From the NCBI RefSeq assembly GCF_026683955.1, contig NZ_CP113343.1:2108001-2172000 (forward strand): a DNA stretch of 64,000 nucleotides, given 5' to 3'. Positions 1 through 64,000 of this stretch are shown one piece after another; position 1 is the first letter of the stretch, and each line of letters starts with the position of its first letter. Made by a program: the position numbers and the translations under genes. A model generated the notes under the pieces. That model ran no database searches and was not told where the DNA came from. It worked only from the letters and a program-made list of their open reading frames with translations. The DNA comes from Arthrobacter sp. MMS18-M83. Lineage in GTDB: Bacteria; Actinomycetota; Actinomycetes; Actinomycetales; Micrococcaceae.

Positions 1-535
1 TGATCCAGGCGAGCAGCTCGTCAAGAGTCTTGGGCGGAGTAGCCACAGTCTTGGTGTCATATGCCAGGAGCACTGCGGACCCGCGGTACGGGATGCCGCC
101 CGTGCCACCGGCCTTGATGACATCCTGCGGGACATCGTTCAGGGCCGAAATCGTCTGCGAGCTCACGGAGGTCAGCAGGTTGGCTGCGGAGGCCTTGGGA
201 ACGAAGCCGCCATCCACCAGATCGAAATCTGGTTCCTTGTTCTGCTCTGTGGCGCTGGTCAGTTTCGCCAGTGTCTGGGCGTCGTGCTCACCGTGCAGAT
301 CCAGCGTGACTTTCACGTGGTAGCCGGGGTTGGCCTTTTCGAACGCGGGAACAAGGCTCTTTTCCCACAGGTTCTGGACGTTGGTGTCCCCACTGATGAA
401 CACGGTGACCGTCTTGTCCGGTGATGCGCTCGCGCCATTGTTCTGGGCCGATGCGGTACTGCTTTGCGCGCAGCCGGTCACAGCGGTGGCTGCAACTACG
501 GCGACGGCGGCCGCTGCTAGGAAGCGGTTGGTCAT
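1..535 (-). CDS. ABC transporter substrate-binding lipoprotein, N-terminal part (runs off left edge)
   Basis: The ATG at 535 opens a frame that continues to the window edge, about 178 residues. The N-terminus has a hydrophobic signal segment and the lipobox VTGC (Cys about residue 22), followed by a Ser/Ala/Asn-rich linker typical of membrane-anchored binding proteins. After it comes KTVTVFISGDTNVQNLW and a stretch ending in an aspartate-rich DFDLVDGG, like the first lobe of extracellular solute-binding proteins of the iron/polyamine/sugar type. It should capture a solute outside the cell for an ABC importer encoded further left, outside the window. The substrate cannot be told from this fragment. 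Confidence 0.8.
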   Translation of the reverse strand, partial: MTNRFLAAAAVAVVAATAVTGCAQSSTASAQNNGASASPDKTVTVFISGDTNVQNLWEKSLVPAFEKANPGYHVKVTLDLHGEHDAQTLAKLTSATEQNKEPDFDLVDGGFVPKASAANLLTSVSSQTISALNDVPQDVIKAGGTGGIPYRGSAVLLAYDTKTVATPPKTLDELLAWI

Positions 536-706
536 GGTGTTCCTTCATCTCGTCTCGAAAAGTCCCCAAATGCAGGAACCACCATCCAAGGCCAAAGTGA
601 AGGAACGGGTCACGGGTCATGAATCCAGGGTTAACCGGAAACGCAATTAAAGCGAATATGTCAGGACATACGAACAACAGTACGAAATGTGCACGCTCAT
701 ACTGCC

Positions 707-1540
707 CTACGCGAGGGTTCGCCGCCTTGCGATGGTCAAGAACGCGACCAAGACGGCTATCGCTGCGGCCAGGACCAGGCTGACCGGTCCGGTGCCCCAT
801 TCGAGTCCCCCGCGGGCGGCGGAAACAGCTGTCCAGTCGGCGAACGACGCACCCAAGGGCCGGGTCAGGATGTACGCGAACCAAAAGGCCGGGATCGCTG
901 GGAGCAGGCGACGCCAGTGGGCCAGCGCGGGGACCGCAATAGCAACTGCGAACATGATGCCTGAGGCAAGGTAGCCCAGGCCAAGCGTGTAGGCGGTCAG
1001 GTCCCCGGTAGCCGTGCCGAGTGCGAACGTTGTCAGCACCGCAGCCCAGTAGAAGGACTCCCGACGCCGGGTGGTGATGCTGTGAATGGAAAGAGTCTTC
1101 TCCCTCCGGTGCCAGAGCAGGAAAACGACGGCGAGCGCCACGGTGAAGAACAGGGTCGACGCCAGGTAGGGAACGCCGAGCCCGACATGCACCGCGTCGG
1201 CAGCCATGGTGCCGAACACACTGACCATCGCGACGGCTGTCCAGTAAACCCAAGGGATGTAGCGGCGGACGGAGAACTGAAAGACCAACGAAATCAGCAA
1301 TGCTGCGAACCCCAAGGACAAGGCGATCTCGGGTTCGAACCGGTGGACGAGGAAGTCAGACGTCGTTTCGCCCATCCCGGTGGTGAGGATCTTCGCTACC
1401 CAGAACAAGAGGGTGACCTCGGGTACCTTCGAGGCGGAGGCTCGGGAGACGGCGTTTTTCTGTGTTCCGCCGGTTGCTACGGCGTCCTCAACCCGCGGGC
1501 TGTCGGTCAGTTCTTCGGGCATCATGGCCCCATTGTTCAT
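707..1540 (-). CDS. DUF347/COG4705-type integral membrane protein
   Basis: A 277-residue polytopic membrane protein. After a soluble N-terminus of about 40 residues it shows the motif KILTTGMGETTSDFL and about eight hydrophobic segments. A second copy of the motif (ALGTATGDLTAYTLGLGY) lies in the C-terminal half, so the protein is an internal repeat, as known for the DUF347 repeat family. That family has no firmly established biochemical role. The conserved polar Gly-Glu/Asp-Thr signatures inside membrane segments suggest transport or channel activity, which is inference. It stands alone, transcribed away from the small membrane protein at 1701. The start may be the first ATG or the internal Met-Met at residues 6-7. 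Confidence 0.75.
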   Translation of the reverse strand: MNNGAMMPEELTDSPRVEDAVATGGTQKNAVSRASASKVPEVTLLFWVAKILTTGMGETTSDFLVHRFEPEIALSLGFAALLISLVFQFSVRRYIPWVYWTAVAMVSVFGTMAADAVHVGLGVPYLASTLFFTVALAVVFLLWHRREKTLSIHSITTRRRESFYWAAVLTTFALGTATGDLTAYTLGLGYLASGIMFAVAIAVPALAHWRRLLPAIPAFWFAYILTRPLGASFADWTAVSAARGGLEWGTGPVSLVLAAAIAVLVAFLTIARRRTLA

Positions 1541-1700
1541 GGCCTTCCCGAACGTTTCCCGAAAATGACGCGGGGCGCCGGGGTCGGACGTGAGTCCTCA
1601 GCGAATTCCGTGATCGGAATGGACAGAATTCCCCTCGTCAAACCCTTCGATCCGTGCTCTGATGAATAGCACATACGGGGATTTCGCACAGGGAGCCACC

Positions 1701-2141
1701 GTGAGCAGCAATCTCGAACCGCTGATTCCAGCTCGTCCGGCTACACGAACGGCCTTGGTCATCCTTACTGGCTTCACTGCCGCATTGTGTTGGTGGATTG
1801 CAATTGCCGGAGTCGCGAACAGCGCGGCCGGTATCATCTTCCTGGCCATTCCCGTCTTGGCAACTATCGCAACACTCAGGGCCGCACGCCGTCGGCCCCC
1901 TCCCCATAAGGCACAACACGTCAATCAATTGCAACGCCACAGGGCACGCGGCGCACTATCCGCGCATCGCAGATCCGCGGTGGTCCTCTGTGGCTTCACT
2001 GCGGTGTTGTGTTGGTGGATAGCGATAGTCGCAGTGGTGAACATCGCGGCCGGCACCGTCGTCCTGACCGTCCCGGTGCTGGCAACCATCGGAACGGTCC
2101 TGGCTGCCCGATACAAAGGCCGCGCTCAAGCCCGTGTGTGA
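1701..2141 (+). CDS. Small membrane protein made of two tandem hairpin repeats
   Basis: I prefer the GTG at 1701 because GGGAG sits at 1691-1695, giving 146 residues. The protein contains two copies of a roughly 48-residue unit, each with the core GFTA(A/V)LCWWIAI followed by a second hydrophobic helix ending in VLATI(A/G)T. A basic, soluble linker rich in Arg, His and Pro joins them. It is therefore a four-helix membrane protein that arose by internal duplication. I do not recognise the family and assign no function. The divergent neighbour is the DUF347 membrane protein; the downstream gene is another small membrane protein. Confidence 0.6.
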   Translation: MSSNLEPLIPARPATRTALVILTGFTAALCWWIAIAGVANSAAGIIFLAIPVLATIATLRAARRRPPPHKAQHVNQLQRHRARGALSAHRRSAVVLCGFTAVLCWWIAIVAVVNIAAGTVVLTVPVLATIGTVLAARYKGRAQARV

Positions 2142-2232
2142 GCCGGGTTAAACGCCCCGGCCCGGGATCGGTGCAATCGAAACGGCAGCGAGCCTCAGCG
2201 CGGCCCAGCCCCATCCGCGGGATAATGGATAC

Positions 2233-2547
2233 ATGGCCGATCAGGATCTGGATCCTTGGGATGAGTTCGACAGGCTCAAGCCCGCAGGACACGATCGTGT
2301 CCAGGGATACCCTGGCGGAGAACCCTTGGGCTTTGGCTTCCGGACGGGCGTGCGCAGTGCAAGAGTGGCCTTCGGGTTCGCCGTCTACGCGCTAGTCCTT
2401 GGAACCCTACTCGTCCTCATCGGGGCCATCGATTTTATCGGCAAGGGTGAGTTGCTGTGGCTGGGATTGATGGCGCTCGTCGAAGCCGCCTTCATCTATG
2501 GCTTCATCCAGCTGGCACACCAAGCGCGCAACCGGCGCTCAACTTAG
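2233..2547 (+). CDS. Small hypothetical membrane protein
   Basis: A 104-residue protein. The first 45 residues are acidic and polar (MADQDLDPWDEFDRL). Two hydrophobic segments follow, roughly residues 47-68 and 72-92, and the tail is short and basic. It looks like a small two-helix inner-membrane protein with the charged N-terminus in the cytoplasm. It is not recognised as a named family. It ends 20 bp before the convergent ArsR gene. Confidence 0.55.
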   Translation: MADQDLDPWDEFDRLKPAGHDRVQGYPGGEPLGFGFRTGVRSARVAFGFAVYALVLGTLLVLIGAIDFIGKGELLWLGLMALVEAAFIYGFIQLAHQARNRRST

Positions 2548-2567
2548 ACCATCTGGTGGCCGAAGGG

Positions 2568-2885
2568 CTACAACTGCTCCGCGATTCGCTTGATCGCAGC
2601 CAGGCGACGATCCCATTCAGCGCCGATGCGATCGAGGCTACGTGCCGTCTCACTCAGTTGTGAGCCGAGCACGCTGTAGCGTAGCTCGCGGCCGACACGC
2701 ACTGACTCGACCAGTCCAACCTCCTGCAGCACGGCGAGGTGCTTCGCGATCGCCTGTCGGGTGACCGGGAGCCGAGCAGCGAGGGCCGACGCCGACGCGT
2801 CGCCCTCGCCGAGGGCCGCCAGGATGCTCCACCGCGTCTCGTCGCCGAGTGCGGCGAACACTGGAACCAAGGTGCTCGGGGTCAC
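2568..2885 (-). CDS. ArsR-family winged-helix transcriptional regulator
   Basis: A 105-residue protein with the ArsR/SmtB winged-helix layout: FAALGDETRWSILAAL (helix 1-2), then the recognition region LPVTRQAIAKHLAVLQEVGLVESVRVGRELRY. No metal-binding cysteines are visible, so it belongs to the non-metal ArsR group usually encoded with an SRPBCC (AHSA1) protein. Its start overlaps the stop of the upstream SRPBCC frame by 4 bp, so the two were one operon. Two inverted repeats upstream of that operon (3201-3249) are the likely autoregulatory sites. Confidence 0.88.
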   Translation of the reverse strand: MTPSTLVPVFAALGDETRWSILAALGEGDASASALAARLPVTRQAIAKHLAVLQEVGLVESVRVGRELRYSVLGSQLSETARSLDRIGAEWDRRLAAIKRIAEQL

Positions 2886-3174
2886 GACCGACCTTCGAGG
2901 TAGGCGACCAGTTCGTCCAGTTCAGAGTCCCAGCCCTGACGGTGGCTCTCCATGTTGAAAGCCGGGTCGGAGGTCGCGTCAAAGCCGGTCTCGACGACCG
3001 TGAGTTGAGTGCCGCCGTCGAGCGCTTCGAGCGTAAAGCGGAACACGGTCGAGCGCTCAGGGTCGACCTCGGCCGATTGGGTGCCGCGCGCGTCGTCGTT
3101 GCTCCAGCGGTAGGCGATCATACGGGGTGGGTCGAGCTCCTCGATCAGCACCGGGAAGTCGCCGTAGCCTTCAT
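2882..3174 (-). pseudogene. SRPBCC/AHSA1 gene lacking its N-terminal half
   Basis: The open frame from the GTG at 3151 encodes 89 residues matching only the second half of an AHSA1-type SRPBCC domain: EELDPPRMIAYRW, then LTVVETGF and a final helix ending LDELVAYLEG. The family is normally about 140-160 residues, and the first strands and helix (usually APPERVWEALT-like) are absent. The natural start region is still visible: ATG at 3174 with a GAAGGG ribosome site. It is in another frame and stops after nine codons. The in-frame residues before the GTG (HEGYGDFP) still look like the family. I read this as an N-terminal deletion with a frameshift, leaving the ArsR partner intact. Confidence 0.6.
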
Positions 3175-3200
3175 GATTCTGTTCCCTTCAGTCAGTTACT

Positions 3201-3249
3201 GCAACTACAGGGTTGCATTAACAATCCAAAAGAGCAACCCCTAGGTTGC
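3201..3249. promoter_or_regulatory. Tandem ArsR-type inverted repeats
   Basis: Two related palindromes precede the SRPBCC/ArsR operon: GCAACTACAGGGTTGC at 3201-3216 and GCAACCCCTAGGTTGC at 3234-3249. Both have arms reading GCAAC/GTTGC and lie about three helical turns apart. The position just upstream of the old ATG, and the resemblance to sites used by ArsR proteins paired with AHSA1 genes, make them the likely operators of the regulator at 2568. No binding evidence is available from sequence alone. Confidence 0.55.
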
Positions 3250-3290
3250 AGATCTGGGCTTGCATCTGTCGCCAGATATCCCGCTGGGCC

Positions 3291-3962
3291 TCAAGCCTTC
3301 CTCGGCAGGTATGTATTCACCGGCCGCCCGGTAGCGCCGTAGGCCAAATGCAGGTCAATGAGCCCCTTCCGTTCGAGTTCACTGAGGTAACGCTGGGCGG
3401 TGGGGCGGCTGATGCCGACGCCGCTCGCGATCTCCGAGGCACCCAAGGGCTCAGTGGAGTGGACCACCGTGTCAAGGACTTTTTGCATGGTGGGTGGCAG
3501 ACGTCGCGGTCCTTGGGCCGGGGCAGCCGTCCGGCGCAGGCTGAACAGCTGGTCCACCGTCGCCTGATCGGCCACGGTCCGGGACTCCGCCTCCTTCCGC
3601 CAGCGCCGATAGGCCTCCAACTGCGTTTGAAGTTGCTCAAAGCCGAACGGCTTGACGAGATAGTAGACCGCTCCCCCGCGCATGGCAGCCCGGACGGTCT
3701 CAAGGTCCCGTGCGGCAGTGATCATGACGGCGTCGAGCTTTTCACCGGCTCCCTGCAGTGACCGCAACAGGCTGATGCCGTCTTCGTCGGGGAGGTAGAC
3801 GTCGAGGAGAAGCAAGTCGGGTTTGAGCCGCTGCACGGCTTCCCTGGCTTCCGCCGCGGTGTGCGCCTCGCCCACGCATTCGTACCCCTCGATTTTGGCC
3901 ACGCGGCTGGCATGGATGCGCGCTACGCGGAAGTCGTCGTCGACTACCAAGGTGCGGATCAT
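3291..3962 (-). CDS. CitB/DcuR-type response regulator
   Basis: A 223-residue two-domain regulator. The receiver domain has the acidic pair DDD near residues 8-10, the phospho-acceptor Asp in LLLLDVYLPDEDG and the Lys in LVKPFGFEQL. The C-terminal part has a winged-helix motif, LGASEIASGVGISRPTAQRYLSEL, as in regulators of citrate, fumarate and malate systems. It overlaps the upstream kinase gene by 4 bp (ATGA), so the two are translationally coupled. The closest candidate target is the ABC importer starting at 5854, transcribed divergently from the kinase. The signal is unknown. Confidence 0.9.
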   Translation of the reverse strand: MIRTLVVDDDFRVARIHASRVAKIEGYECVGEAHTAAEAREAVQRLKPDLLLLDVYLPDEDGISLLRSLQGAGEKLDAVMITAARDLETVRAAMRGGAVYYLVKPFGFEQLQTQLEAYRRWRKEAESRTVADQATVDQLFSLRRTAAPAQGPRRLPPTMQKVLDTVVHSTEPLGASEIASGVGISRPTAQRYLSELERKGLIDLHLAYGATGRPVNTYLPRKA

Positions 3963-5653
3963 TCGATCGATTTTCCTGTCATTGCTGGGCTTTCGGTTTC
4001 CACGTGCGGTTCCGGCAACCAGATTTCAAAGCGTCCCCCGGGGCCCGGGAAAACATCCATAGTGCCTCCTGCGCGGTGAACGATCCTGCTCACCAGCGCA
4101 AGGCCTATCCCGCGCCTCATTCCGGGCCGCGGTTCCTTGGTGGTGAAGCCATCGGCGGCAATCTTGCCCACCAATTCTGCGGGAACACCGGGCCCATTGT
4201 CGGTCACGCAGATGAAGATACCCGAGGAATCGTCCAGCTGGATGGTCACCTCGCGGGGCGCAGGCTGGTCCGAAAGGATCTCGACGGCGTTGTCCAGGAG
4301 GTTCCCGACGATCGTGAGCAGCGCTTGCGTTTCCAGGAACGGTTGGCGCAGCTGCGAGTCGTCAGTCACCGAAATCTCCACGTCCTGCTCAGCAGCCACG
4401 GTGATCTTGGCCAGTAAGAGCGCGGCGAGCTCCGGCGGCTCTATCCGCGAGCGCAGGCCCTCGCCAAGCGATCGCGACGTGTCCGAAATCCGCGATACGA
4501 AGTTCCGAGCCTGGTCCACATCCCCGAGCTCCAGAAGTCCGTCAACCACATGGAGGCGGTTGGCGTACTCATGCTCCTGGGCGCGCAAGGCCTCCATCAG
4601 GCCTTCGACGGAGCGCAGATCTCGCACGAGGCCTTCAACCTCCGTACGGTCGCGCAATGTCACCACCGAACCTATGCTTCTGCCGGCCAAGGCAACGGAC
4701 ATCCGGTTCACCACCAGCAAAGCGTCCTCCGTGATCACAATCTGATCGGTTCCACTGATCTGGCCGGTCAGCAGGGAGCGGAGCCTTCCCGGCGGCAGAA
4801 GATCCTCGATCTTCTCCCCCAGTACGCTGGCTTCCAAATTCAGCAGCGAGCGCGCCTCCGAGTTGATAACGGTGACCCGCCCGTCGTCGTCGAACCCGAT
4901 CATCGCCTCCCGGATCCCGTGCAGCAGCGCCTCGCGCTCTTGCAAGAGAGACGCAATCTCCACCGGTTCGAGATCGAAAGTGACCCGCTTGATCCTGCGC
5001 GCCAGCAGCGCCGAACCCGTGGCGCTGATCAAGAGCACCACGGCCGAATAGCCAGCGATCAGCCACACTTGCTGGGCAAGTTCACTGCTTTCCGTGGTCT
5101 CCAGGATCCCCACCGAGACCTGCCCGACGACGGTCCCGTCCGCCGCGCGCACCGGCGCCTTGGCGTTGACTGAGTCGCCCAGGCTCCCTTTGTCGATACC
5201 GACATGGGTCTGCCCATCAAGGACCGCGACCGGTTCTTCAAGGGTTCGGCCGATGAGGTCCGGGTTCGGATGGGAGTATCGCTTCCCCGCGCGGTCGCTC
5301 ACGACGACGTACGCCGGCTGCGCCTCTGCCTGCACCTTGGTGGCGATCGCCTGGATGGATTGGTTTGGGTCTCCATTGGCCAGCGACGTCACGATTTCGG
5401 GCATTTGTGCCACTGTCGTGGCAATCCCCAGCGCCCTGAGCCGGTACTGATCTTCGAGGGTCTGGTTGCTGATCTGGGTGTAGAGAAGCGCGCCCAGGGT
5501 GACGGTGACGAAGAGGATACAGAGCAGCCACACCAAGATCTGGGAGGCCAGGGGACGTGCCTTCCAGCGCGCAAGCAGAGCCTTCACGGCCCACGCAACT
5601 CTATGTGTACTGCCATCCTCTTCCTCATTTCCTACTAGCAGCTTATGTGACAA
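3959..5653 (-). CDS. CitA/DcuS-type membrane sensor histidine kinase
   Basis: The longest frame gives 564 residues. A first membrane helix (ILVWLLCILFVTVTLGALL) is followed by a periplasmic PASp-type sensor of about 120 residues, a second helix, and a cytoplasmic PAS domain. The phospho-acceptor region is RAQEHEYANRLHVVDGLLEL and the HATPase domain has N-box NLLDNAVE and G1 box DNGPGVP. This is the order seen in carboxylate sensors of the CitA/DcuS family. The TTG at 5653 is the outermost start; the GTG at 5587, just before the first helix, is an alternative. The ligand may be a small carboxylate or a product of the neighbouring amide-hydrolysing pathway, which is inference from position. Confidence 0.88.
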   Translation of the reverse strand: MSHKLLVGNEEEDGSTHRVAWAVKALLARWKARPLASQILVWLLCILFVTVTLGALLYTQISNQTLEDQYRLRALGIATTVAQMPEIVTSLANGDPNQSIQAIATKVQAEAQPAYVVVSDRAGKRYSHPNPDLIGRTLEEPVAVLDGQTHVGIDKGSLGDSVNAKAPVRAADGTVVGQVSVGILETTESSELAQQVWLIAGYSAVVLLISATGSALLARRIKRVTFDLEPVEIASLLQEREALLHGIREAMIGFDDDGRVTVINSEARSLLNLEASVLGEKIEDLLPPGRLRSLLTGQISGTDQIVITEDALLVVNRMSVALAGRSIGSVVTLRDRTEVEGLVRDLRSVEGLMEALRAQEHEYANRLHVVDGLLELGDVDQARNFVSRISDTSRSLGEGLRSRIEPPELAALLLAKITVAAEQDVEISVTDDSQLRQPFLETQALLTIVGNLLDNAVEILSDQPAPREVTIQLDDSSGIFICVTDNGPGVPAELVGKIAADGFTTKEPRPGMRRGIGLALVSRIVHRAGGTMDVFPGPGGRFEIWLPEPHVETESPAMTGKSIE

Positions 5654-5802
5654 AGTTCACGGCCACTATGCAGCAGGCCGTGCCTTTCCTGCGATTCACG
5701 GCCGTGCATAAAGGCTCAAAACCTGCACTTTTGCTGTTAACCGCCACAACTTACTGAAGCCTTCTGGCACGGAGTTTCACTTTCTAAGCTCTACATAGTT
5801 TC

Positions 5803-5818
5803 CGTGATCCGGATCACG
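5803..5818. promoter_or_regulatory. Perfect 16-bp palindrome with CRP/GlxR-like core
   Basis: CGTGATCCGGATCACG is a perfect palindrome 35 bp before the ATPase start at 5854. Its GTGA-N6-TCAC core is that of actinobacterial CRP/GlxR-type sites. It lies between the divergent kinase and importer genes and could serve catabolite control. The same region also holds TTCACGGCC twice (near 5658 and 5696), which could be sites for the response regulator. Confidence 0.45.
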
Positions 5819-5853
5819 CACACATAAACCAAAAGACAGAGAGGTCTTTGCAG

Positions 5854-6720
5854 ATGGAAGCCAACAATCACCACCGCCCACCCGGCGCTCTAGGGAGAGC
5901 CGAGGACAGTGCGGGTATCGACATCGTCGGGTTGACCAAGCGTTATCTCACGCCCAAAGGCGAGACATTCACCGCCATCCGTGATGTCACCCTCAGGGTG
6001 GAACCCGGCCAGTTCTGCTCCATTGTCGGACCGACCGGCTGTGGCAAGTCCACCACGCTCGCCCAGGTCTCAGGCCTGGAAAACCCGAGCGAAGGCTCCG
6101 TCAAGGTGGGCGGCATGACCGTGGAGGGCATCACGAACGGCGTGAGCTACATGTTCCAGGCAGACGCACTGTTCCCCTGGAAGAGCGTGCTCGGCAACGT
6201 GATGATGGGCCCGACGCTCCTCGGCACGCCCAAGCGCGAAGCCACGGCACTGTCCATGGACTGGCTGCGTCGGGTCGGCTTGGCAGGCTTCGAGGACCGC
6301 TACCCGCACCAGTTGTCCGGGGGTATGCGCAAGCGCGTAGCAATGGCTGCGGCCCTCATCAACAATCCTCGGATTCTCTTGATGGACGAGCCGTTCGGCG
6401 CGCTCGACGTGCAGACCAAGGCCATCATGCAGAACGAGCTGCTGAAGCTCTGGGAGGAGCTGCGCCCTTCGGTCCTGTTCATCACTCATGACCTCGACGA
6501 GGCGGTGGCGCTCTCCGATCGGGTCGTCATCATGACGAGCAGTCCGGGCTCGGTCAAGGATGTCTTCGACATCGATCTGCCTAGGCCGCGCGGAAATGTC
6601 CAGGAGATCCGACACGAGGAGCGCTTCCTGGAGCTCCAGGGGCACATTTGGGAGTCCTTGAAGGACGAGGTTACCCGCGCTTATGCGCGCACCGCAGGGG
6701 CAGCAGGAGCAGCAGCATGA
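5854..6720 (+). CDS. ABC transporter ATP-binding protein, taurine/nitrate/sulfonate (SsuB/TauB) type
   Basis: I chose the ATG at 5854 because GAGAGG lies at 5839-5844; the result is 288 residues. Walker A is GPTGCGKST, the signature is LSGGMRKRVAMAAAL, Walker B is ILLMDEPFGALD, and the switch His is in ITHDLDEA. The sequence follows the SsuB/TauB/NrtD branch that energises uptake of small organic anions or heterocycles. Its TGA overlaps the permease ATG, so translation is coupled. It is the first gene of a three-gene importer (ATPase, permease, binding protein), divergent from the CitA/CitB pair. Confidence 0.9.
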   Translation: MEANNHHRPPGALGRAEDSAGIDIVGLTKRYLTPKGETFTAIRDVTLRVEPGQFCSIVGPTGCGKSTTLAQVSGLENPSEGSVKVGGMTVEGITNGVSYMFQADALFPWKSVLGNVMMGPTLLGTPKREATALSMDWLRRVGLAGFEDRYPHQLSGGMRKRVAMAAALINNPRILLMDEPFGALDVQTKAIMQNELLKLWEELRPSVLFITHDLDEAVALSDRVVIMTSSPGSVKDVFDIDLPRPRGNVQEIRHEERFLELQGHIWESLKDEVTRAYARTAGAAGAAA

Positions 6721-7601
6721 CAACCCTCACCCATAATGAAACGCGCAAGAGCGAGAAGCCAGTGGAAACCGAGACAGCAGCCAAGAACGCAGGCCGGAAC
6801 AAAGCCCGGCGCCGCACGAGAGCGATCTGGATAGGTCGCCTGATGCTCGCCGTCATGGTGGTTGGCGGCTGGCAATGGTTCACTGAGGAAGGCTGGGTCG
6901 ACAAGTTCTTCTTCGGCCAGCCCACGCAGATCTGGGACGCCCTCGTCAAGCTCTTCACAGAGGGAACCGCATTCGGCACCATTTGGGAGAACCTCGGGGT
7001 CACGGCCCAGGAGGCGCTCCTCGGTTTCGTGCTCGGGACGCTCGTCGGTGTCGTGCTCGGCCTCCTCCTGGGCTCAAACAAGTACCTCTCGGCGGTAGTC
7101 GGGCCGTACATCCGGATCTTGAATTCGATCCCCCGTATTGTGCTCGGCTCGATCTTCATCGTGGCGTTCGGCCTCGGGAGCTTCCCGAAGATCCTGCTCG
7201 CAGCCGTGCTCGTGTTCTTCGTCGTCTTCTTCAATGCGTTCCAAGGCGTCCGCGAAGTGGACCAGAACCTCGTGGCGAACGTGCGGGTGCTCGGCGCCTC
7301 CCCGTTCCAGGTGGCGATGCACGTGACGATCCCGTCCGCCATGACGTGGATCATCGCGAGCCTCCACACGGCATTCGGCTTCGCGATCATCGGTGCCCTC
7401 GTCGCGGAGGTGCTGGGCGCCCAGAAGGGTATTGGCCTCATCATCAGCCAAGCCCAAGGCACCTTCGATCCGGACACAGTCTTCGCCTGCATGGTGATCA
7501 TTGCCGTCATCACGCTTGGGGCCGAATTCCTCATCGGGCTGCTTGAGCACCGGCTCCTCAAGTGGCGTCCACCGAACCGCTCCGAAGCCCAGTCGATCTA
7601 A
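6717..7601 (+). CDS. ABC transporter permease, SsuC/TauC type
   Basis: The ATG at 6717 overlaps the preceding TGA, giving 294 residues. A basic cytoplasmic N-terminus of about 40 residues leads into six membrane helices. The BPD-transporter EAA loop reads VRVLGASPFQVAMHVTIPSA, the contact site for the ATPase. The family transports taurine, alkanesulfonates, nitrate or pyrimidine-like molecules. The next gene encodes the matching binding protein, 75 bp downstream. Confidence 0.9.
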   Translation: MTTLTHNETRKSEKPVETETAAKNAGRNKARRRTRAIWIGRLMLAVMVVGGWQWFTEEGWVDKFFFGQPTQIWDALVKLFTEGTAFGTIWENLGVTAQEALLGFVLGTLVGVVLGLLLGSNKYLSAVVGPYIRILNSIPRIVLGSIFIVAFGLGSFPKILLAAVLVFFVVFFNAFQGVREVDQNLVANVRVLGASPFQVAMHVTIPSAMTWIIASLHTAFGFAIIGALVAEVLGAQKGIGLIISQAQGTFDPDTVFACMVIIAVITLGAEFLIGLLEHRLLKWRPPNRSEAQSI

Positions 7602-7676
7602 GGCCGAAAACAGACTTTCCCACCCAGCAATTCTGTTCCACCAAAACACCCACATCCCTTCGGGGATCAACATAGG

Positions 7677-8783
7677 ATGCGTAAAACAATGATGAAACGC
7701 ACTATCTTTGCCGTCGCCGCTACCGGAGCCGTTGCCCTCAGTCTCGCGGCATGTGGCGGCAATTCCCCCGCTGCCAGCGGCGGGGGCACTGCGAGCTCCG
7801 GCCCGATGCCCACCGTGAAGATGATGATCGGCGGCATCGACAAGCAGATCTACCTGCCGTACAAGCTCGCGGACCAGCTCGGCCTGTACAAGAAGTACGG
7901 CGTCAATATGGAGCTCTCGACCGAGACCGACGGCGGTGTTGGCGCCGAAGATGCCATGGCATCAGGCCAGGTCGACATGTCCGGCGCTTGGTACATCCAC
8001 ACCTTCGACTTCCAATCCAAGGGCAAGAACATCATCAACCTCGTGCAGCTCTCGGGGGCCCCGGGCGAGCGCATCATGTGCAGCCCCAACGCCAACGTCC
8101 ACTCCGGCGCCGACATCAAGGGCAAGAAGATGGGCGTCACCGACCTCGGATCCGGCACCGACACGCTGACTCAGTTCATCGCCGCGCAGGCCGGCGTCTC
8201 GCACAAGGACTACACCACCGTCAAGGCCGGAGCGGGCGCTACCGCCCTTGCCGCCATCAAGACCGGTGCGGCTGACTGCGTCATGACGACCCAGCCGACC
8301 GTCGCCGCTTTGCAGAACCAGGGCATCGCTCAGTCGGCGATCGACCTCGCCACGACCGACGGCGCAAACAAGGCTGTGGGCGGCACCTGGCCTGCTGCGG
8401 GCGTCATCGCCAACGCCGACTGGGTCAAGACCCACGAGGACGCCGTTCAGCGGGTCGTCAACGCGCTCGTGGAAACGATGCACTGGATCGCGACGCACTC
8501 GGCCCAAGACATCGCCGACAAGCTGCCCCAGGACTACGTCCAGAACAAGAACGTCAAGAAGGAGGACTACGTCAAGGCGCTCGAGCAGGACAAGGGCCAG
8601 TTCCTCCCGGACGGCATCATGCCCGCGGGCGGCCCCAAGACCATCGCTTCGATGGAGAAGCTGCTCGGCATGGACACCTCGAAGATCCCGGTCGGCGGCA
8701 CCTTCACGAACAAGTACGCGATCGAGGCGAACAAGGTTGGCGGCTTCACGACCACCTCGACGCCTGCCGGCGACAACGGCTGA
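7677..8783 (+). CDS. ABC transporter substrate-binding lipoprotein, NMT1/SsuA-like
   Basis: A 368-residue binding protein with a lipoprotein signal ending in the lipobox SLAAC. A Gly/Ser-rich linker follows, then the NMT1/THI5-like fold opening (YLPYKLADQLGLYKKYGVN), where the periplasmic domain starts to cradle the ligand. It is the specificity component of the importer encoded just upstream. The class binds small anions, thiamin pyrimidine precursors or related rings. In this context (amidases and hydantoinase downstream) a nitrogenous cyclic compound is plausible, but that is inference. Confidence 0.88.
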   Translation: MRKTMMKRTIFAVAATGAVALSLAACGGNSPAASGGGTASSGPMPTVKMMIGGIDKQIYLPYKLADQLGLYKKYGVNMELSTETDGGVGAEDAMASGQVDMSGAWYIHTFDFQSKGKNIINLVQLSGAPGERIMCSPNANVHSGADIKGKKMGVTDLGSGTDTLTQFIAAQAGVSHKDYTTVKAGAGATALAAIKTGAADCVMTTQPTVAALQNQGIAQSAIDLATTDGANKAVGGTWPAAGVIANADWVKTHEDAVQRVVNALVETMHWIATHSAQDIADKLPQDYVQNKNVKKEDYVKALEQDKGQFLPDGIMPAGGPKTIASMEKLLGMDTSKIPVGGTFTNKYAIEANKVGGFTTTSTPAGDNG

Positions 8784-8843
8784 TGTGATCCCCACATAGA
8801 AGGTACCGGCGTCACAATGCCACCGAGCAAATGACGCCTCAGG

Positions 8844-8877
8844 ATCGGCCTGCGTGGTACTCCACGCAGGCCGATCA
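8844..8877. terminator. Strong hairpin between convergent genes
   Basis: A perfect 15-bp stem (8844-8858 pairing with 8863-8877) with loop TACT separates the importer operon from the convergent amidase gene and overlaps the amidase stop codon. There is no long T run, but the stem is strong enough to act as a bidirectional terminator. Confidence 0.65.
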
Positions 8878-10281
8878 TGCGTTTTCAGCCAGCACGATGT
8901 CCCGCACCGGCACCTTGGCGTGCCACGAGGTGTGCCTTTCGTAGACATGCGCAATGCGCAAGAGAGCCGACTCCGTGAATTCCCGTCCCAGGAAGTGCAT
9001 CCCCACCGGTTGCCCTCCCGCAAATCCGCAGGGAATGCTCAGTCCGGGCATTCCGGTGAGGTTGGCTGGGGAGAGCATCATGAGCGCGCTGGAGAGGGAA
9101 TCCTGTCCCGTTGAGCCTGTCAGTGAATGTGACATGTCCGCTTCGATCGGCGCAATAGACGGCAGCGTTGGGGACACCAGCGCCTGGATCCCGGCGTTCT
9201 CCATGGCAGACCGCAAGAAAGAGCGAAGATACGTGCGCACTTGGCGTGCCAGTTGGACATCCTTGACGGGGATCAAGGCGCCGGTTTCGATCATCACGCG
9301 GGTGCCTTGAAGATACCGCTCAGCGCTCCTGCCCAGCAGTTCGCGATGGTGCTCCACTGATTCTGAAAGGGAAATCGCCAGGCTCGCCGGCAGCGCCATC
9401 TTCAGTTCAGGGAGGGGCAGCTCGACGATCTCGACCCCCAGCTCTTCCAGCGTGAGCACGGCCCGTTCAAGGACTGCAGCCACGTCCCGAGTGACTCCCC
9501 ATTCGGCCCAGGCGCCACGATCCACCGCCACGCGGGTCAAGGCGGGCATCTCCTCGGGGGGCGCCCACTCCTCCGGCAGCGCACGCGCCGAATCCGGGCC
9601 GACCATACCTTGAAGCATCGACGCGCAATCCGCCACGCTTCGAGTGATCGGGCCGATATGGTCGAGGGTGTGGCTGACATTGAGGACGCCCGACCCGTCA
9701 ATCAGTCCGGCCGTCGCTTTGAGCCCCACCAGACCGTTGACCGATGCCGGATTCCGCACGGATCCGCCTGTATCCGTGCCTAAGGTGCCGGACGCGCTCC
9801 CGACGGCCACAGCCACTCCGGACCCTACGCTGGACCCGCCGGCATAGCGCACGGCGCCCCAGGGATTCTTCGACGGCGGGGTCCCCTGCCCGAAGGCGAA
9901 CTCGTGGGTAACCGTCTTGCCCAGGATCACTGCCCCGTTCCGCCGCAGGTGCCGAACTACCCCGGCGTCGTCGGAAGCGACCCGGCCCTTGAGCGCCAGG
10001 GAACCGCCTTCGGCTGGCATCCCCCGCACGTCGATGACGTCCTTCACCCCGAGTGGAATCCCGTGGAGCGGTCCGAGGAACTCGCCGCGCCGCGCGCTGT
10101 TGTCGGCGGCAAGCGCCTCATTTCGAGCACCCTGTTGGTCCACGTAGGCCCACGCATGCACTGAATCTTCTGTCGCTTCCAGCCGCCCTATGACGGACTC
10201 CACGAGTTCTGCGGCGGAGAGTTCGCGGCGGCGCAGGAGTACGGACGCCTCGGCAATTCCCAGTTCCCATGCCTCAGTCAT
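8875..10281 (-). CDS. Amidase-signature family amidohydrolase
   Basis: The ATG at 10281 has GGAGG eight bases upstream and gives 468 residues; an in-frame GTG at 10290 lacks such a site. The amidase signature is complete: Lys about 80 in GVKDVIDV, the cis-Ser loop YAGGSSVGSG (about 150) and the nucleophile Ser in TDTGGSVRNPAS (about 174). The family hydrolyses linear amides, including carboxybiuret, ureido acids and aryl amides. It follows a small reading frame and an amidohydrolase in one tightly packed operon, so the three proteins probably act in consecutive steps on the same compound. Confidence 0.9.
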   Translation of the reverse strand: MTEAWELGIAEASVLLRRRELSAAELVESVIGRLEATEDSVHAWAYVDQQGARNEALAADNSARRGEFLGPLHGIPLGVKDVIDVRGMPAEGGSLALKGRVASDDAGVVRHLRRNGAVILGKTVTHEFAFGQGTPPSKNPWGAVRYAGGSSVGSGVAVAVGSASGTLGTDTGGSVRNPASVNGLVGLKATAGLIDGSGVLNVSHTLDHIGPITRSVADCASMLQGMVGPDSARALPEEWAPPEEMPALTRVAVDRGAWAEWGVTRDVAAVLERAVLTLEELGVEIVELPLPELKMALPASLAISLSESVEHHRELLGRSAERYLQGTRVMIETGALIPVKDVQLARQVRTYLRSFLRSAMENAGIQALVSPTLPSIAPIEADMSHSLTGSTGQDSLSSALMMLSPANLTGMPGLSIPCGFAGGQPVGMHFLGREFTESALLRIAHVYERHTSWHAKVPVRDIVLAENA

Positions 10282-10462
10282 TCGCGTCACCTCCAGGGGT
10301 TGCCCGCAAACGTTGGGGGTCGAAATCGGCCCTCAGGACGGCCATGCCCTGCTGAAAATCACCGAAAGAGCGTTCGACGGCGGAACTGTCCTCTTGCAGG
10401 ATGTCCTCGCCAACCAGCTCGATGAGTCGCGATCGCTGGTCCGGGGTCAGCTGCCCGTTCAC
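10274..10462 (-). CDS. Small protein translationally coupled to amidase, possibly GatC/AtzG-like
   Basis: A 62-residue frame starts with GTG overlapping the stop of the amidohydrolase gene and ends overlapping the amidase start. It is acidic and helical, with no membrane segment. Several amidase-signature enzymes (GatA, AtzE) need a small GatC-like partner encoded directly beside them, and this gene has that size and position. Sequence similarity to GatC or AtzG is not obvious by eye, so the partner role is inferred from context only. Confidence 0.5.
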   Translation of the reverse strand: MNGQLTPDQRSRLIELVGEDILQEDSSAVERSFGDFQQGMAVLRADFDPQRLRATPGGDAND

Positions 10463-11832
10463 CGGCGGGCCTCCGCGGTCAGCCGACCGTCCCGCACCAC
10501 GCAGACTCCACCGACGAAAACGAAGCGCACGTCCCGGAAGTCTTCGGCGCTGGCCACGACGACGTCGGCATCCCGCCCCGGCTCAAGCCGAGCAGCGTTT
10601 GGCGCAATCCCTGGAATCAGCCCGACTACTGCGGACGTCGCCATGGCCACTGCCTCTGCCAGGGATCGGTAGCCGTGCTGGGCGACATCCTGCACGGCCG
10701 AGATCAATTCATCGTGATGACCCTCGTGGCCATAATCGGTGGCGAGAACCTCAACGAGCCCGGGCTCCTGCAGCAAAACATCCCAATGCTCCCGCGTGGT
10801 CACGGTCTGTTTGCGGTGCAGGAGATCAAAAACGGAGACTTCGGCAGACCAGCCGTGGTCCCTGCCGAGCTTTGCCAGCGCGAGGGCCTCGGCGGGAGTG
10901 TGCGAGGGGTGGTTGGCGTGGGAGGCGATGACAGTCGCTTTGGTTCCGCGAGTCTCATTCATGAGTTCGCGCATGACCCGTGCTGTCGCGGCTGCACTGT
11001 GCAGAATCGCAGGCACGCCATAACGCTGCGCGGCCTGCACGCCTTCCCGGATGCCGTTGATTGCCGGCTCCACCGAAGGCAACACTGCATCCGCGATGAT
11101 GTTCCGCAATTCAACGAGGTCGATTCGTCCTTCCAACCCCGCCTCGGTGGCCGCGGCGCGCAATTCGGCCATATTGCAAGCGTCCAGCTCGATGAACCGG
11201 CCCAGCACGGCTTCCTTCATCCGCCGGGCCTGCGCGGGGTGCACCCGCACGCCGGTCGGCCCTTCGATGGCGCGAGGGATGTAGCTCAGGTCCTGGCCTC
11301 CTCCGCCAAGGGTCTGCCCGCCGCCGAGCTCACCGATCGCGATCGCGCCGTCGTCGAGCATCTTTTCCACCGTGGTGTGGCCAGTCTGCGCAGTCAGTCC
11401 CCGGCCGTCAGCCATGCGTGCCGCTCGCTCAGCCTCGGGCAAGTACGTCGTCGCTCCCCGGACATGGACCGCATGGCGTCGGTCCGCTTCGCGGACCTCG
11501 TCCATGGTGCAAAAACCGCAAAGGTTCAGCACGGTGGTGGTACCCGCAAGAAGGTGGCGGTCAAGATTCGCCAGCCACTCGTCGTCGGGCAGGGCGGGGG
11601 CAGCACTGGGCATGAGGGGCCCCGGTGTCACGCCGTGAACGTGGCTATTGATGAGACCGGGCATCACAACGCATCCGCTCGCGTCGATCACCTCGCCGTC
11701 GAAGGCTTGGTCCCGATCCCAACGTTCCAGAACGTCGGCGACGCGCCCGTGGCGCAGGATGACCGTGCCTGATTCGACCACCGCACTGCCCGTGCCTGGC
11801 ACGACAGTGCCACCGTGAATGAGCGTAGACAT
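10459..11832 (-). CDS. Metal-dependent amidohydrolase
   Basis: A 457-residue amidohydrolase-superfamily protein. The first metal motif is GLINSHVHG (His about 64 and 66), other histidines occur in ILHSAAA and ASHANHPSH, and the late catalytic Asp is in VLATDYGHEG. A C-terminal beta-sandwich extension ends in DADVVVA, as in cytosine deaminase, hydantoinase and enamidase relatives. Substrates of such enzymes are cyclic or linear amides and amidines. It leads the operon amidohydrolase, small protein, amidase and is divergent from a PuuE-type deacetylase, with a shared operator-like motif between them. Confidence 0.87.
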   Translation of the reverse strand: MSTLIHGGTVVPGTGSAVVESGTVILRHGRVADVLERWDRDQAFDGEVIDASGCVVMPGLINSHVHGVTPGPLMPSAAPALPDDEWLANLDRHLLAGTTTVLNLCGFCTMDEVREADRRHAVHVRGATTYLPEAERAARMADGRGLTAQTGHTTVEKMLDDGAIAIGELGGGQTLGGGGQDLSYIPRAIEGPTGVRVHPAQARRMKEAVLGRFIELDACNMAELRAAATEAGLEGRIDLVELRNIIADAVLPSVEPAINGIREGVQAAQRYGVPAILHSAAATARVMRELMNETRGTKATVIASHANHPSHTPAEALALAKLGRDHGWSAEVSVFDLLHRKQTVTTREHWDVLLQEPGLVEVLATDYGHEGHHDELISAVQDVAQHGYRSLAEAVAMATSAVVGLIPGIAPNAARLEPGRDADVVVASAEDFRDVRFVFVGGVCVVRDGRLTAEARR

Positions 11833-11857
11833 TCGACTCCCTATCGATTAGGTTCAT

Positions 11858-11880
11858 GATATCGAAGTATCTTCACTATA
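11858..11880. promoter_or_regulatory. Operator-like motif TATCGAAG...CTTCACTATA in divergent promoter region
   Basis: The gap between the amidohydrolase (minus) and the deacetylase (plus) holds an 11-bp palindrome GAAGTATCTTC (11864-11874) within a TATCGAAG...CTTCACTATA context. A near copy ending in the same ten bases occurs at 16508-16530, and related copies lie at 14230, 22212 and 26041. I infer a site for the local XRE-cupin regulator. Confidence 0.5.
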
Positions 11881-11900
11881 ACCACAGAGGAGATTCAACC

Positions 11901-12860
11901 GTGTCCGTTTCCTCCACCAACCGTGATTTCGTGGGCTACGGCGAGCAGCCGCCGGAGTTCCGCTGGCCCGGAGGTGCGCGCGTAGCCGTCTCCCTGGTGA
12001 TCAATGTTGAAGACGGAGCGGAGCGCAGCATCGCGCGCGGTGGTTCGGCCGACGATCTCGGAGCCCATTGGATCAAGCACCCAGCCCACCCCACAGTCCG
12101 GAACCTCACGCTCGAATCGGCTTTCGAGTACGGATCTAGGGCAGGCATCTGGCGTGTGCTCCGCATTTTGAGGCACCACAAGGTGAAGGCAACAGCCTTC
12201 TGCTGCGCCACGGCACTTGAGCAAAACCTGCAGATCGCCGCTGCGCTCGTCAGGGATGGCCACGAAATTGCCGACCACGGTTACAACTGGGATACCCATG
12301 CCGGGCTCGCTTCCGATGAGGAACGCGCGCTCATTACAGGGTCGCGCGACTCCATCGCCAAGAGCACCGGCGTTCCGCCCACGAGCTGGTACTCCCGCGA
12401 CGGACTCAACCCGGGCACACGGGACATCCTCGCCACCGAAGGATTCATGTACGAGTCCAATAGCTTCAACGATGACTTGCCCCATCTGGGAACGGGGAAG
12501 GACGGAACAGGACTGCCCGTGCTGCCCTACGCGGGCGATACCAACGATTCGGGCCTGTTCACGCAGTTCCCCACGGCCGCCGCGTTCGCCCGTCAACTGT
12601 GTGGCACCTTGGACATGATGCTCACTGACAGCCGGTCCGGACCGTCCGTGATGAACGTGGGCCTCCACCCGCGCCTCATTGGCCGTCCTGCTTACGCCGT
12701 CGCCATGGACACCTTCTTGTCCCACGCCAGTAGGAATTCGGCATGGATTGCGACGCGTTCGCAGATCATCGAAGCGTGGCAGCTGAAGACCCGGCAAACG
12801 CCCGGACCCGCAAGCAGCGGCGACTGCAGCACCACCGGAAGTAACGCCGTCGAGCCCTAA
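11901..12860 (+). CDS. PuuE-type polysaccharide deacetylase-fold hydrolase (allantoinase-like)
   Basis: I take the GTG at 11901, preceded by GAGGAGA, to give 319 residues. The NodB-like fold is recognisable from WPGGARVAVSLVINVEDGAE at the start, the His motif EIADHGYNWD, and YSRDGLNPGTRDIL. The PuuE branch contains allantoinases and cyclic-imide hydrolases rather than sugar deacetylases. The neighbouring amidase, amidohydrolase and racemase-fold genes fit ring-opening of a cyclic amide. A paralogue lies at 15526. It converges on, and overlaps by 4 bp, the racemase-fold gene. Confidence 0.85.
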   Translation: MSVSSTNRDFVGYGEQPPEFRWPGGARVAVSLVINVEDGAERSIARGGSADDLGAHWIKHPAHPTVRNLTLESAFEYGSRAGIWRVLRILRHHKVKATAFCCATALEQNLQIAAALVRDGHEIADHGYNWDTHAGLASDEERALITGSRDSIAKSTGVPPTSWYSRDGLNPGTRDILATEGFMYESNSFNDDLPHLGTGKDGTGLPVLPYAGDTNDSGLFTQFPTAAAFARQLCGTLDMMLTDSRSGPSVMNVGLHPRLIGRPAYAVAMDTFLSHASRNSAWIATRSQIIEAWQLKTRQTPGPASSGDCSTTGSNAVEP

Positions 12861-13582
12861 ACGGTGGCGAGCAGAGCGCCCCATCCCGGAATCGGGCGCG
12901 CGGTTCCGGCCAGTTGGAGGAGATACCACAGCGTGGCTGTTGCGCTGTCGACGACCGGCACGCCGAACTCGGATTCGAATCCGGCCGCCAGGTAGGCCGA
13001 ACGAAGATTCGTCCCAATACAGACAACGGCGTCGACGCCCGGCCCGAAAGCCGGCCTCATCAGAGCGTCGATATCGGCGCCGGACATGCGCGAGATTTCC
13101 GGGTTGGACATTGAGATCGCGGGGACTGAGGAGCGGACCACTTCCAGTCCGCGGGCGGAGTACTCACGTTCGATCAGCGCCATGATGCTCGCGGGGCCGG
13201 GAAAAACGACGGCGACCCGGCCGGCGTCGAGCGCGGCCAGGGCGGCCACAAGAGCCAGGGACGCAGTGGTGGCCGGCGCGCCGGTGGCCTCCGTCAATGA
13301 TTCGGCGAGTGCCCGATCGCCTTCAAGGCCGGTCCAGGATCCCGATGTTCCGTGGAATGCAACTGCGTCCAACTCGGCGTCACGGAGCAGCGACGGCGCG
13401 TCGCCGAGAACCTTCGCGTCGATGCGGTCATCAAGGTCCGCCGGAAGCCGGAAACGGCTGTAATGAACCCCGATGTCCGGCGATCCGGCCAGGATGTCAG
13501 CTGTCAGCGATTCCGCGTTGGAATTCGACGACGGCACGAGCATCCCCAAACGGGAGGAGGGGCCCGGTGGGCAGCTCGTCAA
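12857..13582 (-). CDS. Asp/Glu racemase-superfamily protein, arylmalonate decarboxylase/maleate isomerase branch
   Basis: A 241-residue protein whose TTG start overlaps the stop of the XRE gene. It has the duplicated fold of the Asp/Glu/hydantoin racemase superfamily: LGMLVPSSN at the start, FHGTSGSW around residues 76-82, and VVCIGTNLRS with the late cysteine at about 188. Maleate isomerases and racemases carry two cysteines. Here the first is replaced by the His-Gly of FHGTS, the pattern seen in single-cysteine arylmalonate decarboxylase. It may therefore decarboxylate or isomerise a dicarboxylic intermediate. Hydantoin racemase is the main alternative. Confidence 0.75.
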   Translation of the reverse strand: MTSCPPGPSSRLGMLVPSSNSNAESLTADILAGSPDIGVHYSRFRLPADLDDRIDAKVLGDAPSLLRDAELDAVAFHGTSGSWTGLEGDRALAESLTEATGAPATTASLALVAALAALDAGRVAVVFPGPASIMALIEREYSARGLEVVRSSVPAISMSNPEISRMSGADIDALMRPAFGPGVDAVVCIGTNLRSAYLAAGFESEFGVPVVDSATATLWYLLQLAGTARPIPGWGALLATV

Positions 13583-14196
13583 TGCGACTTACCCAGCGAC
13601 GGCGGAGTCGAGATCGCCACCATGACCGCAGCGGTGTCAGTGAGGTTGCTCCACCAATGCGGCAGGGTTGCGTCATAGGTCAGGCTGTCGCCCTCGCCCA
13701 AGGTGAATTCCTGTCCGCCGACACTTGCCACGAGAGTGCCGGTCTGGACCACGACGCACTCCTCACCCTCATGGGAGTGAGGAACCTCTGCGCCGTCAAA
13801 ATGCGCCGGGATGGTCATGTTGATGACGCCAAGCTTGCGGTCTGCGTCGGGCACGATCAGTTCCATGACGATTCCTTGGGAAGGAATCTCAATGCGGCGG
13901 CGATCGGCTCGGCGCACCAGCATGTGGTTCTGCGTCTCGCTGGGGTCGGTAAACATACTCGCCAGCGGCACACCGAGGGAATTGGCCAGGCGAAGGAGCG
14001 TGGCGAATGACGGATTACCGATGCCGCGCTCGATCTGGCTGATCAGTCCAGCGCTCACGCCGGCCCGGTCCGCCAACTCTTCCACCGTGAATCGCCCGGC
14101 CCGCTGCTCCTTGAGCATGGCGCCCAAATGGGTGATCCACAGGTTGCGGTGCATGGTGTCATCGTCGTCGACTTTAACAACTTCCGTGCTTCCCAA
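13579..14196 (-). CDS. XRE-cupin transcriptional regulator
   Basis: The TTG at 14196 is supported by GAGGAG five bases upstream; the product has 205 residues. Residues about 25-85 form an HTH_3 domain (ELADRAGVSAGLISQIERGIGNPSFATLLRLANSL). The C-terminal cupin (PHSHEGEECVVVQTG) probably senses a pathway metabolite. Regulators of this type often control amino acid, putrescine or aromatic catabolic operons. It sits among the genes it likely controls, and a repeated motif found in five nearby intergenic regions, including just upstream of this gene, is its best candidate operator. Confidence 0.88.
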   Translation of the reverse strand: MGSTEVVKVDDDDTMHRNLWITHLGAMLKEQRAGRFTVEELADRAGVSAGLISQIERGIGNPSFATLLRLANSLGVPLASMFTDPSETQNHMLVRRADRRRIEIPSQGIVMELIVPDADRKLGVINMTIPAHFDGAEVPHSHEGEECVVVQTGTLVASVGGQEFTLGEGDSLTYDATLPHWWSNLTDTAAVMVAISTPPSLGKSH

Positions 14197-14228
14197 TACA
14201 GCTCCTCAGTGTCGAACACTCATCATCA

Positions 14229-14255
14229 GTATATCGAAGAATCGTCAACTAAACG
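14229..14255. promoter_or_regulatory. Operator-like motif upstream of the XRE-cupin gene
   Basis: GTATATCGAAGAATCGTCAA, followed by a second CGAAG at 14254, matches the left half of the motif found at 11858 and 26041 (TATATCGAAG). Its position about 35 bp before the regulator start suits autoregulation. The right half is degenerate, so confidence is moderate. Confidence 0.4.
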
Positions 14256-14351
14256 AAGAATCCCGGCAGGATCCTCCGGCGTCGAGCCTTTTCTTCATCG
14301 TCACAGCATGCCAGCATCGGTGTGGCGGCAGAAGAACCACACGGCTCACTT

Positions 14352-15098
14352 TCACAAGGAGTCATACCTTTTCCAATGCGTCTCCGGAGCGCCGGCGGCA
14401 GCCAACTGGGCGATCATCGAAGCAAGCTCCCGCTCCCAGTACACCGCGGCACGATCGGCGCCCCGGGCGTGGACATCGCCAGCACTGGCAATGTCGGCTG
14501 CGGGAAGGCCCACGCTTTGACCGGCTGCTCCAAGGACGTCTACGACGCGCTGGACGGATTCATCAAGCGCGCCCGCCCCAGGCCTCCCCCGTTTCAGCAG
14601 TTCGCCCGCAAGATCCGTGGGGCCCACCCAGCCGCCATCGAAACACTCCAAAGCCACAAAGTCTTCGACCGCGTCGACTGCTTCTACGGTCTCAAAAAGC
14701 ACGGTCAGCCGGGGTTCCAATGAATAGTCCGCCCCAAACGCCGAAGCGAACGAAGCCTGCCTTGGACGGGTCCCGCCGGGTCCAAATCTCGTCGCCCGGT
14801 AAGCACACTCAAGTTCTTCCGGACGCCGCACCCTGGGCAGGACAATTTCGTCCACCCCCGTATTGGCGAACGCCACCAAGGTCATATCGTCGAGGTCAGG
14901 AACCCGGACGGCAACGCGGGTAATGGCCCCTGAGAGTCGCTGGACCGCATCCGCACATTGCTGCAGGGTCAGCGTTGTCTGCTCCGCGTCAAGGACCACG
15001 AAATCGAGGTTCCGGTAGGCAACCACGGACAACAGGGTGGGGGTCGGCTCGGCCGTGATGAGTCCGACTTGCCGGACCAGCGAGGACGGCGCCATCAT
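14352..15098 (-). CDS. HpcH/HpaI aldolase-family protein
   Basis: A 248-residue protein that resembles class II HpcH/HpaI aldolases: LDFVVLDAEQTTLTL near the start (usually the DxEH region), RVPDLDD, and the FETVEAVDAVEDFVAL block that normally holds the metal-binding Glu. The later GGWVGPTDLAGEL matches the GPxDL signature. The family cleaves 2-keto-4-hydroxy acids to pyruvate and an aldehyde. Its start overlaps the stop of the cupin gene (ATGA), placing it last in the deacetylase, cupin, aldolase operon. It may carry out the final carbon-carbon cleavage. Divergence from typical members makes the exact reaction uncertain. Confidence 0.75.
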   Translation of the reverse strand: MMAPSSLVRQVGLITAEPTPTLLSVVAYRNLDFVVLDAEQTTLTLQQCADAVQRLSGAITRVAVRVPDLDDMTLVAFANTGVDEIVLPRVRRPEELECAYRATRFGPGGTRPRQASFASAFGADYSLEPRLTVLFETVEAVDAVEDFVALECFDGGWVGPTDLAGELLKRGRPGAGALDESVQRVVDVLGAAGQSVGLPAADIASAGDVHARGADRAAVYWERELASMIAQLAAAGAPETHWKRYDSL

Positions 15099-15496
15099 TC
15101 GTCCGCCACGAACAGCCAGTCGGCGGGCTTGCTGACTCCGACAACCATGTTGACATCTTCGTCGCGGTCGTTCGTGATGCCGTGGGTGGTGCCGCGAGGG
15201 ATGTAGATGCCATCGCCGGGCTTGGCCCGGTACTCGGTGTCGCCCAAATGGACGAGGGGTTCACCTGAAATAACCACGTAGAACTCGGAGGCATCGGGAT
15301 GGTGATGGCACAGATGATGCTGGCCGGGGAGAATCCTGCCCCAACTGATGCATAAGTCGTCGGATCCGCTGAGGTCACGTGAGATGAGAGTGGACACGAG
15401 GCCTTGGTCCCGCTGTCCGCGAAGGCCCGTCTTGTCCAGGGCCGTGAAGCCCTGATCGTTGACATTGTGGACTAACTGCGAAATATCCGTGCCCAT
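15095..15496 (-). CDS. Single-domain cupin protein
   Basis: The ATG at 15496 follows a GGAGGGAGGG ribosome site and gives 133 residues. The cupin core shows CHHHPDASEFYVVISGE (metal-binding His cluster and Glu) and PGDGIYIPRGTTHGI for the second motif. Small cupins of this kind act as isomerases, dioxygenases or metabolite-binding proteins. Lying between a PuuE-type deacetylase and an aldolase, it probably acts on an intermediate of the same pathway. I cannot tell which. Confidence 0.8.
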   Translation of the reverse strand: MGTDISQLVHNVNDQGFTALDKTGLRGQRDQGLVSTLISRDLSGSDDLCISWGRILPGQHHLCHHHPDASEFYVVISGEPLVHLGDTEYRAKPGDGIYIPRGTTHGITNDRDEDVNMVVGVSKPADWLFVADE

Positions 15497-15525
15497 CGGC
15501 GCCCTCCCTCCTGGCATTGACGTGG

Positions 15526-16449
15526 TCACGCTCGGCCTTCGTACGCCGCTTCGAGTTGACCGACGGCAGGCGGATTCGCGATCCACCACCGGGCAATTTC
15601 CTCCCTCGTGGCGAACCAAACGTCCTTCCGTGCAAGGGCATACTCCAAGAAGCGCCGGACCCCCAAGGCGACGCTGGGCCGTCCACCGATGCGCAAGTGC
15701 ACTCCTACGGACATCATCCTGGGCACGGTTTCTCCCTCGATCAGAAGGCAGTCGAGGCTGTCCTTCAGTACATTGAAGAAGTCATCTGCCGTGCCGAGGC
15801 TTCCAGGGCCCCAAAACCTCGCGTCATTCGTGTCGCCCGCGTAAGGGACCACAAGGTGGCGGGACTCTCCGGCGGAGACGAAGTACGGCAGGTCATCCGC
15901 ATAGGAATTGGAGTCATAGAGAAAGCCCTCATCCTTGAGGATCGCCCGGGTGTTCTCGGTGATGCCTTCGCGGACGTACCAACCCACGGGCCGAACGCCG
16001 GAAACCCCTTCGATCGCCGCTACGCAGGCCCGAATCTCGGCAAGTTCCTCGGCCGGCGTCATTCCGACCGTGCCACGCCATTTGTAGCCGTGCGCACAAA
16101 TCTCGTGTCCATCGCGAACGATCGCCTGGGCGGCCTCCGGGTTTCGCTCCAGGGCGACACCACAGGCCATGAAGGTCGCGGGCACGTTGTAGTCCCGGAG
16201 CAAACCCAGGTAACGCCAGATGCCCACCCTGCTGCCGTATTCAAAGAAGGATTCCTTCATCAAGCTTCGGCGGCTTGGATCTGAAGACCAGCCCCCGAAA
16301 ATCGTGACGTCTTCATCGCTTTCGTCACCGGCTTCTATTGAGCTCTCCGCGCCTTCCTCGTAGTTGATGACCATGGAGATGGCCACCTTGGCACCATGCG
16401 GCCAGGTCACGACCGGGGGGTTTTCCCCGTATCCAATGAGGTCTCGCAT
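15526..16449 (-). CDS. PuuE-type polysaccharide deacetylase-fold hydrolase, second copy
   Basis: A 307-residue paralogue of the protein at 11901. Shared blocks include RDLIGYGENPPVVTWPHGAK at the N-terminus, FFEYGSRVGIWR, HEICAHGYKW and YAGDTNDA. The last is also present in the other copy as YAGDTNDS. Only about half the residues look identical, so this is an old duplication with probably different substrates. It is the first gene of a short operon with a cupin and an aldolase. An operator-like motif lies about 60 bp upstream at 16508. Confidence 0.85.
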   Translation of the reverse strand: MRDLIGYGENPPVVTWPHGAKVAISMVINYEEGAESSIEAGDESDEDVTIFGGWSSDPSRRSLMKESFFEYGSRVGIWRYLGLLRDYNVPATFMACGVALERNPEAAQAIVRDGHEICAHGYKWRGTVGMTPAEELAEIRACVAAIEGVSGVRPVGWYVREGITENTRAILKDEGFLYDSNSYADDLPYFVSAGESRHLVVPYAGDTNDARFWGPGSLGTADDFFNVLKDSLDCLLIEGETVPRMMSVGVHLRIGGRPSVALGVRRFLEYALARKDVWFATREEIARWWIANPPAVGQLEAAYEGRA

Positions 16450-16507
16450 TGACTCACTCCTTGCCGTTCGTCGCTATCAATCGAAGCGTCGCATTCTTGA
16501 ATTCATT

Positions 16508-16530
16508 ATATTGAAACTTACTTCACTATA
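16508..16530. promoter_or_regulatory. Operator-like motif TATTGAA...CTTCACTATA
   Basis: The stretch ending CTTCACTATA repeats exactly the last ten bases of the 11858-11880 site and has the related left half ATATTGAAA. It lies upstream of the second deacetylase and just after the stop of the metallo-beta-lactamase gene. I infer the same regulator binds both. Confidence 0.5.
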
Positions 16531-16533
16531 CAA

Positions 16534-17361
16534 TCAGCAGCCTTCTGCATAGACCCTTTTGTGCGCCGCCAGCGACGTCCGGAGCATCCCGTTGACGTCG
16601 TCGATCACGTTGCCATGCGCCGGGCCGATCAGCCTGGTGGGAAGCTCATCCAACACCGCCTCTATGGCGTCAAAGGCCTCGCTGACGTCGACGAATTTCG
16701 TCCAGTAGAGAGCCCTCCCGGTCCCGTACGCCGCTTGCTCCACGGTGGGGGGTTCAGGCATCTCGCCGGACAGCAAACGGCACTGGCCGGGAAGGTGTAC
16801 CGGTTCGTCGTCGTCCTCTGCTGCGCCCGCCGCCCCGCCCGCTGCGGGGACATCGTGGATAAAGGAAAAGCCGTCCGAAACAAACATCATCCGGGCACCG
16901 TCGTCGTGGCCCCACAACGTGTTCTCAAGGTCCCGGATGAAGGCTGGAAGGAAGCGGAACTCCCGATCCCCGAGATCGATCCGGCTGCCTGCCGTTTGGG
17001 TCCTGAACCTGGCCCGGTATTCGGGGAAATGCAGATGGTAATCACGAACGTCGCCCACCACGAGCGCCTCGGGATACTTGTCCAGCAGGGCAGGCAGGTT
17101 CCCGGCGTGAGGGATTTCGGGATGGGTCGGGAAGACATAATCCAGGGGGCGTTCGCCGAGAACCAATTCCAGCTGGGCCAGAAGGACTGCGCGGTGGGCC
17201 GGATCCCCGGTGTCTACCAGCAGGGTCGCTTTGGAGCCCACCACCAGATAGGACGAGACGTGATAGTGGACTTCCTGCCCTTGGGCGTTGGCCGACAGGC
17301 AGCCACCCAGCCAGTAAGTTCCGTCGGCAAGCCATCGTAGTTCGACTGCATCGGTGTTCAC
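16534..17361 (-). CDS. Metallo-beta-lactamase-fold protein, type A of first pair (HPEIPH motif)
   Basis: The GTG at 17361 overlaps the upstream stop (GTGA), giving 275 residues. The fold is evident from LLVDTGDP, THPEIPHAGN (residues 79-88), SDGF (about 162) and PAHGN (about 247). The usual HxHxDH or flavodiiron-type HxExDH motif is changed to HxExPH, and the later GH motif is replaced by FIRDLENTLW. So some ligands remain (His80, Glu82, His85, Asp163, His249) but the set is incomplete. It is coupled to the type B gene at 17358 and has a close paralogue at 20559. The reaction is unknown; hydrolysis or redox of a ring-opened product is a guess. Confidence 0.8.
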   Translation of the reverse strand: MNTDAVELRWLADGTYWLGGCLSANAQGQEVHYHVSSYLVVGSKATLLVDTGDPAHRAVLLAQLELVLGERPLDYVFPTHPEIPHAGNLPALLDKYPEALVVGDVRDYHLHFPEYRARFRTQTAGSRIDLGDREFRFLPAFIRDLENTLWGHDDGARMMFVSDGFSFIHDVPAAGGAAGAAEDDDEPVHLPGQCRLLSGEMPEPPTVEQAAYGTGRALYWTKFVDVSEAFDAIEAVLDELPTRLIGPAHGNVIDDVNGMLRTSLAAHKRVYAEGC

Positions 17362-18083
17362 TGAATACCCATTTCCTCGATTGCCCGCGCCAGTTCCCCC
17401 GCCTGATCGAGGCACATGTCCGTGCCACCAAAGGGAGTTCCGTAACTCGGCCCGACGGCGCGCACATCGCGGTTCCGAAAGATGTCTCTAATGTTCCGGG
17501 CGATCGGCCCGGTATCCGCCCCGGAGAACCAGCGAAATTTCCGGAGCCCCTCGCGAGCTTCCGGTACGGCACTCCCCCCATGCGTGAAAGCGTCCGAGGT
17601 CAGCAGCCCGCCTGATTCCGGGTCGAAAACCCAGAGGGTCGGCAGAAGCCGGAGGAGCGGTGAAACGAGTTCGACGACGACGCCGTCCATCACCTTGACC
17701 CGCATCGATGATCCGGGGTCCACGGCAATCCGCTTGGATTCGGCTTTCGAACGCGGCACCGTGATTCCGCCGGTGTACCAGACGGAGCCAACCGTGAAGC
17801 GTTCTTCGATTGCCGGGATGTTGAGGCAGCATTCCATTTCAGTGCGGGTGAGGACAATAGACAGCGGCTCACCGGGTGATAGCAGTCGATCAAGCTGTTC
17901 GATGATGTCCGCCTGGTGAAGGCGAACTCCGGTATCCACGAGTACTGACCCGGACGGGCCCTTGATCAGATAGCAATTCACCGCCTGCGTACGCCGTATG
18001 CCAGGCGGGCACCAGCTCACGCGCTCGTCCAGCTCGATGTCCCCGCCGAGCCGGTAGATCCGGCCGGTAAGCAAGCCTTCCAT
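17358..18083 (-). CDS. Degenerate metallo-beta-lactamase-fold protein, type B of first pair (RTEMEC motif)
   Basis: A 241-residue protein with a good ribosome site (GGGAAGGAG). LVDTGV (about 49-53), LTRTEMECCLN (about 78-88), LLRLLPTLW, TSDAFTHG and GPSYGTP line up in order with the motifs of the type A partner. Every metal-binding His is lost: HxExPH becomes RxExEC, and the final HG becomes YG. It is probably a non-catalytic or differently active partner that pairs with the type A protein encoded immediately downstream with a 4-bp overlap. A homologue with the same losses lies at 21385. Confidence 0.75.
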   Translation of the reverse strand: MEGLLTGRIYRLGGDIELDERVSWCPPGIRRTQAVNCYLIKGPSGSVLVDTGVRLHQADIIEQLDRLLSPGEPLSIVLTRTEMECCLNIPAIEERFTVGSVWYTGGITVPRSKAESKRIAVDPGSSMRVKVMDGVVVELVSPLLRLLPTLWVFDPESGGLLTSDAFTHGGSAVPEAREGLRKFRWFSGADTGPIARNIRDIFRNRDVRAVGPSYGTPFGGTDMCLDQAGELARAIEEMGIQ

Positions 18084-18112
18084 CGTCGCTCCTTCCCTTG
18101 GATCCGAATAGT

Positions 18113-18787
18113 TCAGGAGGTGCTGGCCGTCTCCCAGACAGAGATCGCTTCATCGAGCGTGCAAACATCGTGCCGTGCTCGCATGACTGTCAACGCGGCG
18201 TCGTGCACGACGGCGTCGTAGGCTCCCACCGCATCCTCAAGCAGCACGGCATAAAAATCGTTGTGTACGGCGTCGCGCAGGGTTGCCTCCACACAGCCAC
18301 CGGTGGACACGCCCACAAGCGCAACCGACTCAATCCCTTGGCTGCGCAGCAGCAAGGCGAGTTCGGTGGCAACGAAGGCGCTGGGTCGACGCTTGGTGAT
18401 GATGACTTCCCCGTCCTCGGGCATGCAGGGTTCGCAAAATTCGGTCGCGGGGTCACCTTTGGCGCTCAGTTTGCCAAGGTCGATGGGGCGACCATTGGCT
18501 GCTGTGTACAAGGCGCGCAACCAGGCCGCCGGGGAACTCGCGCCGTCGGGAAGGTTCTCGACACGGATGTGGAAAACCGGCACGCCATTGGCGCGGGCTG
18601 CGTCGATGGCGCGCCCGCACTTTTCGACGACGGACGGCATCATGGTCATGTCATGCCCGGAATCCCCGATTGCGCCACCGGACGAAACGGCCCCCACCTG
18701 CATGTCGATGACAACCAGCGCGGTGGTGGCAGGATCGAGCAACTCCTGGAGGGTGTCGCGCACGGGTTTGCCGCAAATTTCAATCAT
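18113..18787 (-). CDS. Isochorismatase-family cysteine hydrolase
   Basis: A 224-residue protein with the full catalytic triad of the family: Asp28 in LVVIDMQ, Lys132 in TKRRPSAF and Cys165 in GVSTGGCVEATLRDA, following a cis-peptide region. The family includes N-carbamoylsarcosine amidase, nicotinamidase and ureidoacrylate/biuret hydrolases, so an amide or carbamoyl hydrolase is the likely role here. It lies between the binding protein and the first metallo-beta-lactamase pair, with short gaps and the same strand, so all are probably co-transcribed. Confidence 0.88.
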   Translation of the reverse strand: MIEICGKPVRDTLQELLDPATTALVVIDMQVGAVSSGGAIGDSGHDMTMMPSVVEKCGRAIDAARANGVPVFHIRVENLPDGASSPAAWLRALYTAANGRPIDLGKLSAKGDPATEFCEPCMPEDGEVIITKRRPSAFVATELALLLRSQGIESVALVGVSTGGCVEATLRDAVHNDFYAVLLEDAVGAYDAVVHDAALTVMRARHDVCTLDEAISVWETASTS

Positions 18788-18893
18788 GGTCTTCTTCCTT
18801 TACAGGGGATCTGGGGGCTTAGGAGATCTGGGGTCGAGTGAGTTCTGGTCGACAGTCGCCCGCCGGCCAGAACTACCCGCTTCGCAGGGTTGC

Positions 18894-20486
18894 TTACTTG
18901 CCCAGACCGGCGAAATAGACTTGGTCGTTGGTGAGCGGCACGGCCCCTGTAAGGGTGTCCTGCTTGATGATCAGGTTCCTGACCTCCACCAGGGAGAGAA
19001 TCGGGGCGCCTTGATCCACCAATCCAGCCATCTTCTTGAGCAGGGCTGTCCGCTGGTCGGTATTCGCGCTGGGTGTGGAGGCCAGCTGAGTCCGTGTGGC
19101 ATCGAATTCAGGGTTGGACCATCCGGTGCTGTTGCTCGGAGCTCCAGTGGAGTAGAACGCGTAGGTGTAGAACGCGGGATCGGCGATGACAATCGGCTCG
19201 GAGTACAGGACAGCTTGGAAGCGGCCTTCGATGAGCGCCGAGGAGAAGTCGGTCGGACTCGCTACATTCAGCAGCTGCACGGTGATGCCGACCTTCGCCA
19301 GCATGGATTGGATGAGGACGGCCGAACTCTTCGCGACTGGACCCGGGCGGCTCACGCTGTAGCTGAGCGTCAGCGGGAATCCACTCGCGTACTGGGTCTG
19401 AGCCAGCAGCTTCTTGGCACCGTCGGGATCGTATTTGTAGGTGGGCGAATCCTTCACCGTGGGGAAGATCGACCCTGCCGGGTCAGCGAGACCTGCGTAG
19501 GCGCCCTTGGCCAGGGCATCACGGTCGATCGCCATGGACACGGCCTGGCGGACCTTTTCATCTGCCAAAGGACCGGTCTTCGTATTGAACATCATGGTGT
19601 CGCGGGTCTGGCTGGTGCATTTCAGGACACTGACTCCACTGACTCCGGTCATCGAACCGTACTGCTCATATTCGAAGCCGTTGGCAATCTGGGCCTCGCC
19701 GGTCTTGATAAGTTGTGTCCGGGTGGCTGTGTTGGGAACAGCTTTGACCACTACCCGCTTGACCGAGCCCCGCTCGCCTTCCCACTTGGGGTCCGCGGTA
19801 ACTGTCAGGGAGGTTCCAGGTGTGAACTCTTCGAGCTTCCAGCCGCTGTAGTCGGCCAGGTTCTTGGAGAGCCATTTGTTAGCGGTGGGGTCATCCGACG
19901 TGACGTGGAGCTTCGCTTCCTTGCTGTCGTGGATGTAGAACAGGTTGTTCTGCAATGACTCAAGCGTGTAGGAAGTCATTCCGAGGGTGTTGAGCTCGAC
20001 AGTCTGGTCGTCGATCACGGTGACGAGGTTGTCAACGTTGAATCCGCTGCTCTTGAGTGTCCCCTTCATGACTGGCTGGCGCACCATGCCAATCGCCAGG
20101 CTCCATTTCACGTCCTCCGCCGAGAGCGTATTCCCGACTTGGCTGGTGAGCTTCCGCAGCTTGACGATGATCCCCTTGCCGTCCGAGGCGGGTGCGGCAC
20201 TCTCGGCGAGCCGACCGGTCACCGCGGTGGACGGCGTCGAGCACGATTCGTCGTCCTTTGCCCCGGTCTTGTACTGAAGCAGTTGGGAACCGAGGCCGCT
20301 GAGCACCACATGTGATGCGCTGCCGCCCCAAGGCGCGGGGGTGAGACTGTCCGGGAGGGCGCCGACGGCGATGACAACCGACTCAGGTTTGGCCACCTGG
20401 GCGGCGGGGGATGCCCCCGCGCATCCCGTGAGTGACACAGCTGCCGCGGCTGCGAACCAGCCGAGCAATAGACGCGAATTCTTCAT
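18894..20486 (-). CDS. Family 5 (peptide/nickel-type) ABC substrate-binding lipoprotein
   Basis: A 530-residue extracellular solute-binding protein. The lipoprotein signal ends at the lipobox LTGC, and the mature protein shows the family 5 layout: TLSAEDVKWSL near residue 125, KVRQAVSMAIDRDALAKGAY, and YKYDPDGAKKLLAQTQY. It should capture the substrate for the DppBCDF-like importer encoded at 22276-25947 in the same direction. The family handles oligopeptides, nickel chelates, opines and other amides, consistent with the amide-hydrolysing genes around it. Confidence 0.9.
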   Translation of the reverse strand: MKNSRLLLGWFAAAAAVSLTGCAGASPAAQVAKPESVVIAVGALPDSLTPAPWGGSASHVVLSGLGSQLLQYKTGAKDDESCSTPSTAVTGRLAESAAPASDGKGIIVKLRKLTSQVGNTLSAEDVKWSLAIGMVRQPVMKGTLKSSGFNVDNLVTVIDDQTVELNTLGMTSYTLESLQNNLFYIHDSKEAKLHVTSDDPTANKWLSKNLADYSGWKLEEFTPGTSLTVTADPKWEGERGSVKRVVVKAVPNTATRTQLIKTGEAQIANGFEYEQYGSMTGVSGVSVLKCTSQTRDTMMFNTKTGPLADEKVRQAVSMAIDRDALAKGAYAGLADPAGSIFPTVKDSPTYKYDPDGAKKLLAQTQYASGFPLTLSYSVSRPGPVAKSSAVLIQSMLAKVGITVQLLNVASPTDFSSALIEGRFQAVLYSEPIVIADPAFYTYAFYSTGAPSNSTGWSNPEFDATRTQLASTPSANTDQRTALLKKMAGLVDQGAPILSLVEVRNLIIKQDTLTGAVPLTNDQVYFAGLGK

Positions 20487-20558
20487 AATCCTGGTTCCAA
20501 TTTCTGTACAGAGGGAAAGGACGTGTTACGAGTAGTGCGCTGCTGACGTGGCAGTGGA

Positions 20559-21374
20559 TTAGTAACGGTAGGCGTGCTTATGGCCGGCCCGGATGATGGG
20601 CGCTACCTCCGGGATATTGGTGATCACGTTGCCGTGGGTGGGTGCCACGATCTTGACCCCAAGGTCATCCATCAGCTTGCCGACGCGGTCGTAAACCTGA
20701 TCGGCGTCGTTGGCGAATCTGGCCCAGTACAACGCGCTGCCGGTGAAGAAGGCAGCATTCTCGACGGCAATAGGTGCCGAGAGCTCATCTGTTGTCAGGC
20801 CACATTCGCCGGGGAGGTGCACCGGATCCTCATCATCGAGTTCCGGACGGTGCATGTAGCAAAATCCGTCGGCTGTGAAAAGCACACCCGACTTCGGCAC
20901 GAAGCCCCATTGGGTATTCGGCAGATCCCTGATCATCGCCTCGACGATCACGAATTCGTATCCGCCGCCAAGATCCACCCTGTCCCCTGGAACCCGGGCG
21001 TGAAGGTTGGGCACGATCTGCGGGTAGAAAAGGTGGTAATCCCGAATGTCGCCAACGATCTTGATGTCGGGGTACTTCTCGACGAGGCGCGGAAGGTTTC
21101 CCGTGTGCGGGAGCTCCGGGTGGGTCGGGAAGACGTAGCTCAGGGGTTTGTCCCCCAGCAAACCGTCGAGGGTTTCCGAGATGATGTTCCAGCTGGAGGG
21201 ATTGCCCGTGTCGATGAGGATTGACGACTCGGTCCCCTGCGCGAGGTAGGTCGATGTGTGCCCGTGGATAACGCGGTCCTGGAGATGGAAAGGAAGGCAC
21301 GAACTCATCCAGGTGACGCCGTCGGCCACCTCTCGCGGAAGGTCGCGGCTCATTGTTTCTACTAGTTCTTCCAT
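20559..21374 (-). CDS. Metallo-beta-lactamase-fold protein, type A of second pair (HPELPH motif)
   Basis: The ATG at 21374 has AGGAGA upstream; product 271 residues. It shares with the protein at 16534 the diagnostic blocks IDTGNP, FPTHPELPHTGNLP, VGDIRDYHL, MIRDLPNTQWG, ADGFCYMH, VHLPGECGL and PTHGN. The first metal motif is again HxExPH, with Pro where the metal-binding Asp is expected, and the GH motif is again Arg-Asp. The strong conservation of these departures between two diverged copies argues that they are functional. It follows the type B gene at 21385 after only 10 bp. Confidence 0.8.
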   Translation of the reverse strand: MEELVETMSRDLPREVADGVTWMSSCLPFHLQDRVIHGHTSTYLAQGTESSILIDTGNPSSWNIISETLDGLLGDKPLSYVFPTHPELPHTGNLPRLVEKYPDIKIVGDIRDYHLFYPQIVPNLHARVPGDRVDLGGGYEFVIVEAMIRDLPNTQWGFVPKSGVLFTADGFCYMHRPELDDEDPVHLPGECGLTTDELSAPIAVENAAFFTGSALYWARFANDADQVYDRVGKLMDDLGVKIVAPTHGNVITNIPEVAPIIRAGHKHAYRY

Positions 21375-21384
21375 GGGGATTCTC

Positions 21385-22209
21385 CTAAGCCTTTTCCGGC
21401 GCCAACGCCGCGAGCATGAAATCCAGGTGCCGACGTACCAGCTCACGCCCGCGGATCACACAGCCACGGGAAGGGGCAATGGTTTCAGGGGCCAGAGTCT
21501 CGAACTTGTCCGAGAGCCATTCGCGTAGCGGCTCGCACGTAGCCCGCGGGATCCACTCGTATTTCGCGTAGAGATGCTCGGCAACCTGCTTGGCCGTGGT
21601 GGTGTCCTGGGCCAACGAGTCGATGATCCGGGAACCTTCCGGACTCGTCATGGTCCCGTGGGTGAAGGTATCCGAGGTGAAGATGGTTCCTGTATTCGCG
21701 TCCCAGCCCCAGAAGGTCGGGAGGAGCCGCAGGAGCGGCGACTCGATGGTCAAGTGACGCCCGGGCGCCACCTCGATCTCGGGGGTCCGGGCCATGGAAT
21801 CGCCGCCCTCTCCCTTCTGGTCGATCTGCTGCCGACGGCCTCGGAGCGCGAGGCGGCTGAGGTCATCGAAGGCATCGAATGGGTTGATGGCGCCACCGGT
21901 GAAGAGGCGCTCGATCTCGAATTTCCCGGCAATGGGTTCAAGGTTCGAAACGCAGTCCATCTCGCTCCGCGTGAAAAACATGGAGAGCCGGCCGTCATCT
22001 TCAAGCAGTTCAACCAGGTCATCGAGGATCTCCTGGCTGTGGACAGCGAGCCCGGTGTCGACCAACAGCCGGCCGGAACCCTCACTGAGGAGATAGCAAT
22101 TCGACGGCTGGAAGCCGGTTGCTCCGGCTGGCACCCAGCTAACGCGGCCATCGAGCGGAATGGTTCCACCGAGGGCGATAACTTTATCTTCATGCACTTT
22201 AGTGAACAT
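21385..22209 (-). CDS. Degenerate metallo-beta-lactamase-fold protein, type B of second pair (RSEMDC motif)
   Basis: A 274-residue homologue of the protein at 17358, matching it at VSWVPAG, SNCYLL, LVDTGL, FTRSEMDCVSNL, SPLLRLLPTFW, TSDTFTHG and APSRG. HxHxDH is replaced by RSEMDC and the last His by Arg, so it lacks the normal dinuclear site. A roughly 30-residue charged insert follows LFTGGAINP. The annotated ATG lies only 2 bp from an operator-like palindrome (22212-22227) and has no clear ribosome site. Translation may be leaderless or may begin at the GTG four codons in. Confidence 0.72.
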   Translation of the reverse strand: MFTKVHEDKVIALGGTIPLDGRVSWVPAGATGFQPSNCYLLSEGSGRLLVDTGLAVHSQEILDDLVELLEDDGRLSMFFTRSEMDCVSNLEPIAGKFEIERLFTGGAINPFDAFDDLSRLALRGRRQQIDQKGEGGDSMARTPEIEVAPGRHLTIESPLLRLLPTFWGWDANTGTIFTSDTFTHGTMTSPEGSRIIDSLAQDTTTAKQVAEHLYAKYEWIPRATCEPLREWLSDKFETLAPETIAPSRGCVIRGRELVRRHLDFMLAALAPEKA

Positions 22210-22211
22210 GT

Positions 22212-22227
22212 CTTCAATCTATTGAAG
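22212..22227. promoter_or_regulatory. Perfect inverted repeat CTTCAATCTATTGAAG
   Basis: A perfect 7-bp inverted repeat with a 2-bp spacer sits directly upstream of the second type B gene. ATTGAAG and CTTCAAT are the half-sites seen in looser form in the other four intergenic copies, so this is the best-formed example of the putative cluster operator. Confidence 0.6.
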
Positions 22228-22275
22228 TCAGGAGATGTCTGTCAAGACTTCTCAAGGGTTATTGAGGAGGGGTTC

Positions 22276-23346
22276 TCAGGAGTTGGCTGAGGTGATCGCA
22301 GGCGTTGAGCGCACCCGCGGCTGACGTCGTCCTGCCACCGCCTTGCTGCGCGTGCGGGGGTCCAGAAGGGTTATCAGGGCGTCGAGAATGACATAGCCGA
22401 GCAAGCTGGTGGATCCCATGATGAGGACAAATCCTTGAATGACGGGAACGTCACCTTTGAGCACGCCGTCGAGCGACCAACTGCCCACCCCAGGCCAGGA
22501 AAACACGCTTTCCACAATCGCCGCGCCACTGAGGGACGCCGCAAAAAGGAGTACCAAGTAGGTCATGAGTGAGCCGCGAATGTCGCTGAGCGCATACCGG
22601 AACACCTGGGCTGGACGCAGTCCGCAGGCCCTCGCAAACTCGATTTGTGGCGATTGGAGCACCTGCAAGAGGCCAGAGCGCACCGTCTTGCCGAACGGTG
22701 CCGCGAAGAACAGGCCCATGGTGACGATGGGAAGGACTGCGCGGCCAAGGATTGACGAAAACGTGGCCCACTGACCGGCAATTATTGCGTCAATGGGAAC
22801 TGACCCCGTGACGTGCGGCGGGGTTATCTGGGCGCTGGAGAGCATGCCTATTGGCGCGGGCGCGATCCGCAGCTGCTGATAGAAGACGAACAACAGCAAG
22901 AGGGCCAGCACGAATTCCGGCATCGCCATGAGGATGGATATCCAGAATGTGAATGTCTTGTCGGCAAAGCGCCGGTAGCGGTACGCCGCTACCGTTCCGC
23001 TCGCCATGCCGATGATGAGGGCCAAGGCGAGTCCGGGAATCAAATAGATCAAGGTATTGGGGAGCCGGGTCATGATTTCAACGGATACCGAACTGCCGGT
23101 GAAGAGCGAATGGCCGAGGTCGCCGCTCAGCGTTCTGGACATGTACTCGAGGTAGCGTTCCCAGAAAGGCAGGTCCAGGCCAAGCTCAGCGTGAATACGG
23201 GCGATGTCCCCCGGCGTCGCGTATTCGCCCAGCAGCGCCACCGCCGGATCCCCGGGAAGAAGGGATACGAGGCCAAAACTGAGCGTAACGAGGCCACACA
23301 GCAGTAAGGCTGCAATGACGAGCCTTGAAATGATGTAGCGGATCAT
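22276..23346 (-). CDS. Peptide-type ABC transporter permease (DppB-like)
   Basis: The ATG at 23346 overlaps the ATPase stop (ATGA) and gives 356 residues; a longer frame upstream lacks a reason to be translated. The protein opens with MIRYIISRLVIAALLL, contains LPNTLIYL and has the permease EAA loop EFARACGLRPAQVFRYALSD. The family forms one half of the membrane channel for family 5 binding proteins. It is last in the order permease C, ATPase, ATPase, permease B, and the binding protein lies further downstream. Confidence 0.9.
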   Translation of the reverse strand: MIRYIISRLVIAALLLCGLVTLSFGLVSLLPGDPAVALLGEYATPGDIARIHAELGLDLPFWERYLEYMSRTLSGDLGHSLFTGSSVSVEIMTRLPNTLIYLIPGLALALIIGMASGTVAAYRYRRFADKTFTFWISILMAMPEFVLALLLLFVFYQQLRIAPAPIGMLSSAQITPPHVTGSVPIDAIIAGQWATFSSILGRAVLPIVTMGLFFAAPFGKTVRSGLLQVLQSPQIEFARACGLRPAQVFRYALSDIRGSLMTYLVLLFAASLSGAAIVESVFSWPGVGSWSLDGVLKGDVPVIQGFVLIMGSTSLLGYVILDALITLLDPRTRSKAVAGRRQPRVRSTPAITSANS

Positions 23347-24155
23347 GAAATCTTCCCCTGAAGATTCGTGGTGGCAACGGTTGCGGCATAGGGAACCACT
23401 GGCAGCGCGGCGGAAATGAGCGATTGCGTGTAGGGGTGCTGTGGCGCCATCAACACGTCCTGGGTAGGGCCAACCTCGACGATTTTTCCGCGATACATCA
23501 CGGCAACCGTGGAACAAAAATGCCGCACAGTTTCGATGTCATGCGAAATGAAGACGTACGTCAGGCCCCGCGAAGCCCTCAGGCGCGCGAGGGTACGGAG
23601 GATCGAGGCCCGTATGGTCAGGTCAAGCGAGGATGTTGGCTCGTCCAGGACCACCAGGCTGGGATTCGTCACCAGAGCCCGCGCAATGCCTACGCGCTGC
23701 TGTTGACCGCCGCTCAGGTTCGCCGGACGCCGGTCCATGAAATCAGCCGAAAGGCCAACCTCTTCCAAGGTCGCCAAGACCCGCAATCGCCGCTCGGCGC
23801 GGGGGCCGATCCGGGCGACGACGAGCGGCTCCTCTACTATCTGCCGGATCGTCAGGCGCGGGTTCAATGAAGCGAAAGGTTCTTGGAAGACAATCTGCCA
23901 ATGGCGGCGCTTCTTGCGCAGTTCGCCACTGCTGAGGGCCAACACGTCCTGCCCTTCGATGACCACGGATCCGGAGTCCGGCTCGACCAATCTCAGGATC
24001 AAGCGGCCGAGCGTCGACTTGCCGGAGCCGCTTTCGCCGATGATGCCAAGCGTTTCGCGGGCCTCCACGGACAGGGTGATGCCATCCACGGCGCGTGCTT
24101 CTCCGTAAGGAGTGCGGAAGATCTTCGTGACATCCACGAGTTCAAGGAGCGGCAT
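23343..24155 (-). CDS. Peptide-type ABC transporter ATP-binding protein (DppF-like)
   Basis: I select the ATG at 24155, which has GGAGG eight bases upstream; an overlapping TTG at 24161 is too close to that site. The protein has 270 residues. Walker A is GESGSGKST, the signature LSGGQQQRVGIARAL, Walker B LVVLDEPTSSLD and the switch ISHD. The C-terminal tail with the oligopeptide-type PHPYTQSL motif is present. It pairs with the second ATPase encoded immediately upstream. Confidence 0.92.
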   Translation of the reverse strand: MPLLELVDVTKIFRTPYGEARAVDGITLSVEARETLGIIGESGSGKSTLGRLILRLVEPDSGSVVIEGQDVLALSSGELRKKRRHWQIVFQEPFASLNPRLTIRQIVEEPLVVARIGPRAERRLRVLATLEEVGLSADFMDRRPANLSGGQQQRVGIARALVTNPSLVVLDEPTSSLDLTIRASILRTLARLRASRGLTYVFISHDIETVRHFCSTVAVMYRGKIVEVGPTQDVLMAPQHPYTQSLISAALPVVPYAATVATTNLQGKIS

Positions 24156-24157
24156 TC

Positions 24158-25048
24158 TCAAGACCTCCGGGCTTCGGACAATTGGACCTTCGAGGGGTCT
24201 GGTGATTCCGGCTCCCCGGCATCCGGGGTCTCCGCGCTGCCTGGCAAGTACGGCGTCTCGTCTTCGGGACGCACCACGGAGTTGAGCAGCGAGATCGTGT
24301 AAGGATGCTGCGGACGAACGAAAACGTCGGCAACGAGCCCTTGTTCCACGATGCTTCCGCGATACATCACCAGCACGCGGTTGCAGTATGCGGCCACCAC
24401 ACCGAGGTCGTGGGTCACAATCAGCATCGAGCGGCCGCTCACGACTGTCAGGCGGCGAAGGGTGTCAAGCACCTGTCGCTGCACGGTAAGGTCGAGCGCC
24501 GTCGTCGGCTCATCCGCGATTACCAGCTGGGGATTAAGGTAGAGCGCCATGGCGATGACCACGCGCTGCGCCATACCGCCGCTGAGTTCGTGCGCGTAAC
24601 CGCGCAGCACGCGCTCCGGGTCGCGGACTCCCGTCGATTCCAATAGCTGCAGTGCGCGGTTGCGCTCCGAGGCATCTACCTTCACGCCGTGCGCCTTGGC
24701 GATATTGGCAAACTGCTTTTCGATGCGGGTCACCGGGTTCAAGGCGCTGAACGGATTCTGGGCAATGAATCCGATGTCCTTTCCCCTGATTTGGCGCATG
24801 TCCCGCTCGGGCAGCCCGAGGAGACTGCGCCCAGCGAAGGTAACAGTGCCGGCCGACACCTTGCCCGGCGGCATCAACAGCTTGGTGATGGAACGGACTA
24901 CCGTCGATTTGCCTGAACCGGATTCGCCGACAATTCCGACGATCTCGTTGTCCTGCACGTCAAAAGAAACTCCGTGCAATGCTCGGACCACACCCTTGGG
25001 AGTGTTGAACTCGGCTTCGAGTTCCTTGACTTGGAGGGCCTTGTTCAT
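24158..25048 (-). CDS. Peptide-type ABC transporter ATP-binding protein (DppD-like)
   Basis: A 296-residue ATPase with Walker A GESGSGKST, a Q-loop in IAQNPFSALNP, signature LSGGMAQRVVIAMAL, Walker B LVIADEPTTALD and VTHD. The C-terminal PHPYTISLL segment marks it as the peptide/opine-transporter type. Its start overlaps the stop of the permease C gene. The last 25 residues are Pro/Glu-rich and unlike the usual iron-sulphur cysteine tail of DppD, so no cluster is expected. Confidence 0.92.
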   Translation of the reverse strand: MNKALQVKELEAEFNTPKGVVRALHGVSFDVQDNEIVGIVGESGSGKSTVVRSITKLLMPPGKVSAGTVTFAGRSLLGLPERDMRQIRGKDIGFIAQNPFSALNPVTRIEKQFANIAKAHGVKVDASERNRALQLLESTGVRDPERVLRGYAHELSGGMAQRVVIAMALYLNPQLVIADEPTTALDLTVQRQVLDTLRRLTVVSGRSMLIVTHDLGVVAAYCNRVLVMYRGSIVEQGLVADVFVRPQHPYTISLLNSVVRPEDETPYLPGSAETPDAGEPESPDPSKVQLSEARRS

Positions 25049-25947
25049 CGGGTTTGCTCCACTCGTTCCATCTTGTTCTCAATGGCGCCGGCAATGATGT
25101 TGAGCGAGCCGATGACCACCAGCAGGGCCAGCGAGGGAAACGCCACGGCCCACCACTGACCCCGGATCAGCATGCTGACGCCGTCTTCGATCATCGCGCC
25201 CCAACTTGGCTGGGGCGGCTTGACGCCGACGCCCAGGAAGTTCAGGGCTGCAATCGTGCTCAAGGCCCCGGCCGTGGTCAGCGTGGCCTGCACCAGGATC
25301 ACGCCGTAGGCGTTCCTGAAGATGTGGTTGAAGGCCACACGGATGGGCGAACATCCGATGGCGACCGCAGCCTCGACGTACCTGGAGGAGCGGAGCGAGA
25401 TCGCCGCTGCCCGGGACAGGCGAACAAATCGCGGTGCTGCAACCAGGGCGATGGCGAGGACGACATCAGTGGCTCCGCCGCCCATGAGCTGGATGGAAAC
25501 CACCGCGATCACGATGATGGGGAGCGCGGCAAAGGCGTCAACCACCCGCATGATCGCTTCCCCAGCCATCCCGGTAGTGGCGAACAAGCCCAACGGAACG
25601 CCGATGACGAGGGCAATGGCCGTCGCCGCTAGCGAGATGGGAAGGTCGAGCCGCGCCGACTCAATCGTGCGGGAGAACACGTCCATGCCGTTGCCGTCCG
25701 TGCCAAACCAATGAACGGCATTGGGGGCCAGGGCCATGGATTCCACGTCCGGTTGTAGGGGGTTTTGGGGAAGGCGGAGAAGAATCGCCGCAAGTGGAAG
25801 TCCCACAATGATGCCGGCAGCGACGACGGCGAGGACCGTCCCTGATCGTTTGTACGCCCAGGCCCTGCTTTGCTTGGCCCAGTTCGACGCACGTCCGCCC
25901 AGGGACGTCACTGGAGTCCGGGACTCGACTGTCGTAGTTTCACTCAA
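25045..25947 (-). CDS. Peptide-type ABC transporter permease (DppC-like)
   Basis: A 300-residue permease. It has the DppC-type soluble insert NAVHWFGTDGNGMDVFSRTI after the first helix and the EAA loop EAAVAIGCSPIRVAFNHIF. TTG at 25947 is the outermost start and lacks a strong ribosome site, so the start is uncertain. It is the first gene of the importer operon and is read divergently from the aminotransferase, with motif copies between. Confidence 0.88.
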   Translation of the reverse strand: MSETTTVESRTPVTSLGGRASNWAKQSRAWAYKRSGTVLAVVAAGIIVGLPLAAILLRLPQNPLQPDVESMALAPNAVHWFGTDGNGMDVFSRTIESARLDLPISLAATAIALVIGVPLGLFATTGMAGEAIMRVVDAFAALPIIVIAVVSIQLMGGGATDVVLAIALVAAPRFVRLSRAAAISLRSSRYVEAAVAIGCSPIRVAFNHIFRNAYGVILVQATLTTAGALSTIAALNFLGVGVKPPQPSWGAMIEDGVSMLIRGQWWAVAFPSLALLVVIGSLNIIAGAIENKMERVEQTR

Positions 25948-26040
25948 TTGGCACTCGATCCGGTTGACGGGTGTAGGTGAAAGTCATCTTTGACTGGCGC
26001 ATCCGGGCTCCAGCCACTCGACATCCTGCCGAGAATTTGC

Positions 26041-26124
26041 ATATCGAAGTTTCATCACTTTATTGAAGTCATTGATCGAGTGTCAATGGTCACTGTTGAC
26101 AGGACCTTCAAGCATCTTCATTAT
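26041..26124. promoter_or_regulatory. Cluster of operator-like half-sites between divergent operons
   Basis: The gap between the importer operon and the aminotransferase carries TATCGAAG (26042), TATTGAAG (26061), CTTCA (26106) and CTTCATTAT (26115). These are the same half-sites that form the motif elsewhere in the cluster. The divergent arrangement would let one regulator control both operons. Confidence 0.5.
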
Positions 26125-26218
26125 GGTGACAACACCGGCAGTAAGATGAAGACGGATGTCAACCTTGGTGTGAAGCCGAGCCCCTGATCTGTTTTCCGAA
26201 CAAGATTTGGAGACAACA

Positions 26219-27196
26219 ATGACCAATCTGAGCGAATCCGCAACTGTGACCGACACCAAGGCGCCCGCATTCGAACCCAACGTTCGTTACCTGCTCCGCG
26301 ATGGCGAACTGGTGGAGTACGCAGATGCCAAGCTCCATGTCCTGAGCACAACATTGAAGTACGGCGTCGGCGTATTCGAAGGGTTCCGTGCCTACTGGAG
26401 CGATGAGGACCAGCAGCTCTACGCTTTCCGGGTGGCCGACCACATGCGCCGGCTGATTGACTCGATGCGGGTTGTGGAAATCGACGGGCCCCGCGACATC
26501 GGCGTCTTGAGCGAACAATTGCTCGGCCTCGTGCGTGCGAACGATTTGCGCGGGAACCTCCACATGCGCGCACAAGTATTCGTCGACTCGAGTGATGGCA
26601 AGCCCGAAGACACTGGACCGGTCACCGTATTCATGGCGGCCATCCCCATGGGCAACTACTTCGGGGCCAGCGGACTGGATGTGCAGATCAGCAGTTGGGC
26701 CCGCCTGTCCGACCGCTCCATGCCGCCCAGGGTCAAGTCGATCGCCAACTACCAGAACGGACGCCTCGCCATGTTGGAGGCTCGACGCAACGGATACGAC
26801 GCGGCTCTTCTGCTGACCGAAGATGGCCATGTTGCGGAAGGCGCAGGCTACAACGTGTTCATGGTCCGCCAAGGCCGGCTGTGCACACCCCCCGCCACGG
26901 ACAGCATCCTGGAGGGAATAACCAGGGACAGCGTCCTTCATCTGGCACGAAACGTGCTCGGCGTCGACGTGGACATACGGGCAATCGACCGCACGGAACT
27001 CTACTCGGCTGACGAAGTCTTCGTGTGCGGCAGCGCCGCCGAAATCAACCACGTCTCTTCTGTGGACCGCACGCCGATCGGCGACGGAACGGCCGGCGAG
27101 CTAACCCGCCAGCTGCAGCATGCCTATCGTCAGTCCGTCGTCGGGCGTGTTGCCGCCGATCAAAAGTGGGCACTGCCCGTCTATCCCACCGCCTAG
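26219..27196 (+). CDS. Class IV aminotransferase, branched-chain type
   Basis: The ATG at 26219 is preceded by GGAGA and gives 325 residues. The fold-type IV PLP enzyme is clear: KYGVGVFEGFRAY near the start, the catalytic Lys about residue 173 in PPRVKSIANYQN, the phosphate-binding segment EGAGYNVFMV, and TDSILEGITRDSV. It resembles IlvE but could be a D-amino acid or beta-amino acid transaminase. Its position, followed by a formamidase and a hydantoinase, suggests a catabolic role, removing nitrogen from an amino acid released by ring opening. Confidence 0.88.
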   Translation: MTNLSESATVTDTKAPAFEPNVRYLLRDGELVEYADAKLHVLSTTLKYGVGVFEGFRAYWSDEDQQLYAFRVADHMRRLIDSMRVVEIDGPRDIGVLSEQLLGLVRANDLRGNLHMRAQVFVDSSDGKPEDTGPVTVFMAAIPMGNYFGASGLDVQISSWARLSDRSMPPRVKSIANYQNGRLAMLEARRNGYDAALLLTEDGHVAEGAGYNVFMVRQGRLCTPPATDSILEGITRDSVLHLARNVLGVDVDIRAIDRTELYSADEVFVCGSAAEINHVSSVDRTPIGDGTAGELTRQLQHAYRQSVVGRVAADQKWALPVYPTA

Positions 27197-27228
27197 GTTT
27201 TCCCCACCGCCTCAACGAAAGGGGCAGA

Positions 27229-28134
27229 ATGCTCAACATGCTCCACGCAAGCCATGAATCGGCGTCGGGGTCCTTTGACCGTGACGCGACTCCCGTGATC
27301 GAAGTGGGCCAGGGCGAGCTATTCTCGCTCAGCGCAAGGAGCCTGCTGACTGGCGGCTTGTTCGAACGGACCGGCGAGTACGAGAAGCTGTCGATCCCCG
27401 TGACGGGGCCGGTGGCTGTCCGCGGGGTCAGTCCGGGGGACACACTTCGCATTGACGTCCACGAGATCCGAATCGCCGATCGGGGCGCAATGGTCACGCT
27501 CCCTGGGCGTGGCGGTTTCACGGATGGACTGGGCCGATCCGGCCGGATTGTCGACATTGAGGACGGGAATGTCCGGTTCGACGACGATATCCGGATTCCC
27601 GTTCGGCCGATGATCGGCAAGATGGGCGTAGCACCGGCCGATGAAAATCCCAATTCAAGCACGGTCGGGGTGCACGGCGGCAACATGGACTGCAAGGACG
27701 TGACCGCAGGCTCGGCCGTCATCTTGCCCGTCCAGAGCGCCCACGCCCTGCTCTATGCCGGAGACCTCCACGCAGTACAGGGCGACGGCGAGTGCTCCCT
27801 CACCGCCGTGGAGGTTGAGGGCAGCGTTGTTCTCTCCTGCAACGTTCTGGCCGGGGTCACCGTCAAACGGCCTGTGGTCTTGTCCGGGGGGTCCGTCATC
27901 ACGATCGGTGACGGCGAGACGCTCGACGACGCCGCCCGGCTTGCGCTCGACGACATGCTCGAACTCCTGCAGGCCGACCGGAAGTGGACCCGGGAGAAAA
28001 CGGCGATGCTGATGAGCGCGGCCGCGGATGTCTCTGTCTCCCAGCTGGTCAACGCACGCGCCTCGGTAAAAGTCTCGCTCGCCGCCCGCTACTTCACGTC
28101 CACACCGTTTTCCCTTGAACCTCACCAACAGTGA
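27229..28134 (+). CDS. Acetamidase/formamidase-family hydrolase
   Basis: The ATG at 27229 follows GAAAGGGG and gives 301 residues. FmdA/AmdA hallmarks are PMIGKMGVAP, the metal-site block GVHGGNMDCKD, and YAGDLHAVQGDGE. The family hydrolyses small linear amides such as formamide, which would be an expected by-product of a ring-cleavage pathway. It sits 32 bp after the aminotransferase and 33 bp before the hydantoinase, so the three genes form an operon. Confidence 0.9.
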   Translation: MLNMLHASHESASGSFDRDATPVIEVGQGELFSLSARSLLTGGLFERTGEYEKLSIPVTGPVAVRGVSPGDTLRIDVHEIRIADRGAMVTLPGRGGFTDGLGRSGRIVDIEDGNVRFDDDIRIPVRPMIGKMGVAPADENPNSSTVGVHGGNMDCKDVTAGSAVILPVQSAHALLYAGDLHAVQGDGECSLTAVEVEGSVVLSCNVLAGVTVKRPVVLSGGSVITIGDGETLDDAARLALDDMLELLQADRKWTREKTAMLMSAAADVSVSQLVNARASVKVSLAARYFTSTPFSLEPHQQ

Positions 28135-28167
28135 CCCCTCACCAACTCTGAAAGGCGCGACCCCCTG

Positions 28168-30773
<2,606 letters not shown>

Positions 30774-30923
30774 TCGCCATTTGGCGCCGGGATCCGCTCG
30801 CTGTGAGTCAGCAGGAATTGTCACAGTCCAGGCACAGGGTAGGTACAGAGGCACGAAAGTATGGGGTTCCAGGATGGAGCTAGCTTCGAAACCGTCGGAG
30901 TTGAACTTCTAAGGAGCACCAAC

Positions 30924-31538
30924 GTGAACAAAGTCCGGAAAATCGCTGCGGGCGTTGCATTGATGGGCGCCGTCGCAGGCGGCGGCGCTCTTACCGCCAT
31001 GGCCCTGCCGGCCAACGCCGCAACCACTGACACCTCCACCGCCAGCCCGTCCGCACCTGCATCGAAAGGGGCCGCGCACGGGAACGAAACAGCCCTGACG
31101 GGTGACACGGCCACCAAGGTCAAGGACGCCGTCCTCGCCGCCAACTCCGGTTCCACGGTCGAGAACATGACCACCGAAGACGACGGTAGCGCCGCCTACG
31201 AAGCACACATCACCAAGACGGACGGCACCCACGCCACCGTCAAACTCGATGCCAACTTCAAGGTCACCGCAACCGAAACCGGCGGCCCGGGAGGCGGTAA
31301 GGGCGGCCACGGCAACCACGGAAATGAGACCGACCTCACCGGCGACACCGCCACCAAGGTCAAGGACGCCGTCCTCGCCGCCAACTCCGGTGCCACAGTC
31401 GAGAACATGACCACCGAAGACGACGGCAGCGCCGCCTACGAAGCACACATCACCAAGACGGACGGCACCCACGCCACCGTCAAACTCGATGCGAACTTCA
31501 AGGTCACCGCAACCGAAACCGGCGGCCCTGGGCACTAA
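30924..31538 (+). CDS. Secreted protein with two near-identical PepSY-like repeats
   Basis: The GTG at 30924 has AAGGAG upstream and gives 204 residues. A signal peptide (about residues 1-32, ending ANA-A) exports the protein. The mature part has two almost identical units starting NET(A/D)LTGDTATKVKDAVLAA and ending in KVTATETGGPG, joined by a Gly/His-rich linker. Each unit resembles the small PepSY domain: a helix followed by strands with acidic DDGSAAYEAHI. PepSY proteins often inhibit or modulate peptidases at the cell surface, but no target is evident here. Confidence 0.75.
   Translation: MNKVRKIAAGVALMGAVAGGGALTAMALPANAATTDTSTASPSAPASKGAAHGNETALTGDTATKVKDAVLAANSGSTVENMTTEDDGSAAYEAHITKTDGTHATVKLDANFKVTATETGGPGGGKGGHGNHGNETDLTGDTATKVKDAVLAANSGATVENMTTEDDGSAAYEAHITKTDGTHATVKLDANFKVTATETGGPGH
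31081..31535 (+). repeat. 240-bp-offset direct repeat within the PepSY-like gene
   Basis: Bases 31081-31295 recur at 31321-31535 with an offset of exactly 240 bp and only a few substitutions, several of them silent. The shift equals 80 codons. The very low divergence implies recent duplication or ongoing gene conversion between units. Confidence 0.85.
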
Positions 31539-31558
31539 CTCCCAACCCAACGACCCAC

Positions 31559-31604
31559 GTGGGCGGACACAGCAACAAGCTGTATCCGCCCACGGCTGTT
31601 TTTC
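31559..31604 (+). terminator. Rho-independent terminator
   Basis: GTGGGCGGACACAGC pairs with GCTGTATCCGCCCAC across the loop AACAA, and a short T run (GGCTGTTTTT) follows. It lies 20 bp after the stop of the repeat protein gene. It is one of the two clearest terminators in the window. Confidence 0.85.
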
Positions 31605-31690
31605 ACCTGAGCCTCAACGGGACCTTCGCGGTAGGAACCGTGTACTGGCAGCACCTCCCACAGTTCCACCACCGGAAGTAGCCTGAAACC

Positions 31691-32575
31691 ATGGACAGTC
31701 GAAACGATGTGAGTGAGTTCCTGCGCTCCCGCCGGGCCAAGGTGACCCCGGATCAAGTGAATCTCATAGTAGGTGCCAACCGGCGGGTGCCCGGCCTGCG
31801 GCGGGAAGAGGTAGCAACACTGGCTTCGGTCAGCGTGGACTACTACGCCCGGCTGGAACGCGGCAACCTCACAGGGGTGTCGGACGAAGTGCTTGAAGCA
31901 ATCGCCCAAGCCCTCAGGCTGGACGAAGCCGAGACCGCTCACTTGTTCGACCTCGCCCGGGCCGCACAGCCCGGGCCAGCCCGCCGCCGTCGGGCAGTCA
32001 CCCCTGCGCAGCAGGTGCGCCCGAGCCTCCAACGATTCATGGACGCGATTACAGGCGCCCCCACCTGGGTGCGGAACGAGCGCATGGATCTCATCACCGC
32101 CAACCCGCTCGGCCGAGCCCTCTACTCACCGCTTTTTGCCGATCCCGTCCGTCCCGTGAATAACGCCCGGTTCGTGTTCCTCAACCCTGAGTCACGCACC
32201 TTCTACCCCGATTGGGAGCAGGGCGCGAACGATATTGTCGCCACCCTCCGTAGTTACGCCGGACGCCAACCGCATAACAAGCGCCTAAGCGATCTGGTGG
32301 GCGAGCTCGCGACCCGGAGCGAGGAATTCCGCACACTCTGGGCTGCCCACAACGTCCGCTTCCACCGAACAGGCACTAAGCGCCTCCACCACCCGGTGGT
32401 CGGAGATCTCGAGCTCAGCTACGAGGCAATGGAACTGCCGGCCAACCCCGGGTGGACGATGTTCGCGTTCACCGCCGAACCTGGGTCCGCGAGTGACGAA
32501 CGCCTGAAACTGCTCGCCAGCTGGGCGGCGACCACCACGGCTGAACTGGCCGCACCGGCGTCGATCTCTGACTGA
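31691..32575 (+). CDS. MmyB-type helix-turn-helix transcriptional regulator
   Basis: A 294-residue regulator. Residues about 8-75 form an XRE-type HTH (VPGLRREEVATLASVSVDYYARLERG), and the rest is the MmyB-like ligand-binding domain with WVRNERMDLITANPLGRALY and HHPVVGDLELSYEAMEL. The C-terminal domain of this actinobacterial family is PAS-like and probably binds a small or fatty-acyl ligand. Such genes often lie beside oxidoreductases, here the aldo/keto reductase 0.9 kb away. The direct target is unknown. Confidence 0.9.
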   Translation: MDSRNDVSEFLRSRRAKVTPDQVNLIVGANRRVPGLRREEVATLASVSVDYYARLERGNLTGVSDEVLEAIAQALRLDEAETAHLFDLARAAQPGPARRRRAVTPAQQVRPSLQRFMDAITGAPTWVRNERMDLITANPLGRALYSPLFADPVRPVNNARFVFLNPESRTFYPDWEQGANDIVATLRSYAGRQPHNKRLSDLVGELATRSEEFRTLWAAHNVRFHRTGTKRLHHPVVGDLELSYEAMELPANPGWTMFAFTAEPGSASDERLKLLASWAATTTAELAAPASISD

Positions 32576-32595
32576 CCTCCGCGGTAAGGGGGAGC

Positions 32596-34224
32596 CTAAG
32601 CCGCCGGCATTCGTTGAGCAGTGGCGGGTTCCTCCGTCACATAAACGAGCTGCCAGAGGTGTGGCGGCGGAAGAATCGCCGTCGCGCAGTCCCCGTCGAG
32701 CTCAACGGGAACATCGACGAGCCTTGACTGCCGATCCGGATCTGCGTACCGAATGCGCGGTACCGTACCCCGGGTCCGCCGGATGCGCAGGCGCCCTCCG
32801 CCCGGTGACTGCGGCACTGCGCGCGGCTCATCCCACTCGGTGTCTGTTTGGCCCAGCAAGTTGATCATGTGGATGGCGAATCCACCGGGCACGCTGGTGA
32901 CGCGACGCCAGACGGCCCCGGGCTCAGGACGGTCTGTTACCGCCGCGGCCTGGTAGGAAATGTCCAGATCGTCGTTGTACGTCCCCGCGTAGGATCCCGT
33001 GACATCGCAGATCGCGGGATCCATGGTCAATTCGTCGTGTTCCACGAGGAAGTCGTACCAACGCGCCAGGAAGGCCGCTGTTTCCTGGTTGATGGGGTGG
33101 TTGCGGACATAGTACGGATCAACCAACACCCGGTCCCCTTCACCGGCCAGGAGCTGCGTTGCTCCGTGGGAAAACAGTGTGGCCATGGTCAGCGCAGTTG
33201 CCCTGTCGGCAGCTTGCTGGTCGGCAGTGTCGTACACGTGCTGGTACGCAGCGATCACCACAGGCTGGTCTCGGCGCGCAGCCTTTGCCCGGCTGACGAC
33301 GTCGGCCAGGGAACCCAAAGTAGTGTGCGGCGGCCAGACTTCTATGTAGACGGCGTCCTGGGGAGTCGGAGCCGTGCGCCATGTGGGAAAGTCATTGACA
33401 TTGTTGAAGACCAAGTGGCTGGTGGGTAACGCGTTCCGGACGCCCTCGATCAGCTGGACGAATGAATCTGCGACGTCCACCAGGGCACCATCCGGAGTGG
33501 CTGCGCGTTTGGGATATCCGTATTGGTCCAGGTGGAAGCCGTCGAATCCGAGGGATGATGTGGCGTCGGCCAGTTCCTTGGTGAAATGGGCGAGCCACGG
33601 TTGGGCCGCCGGGTCCAGGAGGAAGAGGAAGTCTCCCAGTGCGTAGGGTTCGCCGCTTGGCGTGAGCATGGCGTGTTGCTGCCAGTTGTGCCATTCGCCG
33701 GGACCGGCCGCGTACACGGCGGCATAGCCGAGTGTCCGGGATCCCGCCGCCTGGATGGTCCTCACAAGTTCCTTGACCTTGGCCAGGGAAATGGTCTGGC
33801 CAAGGGCATCTACATACTCGGAGCCGCCACCCATCAGGTCCGCGTGGCGGTAGGCCCAATCGTAGAACTGGACGCCGTTCAGGTGCAGCCTGCGGACGAG
33901 TTCGGCAACGGGCTGCACGTCCTTGTCCGGCCCATAGCTGGCTACAAAACCGTATCTCAAGCGTGCCCTCGGGTCCGCGGCGACCTCGACGGCGGTCCGG
34001 ACGGTCTTGCCGTCGGCCTCGAGTTCCACGCCATAGCCACCCGGGCCGAGAGGGCCCAGGCTAAGAATTCCGGAACCGCATCCTTCGTGCGTCTGGATCC
34101 GCTCGCCGAGGTGCCAAACCGTGAGGGCGGCAGTGACGCCGTCGGGAATCCAGAGTTCGACGGCGGCCGGTTCCGTGGGCGAGTAGCTCGCCTTAGTGGG
34201 GAGAATGTCGAGGGGTTGAGCCAT
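32596..34224 (-). CDS. GH66 dextranase/cyclodextran-synthase-type glycoside hydrolase
   Basis: A 542-residue protein without a signal peptide. GH66 features are VQFYDWAYRHADL, GYAAVYAAGPGEW, the nucleophile region LGFDGFHLDQYG (Asp about 233) and the acid/base region AVYIEVWPP (Glu about 295), flanked by beta-sandwich parts at each end. GH66 enzymes cleave alpha-1,6-glucan endo-fashion or form cyclic isomaltooligosaccharides. Most are secreted; this one appears cytoplasmic and would act on imported isomaltooligosaccharides or cyclic forms. It is the last gene of an operon with a sugar ABC importer. Confidence 0.85.
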   Translation of the reverse strand: MAQPLDILPTKASYSPTEPAAVELWIPDGVTAALTVWHLGERIQTHEGCGSGILSLGPLGPGGYGVELEADGKTVRTAVEVAADPRARLRYGFVASYGPDKDVQPVAELVRRLHLNGVQFYDWAYRHADLMGGGSEYVDALGQTISLAKVKELVRTIQAAGSRTLGYAAVYAAGPGEWHNWQQHAMLTPSGEPYALGDFLFLLDPAAQPWLAHFTKELADATSSLGFDGFHLDQYGYPKRAATPDGALVDVADSFVQLIEGVRNALPTSHLVFNNVNDFPTWRTAPTPQDAVYIEVWPPHTTLGSLADVVSRAKAARRDQPVVIAAYQHVYDTADQQAADRATALTMATLFSHGATQLLAGEGDRVLVDPYYVRNHPINQETAAFLARWYDFLVEHDELTMDPAICDVTGSYAGTYNDDLDISYQAAAVTDRPEPGAVWRRVTSVPGGFAIHMINLLGQTDTEWDEPRAVPQSPGGGRLRIRRTRGTVPRIRYADPDRQSRLVDVPVELDGDCATAILPPPHLWQLVYVTEEPATAQRMPAA

Positions 34225-34257
34225 GTGGGTGTCCTTGGGTGTTGTGACGCTTCGCGC

Positions 34258-35154
34258 CTATTTGACGGCACCGGTGGTGATTCCGGCGATGAGGTGCTTT
34301 TGTCCCGCGACGTAGACGGCGATCACCGGGATGACAGCGAGGGTGGAGGCCGCGAACACGAGGCCCCACGCGGTCGAGTGCTCGCCTTGGAAAGCCGCGA
34401 TGCCGAGGGGAAGCGTGCGCTTAGTGGCGTCGCTGATGACAGTCAGGGCCCATACGTATTCATCCCACGCGCCGAGGAAGGAAAAGACCGCGGCGGTGGC
34501 CAGGGCCGGACGGGCAAGGGGGATGTACAGGACCAGGAATTTGCGGAGGATCCCCGCGCCATCGACCGTCATGGCTTCGTCCAATTCCCTGGGGACCCTT
34601 TCGAAAAAGGCCCGCAAAAGAAATGTGGTGAAGGCAATCTGCCCGGCCGTGTAGAAAAACACCAGGCCTTCCAGGGAGTCGAGCATATTCAGGCTTTTCG
34701 CCAGGACGAACTGCGGGACGATCACCACAATGCCCGGGATCATCAATCCCGCGAGCAGCAGGGAGAACATGAAGTTCTTGAGCGGGAAGTCGAAACGGGC
34801 GAAGGCGAAGGCCGTCATTGACGAAATGACCACTGACGCCACGGTGGTCAGCACTGAAACGTAAGCTGAGTTTCCAAAGAATCCAGCGAAATTGTTCTCC
34901 GTCCAGGCTTCCTCGTAGTTTGCTGAGGTGAGCGTCTGCGGCAGGAAATGCGGAGGATTCGGAAGCGTGGCCGTGTTGGGCTCCAGTGAGGTGGACACCA
35001 TGATCATGAAAGGCGCCACCATCATCACTGCGCCGCACACGACGATCGCCACGCGGACTAGCAGCCAGATGTTGAACGGCCGCTTTGAGCGTTCGTTCCT
35101 GGACGGTTTGTCCGCCTCGCGCGAGCTTTTCGGCTTGAGGGAAATCGCCGTCAT
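34258..35154 (-). CDS. Sugar ABC transporter permease (MalG-like)
   Basis: A 298-residue permease of the carbohydrate uptake-1 group. A basic N-terminal tail leads to six helices, and the EAA loop reads ELDEAMTVDGAGILRKFLVL. The ATG overlaps the stop of the MalF-like gene. Together they would import isomaltooligosaccharides for the GH66 and GH13 enzymes. No ATPase is encoded nearby, so a shared MsiK-type ATPase elsewhere is expected. Confidence 0.9.
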   Translation of the reverse strand: MTAISLKPKSSREADKPSRNERSKRPFNIWLLVRVAIVVCGAVMMVAPFMIMVSTSLEPNTATLPNPPHFLPQTLTSANYEEAWTENNFAGFFGNSAYVSVLTTVASVVISSMTAFAFARFDFPLKNFMFSLLLAGLMIPGIVVIVPQFVLAKSLNMLDSLEGLVFFYTAGQIAFTTFLLRAFFERVPRELDEAMTVDGAGILRKFLVLYIPLARPALATAAVFSFLGAWDEYVWALTVISDATKRTLPLGIAAFQGEHSTAWGLVFAASTLAVIPVIAVYVAGQKHLIAGITTGAVK

Positions 35155-36125
35155 CGCAGGGCCTCCTTCTTCTCACCAAAGAATTTGAACTGGGCGAACG
35201 ACACAACAAAGATGAAGATCGCGAGGATGAAGGACATGGCCGAGCCATAGCCGAAGTCCAGGAACGAGAACGCTTGCTTGTACATATAGGTCAGGGGAAC
35301 CTCTGTGCTTCCCGCGGGTCCGCCGTTGGTCATGAGAAGGACTGAGGGAAAAACATTGAATGCCCCGATCACTTGCAAGACGAGCACGAACAGCAGTGTT
35401 CCTCGAATTCCGGGCAGGGTCACGTGGACGAACTTATGCCAGGCATTCGCACCGTCCAGTGCGGCCGCCTCATACAGCTCCTCCCCCACACCGCCCAGCG
35501 ACGCCAGGAACACCACCAAGCACCATCCGAGGTTCTTCCAGATCCCCAGGAGGGAAATGGCAATCAGTCCTGTCCAGCGTTGTTCAAGCCACGGCACGGC
35601 ATGATCGGAAAGGGACAGAAAGTCCGTAATGAACCAGTTGACCGCACCGTTGTCCGTGGTGAAAAGGAACTTGAACAAGAGGGAGACCACCACCCAGCTG
35701 GTGACCACAGGAATGTAGAACAGGACCCGGAAGAGGGTACGGCCCGGCATCTTCTTCTGGAGGAGGACCGCGAAGAACAGGCCCAGTGCAACGGTGGCCG
35801 GAACGGACATCAACAGGTACACGCCGGCGTTGACCACGCTCGTCCAGAACTGGGGATCGGCCAGGGCTCGAACGTAGTTGTCCAGTCCGATGAAGGTACT
35901 TGCCTGGGTGGGCAGCACGGACCACTTGTAGAACGAGATCTGCAGGGAGCGCACCAGCGGGTATCCAGTGGTCAGCAAGAACAGAATCAACCCGGGAGCC
36001 GCGAACGCCCACGGCACCCACCAATGGGAAGGCCTGCGGCTCGCCCCTCCACGGCCCGGTTTGCGAGGCCGGGCCGTGGAGGGCGACGAAACTGTTTGTT
36101 TCCGGAGAACACCTTGTGACGTCAT
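35151..36125 (-). CDS. Sugar ABC transporter permease (MalF-like)
   Basis: A 324-residue permease. It starts with a long Arg/Pro-rich cytoplasmic tail, then six helices with LFRVLFYIPVVTSWVVV and the EAA loop EELYEAAALDGANAWHKFVH. It lies directly after the binding-protein gene (3-bp gap) and overlaps the MalG-like gene. It forms the second channel subunit of the isomaltooligosaccharide-type importer. Confidence 0.9.
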   Translation of the reverse strand: MTSQGVLRKQTVSSPSTARPRKPGRGGASRRPSHWWVPWAFAAPGLILFLLTTGYPLVRSLQISFYKWSVLPTQASTFIGLDNYVRALADPQFWTSVVNAGVYLLMSVPATVALGLFFAVLLQKKMPGRTLFRVLFYIPVVTSWVVVSLLFKFLFTTDNGAVNWFITDFLSLSDHAVPWLEQRWTGLIAISLLGIWKNLGWCLVVFLASLGGVGEELYEAAALDGANAWHKFVHVTLPGIRGTLLFVLVLQVIGAFNVFPSVLLMTNGGPAGSTEVPLTYMYKQAFSFLDFGYGSAMSFILAIFIFVVSFAQFKFFGEKKEALR

Positions 36126-36128
36126 GTA

Positions 36129-37418
36129 TCAGCCTTGCGCCAAGAGCGGATCGATCTGTGCCACGGCGGCATCCATTGCCTGCTGGGCGGTCAGCTTGCC
36201 CTGAAGTGCAAGCTGGGCCTGCTTGGTGAAGATGTCATCAACCTTTGCCCACTGCGGCGTGGCCGGCCGAGGCTTGGCGGTCTTGAGCTGCTCCAGGAAG
36301 GCTGCATAGTAGGGCTGGATGGATGCCATCGATTCGGCCATATCCTTCTCCGCGGACAGCTGGCCTACCTGGCCCATCGCCTTTTGGGCGTCCGGAGACA
36401 GCATGTAGCGGATGAACTCGGCACCAAGCTCCTTGTTCTTGGATTGCTGCGTCATGACGATGTCTTCGCCGCCCACCACGCTGACGCTGCCGCCGTCGCC
36501 GCTGAACATCGGTGACGTCTTTGGCTGGAATGTCGGGTAGGACGTGGCCATGTTGGGGAAGGTCCACGGGCCGTCCACAATGGTCGGGTACATGCCCTTC
36601 GGCAAGCCGTCGCCCGTTGGCGTTCCGCCGCTGCCCCCGAGAATTACTCCAGGAATGGCCTTCTTGTTGTAAAGATCGACGATCAGCTGCAGGGCCGCGA
36701 CGGATTTTGGCCCATTCAAGTAGCCTGCGGACTTCTTCACGTCGGGATCAGTCATGTCGCCGCCGTTGGACCAGATGTAAGGAAGCATCTGCCATGCCCC
36801 GGAGCCGCCTTCGGCGAGGATGTATTTGCCTCCCACTTTGTCCGCAGCTGCTTTGAGTTCGTCCATAGTTTTCGGAACGGAAGCGATGCCGTTGGCCTTG
36901 AGCGCCTCATCGTTGTAGATGACCACCTTGGTGTTGGTGTCCAAAGGAAGGCCCCAGAGCTTGCCGTTGTACTTGTTCGTGGCGAGCGGACCAGTGAACA
37001 TTTTGTCGGCCCAGGACTGGAAGTCCGGCATGGCCTCGCTCAGCGGCGTCAGCACGCCGATCTTGGCCAGCTCAGGGACGGTGACAATGTCCGCGCGGAT
37101 GACATCCGGCAAGCTGGTACCAGCAGCCGCCGTGACGAGTTTCTGGTGCATGTCCTTGTCGGGGATCTGCACGGCCTTGACTTTGACGCCGGGGTGGAGC
37201 TTCTCGAAGTTCGGGATGATGGTCTTCTCCAAGGCCTTGATCTCACCCCCGCCCGCGCTGTAGGCGTGCCAGAAGGTGATTTCCCCGGACACAGCGGCCC
37301 CTGTTGCCAGGGTGGACACCGCGGCGGGCTGGGCACCACCGCCGCCGGTGTCACAAGCCGTGAGGCCGGCGGCCGCCAAAAGGGCTATGGAGGAGAGCGT
37401 GAAGAGTTTTTTCATCAT
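36129..37418 (-). CDS. Sugar ABC transporter substrate-binding lipoprotein
   Basis: A 429-residue family 1 extracellular binding protein. The signal peptide ends at the lipobox LTAC, and the mature protein begins with a Gly-rich linker and EITFWHAYSAGGGEIKALE. Later blocks WGLPLDTNTKVVIYN and GDGLPKGMYPTIVDGPW are typical. It supplies the specificity of the importer encoded immediately downstream. With GH66 and an alpha-1,6-glucosidase in the locus, isomaltooligosaccharides are the best ligand guess. Confidence 0.9.
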   Translation of the reverse strand: MMKKLFTLSSIALLAAAGLTACDTGGGGAQPAAVSTLATGAAVSGEITFWHAYSAGGGEIKALEKTIIPNFEKLHPGVKVKAVQIPDKDMHQKLVTAAAGTSLPDVIRADIVTVPELAKIGVLTPLSEAMPDFQSWADKMFTGPLATNKYNGKLWGLPLDTNTKVVIYNDEALKANGIASVPKTMDELKAAADKVGGKYILAEGGSGAWQMLPYIWSNGGDMTDPDVKKSAGYLNGPKSVAALQLIVDLYNKKAIPGVILGGSGGTPTGDGLPKGMYPTIVDGPWTFPNMATSYPTFQPKTSPMFSGDGGSVSVVGGEDIVMTQQSKNKELGAEFIRYMLSPDAQKAMGQVGQLSAEKDMAESMASIQPYYAAFLEQLKTAKPRPATPQWAKVDDIFTKQAQLALQGKLTAQQAMDAAVAQIDPLLAQG

Positions 37419-37508
37419 GGCTGGACCTTTCGCATTTCGGGCAGCGAGTACCCGCAGGGTTTGGGATGACGGTTTGGGAGAGGTTAGGGGGAAGGTTGGA
37501 ACAGCGGA

Positions 37509-39242
37509 TCACGCGCTGCGGCGAAAGACTTTGAGTTCCCAAGGGCGAAGGCGCAGCGACTTCTCCGCGGGATAGTTGGCTAGTACCTGTTCTGCGGTAG
37601 CCCAGGAATCATCGTCGATGTCGGCCATGCGCTCGGCGGATGAGAAATTGCCGATGACAAGCATCTCCGTGCCATCCAGCGAACGGTTGAAGGCATATAC
37701 GTGTTCGTCCTCGGGTAAGAGCATGCTGAAGTCGCCGTGTGAAACCACGGGATCGCGATGGCGCAGCGCGATGACTTCGCGGTAGAAGTTGAAAACAGAA
37801 TCAGGATCCTCAACCTGGGCGGCAGCGTTGATGGAGCGAGCGTTCGGGTTGACTGCGATCCATGGGGCTCCGGTGGTGAACCCCGCATTCCGGCTCCCGT
37901 CCCATTGAACGGGGGTCCGGGCGTTGTCCCGGTTCAGGGGCGCCAGGGCTGCAAGTACTTCGGCATCGGTGTGGCCCAGATGCGTGGTGGCCTCGCGATG
38001 GTGGTTGAGGACTTCGATGTCCCGGTAGTCCCTGATCGCGCCGAAGGACATATTCGTCATGCCCAGCTCCTCCCCTTGATACACGTAGGGAGTGCCCCGG
38101 TGCAGATGCAGGATGCCCGCCAGCATCTTGGCCGACACCTCCCGGTATTCGCCGTCGTTCCCAAAGCGGGACACGGCCCGGGCTTGATCGTGGTTTCCCC
38201 AGTACAGGCTGTTCCATCCGCAGGCCGCCAGCCCTTCCTGCCAGCGGGCCAGGGACTTCTTCAGTTCGGTGAGCAGCAACTTCTTTGGCCGCCATTTATT
38301 GCCGTCTTCCTGATCGAGGGCGACGTGCTCGAATTGGAACACCATGTCCACTTCATGCCTTGCGGGATCAGTGAAAATAGCAGCGTCCTCTACCGTGACT
38401 CCAGGCATCTCACCGACGGTCAGCAACTGCCGGTCCCGCCCCGCGAACACCTCTTGGTGCATTTCCTGCAGGAATTCGTGGATCCTGGGACCGCAGATGA
38501 AGTGAGCACCGCCGTCGCCGTAGAGCTTGTCGTCGGATTTGGGCCCATCAGGTAGCTGCTGATCCTTCGAAATGAAGTTGATGACATCCATCCGGAAACC
38601 GTCCACGCCCCGGTCCAGCCACCAATTCATCATGCTGTAGATGGCCGCCCGCACTTCCGGGTTTTCCCAGTTGAGGTCGGGTTGCTTCTTCGAGAACAGG
38701 TGAAGGTAGTACTGGCCCGTTGTCTGGTCATATTCCCACGCCGGCCCGGAGAAGGCGGAACCCCAATTGTTCGGCTCAGCGCCTGCGGAACCCGGCTCCG
38801 CGCCGCCCCTCGGAGAACGCCACCAGTACCAATCCCGTTTCGGGTTCTCCAAGCTGGAGCGCGATTCCATAAACCACCGGTGTTCGTCGGAAGTGTGGTT
38901 GACGACCAAATCCATAACGAGCTTCATGTCGCGGGCGTGCAATCCGGCGATGAGCTCGTCGAGAGTTTCCAGGTCTCCAAAGATCGGGTCGATGTCCTGG
39001 TAGTCGCTGATGTCGTACCCATTGTCGTCCTGTGGCGAGCGGTACACAGGCGACAACCACAGAACGTCCACGCCCAGCTTGTTCAGATAATCGAGCCGGC
39101 CGATAATGCCGCGAAGGTCCCCGACTCCGTCGCCGTCGGAGTCGGCGAAGCTGCGAGGATAGATCTGGTACACCACTGCGCTCCTGAACCAGTCTTGGTC
39201 CGTGCTCATGGGAGGGCCGGCGTGGGTTTCTTGAATCGTCAT
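37509..39242 (-). CDS. GH13 alpha-1,6-glucosidase (oligo-1,6-glucosidase type)
   Basis: The ATG at 39242 follows AAGGGA; product 577 residues. Catalytic residues: Asp219 in GVDGFRMDVINFI, Glu278 in TVGEMPG, and Asp352 in GNHDQARAVSRF. Region V reads KQPDLNWENPEV. A Val just after the nucleophile (DVIN) together with QPDLN is the known signature of alpha-1,6-specific GH13_31 enzymes, distinguishing them from maltose-type glucosidases. It would release glucose from isomaltooligosaccharides in the cytoplasm. It leads the operon with importer and GH66, and faces the divergent ROK regulator. Confidence 0.92.
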   Translation of the reverse strand: MTIQETHAGPPMSTDQDWFRSAVVYQIYPRSFADSDGDGVGDLRGIIGRLDYLNKLGVDVLWLSPVYRSPQDDNGYDISDYQDIDPIFGDLETLDELIAGLHARDMKLVMDLVVNHTSDEHRWFMESRSSLENPKRDWYWWRSPRGGAEPGSAGAEPNNWGSAFSGPAWEYDQTTGQYYLHLFSKKQPDLNWENPEVRAAIYSMMNWWLDRGVDGFRMDVINFISKDQQLPDGPKSDDKLYGDGGAHFICGPRIHEFLQEMHQEVFAGRDRQLLTVGEMPGVTVEDAAIFTDPARHEVDMVFQFEHVALDQEDGNKWRPKKLLLTELKKSLARWQEGLAACGWNSLYWGNHDQARAVSRFGNDGEYREVSAKMLAGILHLHRGTPYVYQGEELGMTNMSFGAIRDYRDIEVLNHHREATTHLGHTDAEVLAALAPLNRDNARTPVQWDGSRNAGFTTGAPWIAVNPNARSINAAAQVEDPDSVFNFYREVIALRHRDPVVSHGDFSMLLPEDEHVYAFNRSLDGTEMLVIGNFSSAERMADIDDDSWATAEQVLANYPAEKSLRLRPWELKVFRRSA

Positions 39243-39376
39243 TGATGAGTTCCCTTGCTGGGCGACTATGCCGTATGTGAAGTACTGAAAGTTTTGCGGT
39301 AGAAGTCTCAACTGTCAATAGCTTGTAGAAATGTGATGCAAACCACCAATCCGCTCGCGATTCACTTGAGATAACT

Positions 39377-39389
39377 TTTGATACAAAAA
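39377..39389. promoter_or_regulatory. Inverted repeat TTTTGATACAAAA upstream of the ROK gene
   Basis: A perfect 5-bp inverted repeat with ATA spacer lies in an AT-rich part of the divergent promoter region between the alpha-glucosidase and the ROK regulator. It is the most likely operator or promoter core there. No close second copy was found by eye. Confidence 0.35.
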
Positions 39390-39438
39390 TCAGAAATCCT
39401 GCGATAGTCTTGCACAAGCCCATCGATGAGGAGGCGAC

Positions 39439-40590
39439 ATGGACTCGCAGCCAACCCCCGCCCACCCCACGTGGCTGGGTGCGCCAAGCTCCGCCCGGGA
39501 CGTCTTGTACCAACTGCTCGTTGACGGGCCGCTGTCCAGAAGTGCACTGGCCGAAAAGCTGGGTCTGTCTGCCGGAAGCCTCACGCGGGTTACCAAACCC
39601 TTGCTGACAGCGGGTGAAATCATTGAGACGGAATCACGGCATGTCGGCCCCACCGGACGCCCTACGCAACCGTTGGAAATCGTTGCGGGTCGTCACTACT
39701 TCGTCGGTGTGAAGCTCACGGGAACGCATGCGTCGGCCGCACTGGTCAACCTGCGCACCGACGTGATCGCCACCGCGGAAGCCCCGATCGGCTCAATGCA
39801 GCCCGAAGCCGTAGCCGATCTCGTGGCAGACCTGGTCCGTAGAGTTGAGCAATCAGCTCCCCAACCAGTTGCCGCAGTTGGAGTGTGCCTCGGCGGCCAG
39901 GTCACGGACGGCGGGAACATTAGCTGGGCACCCTTCCTCAAGTGGGAAAACGTTCCCTTCGGTGACCTCCTGAAAAATCGGCTGGGTTTGCCTGTCAGCA
40001 TCATCAACGACCTCAACGCCTTGACCTTGATGGAACATTGGCTAGGCTCCGGCCGTGGCATTGCGAATCTGGTGGTTCTCACCATAGGCGCGGGCGTCGG
40101 CTACGGTCTGGTCATCAACCACCAGATGATCACCGATGCCAACTCCGGTTTGGGCACTGCCGGCCATATTCCCCTGGATCCGTTTGGGCCGCCTTGCGAT
40201 CTGGGCCACCGAGGTTGCGCCAATGTCATGTTGAGCCAGCCCAGCCTCGAGTCAAGGGCTTTGGCCTCCATGGGTAGGCCCGTGCCATACGCGGAACTGC
40301 TCGAACTCTCGGCCCAAGGAGGGGTTGCCAAAACGCTCGTCGATGAAGCTGGATTCGCCTTGGGCCGCCTGCTCACCATCGCTTCAGCCCTGGTCATGCC
40401 TGAATTGATCATCCTCAGCGGGGAAGGCGTCGGTCTCGCAACGGCAGCCAGGGAAGCCATTGACGCCGGACGGAGGCACGATCGCGAAGTCCATGCCCGC
40501 GAGGTACCCATTGCTGTCATCGACGTTGACGACACTCACTGGGCCCGTGGCGCAGCGATCGGCGCAATGCAGCAACCTGCGCCCAGCTAG
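39439..40590 (+). CDS. ROK-family transcriptional regulator
   Basis: A 383-residue protein with an N-terminal winged helix (SRSALAEKLGLSAGSLTRVTKPLL) and a C-terminal ROK sugar-kinase-like domain. The latter has the zinc/ROK signature PPCDLGHRGCANVMLS and the DNA-distal nucleotide fold with TIGAGVGYGLV. Such NagC/XylR-type proteins repress sugar operons and are relieved by a sugar or sugar phosphate. Divergent position makes it the regulator of the isomaltooligosaccharide operon. GAGGAGG precedes the ATG. Confidence 0.92.
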   Translation: MDSQPTPAHPTWLGAPSSARDVLYQLLVDGPLSRSALAEKLGLSAGSLTRVTKPLLTAGEIIETESRHVGPTGRPTQPLEIVAGRHYFVGVKLTGTHASAALVNLRTDVIATAEAPIGSMQPEAVADLVADLVRRVEQSAPQPVAAVGVCLGGQVTDGGNISWAPFLKWENVPFGDLLKNRLGLPVSIINDLNALTLMEHWLGSGRGIANLVVLTIGAGVGYGLVINHQMITDANSGLGTAGHIPLDPFGPPCDLGHRGCANVMLSQPSLESRALASMGRPVPYAELLELSAQGGVAKTLVDEAGFALGRLLTIASALVMPELIILSGEGVGLATAAREAIDAGRRHDREVHAREVPIAVIDVDDTHWARGAAIGAMQQPAPS

Positions 40591-40591
40591 G

Positions 40592-40879
40592 TCAACCGCC
40601 GTCCTGCGGACTGAACATCACGGCGTTCCACTCGCGGATCTCGCCGGGTACTGCCAGCCCTTCCAGGACAAAGGGATCCCCCGCGATGAACTGCTCCGCC
40701 CTTTCCCTGCTGGTGAAGATGCCCATCGAACCGTTCACGGCCGGGTTGTTGAACGTCCCGATACCGATCAGGCCGCCCTCAGCGGCGAAGCCCTGCAAAT
40801 ATTCAACATGCCGGGGATAGACGGCTTGAAGACCGGGGAGCGCCGAAGGCTCCGAGCTGTAGAAGACCACGAATTGCAT
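40592..40879 (-). CDS. YCII-related small protein
   Basis: The ATG at 40879 gives 95 residues; the longer frame upstream is Arg-rich and implausible. The fold is recognised from MQFVVFYSSEP, RHVEYLQGFAAEGGLIGIG, and the later strand MGIFTSRERAEQFIAGDPF with the conserved Asp-Pro. YCII proteins are small ferredoxin-like dimers of mostly unknown enzymatic role. The stop abuts the convergent ROK gene by one base. It follows an SRPBCC gene on the same strand. Confidence 0.85.
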   Translation of the reverse strand: MQFVVFYSSEPSALPGLQAVYPRHVEYLQGFAAEGGLIGIGTFNNPAVNGSMGIFTSRERAEQFIAGDPFVLEGLAVPGEIREWNAVMFSPQDGG

Positions 40880-40887
40880 TGTTTGCC

Positions 40888-41367
40888 TTAATTGCCGGGT
40901 TCGGCGCGGTAGGGGGCGGCGCCGTCGAGTTCGGACAGGGTCTGGACGAGCCGCGGGAGCACGTGGTTTTGCCATCCCGCGCTCATGATGCGGTGCGATG
41001 CGACGTGGGTTGGTTCATTGGGATCGAACCCGTCGTGGACAAGGGACAGCCGGGTGCCCGTACCTTCCGGGGAGATCGACCATGTCACGGTGCTGTTGAG
41101 GCTATTGCCGGAGTTCGCGTCCCGCCACGAAATGCGCAGACGCCTTCCGGCGTCGAGGTCAAGGACTTCGCTGGCCACCAGGCCGCTGAATCCGACCGCC
41201 GGAACCGGAATTCCGCGCATCTGATACTGCTGCCCGACCACTGCTTGGAAGTCGTTTTCCATCAACCAGCAGGCTATCAGCTCTGATTCGGTCAGTGCCT
41301 GCCAAACCCTGGCAGGCGGATGTGGCAGGAATTCTTGGACCTCGATGGTTGTAAGTTGTTCGTTCAC
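40888..41367 (-). CDS. SRPBCC/AHSA1-domain protein
   Basis: The GTG at 41367 has GGAGG seven bases upstream, giving a 159-residue AHSA1-like domain: PHPPARVWQALTESELIACW at the N-terminus, then strands and TRLSLVHDGF and a final long helix. These proteins have a deep hydrophobic pocket. The frame is also open upstream and runs without a stop into the remains of an EAL domain, so a longer fusion product is possible. Ribosome site and domain boundary favour the separate 159-residue protein. Confidence 0.82.
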   Translation of the reverse strand: MNEQLTTIEVQEFLPHPPARVWQALTESELIACWLMENDFQAVVGQQYQMRGIPVPAVGFSGLVASEVLDLDAGRRLRISWRDANSGNSLNSTVTWSISPEGTGTRLSLVHDGFDPNEPTHVASHRIMSAGWQNHVLPRLVQTLSELDGAAPYRAEPGN

Positions 41368-41370
41368 TAG

Positions 41371-42533
41371 CTGTCCTCCGTGTCGTTCAGTCGTCCCAAA
41401 TTCCGAGGGAGCCATCGGCGGCGAGATCAAATAGCCCTGGGCTGTGTCGCAGCCGAGATCCTGCAGGATGTCCAGTTGCTCCTGGCGTTCCACTCCTTCG
41501 GCCGTGACCCGGACCCCCATGGCGTTGAGGGTTTGGATCAGCCCTTGGACAATAGTCGCAGTGTGCGGCTCAATATCGATGTTCCTGATGAACGCCTTGT
41601 CGATTTTTAGCGTGGTCAGCGGCAGGACCCGAAGCATCGCCAAGGACGAATAGGCGCTTCCATAGTCGTCCAACGCAACACCAACGCCCATGTCGATCAG
41701 TTCCCGCAACTGCGACGCCGCGGAGGGGACGTCCACTATCGCTGTTCCTTCGGTGATCTCAATTTCCAGCATCCGGGCAGGAATGCCGTGGCGGTTCAGG
41801 GCGGCTCGTATGTCGGATGGAACGTTCCGGCGGCGAACTGGACCGGGGAGACGTTCACTGCGATCTTCCGGCCGTCATGTTCGAACGGCTCTTCCATGCT
41901 GTCCAGGATTCCGGCAGCGATCCCACAAGCGGTGTCTTCATCGACGTCGGTGAGAAGGACAGCGAACTCGTCGCCGCCCAAGCGGGCCAAGGAGCCGAGG
42001 GGTCCAACGCTGCGCGACAGGCGCCGGGCGAACTCCGTGAGGACGGCATCCCCGGCACGATGGCCGCAGGTGTCGTTGACGCCCTTGAAATCGTCAAGGT
42101 CAATGAACAGGATTCCCACGCCGGGCAGCCCGGCGCTGATGTCGGGGCAATGCTCTTCGAGCATCCGCCGGTTGGGCAGCCCGGTCAACGGGTCGTGCAG
42201 TGAAGCGTGGCGGAATTGCACGGAAACGGCGGCAAAGATATCCGATACCGTAACGATCCGCGGGCCCGCGGCGCTCAAGACCAACAGGTCCTGATAACGC
42301 TTGTACTCAGGCCTTTCCAGAATAGCTTGTGCCGCGGACTGGAGGTCTAGATCGGCAGCCATCGCCGAGTCCGTGGTCGGCAGTAGCTCCGAAGCCGTCC
42401 TTCTCGTGTTCAATGCCCGTCCGTAGCCGAGCCGGCCAGTCAGCCTGAATTCCAGTTGGTCCCTGGTCAGCAGCGCGAACGAGCTGTCCTGCTCGATCAC
42501 GACGGCCCTGAGGGTGCGGTCGCTCCGGAACAT
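41371..42533 (-). pseudogene. GGDEF-EAL diguanylate cyclase/phosphodiesterase gene with internal deletion and frameshift
   Basis: The 5' frame (42533-41796, 245 residues) has a sensor-like N-terminus and a GGDEF domain (DPLTGLPNRR, ARLGGDEFAVL) and then runs straight from HDGRKI into AVNVSPVQFA, which belongs to the middle of an EAL domain. The end of GGDEF and the first half of EAL, including the EAL motif, are missing. About 12 codons later the frame shifts by one base: EAL sequence continues in another frame as LEIEITEGTAIVD, LDDYGSAYSSL, LKIDKAFI and VTAEGVE. The product cannot be a working phosphodiesterase; a truncated GGDEF protein might still be made. Confidence 0.8.
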
Positions 42534-42562
42534 AGCATCAACTCTTGTCTAACGACACTCAC

Positions 42563-42572
42563 CGATATATCG
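42563..42572. promoter_or_regulatory. Palindrome CGATATATCG before the PadR gene
   Basis: A perfect 10-bp palindrome flanked by AT-rich sequence lies about 70 bp before the PadR start and just upstream of the divergent GGDEF gene. PadR proteins bind palindromic operators of this size near their own promoters, so autoregulation is likely. Confidence 0.4.
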
Positions 42573-42640
42573 TTAAGTATCGCAGAACAAACTGCGGCCC
42601 TCAGGGCAACTCTCACAAACACCGAAAGGACGATGCCGCT

Positions 42641-43264
42641 ATGAAGGGCATTCATGAAAGCAAGCACACAGAGTGCGGTCCGGATATGGAACGCTTCGGA
42701 CGCGGCCGGAGCCGTCGCGGACCCCACGGACACGGCGGATTCGGACCAGGCCGCGGATTCGGACCAGGCCGCGGTTTCGGGCCGGGCTTCGGACCGGGGT
42801 TTGGACCAGGCTTTGGTCCCGGCGGCCCCCGGCGCGCCAACAGGGGCGATGTTCGCTTCGCGATCCTCTCCTTGCTGGCCGAATCACCATCCAACGGGTA
42901 CGGACTCATCAAGACGATTGCCGAGAAGACCTCCGGATCATGGCGCCCCAGCCCGGGCTCGGTCTATCCCACGCTGCAGCAGCTCGTTGACGAAGAGCTC
43001 ATCGCACCCGTCGGCGAAGGCCGTCGCACCGAATTCACACTCACTGATGCGGGGAAGGCATACGTAGCCGAGCATGCCGAGGAGCTGGAAAATGCGTGGA
43101 ATATCGATTCGGAAGGATCAGGACCCGCGTTTCACCAGAGCGTGGCAAAGCTCATGGGAGTCATCCACCAGTTCCGCTTTGCCGCAACTGACGAACAGCG
43201 GACCGCCGCAATGGAAAAGATCGACGAAGCACGGCGAGCGCTGTACCACATCCTCGCCGACTAG
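42641..43264 (+). CDS. PadR-family regulator with Gly/Phe/Pro/Arg-rich N-terminal repeats
   Basis: The ATG at 42641 is preceded by GAAAGGA and gives 207 residues. Residues about 20-66 are a low-complexity tract of FGPGRG/FGPGFG units. The PadR winged helix follows: RFAILSLLAESPSNGYGLIK and GSVYPTLQQLVDEELI with TEFTLTDAGKAYV, ending in a helical dimerisation tail. A Gly/Arg-rich extension occurs in a subset of actinobacterial PadR proteins. It could add nonspecific DNA or RNA affinity, which is inference. The target is probably itself or a neighbouring gene. Confidence 0.88.
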   Translation: MKGIHESKHTECGPDMERFGRGRSRRGPHGHGGFGPGRGFGPGRGFGPGFGPGFGPGFGPGGPRRANRGDVRFAILSLLAESPSNGYGLIKTIAEKTSGSWRPSPGSVYPTLQQLVDEELIAPVGEGRRTEFTLTDAGKAYVAEHAEELENAWNIDSEGSGPAFHQSVAKLMGVIHQFRFAATDEQRTAAMEKIDEARRALYHILAD

Positions 43265-43350
43265 TACCGACCTGTCTGAGGCCGCGATGCGGAGTCGAAA
43301 TCACTCCGCTCGCGGCGTCGATGGAGTATTGGCCTGACGCCCCGCTCCCT

Positions 43351-43863
43351 TCAGCCCATTGGAGGTGTCAGCCCGTACCGGGCGATAATGTCCGGCAGCC
43401 AGGGCGGCTGGCCGAACTGCAGCCCGTATTCGGCGGCCAATTTGCCGATCACCTCGGGATCCGGCGGCCCCGCTTCGAAGTGATCTGCGAGCCCCCAGAA
43501 GAAATGCTCAAATCCCGCGGGGCTGATGATCTCGATCATTCGTGCCGGGACTTTGCCGGCGTTCCACATCGTGTGGAGCTCACCCCGCGGTTTCGTGATG
43601 TAGCCCCCGGCGCCGAGCACGGCCTCACGATCGCCGGACCGGAACCCGATCTCGCCTTCAATGACGATCGAGTACTCATCCTCCCTCGTGTGAGTGTGCG
43701 GGGGCACCAAAGCCCCGACAGGAAACGGGTGCTCCACAATCGAGATCTGTTCATCGGTGTGCTCGCCGAAAAGCTTGAAGACAACCCCGATCGATCCGAG
43801 ACTGCCCTCCCGCCCCTGGCCCGGTTGCACGACCGTCAGCCGCGGAGCATTCTCCATGTCCAT
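43351..43863 (-). CDS. Cupin-domain protein
   Basis: A 170-residue single cupin. Metal motif 1 is PPHTHTREDEYSIVIEGEIG and motif 2 is PRGELHTMWNAG, with a C-terminal helix-rich extension (LADHFEAGPPDPEVIGKLAA). Proteins like this are often called quercetin-2,3-dioxygenase-like, but most have unknown substrates. GGAAGG lies before the ATG. It is divergent from a TetR gene, with an inverted repeat between them, so it is probably the repressed target. Confidence 0.85.
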   Translation of the reverse strand: MDMENAPRLTVVQPGQGREGSLGSIGVVFKLFGEHTDEQISIVEHPFPVGALVPPHTHTREDEYSIVIEGEIGFRSGDREAVLGAGGYITKPRGELHTMWNAGKVPARMIEIISPAGFEHFFWGLADHFEAGPPDPEVIGKLAAEYGLQFGQPPWLPDIIARYGLTPPMG

Positions 43864-43877
43864 GACAGATCACCTTC

Positions 43878-43911
43878 CAATTTCAATATACAATTGTGTT
43901 TATCGAAATTG
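43878..43911. promoter_or_regulatory. Inverted repeat CAATTTC...GAAATTG between cupin and TetR genes
   Basis: CAATTTC (43878-43884) and GAAATTG (43905-43911) form a 7-bp inverted repeat around an AT-rich centre containing ATACAATTG. It sits 15 bp from the cupin start, in the gap with the divergent TetR gene. This makes it the probable TetR operator. Confidence 0.5.
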
Positions 43912-43982
43912 TCCGGCAGTGAAGGATCAGTGTCAATACATTGAGTGAACACCACCGTTCATCCAAGAGTCGGCGCTACGAG

Positions 43983-44600
43983 ATGAGCAAAAGAACCGAA
44001 CAGATAAGCGGCACGCACCAGCGCATCGTTGACGCGGCCGTGACACTGCACGGTTCCGTCGGGCCGGCCCGCACCACGATCGCGGGCATCGCTGAGAAGG
44101 CCGGTGTCACCAGGCTGACGGTCTACCGGCATTTTCCCGACGACGAAGCACTGTTCTCTGCCTGCTCCTCGCACTGGCTTTCACAGCAGCAACTCCCGGA
44201 CCCCGCGGCCTGGTCCGGGCATGCCGATCCCCTCGGCCGGCTCACCGCTGGACTGTCCGACCTGTATCGGTTCTACCGCGAAGGCGAGGCCATGCTCACC
44301 CGAATCTATGCGGACTGGGACGCGCTCCCCCAGACACACCGCACAGAGCTCGAATCCAGAAACGCCTATTTCCGGGACGTCCTACTCGAGCCGTTTTTCG
44401 AGCCAAACAGGAACCCCAGACTACGCGCCACCCTCAGCCACGGGATCTCCTTCTGGACATGGCGATCGCTATGCCATGACAACGGCCTTTCGAACCATGA
44501 TGCGGTCGAAATCATGTCCACCCTGATCACAACGACAGTCGGCGCCGCGGTAAAATCCGACCCACCCAGGCGAGAGAACGCGGGCGTCCGTAGACCGTGA
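43983..44600 (+). CDS. TetR-family transcriptional regulator
   Basis: The ATG at 43983 gives 205 residues; a TTG 14 codons upstream is an alternative. The N-terminal HTH reads TTIAGIAEKAGVTRLTVYRHFPDDEALFSA. The C-terminal domain is helical, with FWTWRSLCHDNGLS near the end. TetR repressors release DNA on binding a small molecule. The divergent cupin gene is the likely target. Confidence 0.9.
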   Translation: MSKRTEQISGTHQRIVDAAVTLHGSVGPARTTIAGIAEKAGVTRLTVYRHFPDDEALFSACSSHWLSQQQLPDPAAWSGHADPLGRLTAGLSDLYRFYREGEAMLTRIYADWDALPQTHRTELESRNAYFRDVLLEPFFEPNRNPRLRATLSHGISFWTWRSLCHDNGLSNHDAVEIMSTLITTTVGAAVKSDPPRRENAGVRRP

Positions 44601-44741
44601 CCCCGGTCGCCCAGGACCCCGCTGAGATGTTCCCGGCCAGGACCCCATTCCTCTGGACGCGTGGGGCCGGTCGCGCCTACGCTTGTTGTGTTGCCCCGGA
44701 CCCCGGCAGCGCATCATAAGCGCATCCGAGGAGGCAACGCC

Positions 44742-45851
44742 TTGTCCTTAACCAACCAGCCTTCGGTGCCCACGTTCACGATCCCGTCCCGACCTGCCCC
44801 GCCCGGGGTCCGGATCAACAGCATCACAAGCAGCTACGCGAGCCTCCTGAAGACCGTCCGGGATGCAGGGCTGCTCTGGCGGTGCCAACGCTACTACCTC
44901 CTTCTGCTAACGATCCTGGCCATGGTGGGGGCTGGAATCTCGGTGGTGTTCCTCCTCTTGGGCGATACCTGGCTTCAGCTGGCTGTGGCAGGCGCCTTGG
45001 GTGTCGTCTTCACACAGTTCGCCTTCCTCGGCCACGAAGCGGCGCATCAGCAGGTGTTCGCGTCCCGGCCCGCGAACGAGTGGACTGCACGCCTCATCGC
45101 CACACTGGTAGTGGGCATGAGTTACTCGTACTGGACCGACAAGCACTCACGGCACCACGCCCGCCCGAACATGGTCAATCAGGACCCGGACATCGCCCAG
45201 GGTGCGGTCATCTTCCACAACGAGATACCAAGCGGCCGTGGAAGACTCGGCCGGACCCTTGGCAAACACCAGGGCTATCTGCTCTTCCCTCTGTTCCTTT
45301 TCCTCGGATGGACCCTGCACATTGATTCGTTGAAGTACTTGCTCCGGCGCAGGGCGGTGAGGCACCGATGGCTTGAGCTGGCCCTGCTAGGTCTGCGCTT
45401 CGGTACCTATATCGGACTGATTTTCCTCGTCCTCTCCCCCGGCGTCGCGGTTGCATTCATCGCCGTGCAGGTCGCTGTGTTCGGGCTGTACATGGGCGGA
45501 AGTTTCGCGCCAAATCACAAAGGGATGCCGATCCTTCCCGAAAACAGCCGGGTGGACTTCCTGACACGGCAGGTTGTCACGTCCCGCAACATCGCCGGCG
45601 GACGATTCGTGACCTTGCTCATGGGCGGCCTTAACCACCAGATCGAACACCACTTGTTCCCGGATATGCCCCGTCCGCACCTACGCGAGGTCCGCCAACT
45701 GGTCAAGGCCCACTGTGATGCGGCGGGGATCGCGTACACCGAAACAGGGCTGCTGCACTCGTACGCGATAGTGATCCGTTATCTCAACAAGGTCGGACTC
45801 AAAGCAGCGGACCCGTTCACCTGCCCCCTCGCTGGCCAATACCGGCGCTAA
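44742..45851 (+). CDS. Membrane fatty acid desaturase
   Basis: I choose the TTG at 44742 with GAGGAGG at 44729-44735, giving 369 residues. The three histidine boxes of membrane di-iron desaturases are present: GHEAAHQ, KHSRHHARP and QIEHHLFP, spaced by hydrophobic helix pairs. The QxxHH form of the third box is typical of acyl-lipid front-end-like and actinobacterial desaturases. The enzyme inserts a double bond in membrane acyl chains using O2 and an electron donor, often for cold adaptation. No ferredoxin or reductase gene lies beside it. Confidence 0.9.
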   Translation: MSLTNQPSVPTFTIPSRPAPPGVRINSITSSYASLLKTVRDAGLLWRCQRYYLLLLTILAMVGAGISVVFLLLGDTWLQLAVAGALGVVFTQFAFLGHEAAHQQVFASRPANEWTARLIATLVVGMSYSYWTDKHSRHHARPNMVNQDPDIAQGAVIFHNEIPSGRGRLGRTLGKHQGYLLFPLFLFLGWTLHIDSLKYLLRRRAVRHRWLELALLGLRFGTYIGLIFLVLSPGVAVAFIAVQVAVFGLYMGGSFAPNHKGMPILPENSRVDFLTRQVVTSRNIAGGRFVTLLMGGLNHQIEHHLFPDMPRPHLREVRQLVKAHCDAAGIAYTETGLLHSYAIVIRYLNKVGLKAADPFTCPLAGQYRR

Positions 45852-46192
45852 CCGACACACATACGGGCCGGGAGACGCTGCCGGACCACTACAGCGCCGA
45901 CCCGATAGACTCGGTGCCCAAGAACCTGGAACATGAGAATGCCGATGAGCGCCGCAAGGAATTCACCCGCATCAAGTTCGAAACCGCCCCGCATCACCCA
46001 ACACTACGCCCCGGACAACTACGATGGCCAGCCCCGCAAGCTCAACCGAGTGACCATTGCCGGCGACATCCCAGTTGGTGTGGAAGGCAAGCCGAGCCAG
46101 TCGATCCAGGGGGATTCGTCCGCCTATTCCCCGACGGTTCCCACGCCACTCAACTAGTCCGTCGCAGTACAACTAGCCGTGTTCCATCCAGC
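45852..46192 (+). pseudogene. Possible frameshifted coding remnant, unrecognised
   Basis: No intact gene fits between the desaturase and araA, but coding-like blocks occur in two alternating frames on the plus strand. PKNLEHENADERRKEFTRIK is followed, after a frame change, by ITQHYAPDNYDGQPRKLNRV and GDIPVGVEGKPSQSI, then after a change back by GFVRLFPDGSHATQLVRR. Codon third positions are mostly G or C throughout. I read this as the tail of one gene broken by two small indels. I cannot name the family. Confidence 0.35.
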
Positions 46193-47713
46193 TCACAAGC
46201 CGCCAGCGAGTTTGTAGTAGGCGGCGTTCCAGGCGAGCTCCTTCTTGAACTGGCGGATGGTGGTGCCCTCGTCGATGGTGAGAAGTTCCGTCTGCGCGAT
46301 CTCGGCGAAGTCTTCGAAGACGTCCATGCCCAACTGCGTGGAGAGCACGGTGTGGTGCGCGGCACCGGCGGTGAGCCACGCGGCGGCGGAGGTGGCGAAG
46401 TCGGGCTTGGGCGACCACAGGGCACGGGCGACCGGGAGGTTGGGCAGCGGTTCGTCGAGGTCCACGACGTCGACGGCGTTCGCCACGAGGCGGAACCGGT
46501 CGCGCATGTCCGAGAGCGCGACGACGATGCCGGGCCCTGAGTCGGTGTCGAAGACCATGCGGACGGGGTCTTCCTTGCCGCCGATGCCCAGCGGGTGGAT
46601 CTCCACGCGCGGCTTGGTGGCGGTCAGGGAGGGGCAGACCTCGAGCATGTGCGCGCCGAGGATCTTCTCCTGCCCCGGGGTCAAGTGGTAGGTGTAGTCC
46701 TCCATGAGGGAGGCGCCTCCGGGCAGTCCGGCGCCCATGACCTTGGCGGCCCGGACCAGGATCGCGGTCTTCCAGTCGCCCTCGGCACCGAAGCCGTAGC
46801 CGTCGGCCATGAGCCGCTGCACGGCCATGCCGGGAAGCTGGCGCAGCGCTCCCAGGTCCTCGAACGACGTCGTGAACGCGGCCGAGCCGTTCGCCTCCAG
46901 GAAGGACCGCAGACCGAGTTCGATGCGGGCGCTGTAGCGCAGCGAGTCGTGCCGGGCACCGCTGGCGCGCAGTTCCGGTGCCACCTCGTAGAGACGCTCG
47001 TACTCGGCGACGAGGGCGCCGACGTCGGACTCCGGCGCGCCGTGCACGGCGTCGCCGAGCTCGTTGACGGACCAGGTGTTGACCGAGACGCCGAAGCGCA
47101 GCTCGGCTTCGGTCTTGTCCCCTTCGGTGACGGCGACGTTGCGCATGTTGTCCCCGAAACGCGTCAGCTTCAGGCACCTGACGGCAGCCCAGCCGGCGGC
47201 GGCGCGCTGCCAGACTCCGACCTGGCGGGTGACCTCGAGGTTGGAGACGTGCCCGACGACGGTCTTCCGCGGCACGCCGAGGCGGGATTGGATGTACCCG
47301 AATTCGCGGTCGCCGTGGGCTGCCTGGTTCAGGTTCATGAAATCGAAGTCGATGTCCGCCCACGGCAGGGCCACGTTCGCCTGCGTGTGCAGGTGCAGGA
47401 GGGGCTTGCGGAGCAGATCCAGTCCCTGGATCCACATCTTGGCCGGGCTGAAGGTGTGCATCCAGGCCGTCACGCCAATCACGGCATCATCGGAGTTCGC
47501 TTCGAGCGCGGTGCGGCGGATGGCGTCCGAGTCCGTGAGTACCGGCTTCCAGACGATCTTGACCGGAACATCGGAGGACGCGTTCAAGGCGGCGGCGATC
47601 TCCTGGGACTGCGCGGCGACCTGCTTGAGGACGTCTTCGCCGTACAGGTGCTGGCTGCCGGTGAGGAACCAGACTTCGTAATGTTCGAGGGAAGTGTTGT
47701 GGGCGTGTGGCAT
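46193..47713 (-). CDS. araA: L-arabinose isomerase
   Basis: A 506-residue protein starting after AAGGAG. The N-terminus [18 protein letters not shown] and the conserved [26 protein letters not shown] and [12 protein letters not shown] blocks are diagnostic of AraA. The enzyme interconverts L-arabinose and L-ribulose with a Mn2+-type metal bound by two Glu and two His. It is the last gene of araB-araD-araA under the LacI-type regulator at 50296. Confidence 0.96.
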
Positions 47714-47764
47714 GGGTTTCTCCTTGAGAAGTTCGTGGGTGCCGCGGGTTAGCGGCAGGCCGTG

Positions 47765-48469
47765 TTACCGGCCGTAGACGTTCTGGTACCGGTCGTAGAG
47801 GGATTCGATCTGGCCCGCGTCGATGGGCAGCGGTTCACCGAGCTGCCGGGAAATGTGGACCGTGCGGGCCACTTCCTCGCACATGACGGCGGCCTTGACG
47901 GCGGAGCGGGCGTCCTTGCCGATGGTGAACGGGCCGTGATTCTGCATCAGGACCGCCGGTGAATGGGAAGCCCGGAGCGTTTCCACGATGCCGCGGCCGA
48001 TCGAATCGTCTCCGATCAGCGCGAACGGGCCCACCGGAATGGTGCCGCCGAATTCGTCGCCCATCATGGTCAGCACGCACGGGATCGGCTCCCCGCGCGC
48101 GGCCCAGGCCGTGGCATAGGTGGAGTGCGTGTGGACCACTCCGCCGACGTCGGGCATGTTTCGGTACACGTAGGCGTGCGCGGCGGTGTCCGACGACGGC
48201 GAAAGGTCCGGATTGCCCCACTCCACGATTTCCTGACCGGTGCAGATTGCTTTGACCGGAGTGCCGTAGAGATCAGTGACCACCATGAGGTCTGGCGCGA
48301 GCTCGTCGTAGGAAACCCCCGAGGGTTTGATGACCATCAAGTCATGCCCCGGGACGCGGGCCGAGACATTGCCCGCGGTCCAGACCACCAGCTCATAACG
48401 GGTCAGTTCGGCATGTAGCGCGCACACCTCGGCCCGGATCCGGGCAATGGCGTCCAGCAACGCGCTCAT
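47765..48469 (-). CDS. araD: L-ribulose-5-phosphate 4-epimerase
   Basis: A 234-residue class II aldolase-fold enzyme. Zinc ligands are in VVHTHSTYATAWAARG, the phosphate-binding region is TAGNVSAR and KPSGVSYDEL, and NHGPFTIG is near the end. It converts L-ribulose 5-phosphate to D-xylulose 5-phosphate, feeding the pentose phosphate pathway. The start overlaps the araB stop (ATGA), and 51 bp separate it from araA. Confidence 0.95.
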   Translation of the reverse strand: MSALLDAIARIRAEVCALHAELTRYELVVWTAGNVSARVPGHDLMVIKPSGVSYDELAPDLMVVTDLYGTPVKAICTGQEIVEWGNPDLSPSSDTAAHAYVYRNMPDVGGVVHTHSTYATAWAARGEPIPCVLTMMGDEFGGTIPVGPFALIGDDSIGRGIVETLRASHSPAVLMQNHGPFTIGKDARSAVKAAVMCEEVARTVHISRQLGEPLPIDAGQIESLYDRYQNVYGR

Positions 48470-50196
48470 GCGGAAACCCCTGCCGTGAGTACTGGTTCCG
48501 AAGCAACGGGTCCAACGGCGTTCCGCTGGATCTTCTTGAGCCGGTGCATGACCTCGTTCGCTCCCCTGCCGAAGTAATCGTGAAGGGTCCGGTATTCGCG
48601 GAACAGCTCTTCGTAGGCGGCGACGTTTTCCGGGATCGGCGTGAAGACGGCGCCCGGTTCGGACCCCATGGCAGCCGCGGCCTCCCGGATATCCGGGTAC
48701 TCCCCCGCAGCGACCGCGGCGTGGATGGCCGAACCCAGCGCGGGACCCTGGGTGGAGCCGATGGTGGAGAGCGGCAGGCCCGTGATGTCGGCGTAGATCT
48801 GCATCAGCAGCTTGTTCTTGAGCAGTCCTCCGGCAACGATGAATTCCTTCACCGGGACCCCGGAGTCCCGGAAGGCGTCCACAATGGTGCGGGTGCCGAA
48901 GGCCGTGGCCTCCAGGAGCGCCCGGTAGATGTCCTCCGGGCGCGTTGCCAGCGTCTGGCCCACGATCACGCCGGACAGCTCATGGTCCACCAGGACCGAG
49001 CGGTTGCCCGAGTGCCAGTCCAGGGCGATGAGCCCGTGCTCACCGATCGCCTGGCGGGAGGCGAGCTCGGTGAGGTATTCATGGATGCCGAGCCTCTGCA
49101 GGGCTGCGGCCTCGTGGTATTCGGGCGGGACGCCGTACCGGGTGAACCAGCCGAAGATGTCGCCCACCCCGGATTGGCCGGCCTCATAACCCCAGAGCCC
49201 GTCCACGATCCCGCCGTCGACCACACCGCACATGCCCGGCACCTCACGCAGGACGTCCGCGTTCATGACATGGCAGGTGGAGGTGCCCATGATGGCGACG
49301 AGCTGTCCCGGTTCCACGGCGCGGGCCGCCGGCGCAGTGACGTGGGCGTCCACGTTCCCGACCGCAACGGCGATGCCCTCACGCAGGCCGGTCCAGGCGG
49401 CGGCTTCGGCCGTGAGGTATCCGGCGGCGTTGCCCAGCCGGCCGATGGTGTGTTCGAGCTTGCTGCCCACGAAGTCCTTGAAGTCCGGGTTCAGGGCGGC
49501 CAGGAATTCCGTGGACGGGTAGGCGCCGTCCTGGTAGATGCCCTTGTAACCCGCGGTGCAGGCGTTCCGCACGTAGTTTCCGCACAGCTGCCAGACGATC
49601 CAGTCCGCAGCTTCCACCCAGTGGTCCATCGCCGCGTACGCTTCCGGGTCCTCCTCAAGGAGCTGGAGCCCCTTGGCGAATTCCCATTCAGAGGAAATCA
49701 GCCCGCCGTAGCGCGGCAGCCACGTCTCGCCGCGCTCGGCGGCCAGTGCATTGACGCGGTCCGCCTGCCCCTGGGCCGCGTGGTGGCGCCATAGCTTCAC
49801 ATAGGCGTGCGGCCGGTTGGCGAAACCGGGGAGTTCGCTCAGCGGCGTGCCGTCGGCCTTCACCGGCACCATGGTGCAGGCCGTGAAGTCGGTGGCGATC
49901 CCGACGACGGCGGCCGGATCGATCCCGGCGTCGCGCACTGCTGCTGGGACCGCGTGACGCAGCACCTCCCGGTAGTCCTCTGGCACCTGAAGTGCCCATT
50001 CCCCCGGAAGCCGCGTGGCGCTGTCGCCCGCCAGATCGGCCGGCAATGCCTCCGTGATGACTGCGTGCGGGTAGTCGAACACGCCGCTTCCCAGCTCTTT
50101 GCCGTCCCTGACCCGCACCACCACGGCCCTGCCGGAAAGGGTGCCGTAGTCCACGCCGATGACGCAGTGTTCGTTGCCGTCTGCTGTGACGTCCAT
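48466..50196 (-). CDS. araB: Ribulokinase
   Basis: A 576-residue FGGY-family kinase. The start CVIGVDYGTLSGRAVVV is the ATP-phosphate loop, IATDFTACTMVPV and YKGIYQD follow, and the C-terminal ATPase block FIVAGGLLKNKLLMQIYAD is intact. It phosphorylates L-ribulose in the cytoplasm. GGAGG precedes the ATG. It is the first gene of araBDA, with a LacI-type operator 44 bp upstream. Confidence 0.95.
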   Translation of the reverse strand: MDVTADGNEHCVIGVDYGTLSGRAVVVRVRDGKELGSGVFDYPHAVITEALPADLAGDSATRLPGEWALQVPEDYREVLRHAVPAAVRDAGIDPAAVVGIATDFTACTMVPVKADGTPLSELPGFANRPHAYVKLWRHHAAQGQADRVNALAAERGETWLPRYGGLISSEWEFAKGLQLLEEDPEAYAAMDHWVEAADWIVWQLCGNYVRNACTAGYKGIYQDGAYPSTEFLAALNPDFKDFVGSKLEHTIGRLGNAAGYLTAEAAAWTGLREGIAVAVGNVDAHVTAPAARAVEPGQLVAIMGTSTCHVMNADVLREVPGMCGVVDGGIVDGLWGYEAGQSGVGDIFGWFTRYGVPPEYHEAAALQRLGIHEYLTELASRQAIGEHGLIALDWHSGNRSVLVDHELSGVIVGQTLATRPEDIYRALLEATAFGTRTIVDAFRDSGVPVKEFIVAGGLLKNKLLMQIYADITGLPLSTIGSTQGPALGSAIHAAVAAGEYPDIREAAAAMGSEPGAVFTPIPENVAAYEELFREYRTLHDYFGRGANEVMHRLKKIQRNAVGPVASEPVLTAGVSA

Positions 50197-50239
50197 GAAA
50201 GTCCTCCAATAGCGTGCCGGCTTCTTAGCGGCTCGTTAA

Positions 50240-50255
50240 TTGTGAGCGCTAACAA
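50240..50255. promoter_or_regulatory. LacI-type operator upstream of araB
   Basis: TTGTGAGCGCTAACAA is a near-perfect palindrome around the central CG-type AGCGCT core that LacI/GalR proteins contact. It sits between araB and the LacI-family gene at 50296, and probably represses both. Confidence 0.75.
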
Positions 50256-50295
50256 GAGGTCTGTCAAGGAATGCGTGTACAGCCATCCGCGGGGG

Positions 50296-51309
50296 CTAGG
50301 GTAGGGGCGAGGTACTGGCCCGGACCACAAGCTCGGGATCAACCACGATGGTGCTGCTTGCCGCGCCATCCTCGATCTGCTTCCGCATCATGTCCATGCA
50401 GCGCCTCCCGAGCTCCTCAAAGTCCTGCCGCACAGTGGTGAGCGGCGGGGTGAAGTAGGCGGCTTCCGGCTGGTCGTCGAAGCCAACCAGCGACACGTCC
50501 TGGGGCACCCGGACGCCGGCCTCGTTGAATGCTCGCAGCAAGCCAAGCGCCATTTGGTCGTTTCCCACAAACACCGCCGTGGCTGTACGCTTTGCGGCAA
50601 GTTTCTGGCCCATCCGGTAGCCGCTGGCGGCGCTCCAGTCGCCTTCGAGTAGAAGGTCGTCGGCCAGGCCAGCCGCCGCCAATTCCTCACGCCAGCCCTC
50701 AGCTCTCGCCGCGGCGTCAATCCAGTCCCGCGGGCCCGAAATATGGCCGATCCGCCTGTGGCCCTGGCTGACCAGGTGGGCCACGGCCACCCGCGCCCCC
50801 CGCTTCTGATCCACCATGGCCCCGCTGAAGCGACCATGACTACCGGCCCCCACCACAACCACGGGCACATCCAGATTCAGCCCTTCCAGAGTCTGGACCG
50901 TTCCGTCATGAGGGACGATCACGATGATCCCGTCGGCACCCTGGTCGGTGAAGTAGCGGACGGCATCTGCGACGGAGTTCGCTCCCGATTCCTTCAGGGC
51001 CGCGATGCTCACAAAGTAACCGGCTTCGCGGGCAGCCTGTTGCACGCCGAGCAGCGTATTGGCCGGGCCATACTGGGCGAGCTCGGTCCCCAGGACGCCG
51101 ATGACCTGGGACCTCCGGGTCACCAGAGACCGGGCAGCGGTATTGCGCCGGTAGCCGAGTTCGGCAATTGCGGCTTCGACGCGTTCGCGAGTTGATTTGC
51201 TGACGTTGGGGTGGTTGTTGACCACCCGCGAGACGGTCTGGTGCGAAACTCCGGCGTGCGCGGCAACGTCCTCCAGGCGCGGCGGACGTCTTTCGATATC
51301 GTTCCCCAT
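50296..51309 (-). CDS. LacI-family regulator of the arabinose operon
   Basis: A 337-residue regulator. The N-terminal HTH and hinge helix are RLEDVAAHAGVSHQTVSRVV and the following YRRNTAARSLVTRRS. The periplasmic-binding-type core has VFVGNDQMALGLLRAFNEAG and VSLVGFDDQPEAAYF. It is encoded on the same strand, directly upstream of araBDA, and a palindromic operator lies between. L-arabinose is the likely inducer, by context. The functional analogue in other bacteria is AraR. Confidence 0.9.
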   Translation of the reverse strand: MGNDIERRPPRLEDVAAHAGVSHQTVSRVVNNHPNVSKSTRERVEAAIAELGYRRNTAARSLVTRRSQVIGVLGTELAQYGPANTLLGVQQAAREAGYFVSIAALKESGANSVADAVRYFTDQGADGIIVIVPHDGTVQTLEGLNLDVPVVVVGAGSHGRFSGAMVDQKRGARVAVAHLVSQGHRRIGHISGPRDWIDAAARAEGWREELAAAGLADDLLLEGDWSAASGYRMGQKLAAKRTATAVFVGNDQMALGLLRAFNEAGVRVPQDVSLVGFDDQPEAAYFTPPLTTVRQDFEELGRRCMDMMRKQIEDGAASSTIVVDPELVVRASTSPLP

Positions 51310-51513
51310 GAGGCACCTTTCAAAGGCAATGTATTGTCCAACATCCTATGGCCAGCCGGACGGCGTCATGCCCAGGTCAAACCGGGGTTTTGGGATCAAC
51401 GACAGTCAGTGAATTGTCATTGTTTGTCGCTGATTAAGGTGAGTTAAAGGTAAGTCGGCGCCTTGTGCCCCACCGCACCAAGGCACGATGGGGACCTTTC
51501 GCCGTATCACTGC

Positions 51514-51750
51514 TCAGCAGTTGAGGCAGGGCTTGCTGTTCATGGCGGGAGCGATCGTCACCGCAGCGGCAGCCGCGGCCTCGGGCGCCTGACCGGTCAG
51601 TGTGCCGCGAACGGTAGCGAAGGAGTGGGCCGGCAGGCGAAGTACCAGCTGGCCGTCGCGTTCCTTCACGGCCAGCGGGCGGGGTGCGACGGCGTAGGGG
51701 TGGGCCGGCGCGTTGAACGCTGCGACGCAAGAAGGTCCGGCGGCATCCGC
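51514..51750 (-). pseudogene. 3' remnant, possibly of an alpha-L-arabinofuranosidase
   Basis: A frame of roughly 75 codons ends at a TGA at 51514 and has no start. It reads APAHPYAVAPRPLAVKERDG, LVLRLPAHSFATVRG, and a low-complexity tail ending KPCLNC. The pattern of a beta-sandwich with LPAHSFATV near the C-terminus is that of GH51-type arabinofuranosidases, which would fit beside the arabinose operon. It is cut off upstream by a stop codon close to a lower-GC segment, so an insertion or deletion removed the rest. The family call is tentative. Confidence 0.4.
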
Positions 51751-51904
51751 TCATGGTTTTCAGAATCAACCTGCAGGAACGGTGAATGGTCAAAATAGTT
51801 CTCTTCTGGTATTGACAAGAAAAGTTACCGAGGAGCAGACTTTGTTTGCCGCGGTGAAAATAATCAGAATCAGTCACAACTGGAATTCATCATTTACGGG
51901 GGAA

Positions 51905-52405
51905 ATGATTACGTGGCATTCTAATCGAAAAGCGCGTTCGGGCGGCTTCCGTTTGAAGCTCAGCCGGCGTTTCAGCGTTGCTCTCTTGGTCGGCCTTCTG
52001 ATTGGAACCGGCGCCGGTATTGCGCAGGCATCCACGGTGTATGGAAGCCTCGGATACCTCTGGTCGGACGGGATAGAGTACGAGAACCAGGCGACGGCGG
52101 AAAACGACAATTGGCCTGGTTATGTGGATACGTGGATTTATACGGCTGATGGCCATTACGCTCCGATGGGTTATCTTGGCGCCGATGCCCGCTCGTTCCT
52201 TGACGATGGGACCACCAATCCGCCCATGTGCGCAGATCACGGGTACCATTACAACACCTCTAGCACCCCGCAATTTAACGATGACCTATTGATCCCCTGC
52301 GGGCTGGGTTATTACTTTAGTTGGGGAGTTACCGCCACCTATAACGGTAACGGCTACGACTACTATTACACGAACAAATCGCCAAATATTTACGCGGGGG
52401 GATGA
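51905..52405 (+). CDS. Secreted protein of unknown function, first of a pair
   Basis: The ATG at 51905 follows GGGGGAA and gives 166 residues. A basic N-terminus and hydrophobic segment (RFSVALLVGLLIGTGAGIA) end in a typical AQAS cleavage site. The mature part is rich in Tyr, Gly, Asp and Asn with aromatic clusters (SLGYLWSDG, NGYDYYYTNKS) and two Cys about 40 residues apart that could form a disulfide. No family is recognised. GC content and codon use are visibly lower than in neighbours, and the gene lies in a decayed patch, which suggests horizontal acquisition. Its stop overlaps the next gene. Confidence 0.65.
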   Translation: MITWHSNRKARSGGFRLKLSRRFSVALLVGLLIGTGAGIAQASTVYGSLGYLWSDGIEYENQATAENDNWPGYVDTWIYTADGHYAPMGYLGADARSFLDDGTTNPPMCADHGYHYNTSSTPQFNDDLLIPCGLGYYFSWGVTATYNGNGYDYYYTNKSPNIYAGG

Positions 52406-52863
52406 TGTCAATGTCACTAAAGTCCATGATTGCGATTGCCTCTGTCGTCGTGGCCGGAGGGCTCGGGGGATTCGGAATATCGTCAGCGGTAGCAGCGTCA
52501 GCTACAGGGACCAGTTCGAACCAGGGAGGTGTCCAGGTGACGCACTCGTACTCGAAGAACGCCAGAGGCGAAACTTACGGGTCGGCAATCCACTCGACCC
52601 GGCCGGGAGATGAACCTGACCTCATTGCAGCTATAGGAGAGGACCACAAGACGCGGGGGTACGTGCGGAAAACTGACCTGGAATCCCGAGCTATGCCGAA
52701 GTCTCCGGCGGAGGTGGCAGCGCGGGTTGCATCCGGTCAGGCCGGCCGCGTCGGCGACAAGGAGGTCCCCCTCTATGCCGAAGACGGCGTGACCGTCGTC
52801 GGATCCTTCATCGTCAAGGGCTGGAGTGCTGGCCCAAGCGATGTAACCCCTCCACAAAAGTAG
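52402..52863 (+). CDS. Secreted or lipid-free exported protein with YVRKTDLE/PLYAEDG motifs, second of a pair
   Basis: The first ATG overlaps the previous stop (ATGA); product 153 residues. A signal peptide (IAIASVVVAGGLGGFGISSA) is followed by a Ser/Gly-rich stretch, then YVRKTDLES, PKSPAEVAARV and VPLYAEDGVTVVGSFIV. The motif set GYVRxxDLE and PVYxxDGxTVxGxF recurs in small actinobacterial exported proteins of unknown role. Tight coupling with the upstream secreted protein implies that they work together, perhaps one protecting or anchoring the other. A strong terminator follows. Confidence 0.65.
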   Translation: MMSMSLKSMIAIASVVVAGGLGGFGISSAVAASATGTSSNQGGVQVTHSYSKNARGETYGSAIHSTRPGDEPDLIAAIGEDHKTRGYVRKTDLESRAMPKSPAEVAARVASGQAGRVGDKEVPLYAEDGVTVVGSFIVKGWSAGPSDVTPPQK

Positions 52864-52909
52864 GAAGATTCATCTAGGGCCACCGCCCAAGCGATTCAAT
52901 CTCCTGCTG

Positions 52910-52945
52910 ATAGGACCCCCACGATTTCGCGGGGGTCCTATTTCT
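52910..52945 (+). terminator. Rho-independent terminator after the secreted pair
   Basis: ATAGGACCCCC (52910-52920) pairs with GGGGGTCCTAT, separated by ACGATTTCGC, and is followed by TTTCT. It ends the two-gene secreted operon. Confidence 0.85.
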
Positions 52946-53030
52946 CGACCGGGAGAACATGTCGTAGACATGTCCACGACGTGGCAGCATCGACAAACAG
53001 CCATGTTGCCACCTGAACCCCCGATAATGA

Positions 53031-53262
53031 GGGAGGCGGCGACGTTCTCGGCCATCTCCCGCCACACCGTGGCACGGAGGAAAAGCGTCTCGCTATCTTT
53101 CCACTCATTAGAGGCCGGATCGAACGTACGAGGTGTGGAGGCGACCGTGAAGTTCGCGACGGGAGTACCTTCAGTTTTCCCGAACCCACGGGAAACCGGG
53201 GTGAACCGCAGTTCCGGGTCGGTGGTGAGGTTGCCTATGACTGTGATGGTGGTTTCGCCGGT
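53031..53262 (-). pseudogene. Single-stranded DNA-binding protein (SSB) fragment
   Basis: A startless frame reads [20 protein letters not shown], then [21 protein letters not shown], then [21 protein letters not shown], the OB-fold N-terminal half of a plasmid-type actinobacterial SSB. Homology is lost after that, where a conserved RVIV-type strand should follow, and the Met start is absent. A roughly 10-residue insert ([10 protein letters not shown]) interrupts the usual loop. It abuts the remnant at 53262-53506 with no gap. Confidence 0.7.
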
Positions 53263-53506
53263 CCCTTGGCCAGGGTGTGCGTGAACCTACGCTTATGCTT
53301 ATCCGGCATGGGGAGCTGAACCTTACCTGGCGGCCTCTGGCAACGAAAGCGATGACTGCCCTGTCTTCGATCCAGCCGTACATGAACCTCGTCGCGCCGT
53401 ACCTGATGAGGATCCGTTCAATCTCAACCCCCGACGCGGCGCTGTCAACACTGGTGGACTGTGCAGATCTCCGGGGCGCCATCGATTCCTGCCTTTCCTT
53501 GCTCAA
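53262..53506 (-). pseudogene. Broken phage/plasmid-type hypothetical gene
   Basis: The frame from 53506 has VEIERILIRYGATRFMYGWI and DRAVIAFVARGRQVRF, which resembles a small protein common in phages and integrated plasmids of actinobacteria. At about 53315 the frame shifts by one base and continues as [18 protein letters not shown], completing the expected strand. The end is then replaced by SSB sequence. The gene is frameshifted and truncated. Confidence 0.55.
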
Positions 53507-53512
53507 GACCTA

Positions 53513-53928
53513 GAACTCCGCCACCGACCTGTCCTTGGGCTCCAATGCCTTGTTCACGATGAGTTCGTCGCCGTCGCTGGCTCGGAGACGGGTAACCCGC
53601 GGGGGACGGCCACCGGCTCTACCGGAACGCGCCCCGGAGGCGCCCGCGCGTCTATCATCCGGGGCCCAAAGCAAGACTCATGACACCCTTATTCGAAAAT
53701 ATGTTCGAATAAGGGTCGGGCCTCCCCCACCGACGGTTTCACGACTCCACCGCGTTGCATCTACTGACCGGCCACCCCAGGTTCGGCCTACCGCCTATGT
53801 GTTAGGCAGGGATCCTTGTCAGGTACCCGCCCCATCTGGCTAAGACCCGGCTTTGGCTCCGGTCTCGGAGAATATTCTTGAAGGCGCCGGTTCGTGATTC
53901 TATCCTTGCGGGCATCATTGGCTGGCGG
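53513..53928. other. Gene-poor stretch with the tail of a decayed gene
   Basis: On the minus strand the first ~110 bp encode a startless tail (RPPRVTRLRASDGDELIVNK, then ALEPKDRSVAEF) ending at a TAG at 53510, only 4 bp before the next remnant. The rest holds a long palindrome (53685-53716) and no convincing gene on either strand. It looks like debris of a mobile element. Confidence 0.5.
53685..53716. promoter_or_regulatory. Long perfect palindrome with an SOS-box-like core
   Basis: ACCCTTATTCGAA (53685-53697) and TTCGAATAAGGGT (53704-53716) are perfect inverted arms around AATATG. On the minus strand the centre reads CGAACATATTTTCG, which differs from the actinobacterial LexA consensus CGAAC-N4-GTTCG by one position. 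It lies upstream of the decayed minus-strand genes and could have made them damage-inducible. A terminator role is less likely since no T run follows. Confidence 0.5.
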
Positions 53929-54189
53929 CTAGCGGACTTCCAGGGTTGGCGGGATCCTGGTGACCACCGGGTTGTCAGCGTCGCAGATCATGATTCTGCC
54001 CATGCCGGCATCTTGGATCAGCCAGAAGACGCTTCGGTCGTAGGCGATCATGTCGATCCTTCCAGACAGAACGTTGGCGTTGTTGCAACACACTTTGACG
54101 GTGTCGTGGCGGGAGAGTTGGGACCAGTCCGGGAGCGGTGCTGGCAGTTGGGCCTCGTTGTGGGAGGGGCTTTCGGGGATTGTTTGCAT
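53929..54189 (-). CDS. Small hypothetical protein of plasmid/island type
   Basis: An 86-residue soluble protein with LPDWSQLSRHDTVKVCCNNA and VLSGRIDMIAYDRSVFWLIQ, a pattern of alternating strands that suggests a small beta-barrel. Similar short proteins are seen in actinobacterial plasmids and integrative elements. I infer no function. AGGA lies about 10 bases before the ATG. It is followed on the minus strand by remnants only. Confidence 0.5.
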   Translation of the reverse strand: MQTIPESPSHNEAQLPAPLPDWSQLSRHDTVKVCCNNANVLSGRIDMIAYDRSVFWLIQDAGMGRIMICDADNPVVTRIPPTLEVR

Positions 54190-54348
54190 TGTTCATGGTC
54201 CTGGTCGAGGTGGGGGTGGGGTTAGTGATTTCTTGCCTGGCCAGCAGCGATGATCCGCCAGGCTGCGGGTGTCTTGTGGCTTTGGTCGGCCGGGACACCG
54301 GTTGCGAGTGCGCTGCCCCGGCCGGGTCGGTGGGATGTGTGGCTGTGC

Positions 54349-54498
54349 TCAGTCGGTTTCCGGCAGGGTGCAGAACACGCAGGCGTCGTCGCAGGTGAGC
54401 GTGTTGGTTTCGCGGGACGTGTCCGACTCGCCTTGGAGCCGTGTCTGGGCCTGGGCCGTGACAGCCGCGCGGGTGTCTTCATAGGTCGGGGATTTCAT
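54349..54498 (-). CDS. Short hypothetical protein with CDDACVFC motif
   Basis: The ATG at 54498 gives 49 residues, with a GGGG ribosome-site-like stretch upstream. The end reads TCDDACVFCTLPETD, in which two closely spaced Cys could bind a metal or form a disulfide. No family is recognised. It is between the GntR gene and the 53929 orphan, on the same strand, and may be part of the same mobile element. Confidence 0.4.
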   Translation of the reverse strand: MKSPTYEDTRAAVTAQAQTRLQGESDTSRETNTLTCDDACVFCTLPETD

Positions 54499-54596
54499 GG
54501 TCCAAGCCCCTTTTCTCGCTAATTGTGTGTGGGTTGCCTTTGAGATACGGCAGGATTCCGGGCCGGACCGCCCGTCAAGGTCTCGGGGCCTCGAAG

Positions 54597-54905
54597 CTAC
54601 CGGATGACCGTGCCGGCATGCCGTTGGCGGTGGAGCACTCCCTTGCGTTCGAGGTAGGCCCATGCGTTGCGAACGGTCCCGATGGCGACGTTCAGTTCCC
54701 GGGCCATGTCCTTCTCCGGGAGCAGCCTGGTTCCGTGGGCGATCGCTCCTGTTGCAACGGCTTGCTCGAGACTTTGAGCGAGCTGGTAGTAGAGCGGTTC
54801 CGGTCCGCAACGCTTGAGACGCAGCACCTGCGAGTATGGAGCGGGGGCCGGCGGCGCTCCCGTGGTGAGGGCGCCAGCGGCAGTGTGCGATCGGTCAGCG
54901 TTCAT
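54597..54905 (-). CDS. Short GntR-family regulator (DNA-binding domain only)
   Basis: The ATG at 54905 has GGAGG-like CCTGCGATG context and gives 102 residues. Residues about 33-100 are the GntR winged helix (YYQLAQSLEQAVATGAI, LPEKDMARELNVAIGTVRNA). There is no effector domain. Such short GntR proteins resemble KorSA-type regulators of integrating plasmids, in line with the SSB fragment nearby. The 250 bp upstream show no gene. Confidence 0.75.
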   Translation of the reverse strand: MNADRSHTAAGALTTGAPPAPAPYSQVLRLKRCGPEPLYYQLAQSLEQAVATGAIAHGTRLLPEKDMARELNVAIGTVRNAWAYLERKGVLHRQRHAGTVIR

Positions 54906-55156
54906 CGCAGGAGGTTTGCTGGGCTTCTGCTGTAAAGGGGAGGCTGTGGACTGCGCAGCTGCCCAGGTGCGTGCGGGCCCGGGGGAGAAAGCCCGTTGGT
55001 CCGAATTCCGTGGCACGGATTCCGGGATCCTTCATGTCCTGGAAAACCCGTTCGGGCGGGAGCTGGTAGCCCCGGTTTTCCGTCTCGCATGCACCCCAAG
55101 ATATGGGCGCTGCCACGAGCTGGGCGGTTATGGAGGAAGCCCCTCTGACCAGCATT

Positions 55157-56206
55157 TCAGTTCCCAATCTGGGCTGGAGCGCCGGCCTGGGCGACTCGCA
55201 CCGGGACACCGGATTCCAGGGATTCCTGGGCAGCGTCCGCGACCTTGGAGGCGGCCACTGCATCTTCCGCGGTGCAGGGGTTCGTGCGCTGTCCGAGGAT
55301 CAGTTCGACGAAGGCCGCCATTTCTGATCGGTATGCCCCATCGAAACGCTCCGCAAAAGTGAGGTGTGGCTCGTTCGAAGGGAATGCCACGTGCTCCTCG
55401 GCGGAACGTAGCGCGGCCTTTTCGTCAAGGCCGACCATCAGGGACCCCTTGGAGCCTTGGATCTCCAGCCGGACGTCGTGCCCTCCGCCGTTGTATCGGC
55501 TGGCAGAGACAGTGCCCATTGTTCCGTCATCGAAGGTGACAACGGCAAGAGCGGTGTCTACGTCACCGACTTCACCGATCCGCGGATCACCATTATTGGA
55601 TCCCTTCGCATACACTTCGACGATTTCCCGCCCGGTGAGCCAGCGCAGGATGTCGAAATCGTGCACCGAGCAGTCTCTGAAAATTCCTCCGGAGCTGGCA
55701 AGGAACTCCACTGGCGGTGGAGTCATGTCGCAGGTGACTGCTCGCAGCGAGTGGATCCAGCCCAGCTCCCCGGCGGTGTATGCGCGTTTCGCTTCCAGGT
55801 AGCCGGCATCGAACCGGCGCTGGTGACCGATCTGGACAGTGCCTTTCCTGGCGCGGATGTACTCCAGAACCGGGCGGGAGTCCGGAACGTTCATGGCGAC
55901 TGGTTTCTCACAGAAGACCGGGATGCCTGCATCGACTCCGGCTTTGATCAGATCCGGGTGTGTTCCTGTGCCTGTAGCGATGACAAGTCCGTCGATCCCG
56001 GATGCGAGAAGCTCCGCCAGTGACGGCAGGAATTCAGCCCCCAGGCTGCCTGCGATTATGCGGGCATGATCTGCCGCTACATCAGTGATTGCAAGCCGGA
56101 CATTGATGCCCTGCGGATGCATCACCTCGTTAAGGGCGACAATGTTCTTGGCGTGCATGACGCCGATACGTCCCACGCCGACCAGTCCCAGCGTTACGTC
56201 TTTCAT
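55157..56206 (-). CDS. Gfo/Idh/MocA-family NAD(P) dehydrogenase (inositol dehydrogenase-like)
   Basis: The ATG at 56206 follows AAGGAG and gives 349 residues. The Rossmann motif is GLVGVGRIGVMHAKNI, the catalytic Lys is in FCEKPVAMN, and the substrate-side acid/base pair is in DCSVHDFDILRWLTG. The last resembles IolG-type inositol and scyllo-inosose dehydrogenases. It oxidises a ring polyol or sugar in the cytoplasm. It belongs to the minus-strand locus with a sugar ABC importer, lactonase and enolase-superfamily enzyme. Confidence 0.88.
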   Translation of the reverse strand: MKDVTLGLVGVGRIGVMHAKNIVALNEVMHPQGINVRLAITDVAADHARIIAGSLGAEFLPSLAELLASGIDGLVIATGTGTHPDLIKAGVDAGIPVFCEKPVAMNVPDSRPVLEYIRARKGTVQIGHQRRFDAGYLEAKRAYTAGELGWIHSLRAVTCDMTPPPVEFLASSGGIFRDCSVHDFDILRWLTGREIVEVYAKGSNNGDPRIGEVGDVDTALAVVTFDDGTMGTVSASRYNGGGHDVRLEIQGSKGSLMVGLDEKAALRSAEEHVAFPSNEPHLTFAERFDGAYRSEMAAFVELILGQRTNPCTAEDAVAASKVADAAQESLESGVPVRVAQAGAPAQIGN

Positions 56207-56557
56207 GATGCTCCTTGCAGTAAAGCCGGCCAAATTTTCCGCTAAGAATGGGGACCGGTCCAACAATTGGTCGGGACCTTCGGTCCCCGCTCCGCGCATT
56301 GCGCAGCAATGCGCACCCCGGCCGGCGTCCATACCTAGTACCGATCAGCCGGTGCTCACACCGCATCTGCACAGCCCGAAACACGGGCAGGTTGCGCAGT
56401 CAGCTTCTGACATTGACAGGCCGGAAGGACGCAGGCAGATCCGGCACCGGTAACCGGCAGATAACCCCCTCGGGCATCGTCCGCGTATCCGCAGCAATCG
56501 GAAACCCGGGACGCGTCCAAGACTCCGACTCAGATGCCGGCCTGTTTGTCAGGCACG
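56207..56557. other. Gene-free gap with a long palindrome
   Basis: These 351 bp between the Gfo/Idh/MocA and SDR genes contain no convincing coding sequence. They hold the promoter region of the dehydrogenase, a perfect inverted repeat at 56294-56314, and a GGTCCAACAATTGGTC element near 56263-56278 that has FCD-GntR-like character. Confidence 0.5.
56294..56314. repeat. Perfect inverted repeat GCGCATTGC-GCA-GCAATGCGC
   Basis: A 9-bp perfect stem with a 3-base spacer lies about 90 bp upstream of the Gfo/Idh/MocA start. It may be an operator or a short transcript hairpin. No T run follows on either strand. Confidence 0.5.
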
Positions 56558-57322
56558 CTAGTCCATTGGATAGAGGCCGGCGCCACCATCGACGGTGAGG
56601 ATGGTCCCCGTCATGTAGGACGATAGATCGCTGACGAGGAAGAGGAACGCGTTGGCCACTGACTCGGGCGTCTGCAGTTCGCCGAGCGGGATGGCCTTCT
56701 GGGCGCGGGCCCGGTAGTCCGGGTCCGTTTCCCACTGGAGCTTGGCCATTCCGGCGCCGACGATCCCAGGGGCCACCGCATTCGCTCGAATGCCGTGGGG
56801 CGCGAGTTCTCGTGCGAAACTTCGTGTGTACGCGTTAAGCGCTGCCTTCGATGCGCTGTACGGTGCGATTCCGGGCCAAGGAACGTCGCTCACCCATGAA
56901 CTGGTGAAGATGAGCTGCCCCCGACGCCCTTGATGGCGCCATGCCTTGGACGCCGCCTGGGCGAGAAGCACCGCGGGGCGGACATTGGTGTCATGGATAT
57001 TGTCCAGTTCGTCTTCCGGGTACTCGGCGATGGGGTGTGTTCCCACGACTCCTGCGTGGCAGCAAAGGACATCCGGCGCGTGGCCGAGGACTCGCGATGC
57101 CCGGTCGAAGAGGTCTTGAGCCTCCTCAGCGGATCGACACGCCCCCCTTTCATATGCGACGTTCGTTGGCAGCCTGGTAACGGCCTCCTCGGGTGGCAGG
57201 AGGTCATTCACGACCACCTGGGCGCCGCACTCTGTGAGCTTTCGCACAATCGCAATGCCCAGTGCGCCGCATCCGCCGGTGATCAGTACGGACTTCCCCG
57301 TGAGATCAAGCGGACCGGTCAC
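56558..57322 (-). CDS. Short-chain dehydrogenase/reductase
   Basis: A 254-residue SDR. The cofactor motif is TGGCGALG, with VVNDL at the end of the second strand suggesting NAD preference. The catalytic Ser is in TSSWVSD, Tyr and Lys are in YSASKAALN, and the C-terminus TGTILTVDGG is classical. It oxidises or reduces a secondary alcohol, perhaps on the same sugar as the Gfo/Idh/MocA enzyme. Its start overlaps the stop of the upstream DUF4185-like gene by 17 bp, so the two are coupled. Confidence 0.9.
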   Translation of the reverse strand: MTGPLDLTGKSVLITGGCGALGIAIVRKLTECGAQVVVNDLLPPEEAVTRLPTNVAYERGACRSAEEAQDLFDRASRVLGHAPDVLCCHAGVVGTHPIAEYPEDELDNIHDTNVRPAVLLAQAASKAWRHQGRRGQLIFTSSWVSDVPWPGIAPYSASKAALNAYTRSFARELAPHGIRANAVAPGIVGAGMAKLQWETDPDYRARAQKAIPLGELQTPESVANAFLFLVSDLSSYMTGTILTVDGGAGLYPMD

Positions 57323-58484
57323 TGTCGTGGCCTTCCACGCGTTGGAACTCGATCTCGAGCAGGCACATCGAGTATCTGCTGCCTACGGGGTCAGCCTTCA
57401 TGACCGGGTACATGTAGGTGTCGGTGAAATTGGCGGAATAGCTGAGCCATGCGCGGGTGCCGTCCTCGGAGATGAACTTGGAAGGGAAGTTCAGGAAGTA
57501 TGCTTGCTGCCCGAAGTTTTCCATGTAGGCGACCATCTTCCACGGCCCGAACAAGCTGTCCGACTCGAGGATGTAGGAGTCCATTTCCTTGATGGTGGGC
57601 CAGCCGTCGGTGACGCACATGAGGTACTTCTTGGCAGCGGCGTTGTATGTGACCGTGACGCATCCCATGTGTTGCGGCCAGGAGGCGATTGGGTGCGCGT
57701 CATCCAGGTCACGTGACCATTGAGGCTCGGCGCCAGAGAGCCCTGCGTAGAACTCCCATGAATCGGGCTCGTTGATGCCCTCGACGGTGGGCTTCGTGCG
57801 CGCCAGGAAGATCTCGTCTCCGGAGATCCAGCTCAGTTGATCGCTCGAGGTCCGGCTTCCGTGCCCGACCAGGTAGGCATATCCCCCAGGCGCGTGCTCG
57901 TTGTTGCGCCCGAAGTCGACGAAGTGGGGGGCGCCGAAGCGTATTGGTCGGCCTGACGTGACAGATTCGCCGAATACCGTGTCAGTGGGCGTGCGGGGGC
58001 CTTCTTCCCAGGTTTGGCCTCCATCCGTTGAGGTACGGAACCCGACGAAGGGACCGAGTACGTCCCAGTTCAAGCCGCGGTCGGGAGTCTCGACGAGACA
58101 GTAGGTGCCGTAGTACCAGGTCCCGTCAAGCATGAGGGATGCGGACGGATAGCGGCCCCCGTATGGGGCCGGCGAGGCTGCGACCACGCCGATGTTGTCG
58201 ATCTTGAGGTCGAGCGGGTCGTCCCCGTGGATGGTTGCGTGCCCCGTTGTGGCGTCTACGCCGACGCTCCATGAGCGGATGCCCATGACATCGCCGTCGG
58301 TGAACGGTGAGTAGAGGGCACCGTCGGCGCCCCAGGAGGGATACCAGGTGTCTGCCTTCGAGTAGGACGCAAATCGTCCTGTGGCTCGCACGCCGTTCCA
58401 GTCCGGTGAGAGCCGGAACGGGGCCGGCCTAGGTGCGTTCTGGTCCCAGGAGTTCGATTGCGGTTCAGCGTGACCGTTGATCAT
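57306..58484 (-). CDS. DUF4185-like beta-propeller protein
   Basis: A 392-residue protein without signal peptide. Sequences such as PSASLMLDGTWYYGTYCLVE, RTSTDGGQTWEEGP, GAPHFVDFGRNNEHAPGGYA and SDSLFGPWKMV show the repeated strand/Asp-box-like pattern of sialidase-type propellers, and the set fits DUF4185. Family members are usually exported; this one seems cytoplasmic. It may be a glycoside hydrolase acting on an imported glycoside. It lies between the importer permeases and the SDR gene in the same operon. Confidence 0.6.
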   Translation of the reverse strand: MINGHAEPQSNSWDQNAPRPAPFRLSPDWNGVRATGRFASYSKADTWYPSWGADGALYSPFTDGDVMGIRSWSVGVDATTGHATIHGDDPLDLKIDNIGVVAASPAPYGGRYPSASLMLDGTWYYGTYCLVETPDRGLNWDVLGPFVGFRTSTDGGQTWEEGPRTPTDTVFGESVTSGRPIRFGAPHFVDFGRNNEHAPGGYAYLVGHGSRTSSDQLSWISGDEIFLARTKPTVEGINEPDSWEFYAGLSGAEPQWSRDLDDAHPIASWPQHMGCVTVTYNAAAKKYLMCVTDGWPTIKEMDSYILESDSLFGPWKMVAYMENFGQQAYFLNFPSKFISEDGTRAWLSYSANFTDTYMYPVMKADPVGSRYSMCLLEIEFQRVEGHDSDRSA

Positions 58485-58501
58485 GATTATTTAGTCTCCG
58501 T

Positions 58502-59311
58502 TTATTTTCCTACGCCGAGCGCGAGACCACTCGTCAGTTTTCGTGCCACGAGGGCGAAGATGATGATGGTTGGCAGGGCCCCGACGAGGGCCAGCGCCAT
58601 CAGGTTGTTCCATTGAGTCCCGTAGAAGCCTTGTTGCTGGACGATCAGGACGCTGAGGGGGAACAGGTCCTGGTCGTTGAGGAATGAGATCGGATACAGG
58701 AACTCGCCCCAGGCGCCGATGAACAGCAGCACGGTTACCAGCGAGACTCCATTTCGGGCAAGAGGGAAGACGACTGTCGTGAAGCTCCGAAACGGCCCGG
58801 CCCCGTCGACTTGGGCCGCTTCCTCCACCTCGCCGGGAACGGCGAGGAAGAACGGCCGCAGAATCAGGATCGCGTAGGGCAGCGCCGACGCACTCATCGC
58901 AAGGATCACCCCGAGGGTAGTCCCGAGCAAGCCGAGGCTCGCAAGGATGCGGAACTGCGGAATCACCGCGGTTGCGGCGGGCGTCATCTGAAGTGCGATG
59001 AGGATCCCGACGACCACCGCGGTCCACCCGCCGCGTGCGCGGGCCAGTACATAGGAGAGCGGCGTCGCCACCGCGATGGTGAGAAGCGCGGCCCCGCCCG
59101 CGATCACGACGGAGTTGCCGAGGGCGAGCAGGAATTGCGGAGTGAGGACGTTCGCGTATGCTTCGAGCGTCGGCCGGAAGATCAGGCTGGCGGGGTCGTT
59201 GACGATCTCCTCGCTGGACTTGAACGAGGCGAGCGTGATGAGCAGGAGTGGGACGGCGTAGGCAACGAAGACGGCGAGCACACCGATACGCGCGAGCAGT
59301 GTTGATCTCAT
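58502..59311 (-). CDS. Sugar ABC transporter permease (MalG-like)
   Basis: A 269-residue carbohydrate-type permease. Six helices are visible. The EAA loop reads VEEAAQVDGAGPFRSFTTVV and the end is LVARKLTSGLALGVGK. The start overlaps the stop of the MalF-like gene by 4 bp. It imports the substrate of the downstream dehydrogenases and lactonase. No ATPase is present in the locus, so a shared one is expected. Confidence 0.9.
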   Translation of the reverse strand: MRSTLLARIGVLAVFVAYAVPLLLITLASFKSSEEIVNDPASLIFRPTLEAYANVLTPQFLLALGNSVVIAGGAALLTIAVATPLSYVLARARGGWTAVVVGILIALQMTPAATAVIPQFRILASLGLLGTTLGVILAMSASALPYAILILRPFFLAVPGEVEEAAQVDGAGPFRSFTTVVFPLARNGVSLVTVLLFIGAWGEFLYPISFLNDQDLFPLSVLIVQQQGFYGTQWNNLMALALVGALPTIIIFALVARKLTSGLALGVGK

Positions 59312-60276
59312 GAGCGGTCCTCCTTGCGAAGAGCGAAGATATACGCGACAGCGAGGAGCAGGACGATCGCCATCGCGACAAGGCTGATCGCACCGGCCTG
59401 CCCGAACTGGTACGTCTGGAATGCAGTCGAGTATCCGAGATACGGGATTGTCGTTGATGCAGTGCCGGGGCCGCCGCGGGTCATGGTGTAGATGAGGTCG
59501 AACGCTTTGAACGCGCCGACGACGATGAGAACGCCCAGAATGAGCAGCGTCGGGCGGATCATCGGAAGCACGATCCGGAACAGGATCTGTGTCGATGATG
59601 CCCCGTCGATCTTCGCTGCGTCGAGCACGTCCTCGGGAACGTCAAGTACGGCGGACTTGATCACCAGGCCGGCGAACGGGATCCCGACCCAGATCGTGAC
59701 TGCCGCGATGGCCGTCAACCCGGTCGATGGCTGGGACAGGAAGGGGATGGGTTTGTCAATGGCACCGATTTGCACCAGCGCGTAATTGATCGCACCGTTG
59801 GAGGCGAGCAGGAACTTCCAGAGTGATCCCACGATCACCGGAGGAAGCGTCCAGACCAGGATCAACATAGTCTGGGTGACGAGCGAGAATCCCCGCGATG
59901 AACGCAGGCACAGCGCCACGAACAGGCCCGCAGCCATCGTGCAGATGAGGATCGCAGCGACGAAGAGGAGCGTCTGTACGGCGACAGCACGGAAGGTGGA
60001 CGAGCCCAGGACGACCGCGAAGTTCTGCAGACCGACCCCTGGCCACTCGCCGAGGATGTTCGTGATGGTCACGTCGCTGAACGCCATCTGGGCAAGGATC
60101 AGCATGGGGTAGAGCGAGAGCACCAGCAGCAGCAGTACCCCTGGGCCGGCGAAGGTGAGTTTGACGGCCAAATTCTTCCACCGCCGTGACGGGCGCCGGA
60201 CGCGTCGCGTCACGGGGATGTGCACCGCCTCTGCCGGGACGTCGAGGGTTGTGGTCGTGTGGGACTTGGCGTTCAT
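59308..60276 (-). CDS. Sugar ABC transporter permease (MalF-like)
   Basis: I use the ATG at 60276, giving 322 residues; the longer frame adds an implausible Arg/Pro leader. An Arg-rich cytoplasmic tail precedes six helices. The EAA loop is VPEDVLDAAKIDGASSTQIL and TMTRGGPGTASTTIPYLGYS follows. It is the channel partner of the MalG-like protein. The gap of 110 bp before it to the lactonase gene has no terminator. Confidence 0.88.
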   Translation of the reverse strand: MNAKSHTTTTLDVPAEAVHIPVTRRVRRPSRRWKNLAVKLTFAGPGVLLLLVLSLYPMLILAQMAFSDVTITNILGEWPGVGLQNFAVVLGSSTFRAVAVQTLLFVAAILICTMAAGLFVALCLRSSRGFSLVTQTMLILVWTLPPVIVGSLWKFLLASNGAINYALVQIGAIDKPIPFLSQPSTGLTAIAAVTIWVGIPFAGLVIKSAVLDVPEDVLDAAKIDGASSTQILFRIVLPMIRPTLLILGVLIVVGAFKAFDLIYTMTRGGPGTASTTIPYLGYSTAFQTYQFGQAGAISLVAMAIVLLLAVAYIFALRKEDRS

Positions 60277-60386
60277 GAGAGCAGGACTCCGTCGACCGCC
60301 GGGCAGCTCCGTCGGCGGCCGCGGCCGCATTCCCGGGTCGGCACTCCATTCAGGCCGTCAGCTTCGTAACTGATGATTTTCATTGT

Positions 60387-61274
60387 TCAGGCTCCTTGGT
60401 GATTCCACGGGTAGGCGGGCCGTCCGGTGACACCGGGCGTGACAGTGAAGACAGCGCCCGCGTAACACTGTTTCCGGCGTTCTTCCTCGGTCAGTCGAAA
60501 GGCCGCGGTCGTGATGACGAGCTGTGAGCCGTCGGCGCCACCGAACGCGCATGAGGTCGGCTGCGACACCGGGAGCTCGACGATCGTGTCGATCCGTCCG
60601 TCCGGCGTGTAGCGGCGAACGACGCCGCCGCCGAAAAGGGCGACCCAGATGCAGCCGTCATCGTCGACACAGATGCCATCCGGCATCCCGTCCTCGGCGG
60701 GAATATGGGCGATGGTCGCAGGATCTCCCAGCGTCCCGTGCGGTTGATACGGGAAGGCCTGGATGCTCTGCGTGGTGCTGTCGACAAAGTAGAGCGTCCC
60801 TCCATCGGGTGACCAGCCCAAGCCGTTCGACAACCCCACTCCCGTGCGCAACGTCTCCAGTGGCGCACCCTCGGCGAATCGGAAGAGTGAGCCCGCCGGC
60901 GGCGTCGTAGGTTGGTAGGGCATTGTGCCGGCGAGGACTGCCCCGTGAGGGTCGGTCTTTGCATCGTTGAACCTGATGCGTGGATCCGAATGGACGGTGA
61001 GCAGCTCAGTCAGTTCCCCTGCCGGATTGAGTGTCGAGAAGCCCGTCCGTGTGACGAGCAGGAGGTCCTCCGTGGTGGTCGGAAGTGCCGCGCCGATGTG
61101 GTCACCGGTGGAATACTTGCTCAGGACCGCACCGGAAGCGCCGAAGCTGAAGACCGCCCCTCGGGTGATGTCGACGCAGAGATACCGCTGGTGGAGGGCA
61201 TCCCATGTCGGGGACTCGCCGACCTCGGCATCGAGCTCAAGGAAGGGGTCAGCAAGCACGGAACGGACGGTCAT
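60387..61274 (-). CDS. SMP-30/gluconolactonase-family lactonase
   Basis: A 295-residue six-bladed propeller. The metal-binding residues are recognisable in DAEVGESPTWD (Glu), RFNDAKTDPHGAVLAGTM (Asn, Asp), GVGLSNGLGWSPDG (Asn) and AEDGMPDGICVDDDG (Asp). It hydrolyses sugar lactones to aldonic acids. The stop and start junction with the enolase-superfamily gene (ATGA at 61271) shows coupling, so lactone hydrolysis and acid dehydration are probably successive steps. Confidence 0.9.
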   Translation of the reverse strand: MTVRSVLADPFLELDAEVGESPTWDALHQRYLCVDITRGAVFSFGASGAVLSKYSTGDHIGAALPTTTEDLLLVTRTGFSTLNPAGELTELLTVHSDPRIRFNDAKTDPHGAVLAGTMPYQPTTPPAGSLFRFAEGAPLETLRTGVGLSNGLGWSPDGGTLYFVDSTTQSIQAFPYQPHGTLGDPATIAHIPAEDGMPDGICVDDDGCIWVALFGGGVVRRYTPDGRIDTIVELPVSQPTSCAFGGADGSQLVITTAAFRLTEEERRKQCYAGAVFTVTPGVTGRPAYPWNHQGA

Positions 61275-62485
61275 GCGAACTCCTTGACGCCTACTACCTG
61301 GCGAACGAACATGTCGTCATCCACGATGTCCGGGCGGATCTCCACCCCGTGGCCGGGTCGGCCGTTGTCTGTGATATGACCATCCACCACTTCCGGCAGG
61401 CCGATGACAAGGTCCCGGTACCAGGTGCGCAGGAAGGCGCGAACCGTTTCCTGGATGAGCGTGTTGGGCTGGCTCATCCCGAGGTGCACGCAGGCCGCCA
61501 GAGTTGCCGGTCCGGTGCAGTCGTGCGGCGCGATCGGGATGCCGAAGGTGTCTGCGAGCGAGGCCACTTTCCGGGCCTCGGTGATCCCGCCGGTCCACTG
61601 CAGGTCGAGGGTGAGCACATCGACCGATCCTGTCTTGAGGAGCGGCAGCGCTCCGCGTCGACCGACGCTCGTCTCACCGACCGCGAGGGGCACGTTGACC
61701 TCCTGGGAGAGATGATGGAGAGCGTCTGCGGCATCGGCCCGGATCGGATCTTCCACCCAGTACGGCTGGAATTGTTCGAGGGCGTTGATGATCAGCGCGG
61801 CGGTGGGGCGGTTCCACAGTCCGTGCAACTCGATCATGAGGTCCATGTCGGTGCCGACGGTGTCTCTGATCTCACCGACGATGCGGAGCCCCGCGGAGAG
61901 CTCCTGCCGGGAGATTGAATTCCCTCCGGTGCGTTCGGCGGCGAGATCGAACGGCCAGATCTTCATGCCGCTGATACCTTCGTCGAGGAGCTCTCTCGCG
62001 AGCCTGCCAGGGTGATTCAGGAACGCGTTCAGGTCTTCATACTCCGGGCGTTCGCTGCTGGCGCTCAGTCCCCAGTTGTCCGAGGATTGCCGCGTCGTGG
62101 TCCGTACGTAGCTGGAGCCTGCACAGGTGTTGTAGACCCTGAGGCTTCCGCGAGCACCGCCGCCGAGCAGTCTGCTGAGGGACAGACCTGTCTGTTTGCC
62201 GATCAGATCCCAGAGAGCGAGATCGATCGCCGCGTTCCCGCGGACCTCGGCGCCGGCGCCCTGGTAGCCGAGGTAGGGGGCCAGGGCGACCGACGCCGCT
62301 TCGGGTGTCACGTCTGCCATCTTCAGCAGGACGGGCGCGGCGGTCTCATGAAGGTAGGCCTCGACGGCCTGCGGACCGAAGAACGCCTCGCCGAGTCCGA
62401 TCTCGCCCTCGTCCGTGTACAGCCGCACGAACAGCAGGTTCGGTTGGATGCGGGGTCGAAGGGTTTCTAGCTGAATGATACGCAT
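61271..62485 (-). CDS. Enolase-superfamily (mandelate racemase/MLE) sugar acid dehydratase
   Basis: A 404-residue enzyme. The catalytic Lys region is ISGMKIWPFD, the metal ligands lie in LMIELHGLWN, WVEDPI and VGETSVGR, and the general-base His is in PIAPHDCTGP. This order, with the His after the third metal ligand, is that of acid-sugar dehydratases of the MR subgroup. The MKIWPFD motif occurs in a set of dehydratases whose substrates are often undetermined. The lactonase partner supports an aldonate substrate. Confidence 0.88.
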   Translation of the reverse strand: MRIIQLETLRPRIQPNLLFVRLYTDEGEIGLGEAFFGPQAVEAYLHETAAPVLLKMADVTPEAASVALAPYLGYQGAGAEVRGNAAIDLALWDLIGKQTGLSLSRLLGGGARGSLRVYNTCAGSSYVRTTTRQSSDNWGLSASSERPEYEDLNAFLNHPGRLARELLDEGISGMKIWPFDLAAERTGGNSISRQELSAGLRIVGEIRDTVGTDMDLMIELHGLWNRPTAALIINALEQFQPYWVEDPIRADAADALHHLSQEVNVPLAVGETSVGRRGALPLLKTGSVDVLTLDLQWTGGITEARKVASLADTFGIPIAPHDCTGPATLAACVHLGMSQPNTLIQETVRAFLRTWYRDLVIGLPEVVDGHITDNGRPGHGVEIRPDIVDDDMFVRQVVGVKEFA

Positions 62486-62523
62486 GGGTGACTTTCGATC
62501 TGAATGGATGAGCTGCCTGCGGG

Positions 62524-63771
62524 TTATCGGACGTTGTTCAGCTGATTGACGACCTGCTTTGCTCCGTCCGCAGGGGAGGTCTGTCCACCGGCGACGGAAT
62601 TCCAGATCTTGCCCATCTGGACGAGGTAATCGCCTATCTTGGGCGTGCTCGGGCGTGCCTTCATGTCTGCAACGACCTGCGCAAATACAGCAAGCGACGG
62701 GTCAGACTTGATCTCGGGAGCCGACGACGCGTCGCTTCGAGTGGGGATGCTGCCCTGGAGGGACAGGATGTGGAGCTCGAAGTCTTTGTTCAGGAGAGAG
62801 TTCTCGAAGTATTTCCACGTGAGTGCCGCGTTCTTTGTCTTCGCTCCGAGCGAGAATCCTTCCCCACCTCCGACACTGTGACTGCCTTCAGTACCGGCCG
62901 GAAGGGGAACCACACCCCACTTGAACGGGAGGCCCTTGGCTCCGACGAGCTGCCAGTTGCCGTTCTGCGAGAAAGCGAACTTGCCACTCTTGAACTGGTC
63001 GAACGCATCGCCCTGACTCCACCCGACAACGTCCTTCGGGATGTATCCCTTGTCGATCCGGGCGGTGAACCGGGCGAACGTGTCGGCGACGGTCTTCTCA
63101 TCCCAGGAACCGTAGTTCTGACCGTTGCCGAGCAGCCAGGGGAAGATCTGGAACTCGGATTCCGCGGTGGGCACGGCGGTCATCGTCATACCGCCGACAC
63201 CTGCCTTCGACGCGGCAGCCAGGGCGGTATCGAGGTCCGCCACCGTCCTGGGCGGGGTGACCCCGAGGCGGTCGAGGATGTCCTTGTTGTAGTAGAGCGC
63301 GGTTGTGTTGACGTAACCCTGGACCGAGACAGTCTTCCCGCCGTCCTTCCAGACAACCGAGTCCGGGAACTTGTCCTTGTCGGCGAACGCTGACCACTGC
63401 GCGCTCATGTCCATCAGAGCCCCGGACTGCGAAAGGTTCGCCGCATCCGCCGGGTTGTAGATGATCGCGTCGGGAGCACCGCCGCTCACCGTGGTTCCGA
63501 GAACCTTCGCTGCGATCTGGTCATAGGGGACGTACGTGTACTTCACGCTGACGTTCGGAAAGTCCTTGTGGAGGGCGGCTTCGGCGTCCCCCAGCCACGG
63601 AGTCGTGTCGGGAGCGAGATACCCCCAGATGTTGATGGTGGTGGTCGTGCCCTTCGGCGGTAGCTTCATCGGGTCGCCGGACACTGCAGCGGAATTCGAG
63701 CTGCAGCCCGCTAACGCGATACCGGCGGCGAGCACGCCAGCCAGGACGGACCATTTCTTCGTGCGGTGCAT
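62524..63771 (-). CDS. Sugar ABC transporter substrate-binding lipoprotein
   Basis: A 415-residue family 1 binding protein. The signal ends in the lipobox LAGC, and the mature part starts with KGTTTTINIWGYLAPDTTPW. FPNVSVKYTYVPYDQIAAKV and SVGGGEGFSLGAKTKNAALTW are typical. It is the first gene of the operon with the enolase-type enzyme, lactonase and permeases, just after a palindromic operator at 63837. Confidence 0.9.
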   Translation of the reverse strand: MHRTKKWSVLAGVLAAGIALAGCSSNSAAVSGDPMKLPPKGTTTTINIWGYLAPDTTPWLGDAEAALHKDFPNVSVKYTYVPYDQIAAKVLGTTVSGGAPDAIIYNPADAANLSQSGALMDMSAQWSAFADKDKFPDSVVWKDGGKTVSVQGYVNTTALYYNKDILDRLGVTPPRTVADLDTALAAASKAGVGGMTMTAVPTAESEFQIFPWLLGNGQNYGSWDEKTVADTFARFTARIDKGYIPKDVVGWSQGDAFDQFKSGKFAFSQNGNWQLVGAKGLPFKWGVVPLPAGTEGSHSVGGGEGFSLGAKTKNAALTWKYFENSLLNKDFELHILSLQGSIPTRSDASSAPEIKSDPSLAVFAQVVADMKARPSTPKIGDYLVQMGKIWNSVAGGQTSPADGAKQVVNQLNNVR

Positions 63772-63836
63772 GGATTCTCCTCGTTGAGATAGTGGATCGC
63801 TGCACCGAGCTTAGCGCCGTCTCAACAATTTGGCAA

Positions 63837-63853
63837 GACTGGTCTTACCAGTC
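63837..63853. promoter_or_regulatory. FCD-GntR-type operator GACTGGTCTTACCAGTC
   Basis: A perfect palindrome with arms GACTGGT/ACCAGTC and a 3-base spacer fits the TNGT-N(0-3)-ACNA pattern of FadR-type GntR proteins. It lies about 65 bp upstream of the binding-protein start and overlaps the stop codon of the GntR gene itself. The regulator at 63845 is the probable binder. Confidence 0.7.
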
Positions 63854-64000
63854 AAATAGATCCGGTGAGTCAATGCCCCTGTTGACCACTACATCCCGGA
63901 TCGCCTTGTCCAGATCGTCGCCGTAGAGCTTCTCGGCGACGGCCAGGTGCCCCCGCATGTGCTCGCGCGCGAGATCGCCGTCGCCGGCCAGGATCGCCTC
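63845..64000 (-). CDS. FCD-type GntR regulator, C-terminal end (runs off right edge)
   Basis: The last 51 residues are in the window and end at TAA (63847-63845). EAILAGDGDLAREHMRGHLA matches the last helices of FadR/FCD-domain regulators, where a His in such a helix helps bind metal and ligand. A tail ending DSPDLFDW follows. It is upstream of, and in line with, the sugar-acid operon, so it probably represses it until a sugar acid is present. Confidence 0.75.
   Translation of the reverse strand, partial: EAILAGDGDLAREHMRGHLAVAEKLYGDDLDKAIRDVVVNRGIDSPDLFDW

Follow-up and report, generated by a model that had tools for sequence, protein, structure and literature searches.

The window analysed, a 64,000-nucleotide stretch of the Arthrobacter sp. 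MMS18-M83 genome, carries two B-A gene pairs on its minus strand, at 16534-18083 and 20559-22209 (Table 1). All four proteins have a metallo-beta-lactamase (MBL) fold, with one MBL domain each; matches to Pfam Lactamase_B were obtained for A1 (E=1.6e-11) and A2 (E=7.5e-10), for B1 at E=1.3e-4 (22.4 bits, marginally below the 22.7 cut-off), and for B2 at E=0.015 only. An earlier note had claimed two adjacent A/B pairs with altered motifs, and all four genes and their motifs are present: HPEIPH and IRDLENTLW in A1, HPELPH and IRDLPNTQW in A2, RTEMEC in B1, and RSEMDC in B2. A1 starts with a GTG codon that overlaps the B1 stop. The remainder of the conserved catabolic cluster spans 8875..15619, and the cluster as a whole consists mostly of hydrolases. 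The isochorismatase-family gene between the pairs also adjoins pairs in related actinobacterial loci. Scans of the window for RNA families and tRNAs returned none.

Table 1. Genes of the two pairs and of their surroundings, in window coordinates
Feature	Position	Strand	Description
Amidase	8875-10290
Amidohydrolase	10459-11832
Second PuuE-like gene	11856-12860	+	Polysacc_deac_1 profile; PuuE by reading
Asp/Glu racemase / arylmalonate-decarboxylase-like EutA relative	12857-13582
HTH-cupin regulator	13579-14196
HpcH/HpaI aldolase-like	14352-15098
Cupin	15095-15619
PuuE-allantoinase-like hydrolase	15526..16449	-	Polysaccharide deacetylase family; 304 bits, cut-off 424.6
A1	16534..17361	-	275 aa, MBL fold; predicted catalytic subunit of pair 1, metal-dependent
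B1	17358..18083	-	241 aa MBL-fold protein, putative pseudo-subunit, pair 1
Isochorismatase-family cysteine hydrolase	18113..18787	-	Between pairs; biuret amidohydrolase and RutB are the closest named models, each scoring far under its cut-off
SBP_bac_5 solute-binding protein	18894..20486	-	Between pairs; peptide-type ABC importer
A2	20559..21374	-	271 aa, MBL fold; predicted catalytic subunit of pair 2
B2	21385..22209	-	274 aa MBL-fold protein, putative pseudo-subunit, pair 2
Importer permeases and ATPases (dppB-, dppF-, dppD-, dppC-like)	22276..25947	-	Names read from translations, conserved order
Aldo/keto-reductase-like gene	29700-30773		Named by reading only

Ligand positions and their conservation

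The closest solved relatives of A and B are the flavodiiron proteins (FDPs), and not the HxHxDH zinc enzymes against which the motifs had originally been read. A profile alignment to FprA (1ycf) gives HxExDH..H..D..H, the FDP set, as the appropriate reference; the zinc-type motif is absent, its place being taken by HxExPH in A and RxExxC in B, and the full diiron set is incomplete both in A and in bacterial B. Five of the seven FDP ligand positions are retained in A, with Asp in place of His146 and Pro in place of Asp83 (in A1 the residues are H80, E82, P84, H85, D144, D163 and H249). The ligand set of A, which we take to be H79, E81, D at 146, the bridging D165, H84 and H226 in FDP numbering, is near-strictly conserved among the rows compared. 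Ligand loss in A is smaller than had been claimed, with an Asp at a sixth position. Since A retains most ligands of a two-metal set of FDP type, an unusual single-metal site is not the most fitting interpretation. Judged on its residues, A probably functions as a metal enzyme with an acid-rich site, and its ligands would suit Fe or Mn more than Zn. As the change of Asp83 to Pro costs one ligand, A may hold a single metal, or bind none tightly.

The homologous partner has lost its own set. Bacterial B has no His at positions 79, 84 or 146; Arg stands for His79, a second Arg lies beside position 146, and His84 is mostly replaced by Cys, while the carboxylates are kept (B1: R80, E82, E84, C85, R145 and D164). 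The motif R-x-E-x-(D/E)-C and Arg145 are conserved, with some drift at position 84 (C in 129, S in 11, T in 3, V in 2 and A in 1 of 146 rows). The reported change of the last His stands for the window, with Y in B1 and R in B2, but is not universal, His persisting in 19 of the 146 bacterial rows. With the ligand histidines of B exchanged for Arg, Cys/Ser and Tyr/Arg and the carboxylates retained, Arg-carboxylate salt bridges probably replace the metals.

Searches at E<=0.001 gave 265 relatives of A1 (120 of them listed) and 88 of B1, the window's own B1 included, and the motif pattern is repeated in almost every A and B row of the comparison. The dN/dS ratio of B1 was 0.09-0.32 in all nine loci, and that of B2 0.02-0.22 in eight of nine, the ninth being saturated, so bacterial B is under purifying selection. 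The number of relatives and these ratios rule out chance or decay, and bear out the view that the substitutions are selected. Gene calling was poor at some high-GC loci, and one locus (L113) yielded almost no genes.

Pairing, fusion and ancestry

Genome and record searches together yielded 51 A/B pairs, the two genes adjoining one another in the relatives examined. No lone A or B, a finding of the kind that the earlier note had named as refuting its reading, was encountered beside them; the genome searches scored only the top candidates per genome, so that remote lone copies could have been missed, and 22 records of the sample, and the centre of one genome search, had been chosen because they hold an A. 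The trees of A and B mirror each other, and a few species carry natural B-A fusions of 547-568 aa, one of them in Mesobacterium, in which the Pfam columns revealed no extra signalling domain. The fusion was modelled from fused and B rows alone, which leaves few rows behind its A half; fold searches with this model matched single domains, and some alignments continued into the second half (for example 10..506), with about 440-470 columns at 14-18 Å rmsd. Because of the 51 pairs without a lone copy, the mirrored trees and the natural fusions, a heteromer of A and B is strongly indicated at the level of sequence, with A the likely catalytic subunit and B its non-catalytic partner. The proposal of such a heteromer is in this respect strongly supported, although by indirect evidence.

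A and B are old and have diverged from one another. The possibility that pair 2 is a recent tandem copy of pair 1 was rejected, because each of the two pairs clusters with members of its type found in other genera. The A-type ligands are present in both partners of the haloarchaeal and Paracoccus pairs, and bacterial B therefore probably lost its metal later. Single clades uniting all haloarchaeal and bacterial A (p-AU 0.54), or all haloarchaeal and bacterial B (p-AU 0.57), were not rejected.

Relation to described systems

By sequence and fold the MBL domain of A and B is of the type found in FDPs (FprA/ROO). However, FDPs carry a C-terminal FMN-binding flavodoxin domain, for which neither A (271-275 aa) nor B (241-274 aa) gave a Pfam match at E<=10, and they differ further from the present proteins in the D83 to P and H146 to D changes of A and in the existence here of two diverged subunits, one without metal ligands. 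ODP, an oxygen-binding diiron protein that serves as a chemotaxis sensor, has a related fold; its Pfam model scored below the 27.2-bit cut-off for A1 (19.2 bits), A2 (17) and B1 (12.1) and did not match B2, many relatives bear a precomputed PF19583 label, and A/B differ from ODP in their paired subunits and ligand changes. A change from His to an acidic residue of the same type as D146 occurs in UlaG and CmlA, MBL proteins with Mn or Fe in which Asp/Glu occupies the fourth-His position (PMC7846560); these belong to other families, and are absent from the 60 sequence matches listed out of 68.

Titles and abstract beginnings yielded no paper on the A/B family, and the claim that this pairing is undescribed holds to that extent. 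It does not hold for the design. PMC7980224 describes INTS11/INTS9 as a heterodimer of MBL-fold proteins, one an active enzyme and the other a metal-free pseudoenzyme; INTS11/INTS9 and CPSF73/CPSF100 share the arrangement proposed here from sequence alone, but are eukaryotic MBL/beta-CASP nucleases, whereas A and B have no Pfam beta-CASP domain. Similarly, canonical Flv3/Flv4 are paired with non-canonical Flv1/Flv2 among the cyanobacterial FDPs (PMC4390876). Flv2/Flv4 and Flv1/Flv3 are multidomain flavoproteins of photosynthetic organisms, in contrast to the single-domain A/B, which lie among catabolic genes.

Candidate functions and significance

Beyond the cluster type of the window, the neighbourhoods of relatives vary widely, with transporters and regulators common. 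A fixed partner pathway was rejected, as no Pfam family among those listed occurred in more than 4/58 or 4/50 neighbours; the tallies covered 108 proteins chosen from 132 listed (first 25 families per tally), and 20 further neighbours, partly overlapping with these, were scanned singly.

The reading we modestly favour is that each pair forms one heteromeric enzyme, a metal-binding A with a metal-free B, and that the window's pairs act in the catabolism of a small compound with an amide or a ring. A would be the catalytic subunit, an FDP-type MBL domain minus the flavodoxin with an acid-rich metal site, and B a pseudo-subunit that stabilises A or shapes its substrate pocket. Both would derive from duplication of a gene whose products each bore the A-type site, a state persisting in haloarchaea and Paracoccus, with metal loss by B in the bacterial lineage. 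The two old, separately diverged pairs of the window would serve one catabolic cluster, the substrate being taken up by the peptide-type importer, and the most likely reaction would be a metal-assisted hydrolytic opening of a ring or amide.

An unlikely, though not negligible, alternative is that the heteromer is an O2-activating non-heme iron oxygenase or oxidase, using FDP chemistry with electrons supplied by separate partners (ferredoxin, Rieske or flavin), by which the catabolic substrate is oxidised. E81 and D146 make the site rich in acidic residues, as is typical of Fe MBL oxidoreductases, FDP and ODP are the nearest solved relatives, and redox genes lie beside some pairs: Fer4-Pyr_redox downstream in a Rhodococcus relative, a Rieske protein in Natrinema, an FAD oxidoreductase in Halocatena, and a Pyr_redox/FMO-like gene on the opposite strand from a fused copy. 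This FDP ancestry and these neighbours agree more closely with an enzyme that uses O2 than with a hydrolase. However, D83 is lost, the flavodoxin domain is lacking, redox families occur in only a minority of the tallied neighbours, and the scanned genes of the window's cluster included none recognised as a ferredoxin, Rieske or flavin gene.

It is improbable that A and B are two independent enzymes travelling together in catabolic clusters, B having a metal-free activity of its own: they are old and diverged, and the B motif with Arg145 is conserved as an acid/base or Cys catalyst might be, but the 51 pairs without a lone copy and the fusions speak against this, and the drift at position 84 argues against a catalytic Cys. 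An ODP-like intracellular sensor or regulator would explain the varied neighbours, with their many transporters and regulators, and has the fold kinship with a chemotaxis sensor in its favour, yet is very improbable given the near-strict ligands of A, the placing of pairs within enzyme clusters, and fused proteins devoid of a signalling domain.

If the pairs are heteromeric catabolic enzymes, they may, as we tentatively propose, represent a widespread and undescribed class of flavin-less, FDP-derived two-subunit metalloenzymes, in which A has an Fe/Mn site of H-E-P-H/D/D/H, B has arginine for metal, and the haloarchaeal pairs represent the earlier both-metal state. Proteins now labelled "MBL fold metallo-hydrolase", "flavorubredoxin" and "hypothetical protein" would then be halves of one enzyme, of which B, often unnamed, would go unnoticed in assays of A alone. 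With the earlier state kept in haloarchaeal pairs, the change by which a catalytic subunit became a pseudo-subunit would be traceable inside one family, as a series that begins with metal in both subunits (haloarchaea, Paracoccus), passes to a partner devoid of metal (the remaining bacteria examined) and ends in one fused chain, which would bear on the origin of pseudoenzymes and the reasons for their retention.

Two gene pairs and their neighbourhoods

The motifs attributed by the earlier note to a predicted metal-bearing subunit (A) and a related pseudo-subunit with an altered metal site (B) were found in all four genes, which Pfam assigns to the metallo-beta-lactamase (MBL) superfamily, weakly for B1 and B2. 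In both pairs B precedes A, the partners overlapping or nearly abutting, and between the pairs lie genes for a peptide-type importer's solute-binding protein and an isochorismatase-family cysteine hydrolase. Profiles of A and B found no further family genes in this genome (E<=0.001).

Coordinates of the paired genes in the window
Gene	Position	Strand	Place
B2	21385-22209	minus	first gene of pair 2
A2	20559-21374	minus	second gene of pair 2
B1	17358-18083	minus	first gene of pair 1
A1	16534-17361	minus	second gene of pair 1

Arthrobacter, Sinomonas and Microbacterium mostly conserve the window's order, within the limits of gene calls: aminotransferase, importer, B2-A2, binding protein, cysteine hydrolase and B1-A1, then PuuE-like, cupin, HpcH-like, regulator, EutA-like, second PuuE-like, amidohydrolase and amidase genes. 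A 1-Mb Arthrobacter plasmid also carries both pairs, and in Arthrobacter sp. Hiyo8 (locus L022) the cluster has several broken or shortened frames (A1, A2, B2), from decay or sequencing errors. The window's two PuuE-like genes, of the polysaccharide-deacetylase family, belong to a single catabolic cluster but lie on opposite strands (11856-12860 and 15526-16449), with a hydantoinase/dihydropyrimidinase-like gene nearby (28168-29592); 32596-40590 is a separate sugar locus with a weakly endo-dextranase-like protein, sugar-type ABC permeases, a phosphotrehalase-family alpha-glucosidase and a ROK-type regulator.

Other neighbourhoods vary, and Pfam tallies of neighbouring proteins gave no common family besides the partner. 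Each of the 12 annotated plasmid loci, two of them from one strain, includes a solute transporter gene in the stretch covered, and in six it is of the tripartite tricarboxylate type, counts made without a random control. In Halocatena marina the annotated A gene starts within the end of a gene for an FAD-binding oxidoreductase of 993 aa, an overlap of 59 bases (8737-8795 of its locus) that indicates either a misannotated start or translational coupling.

Metal sites of A and B

Residues follow flavodiiron protein (FDP) numbering. The counts leave out duplicate loci, the broken L022 and any row with fewer than 150 filled columns; the rows kept, from loci and protein matches, may overlap and include many close relatives. 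Positions 79 and 83 served to sort rows into A and B, which builds in the conservation of both columns; a whole-sequence tree also separates the two. All 179 A rows have H79, H84, D146, H226 and Glu or Asp at 81, and 178 have D165; at position 83, 178 rows have Pro and one has Thr, and five additional A-like rows have Ala. As read from the alignment, A retains five of seven FDP ligand positions, with Asp at the sixth and D83 gone, and is less altered than the earlier note had it.

In the Fe- or Mn-binding MBL proteins 3BV6, CmlA and UlaG the fourth His is reported to be replaced by an acidic residue (PMC7846560), at a position that would correspond to that of His146, and acid-rich ligand sets are reported among MBL oxidoreductases (PMC7785958). 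A is likely to bind metal. Three actinobacterial MBL proteins (L050, L058, L061), unpaired within the fetched stretch, have HxDxDH, Asp at the fourth-His position and D83 retained, and are possible intermediates between FDPs and the pair family.

Bacterial B (146 rows) has Arg79 and D165 throughout, Arg145 in 144, Glu (144) or Asp (2) at 81, and Glu or Asp at 83 in 141, positions 79 and 83 again being sorting columns. At position 84, 129 rows have Cys and 11 have Ser; at the last-His position 91 have Tyr, 21 have Arg and 19 retain His. Comparison with nine related loci gave dN/dS values of 0.09-0.32 (B1) and 0.02-0.22 (B2), with one B2 comparison saturated and dS >1 in more distant loci. Because these ratios are low, the B pattern is, on sequence grounds, a conserved new motif rather than decay, bearing out the earlier view that the departures are selected. 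Arg79 and Arg145 may pair with B's remaining carboxylates instead of metals.

Pairing, co-inheritance and origin

Profile scoring of genomes and records gave 51 pairs and no solitary A or B, which the earlier note had named, with an intact HxHxDH, as a refuting case. All 22 genomes or records selected for holding an A, a test of partner presence and not of lone B, gave 48 matches forming 24 pairs when every candidate was scored (E<=1e-15). Three further surveys scored only top candidates per genome, so that remote singles could escape: within the window's genus, 11 of 150 genomes, its own included, had 42 matches forming 21 pairs; 396 genomes of the phylum added three pairs above 150 bits; and 4 of 385 alphaproteobacterial genomes, one the centre picked for having the family, added three more. 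Remaining phylum matches scored <=123 bits, and the 17 inspected were FDPs or other MBL proteins with no second match adjoining. Within the genus, G525 has shortened frames, and G450 holds a single pair of another type (L119), with Thr for Pro83, near an SOR_SNZ (pdxS-type) gene.

Partners share a strand in all 40 tree pairs (29 B-A, 9 A-B, 2 fused), the order label being arbitrary for the six of these pairs that come from haloarchaea and Paracoccus. Distances in A and B correlate across 34 bacterial pairs (r 0.87) and 25 less similar pairs (r 0.79), with 0/5000 permutations as high in either case, a correlation that includes shared species history. Nearest neighbours were concordant in 16 of the 25, and in the five tree genomes with both pair types each A stays with its own B.

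Nitratireductor, Antarcticimicrobium and Mesobacterium loci encode a single frame of 547-555 aa, B half N-terminal. Searching with the Mesobacterium fusion returned itself, four fusions at 72-83% identity and P0214 at 36%; in every one of them the N half is of the Arg type and the C half of the His type. The predicted model of the Mesobacterium fusion (pLDDT 84.9, pTM 0.81) suggests, through these scores, a defined arrangement of the two halves. The fusions of Nitratireductor alexandrii and Antarcticimicrobium luteum apparently differ at a single residue, and their flanking genes match in the succession of sizes, which suggests recent transfer or contamination of one assembly.

In all seven pairs from haloarchaea (six) and Paracoccus (one), whose A label is our assignment, the second member likewise has the A-type set. 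A quick-search tree of 89 rows places these proteins outside two clades, 34 bacterial A (all except Paracoccus) and 34 bacterial B (SH-aLRT 99 each); one origin was rejected neither for all A (p-AU 0.54) nor for all B (p-AU 0.57). The simplest history would be duplication of a metal-bearing gene, with metal then lost in bacterial B.

Proposed function of the pair

Lacking a flavodoxin domain and the full FDP ligand set, the family is not an FDP, nor does it belong to the HxHxDH hydrolases. The earlier note knew of no described system with this pairing, which holds for the family itself, no description being found in titles and abstract starts of the open-access papers searched. It does not hold for the design: INTS11 and its pseudoenzyme partner INTS9 are an active/pseudoenzyme precedent (PMC7980224), and cyanobacterial Flv1 and Flv2 miss canonical ligands, Flv2/Flv4 being a heterodimer (PMC4390876).

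A heteromer of A and B is strongly indicated, in which A would bear the metal and B none. An O2-dependent step fits the FDP ancestry and some relatives, in which redox genes adjoin the pairs. A hydrolytic step is moderately favoured and fits the window's cluster, most of which encodes hydrolases; the rest includes regulator, cupin and aminotransferase genes and one that reads as aldo/keto-reductase-like. The heteromer would open or cleave a small catabolic substrate.
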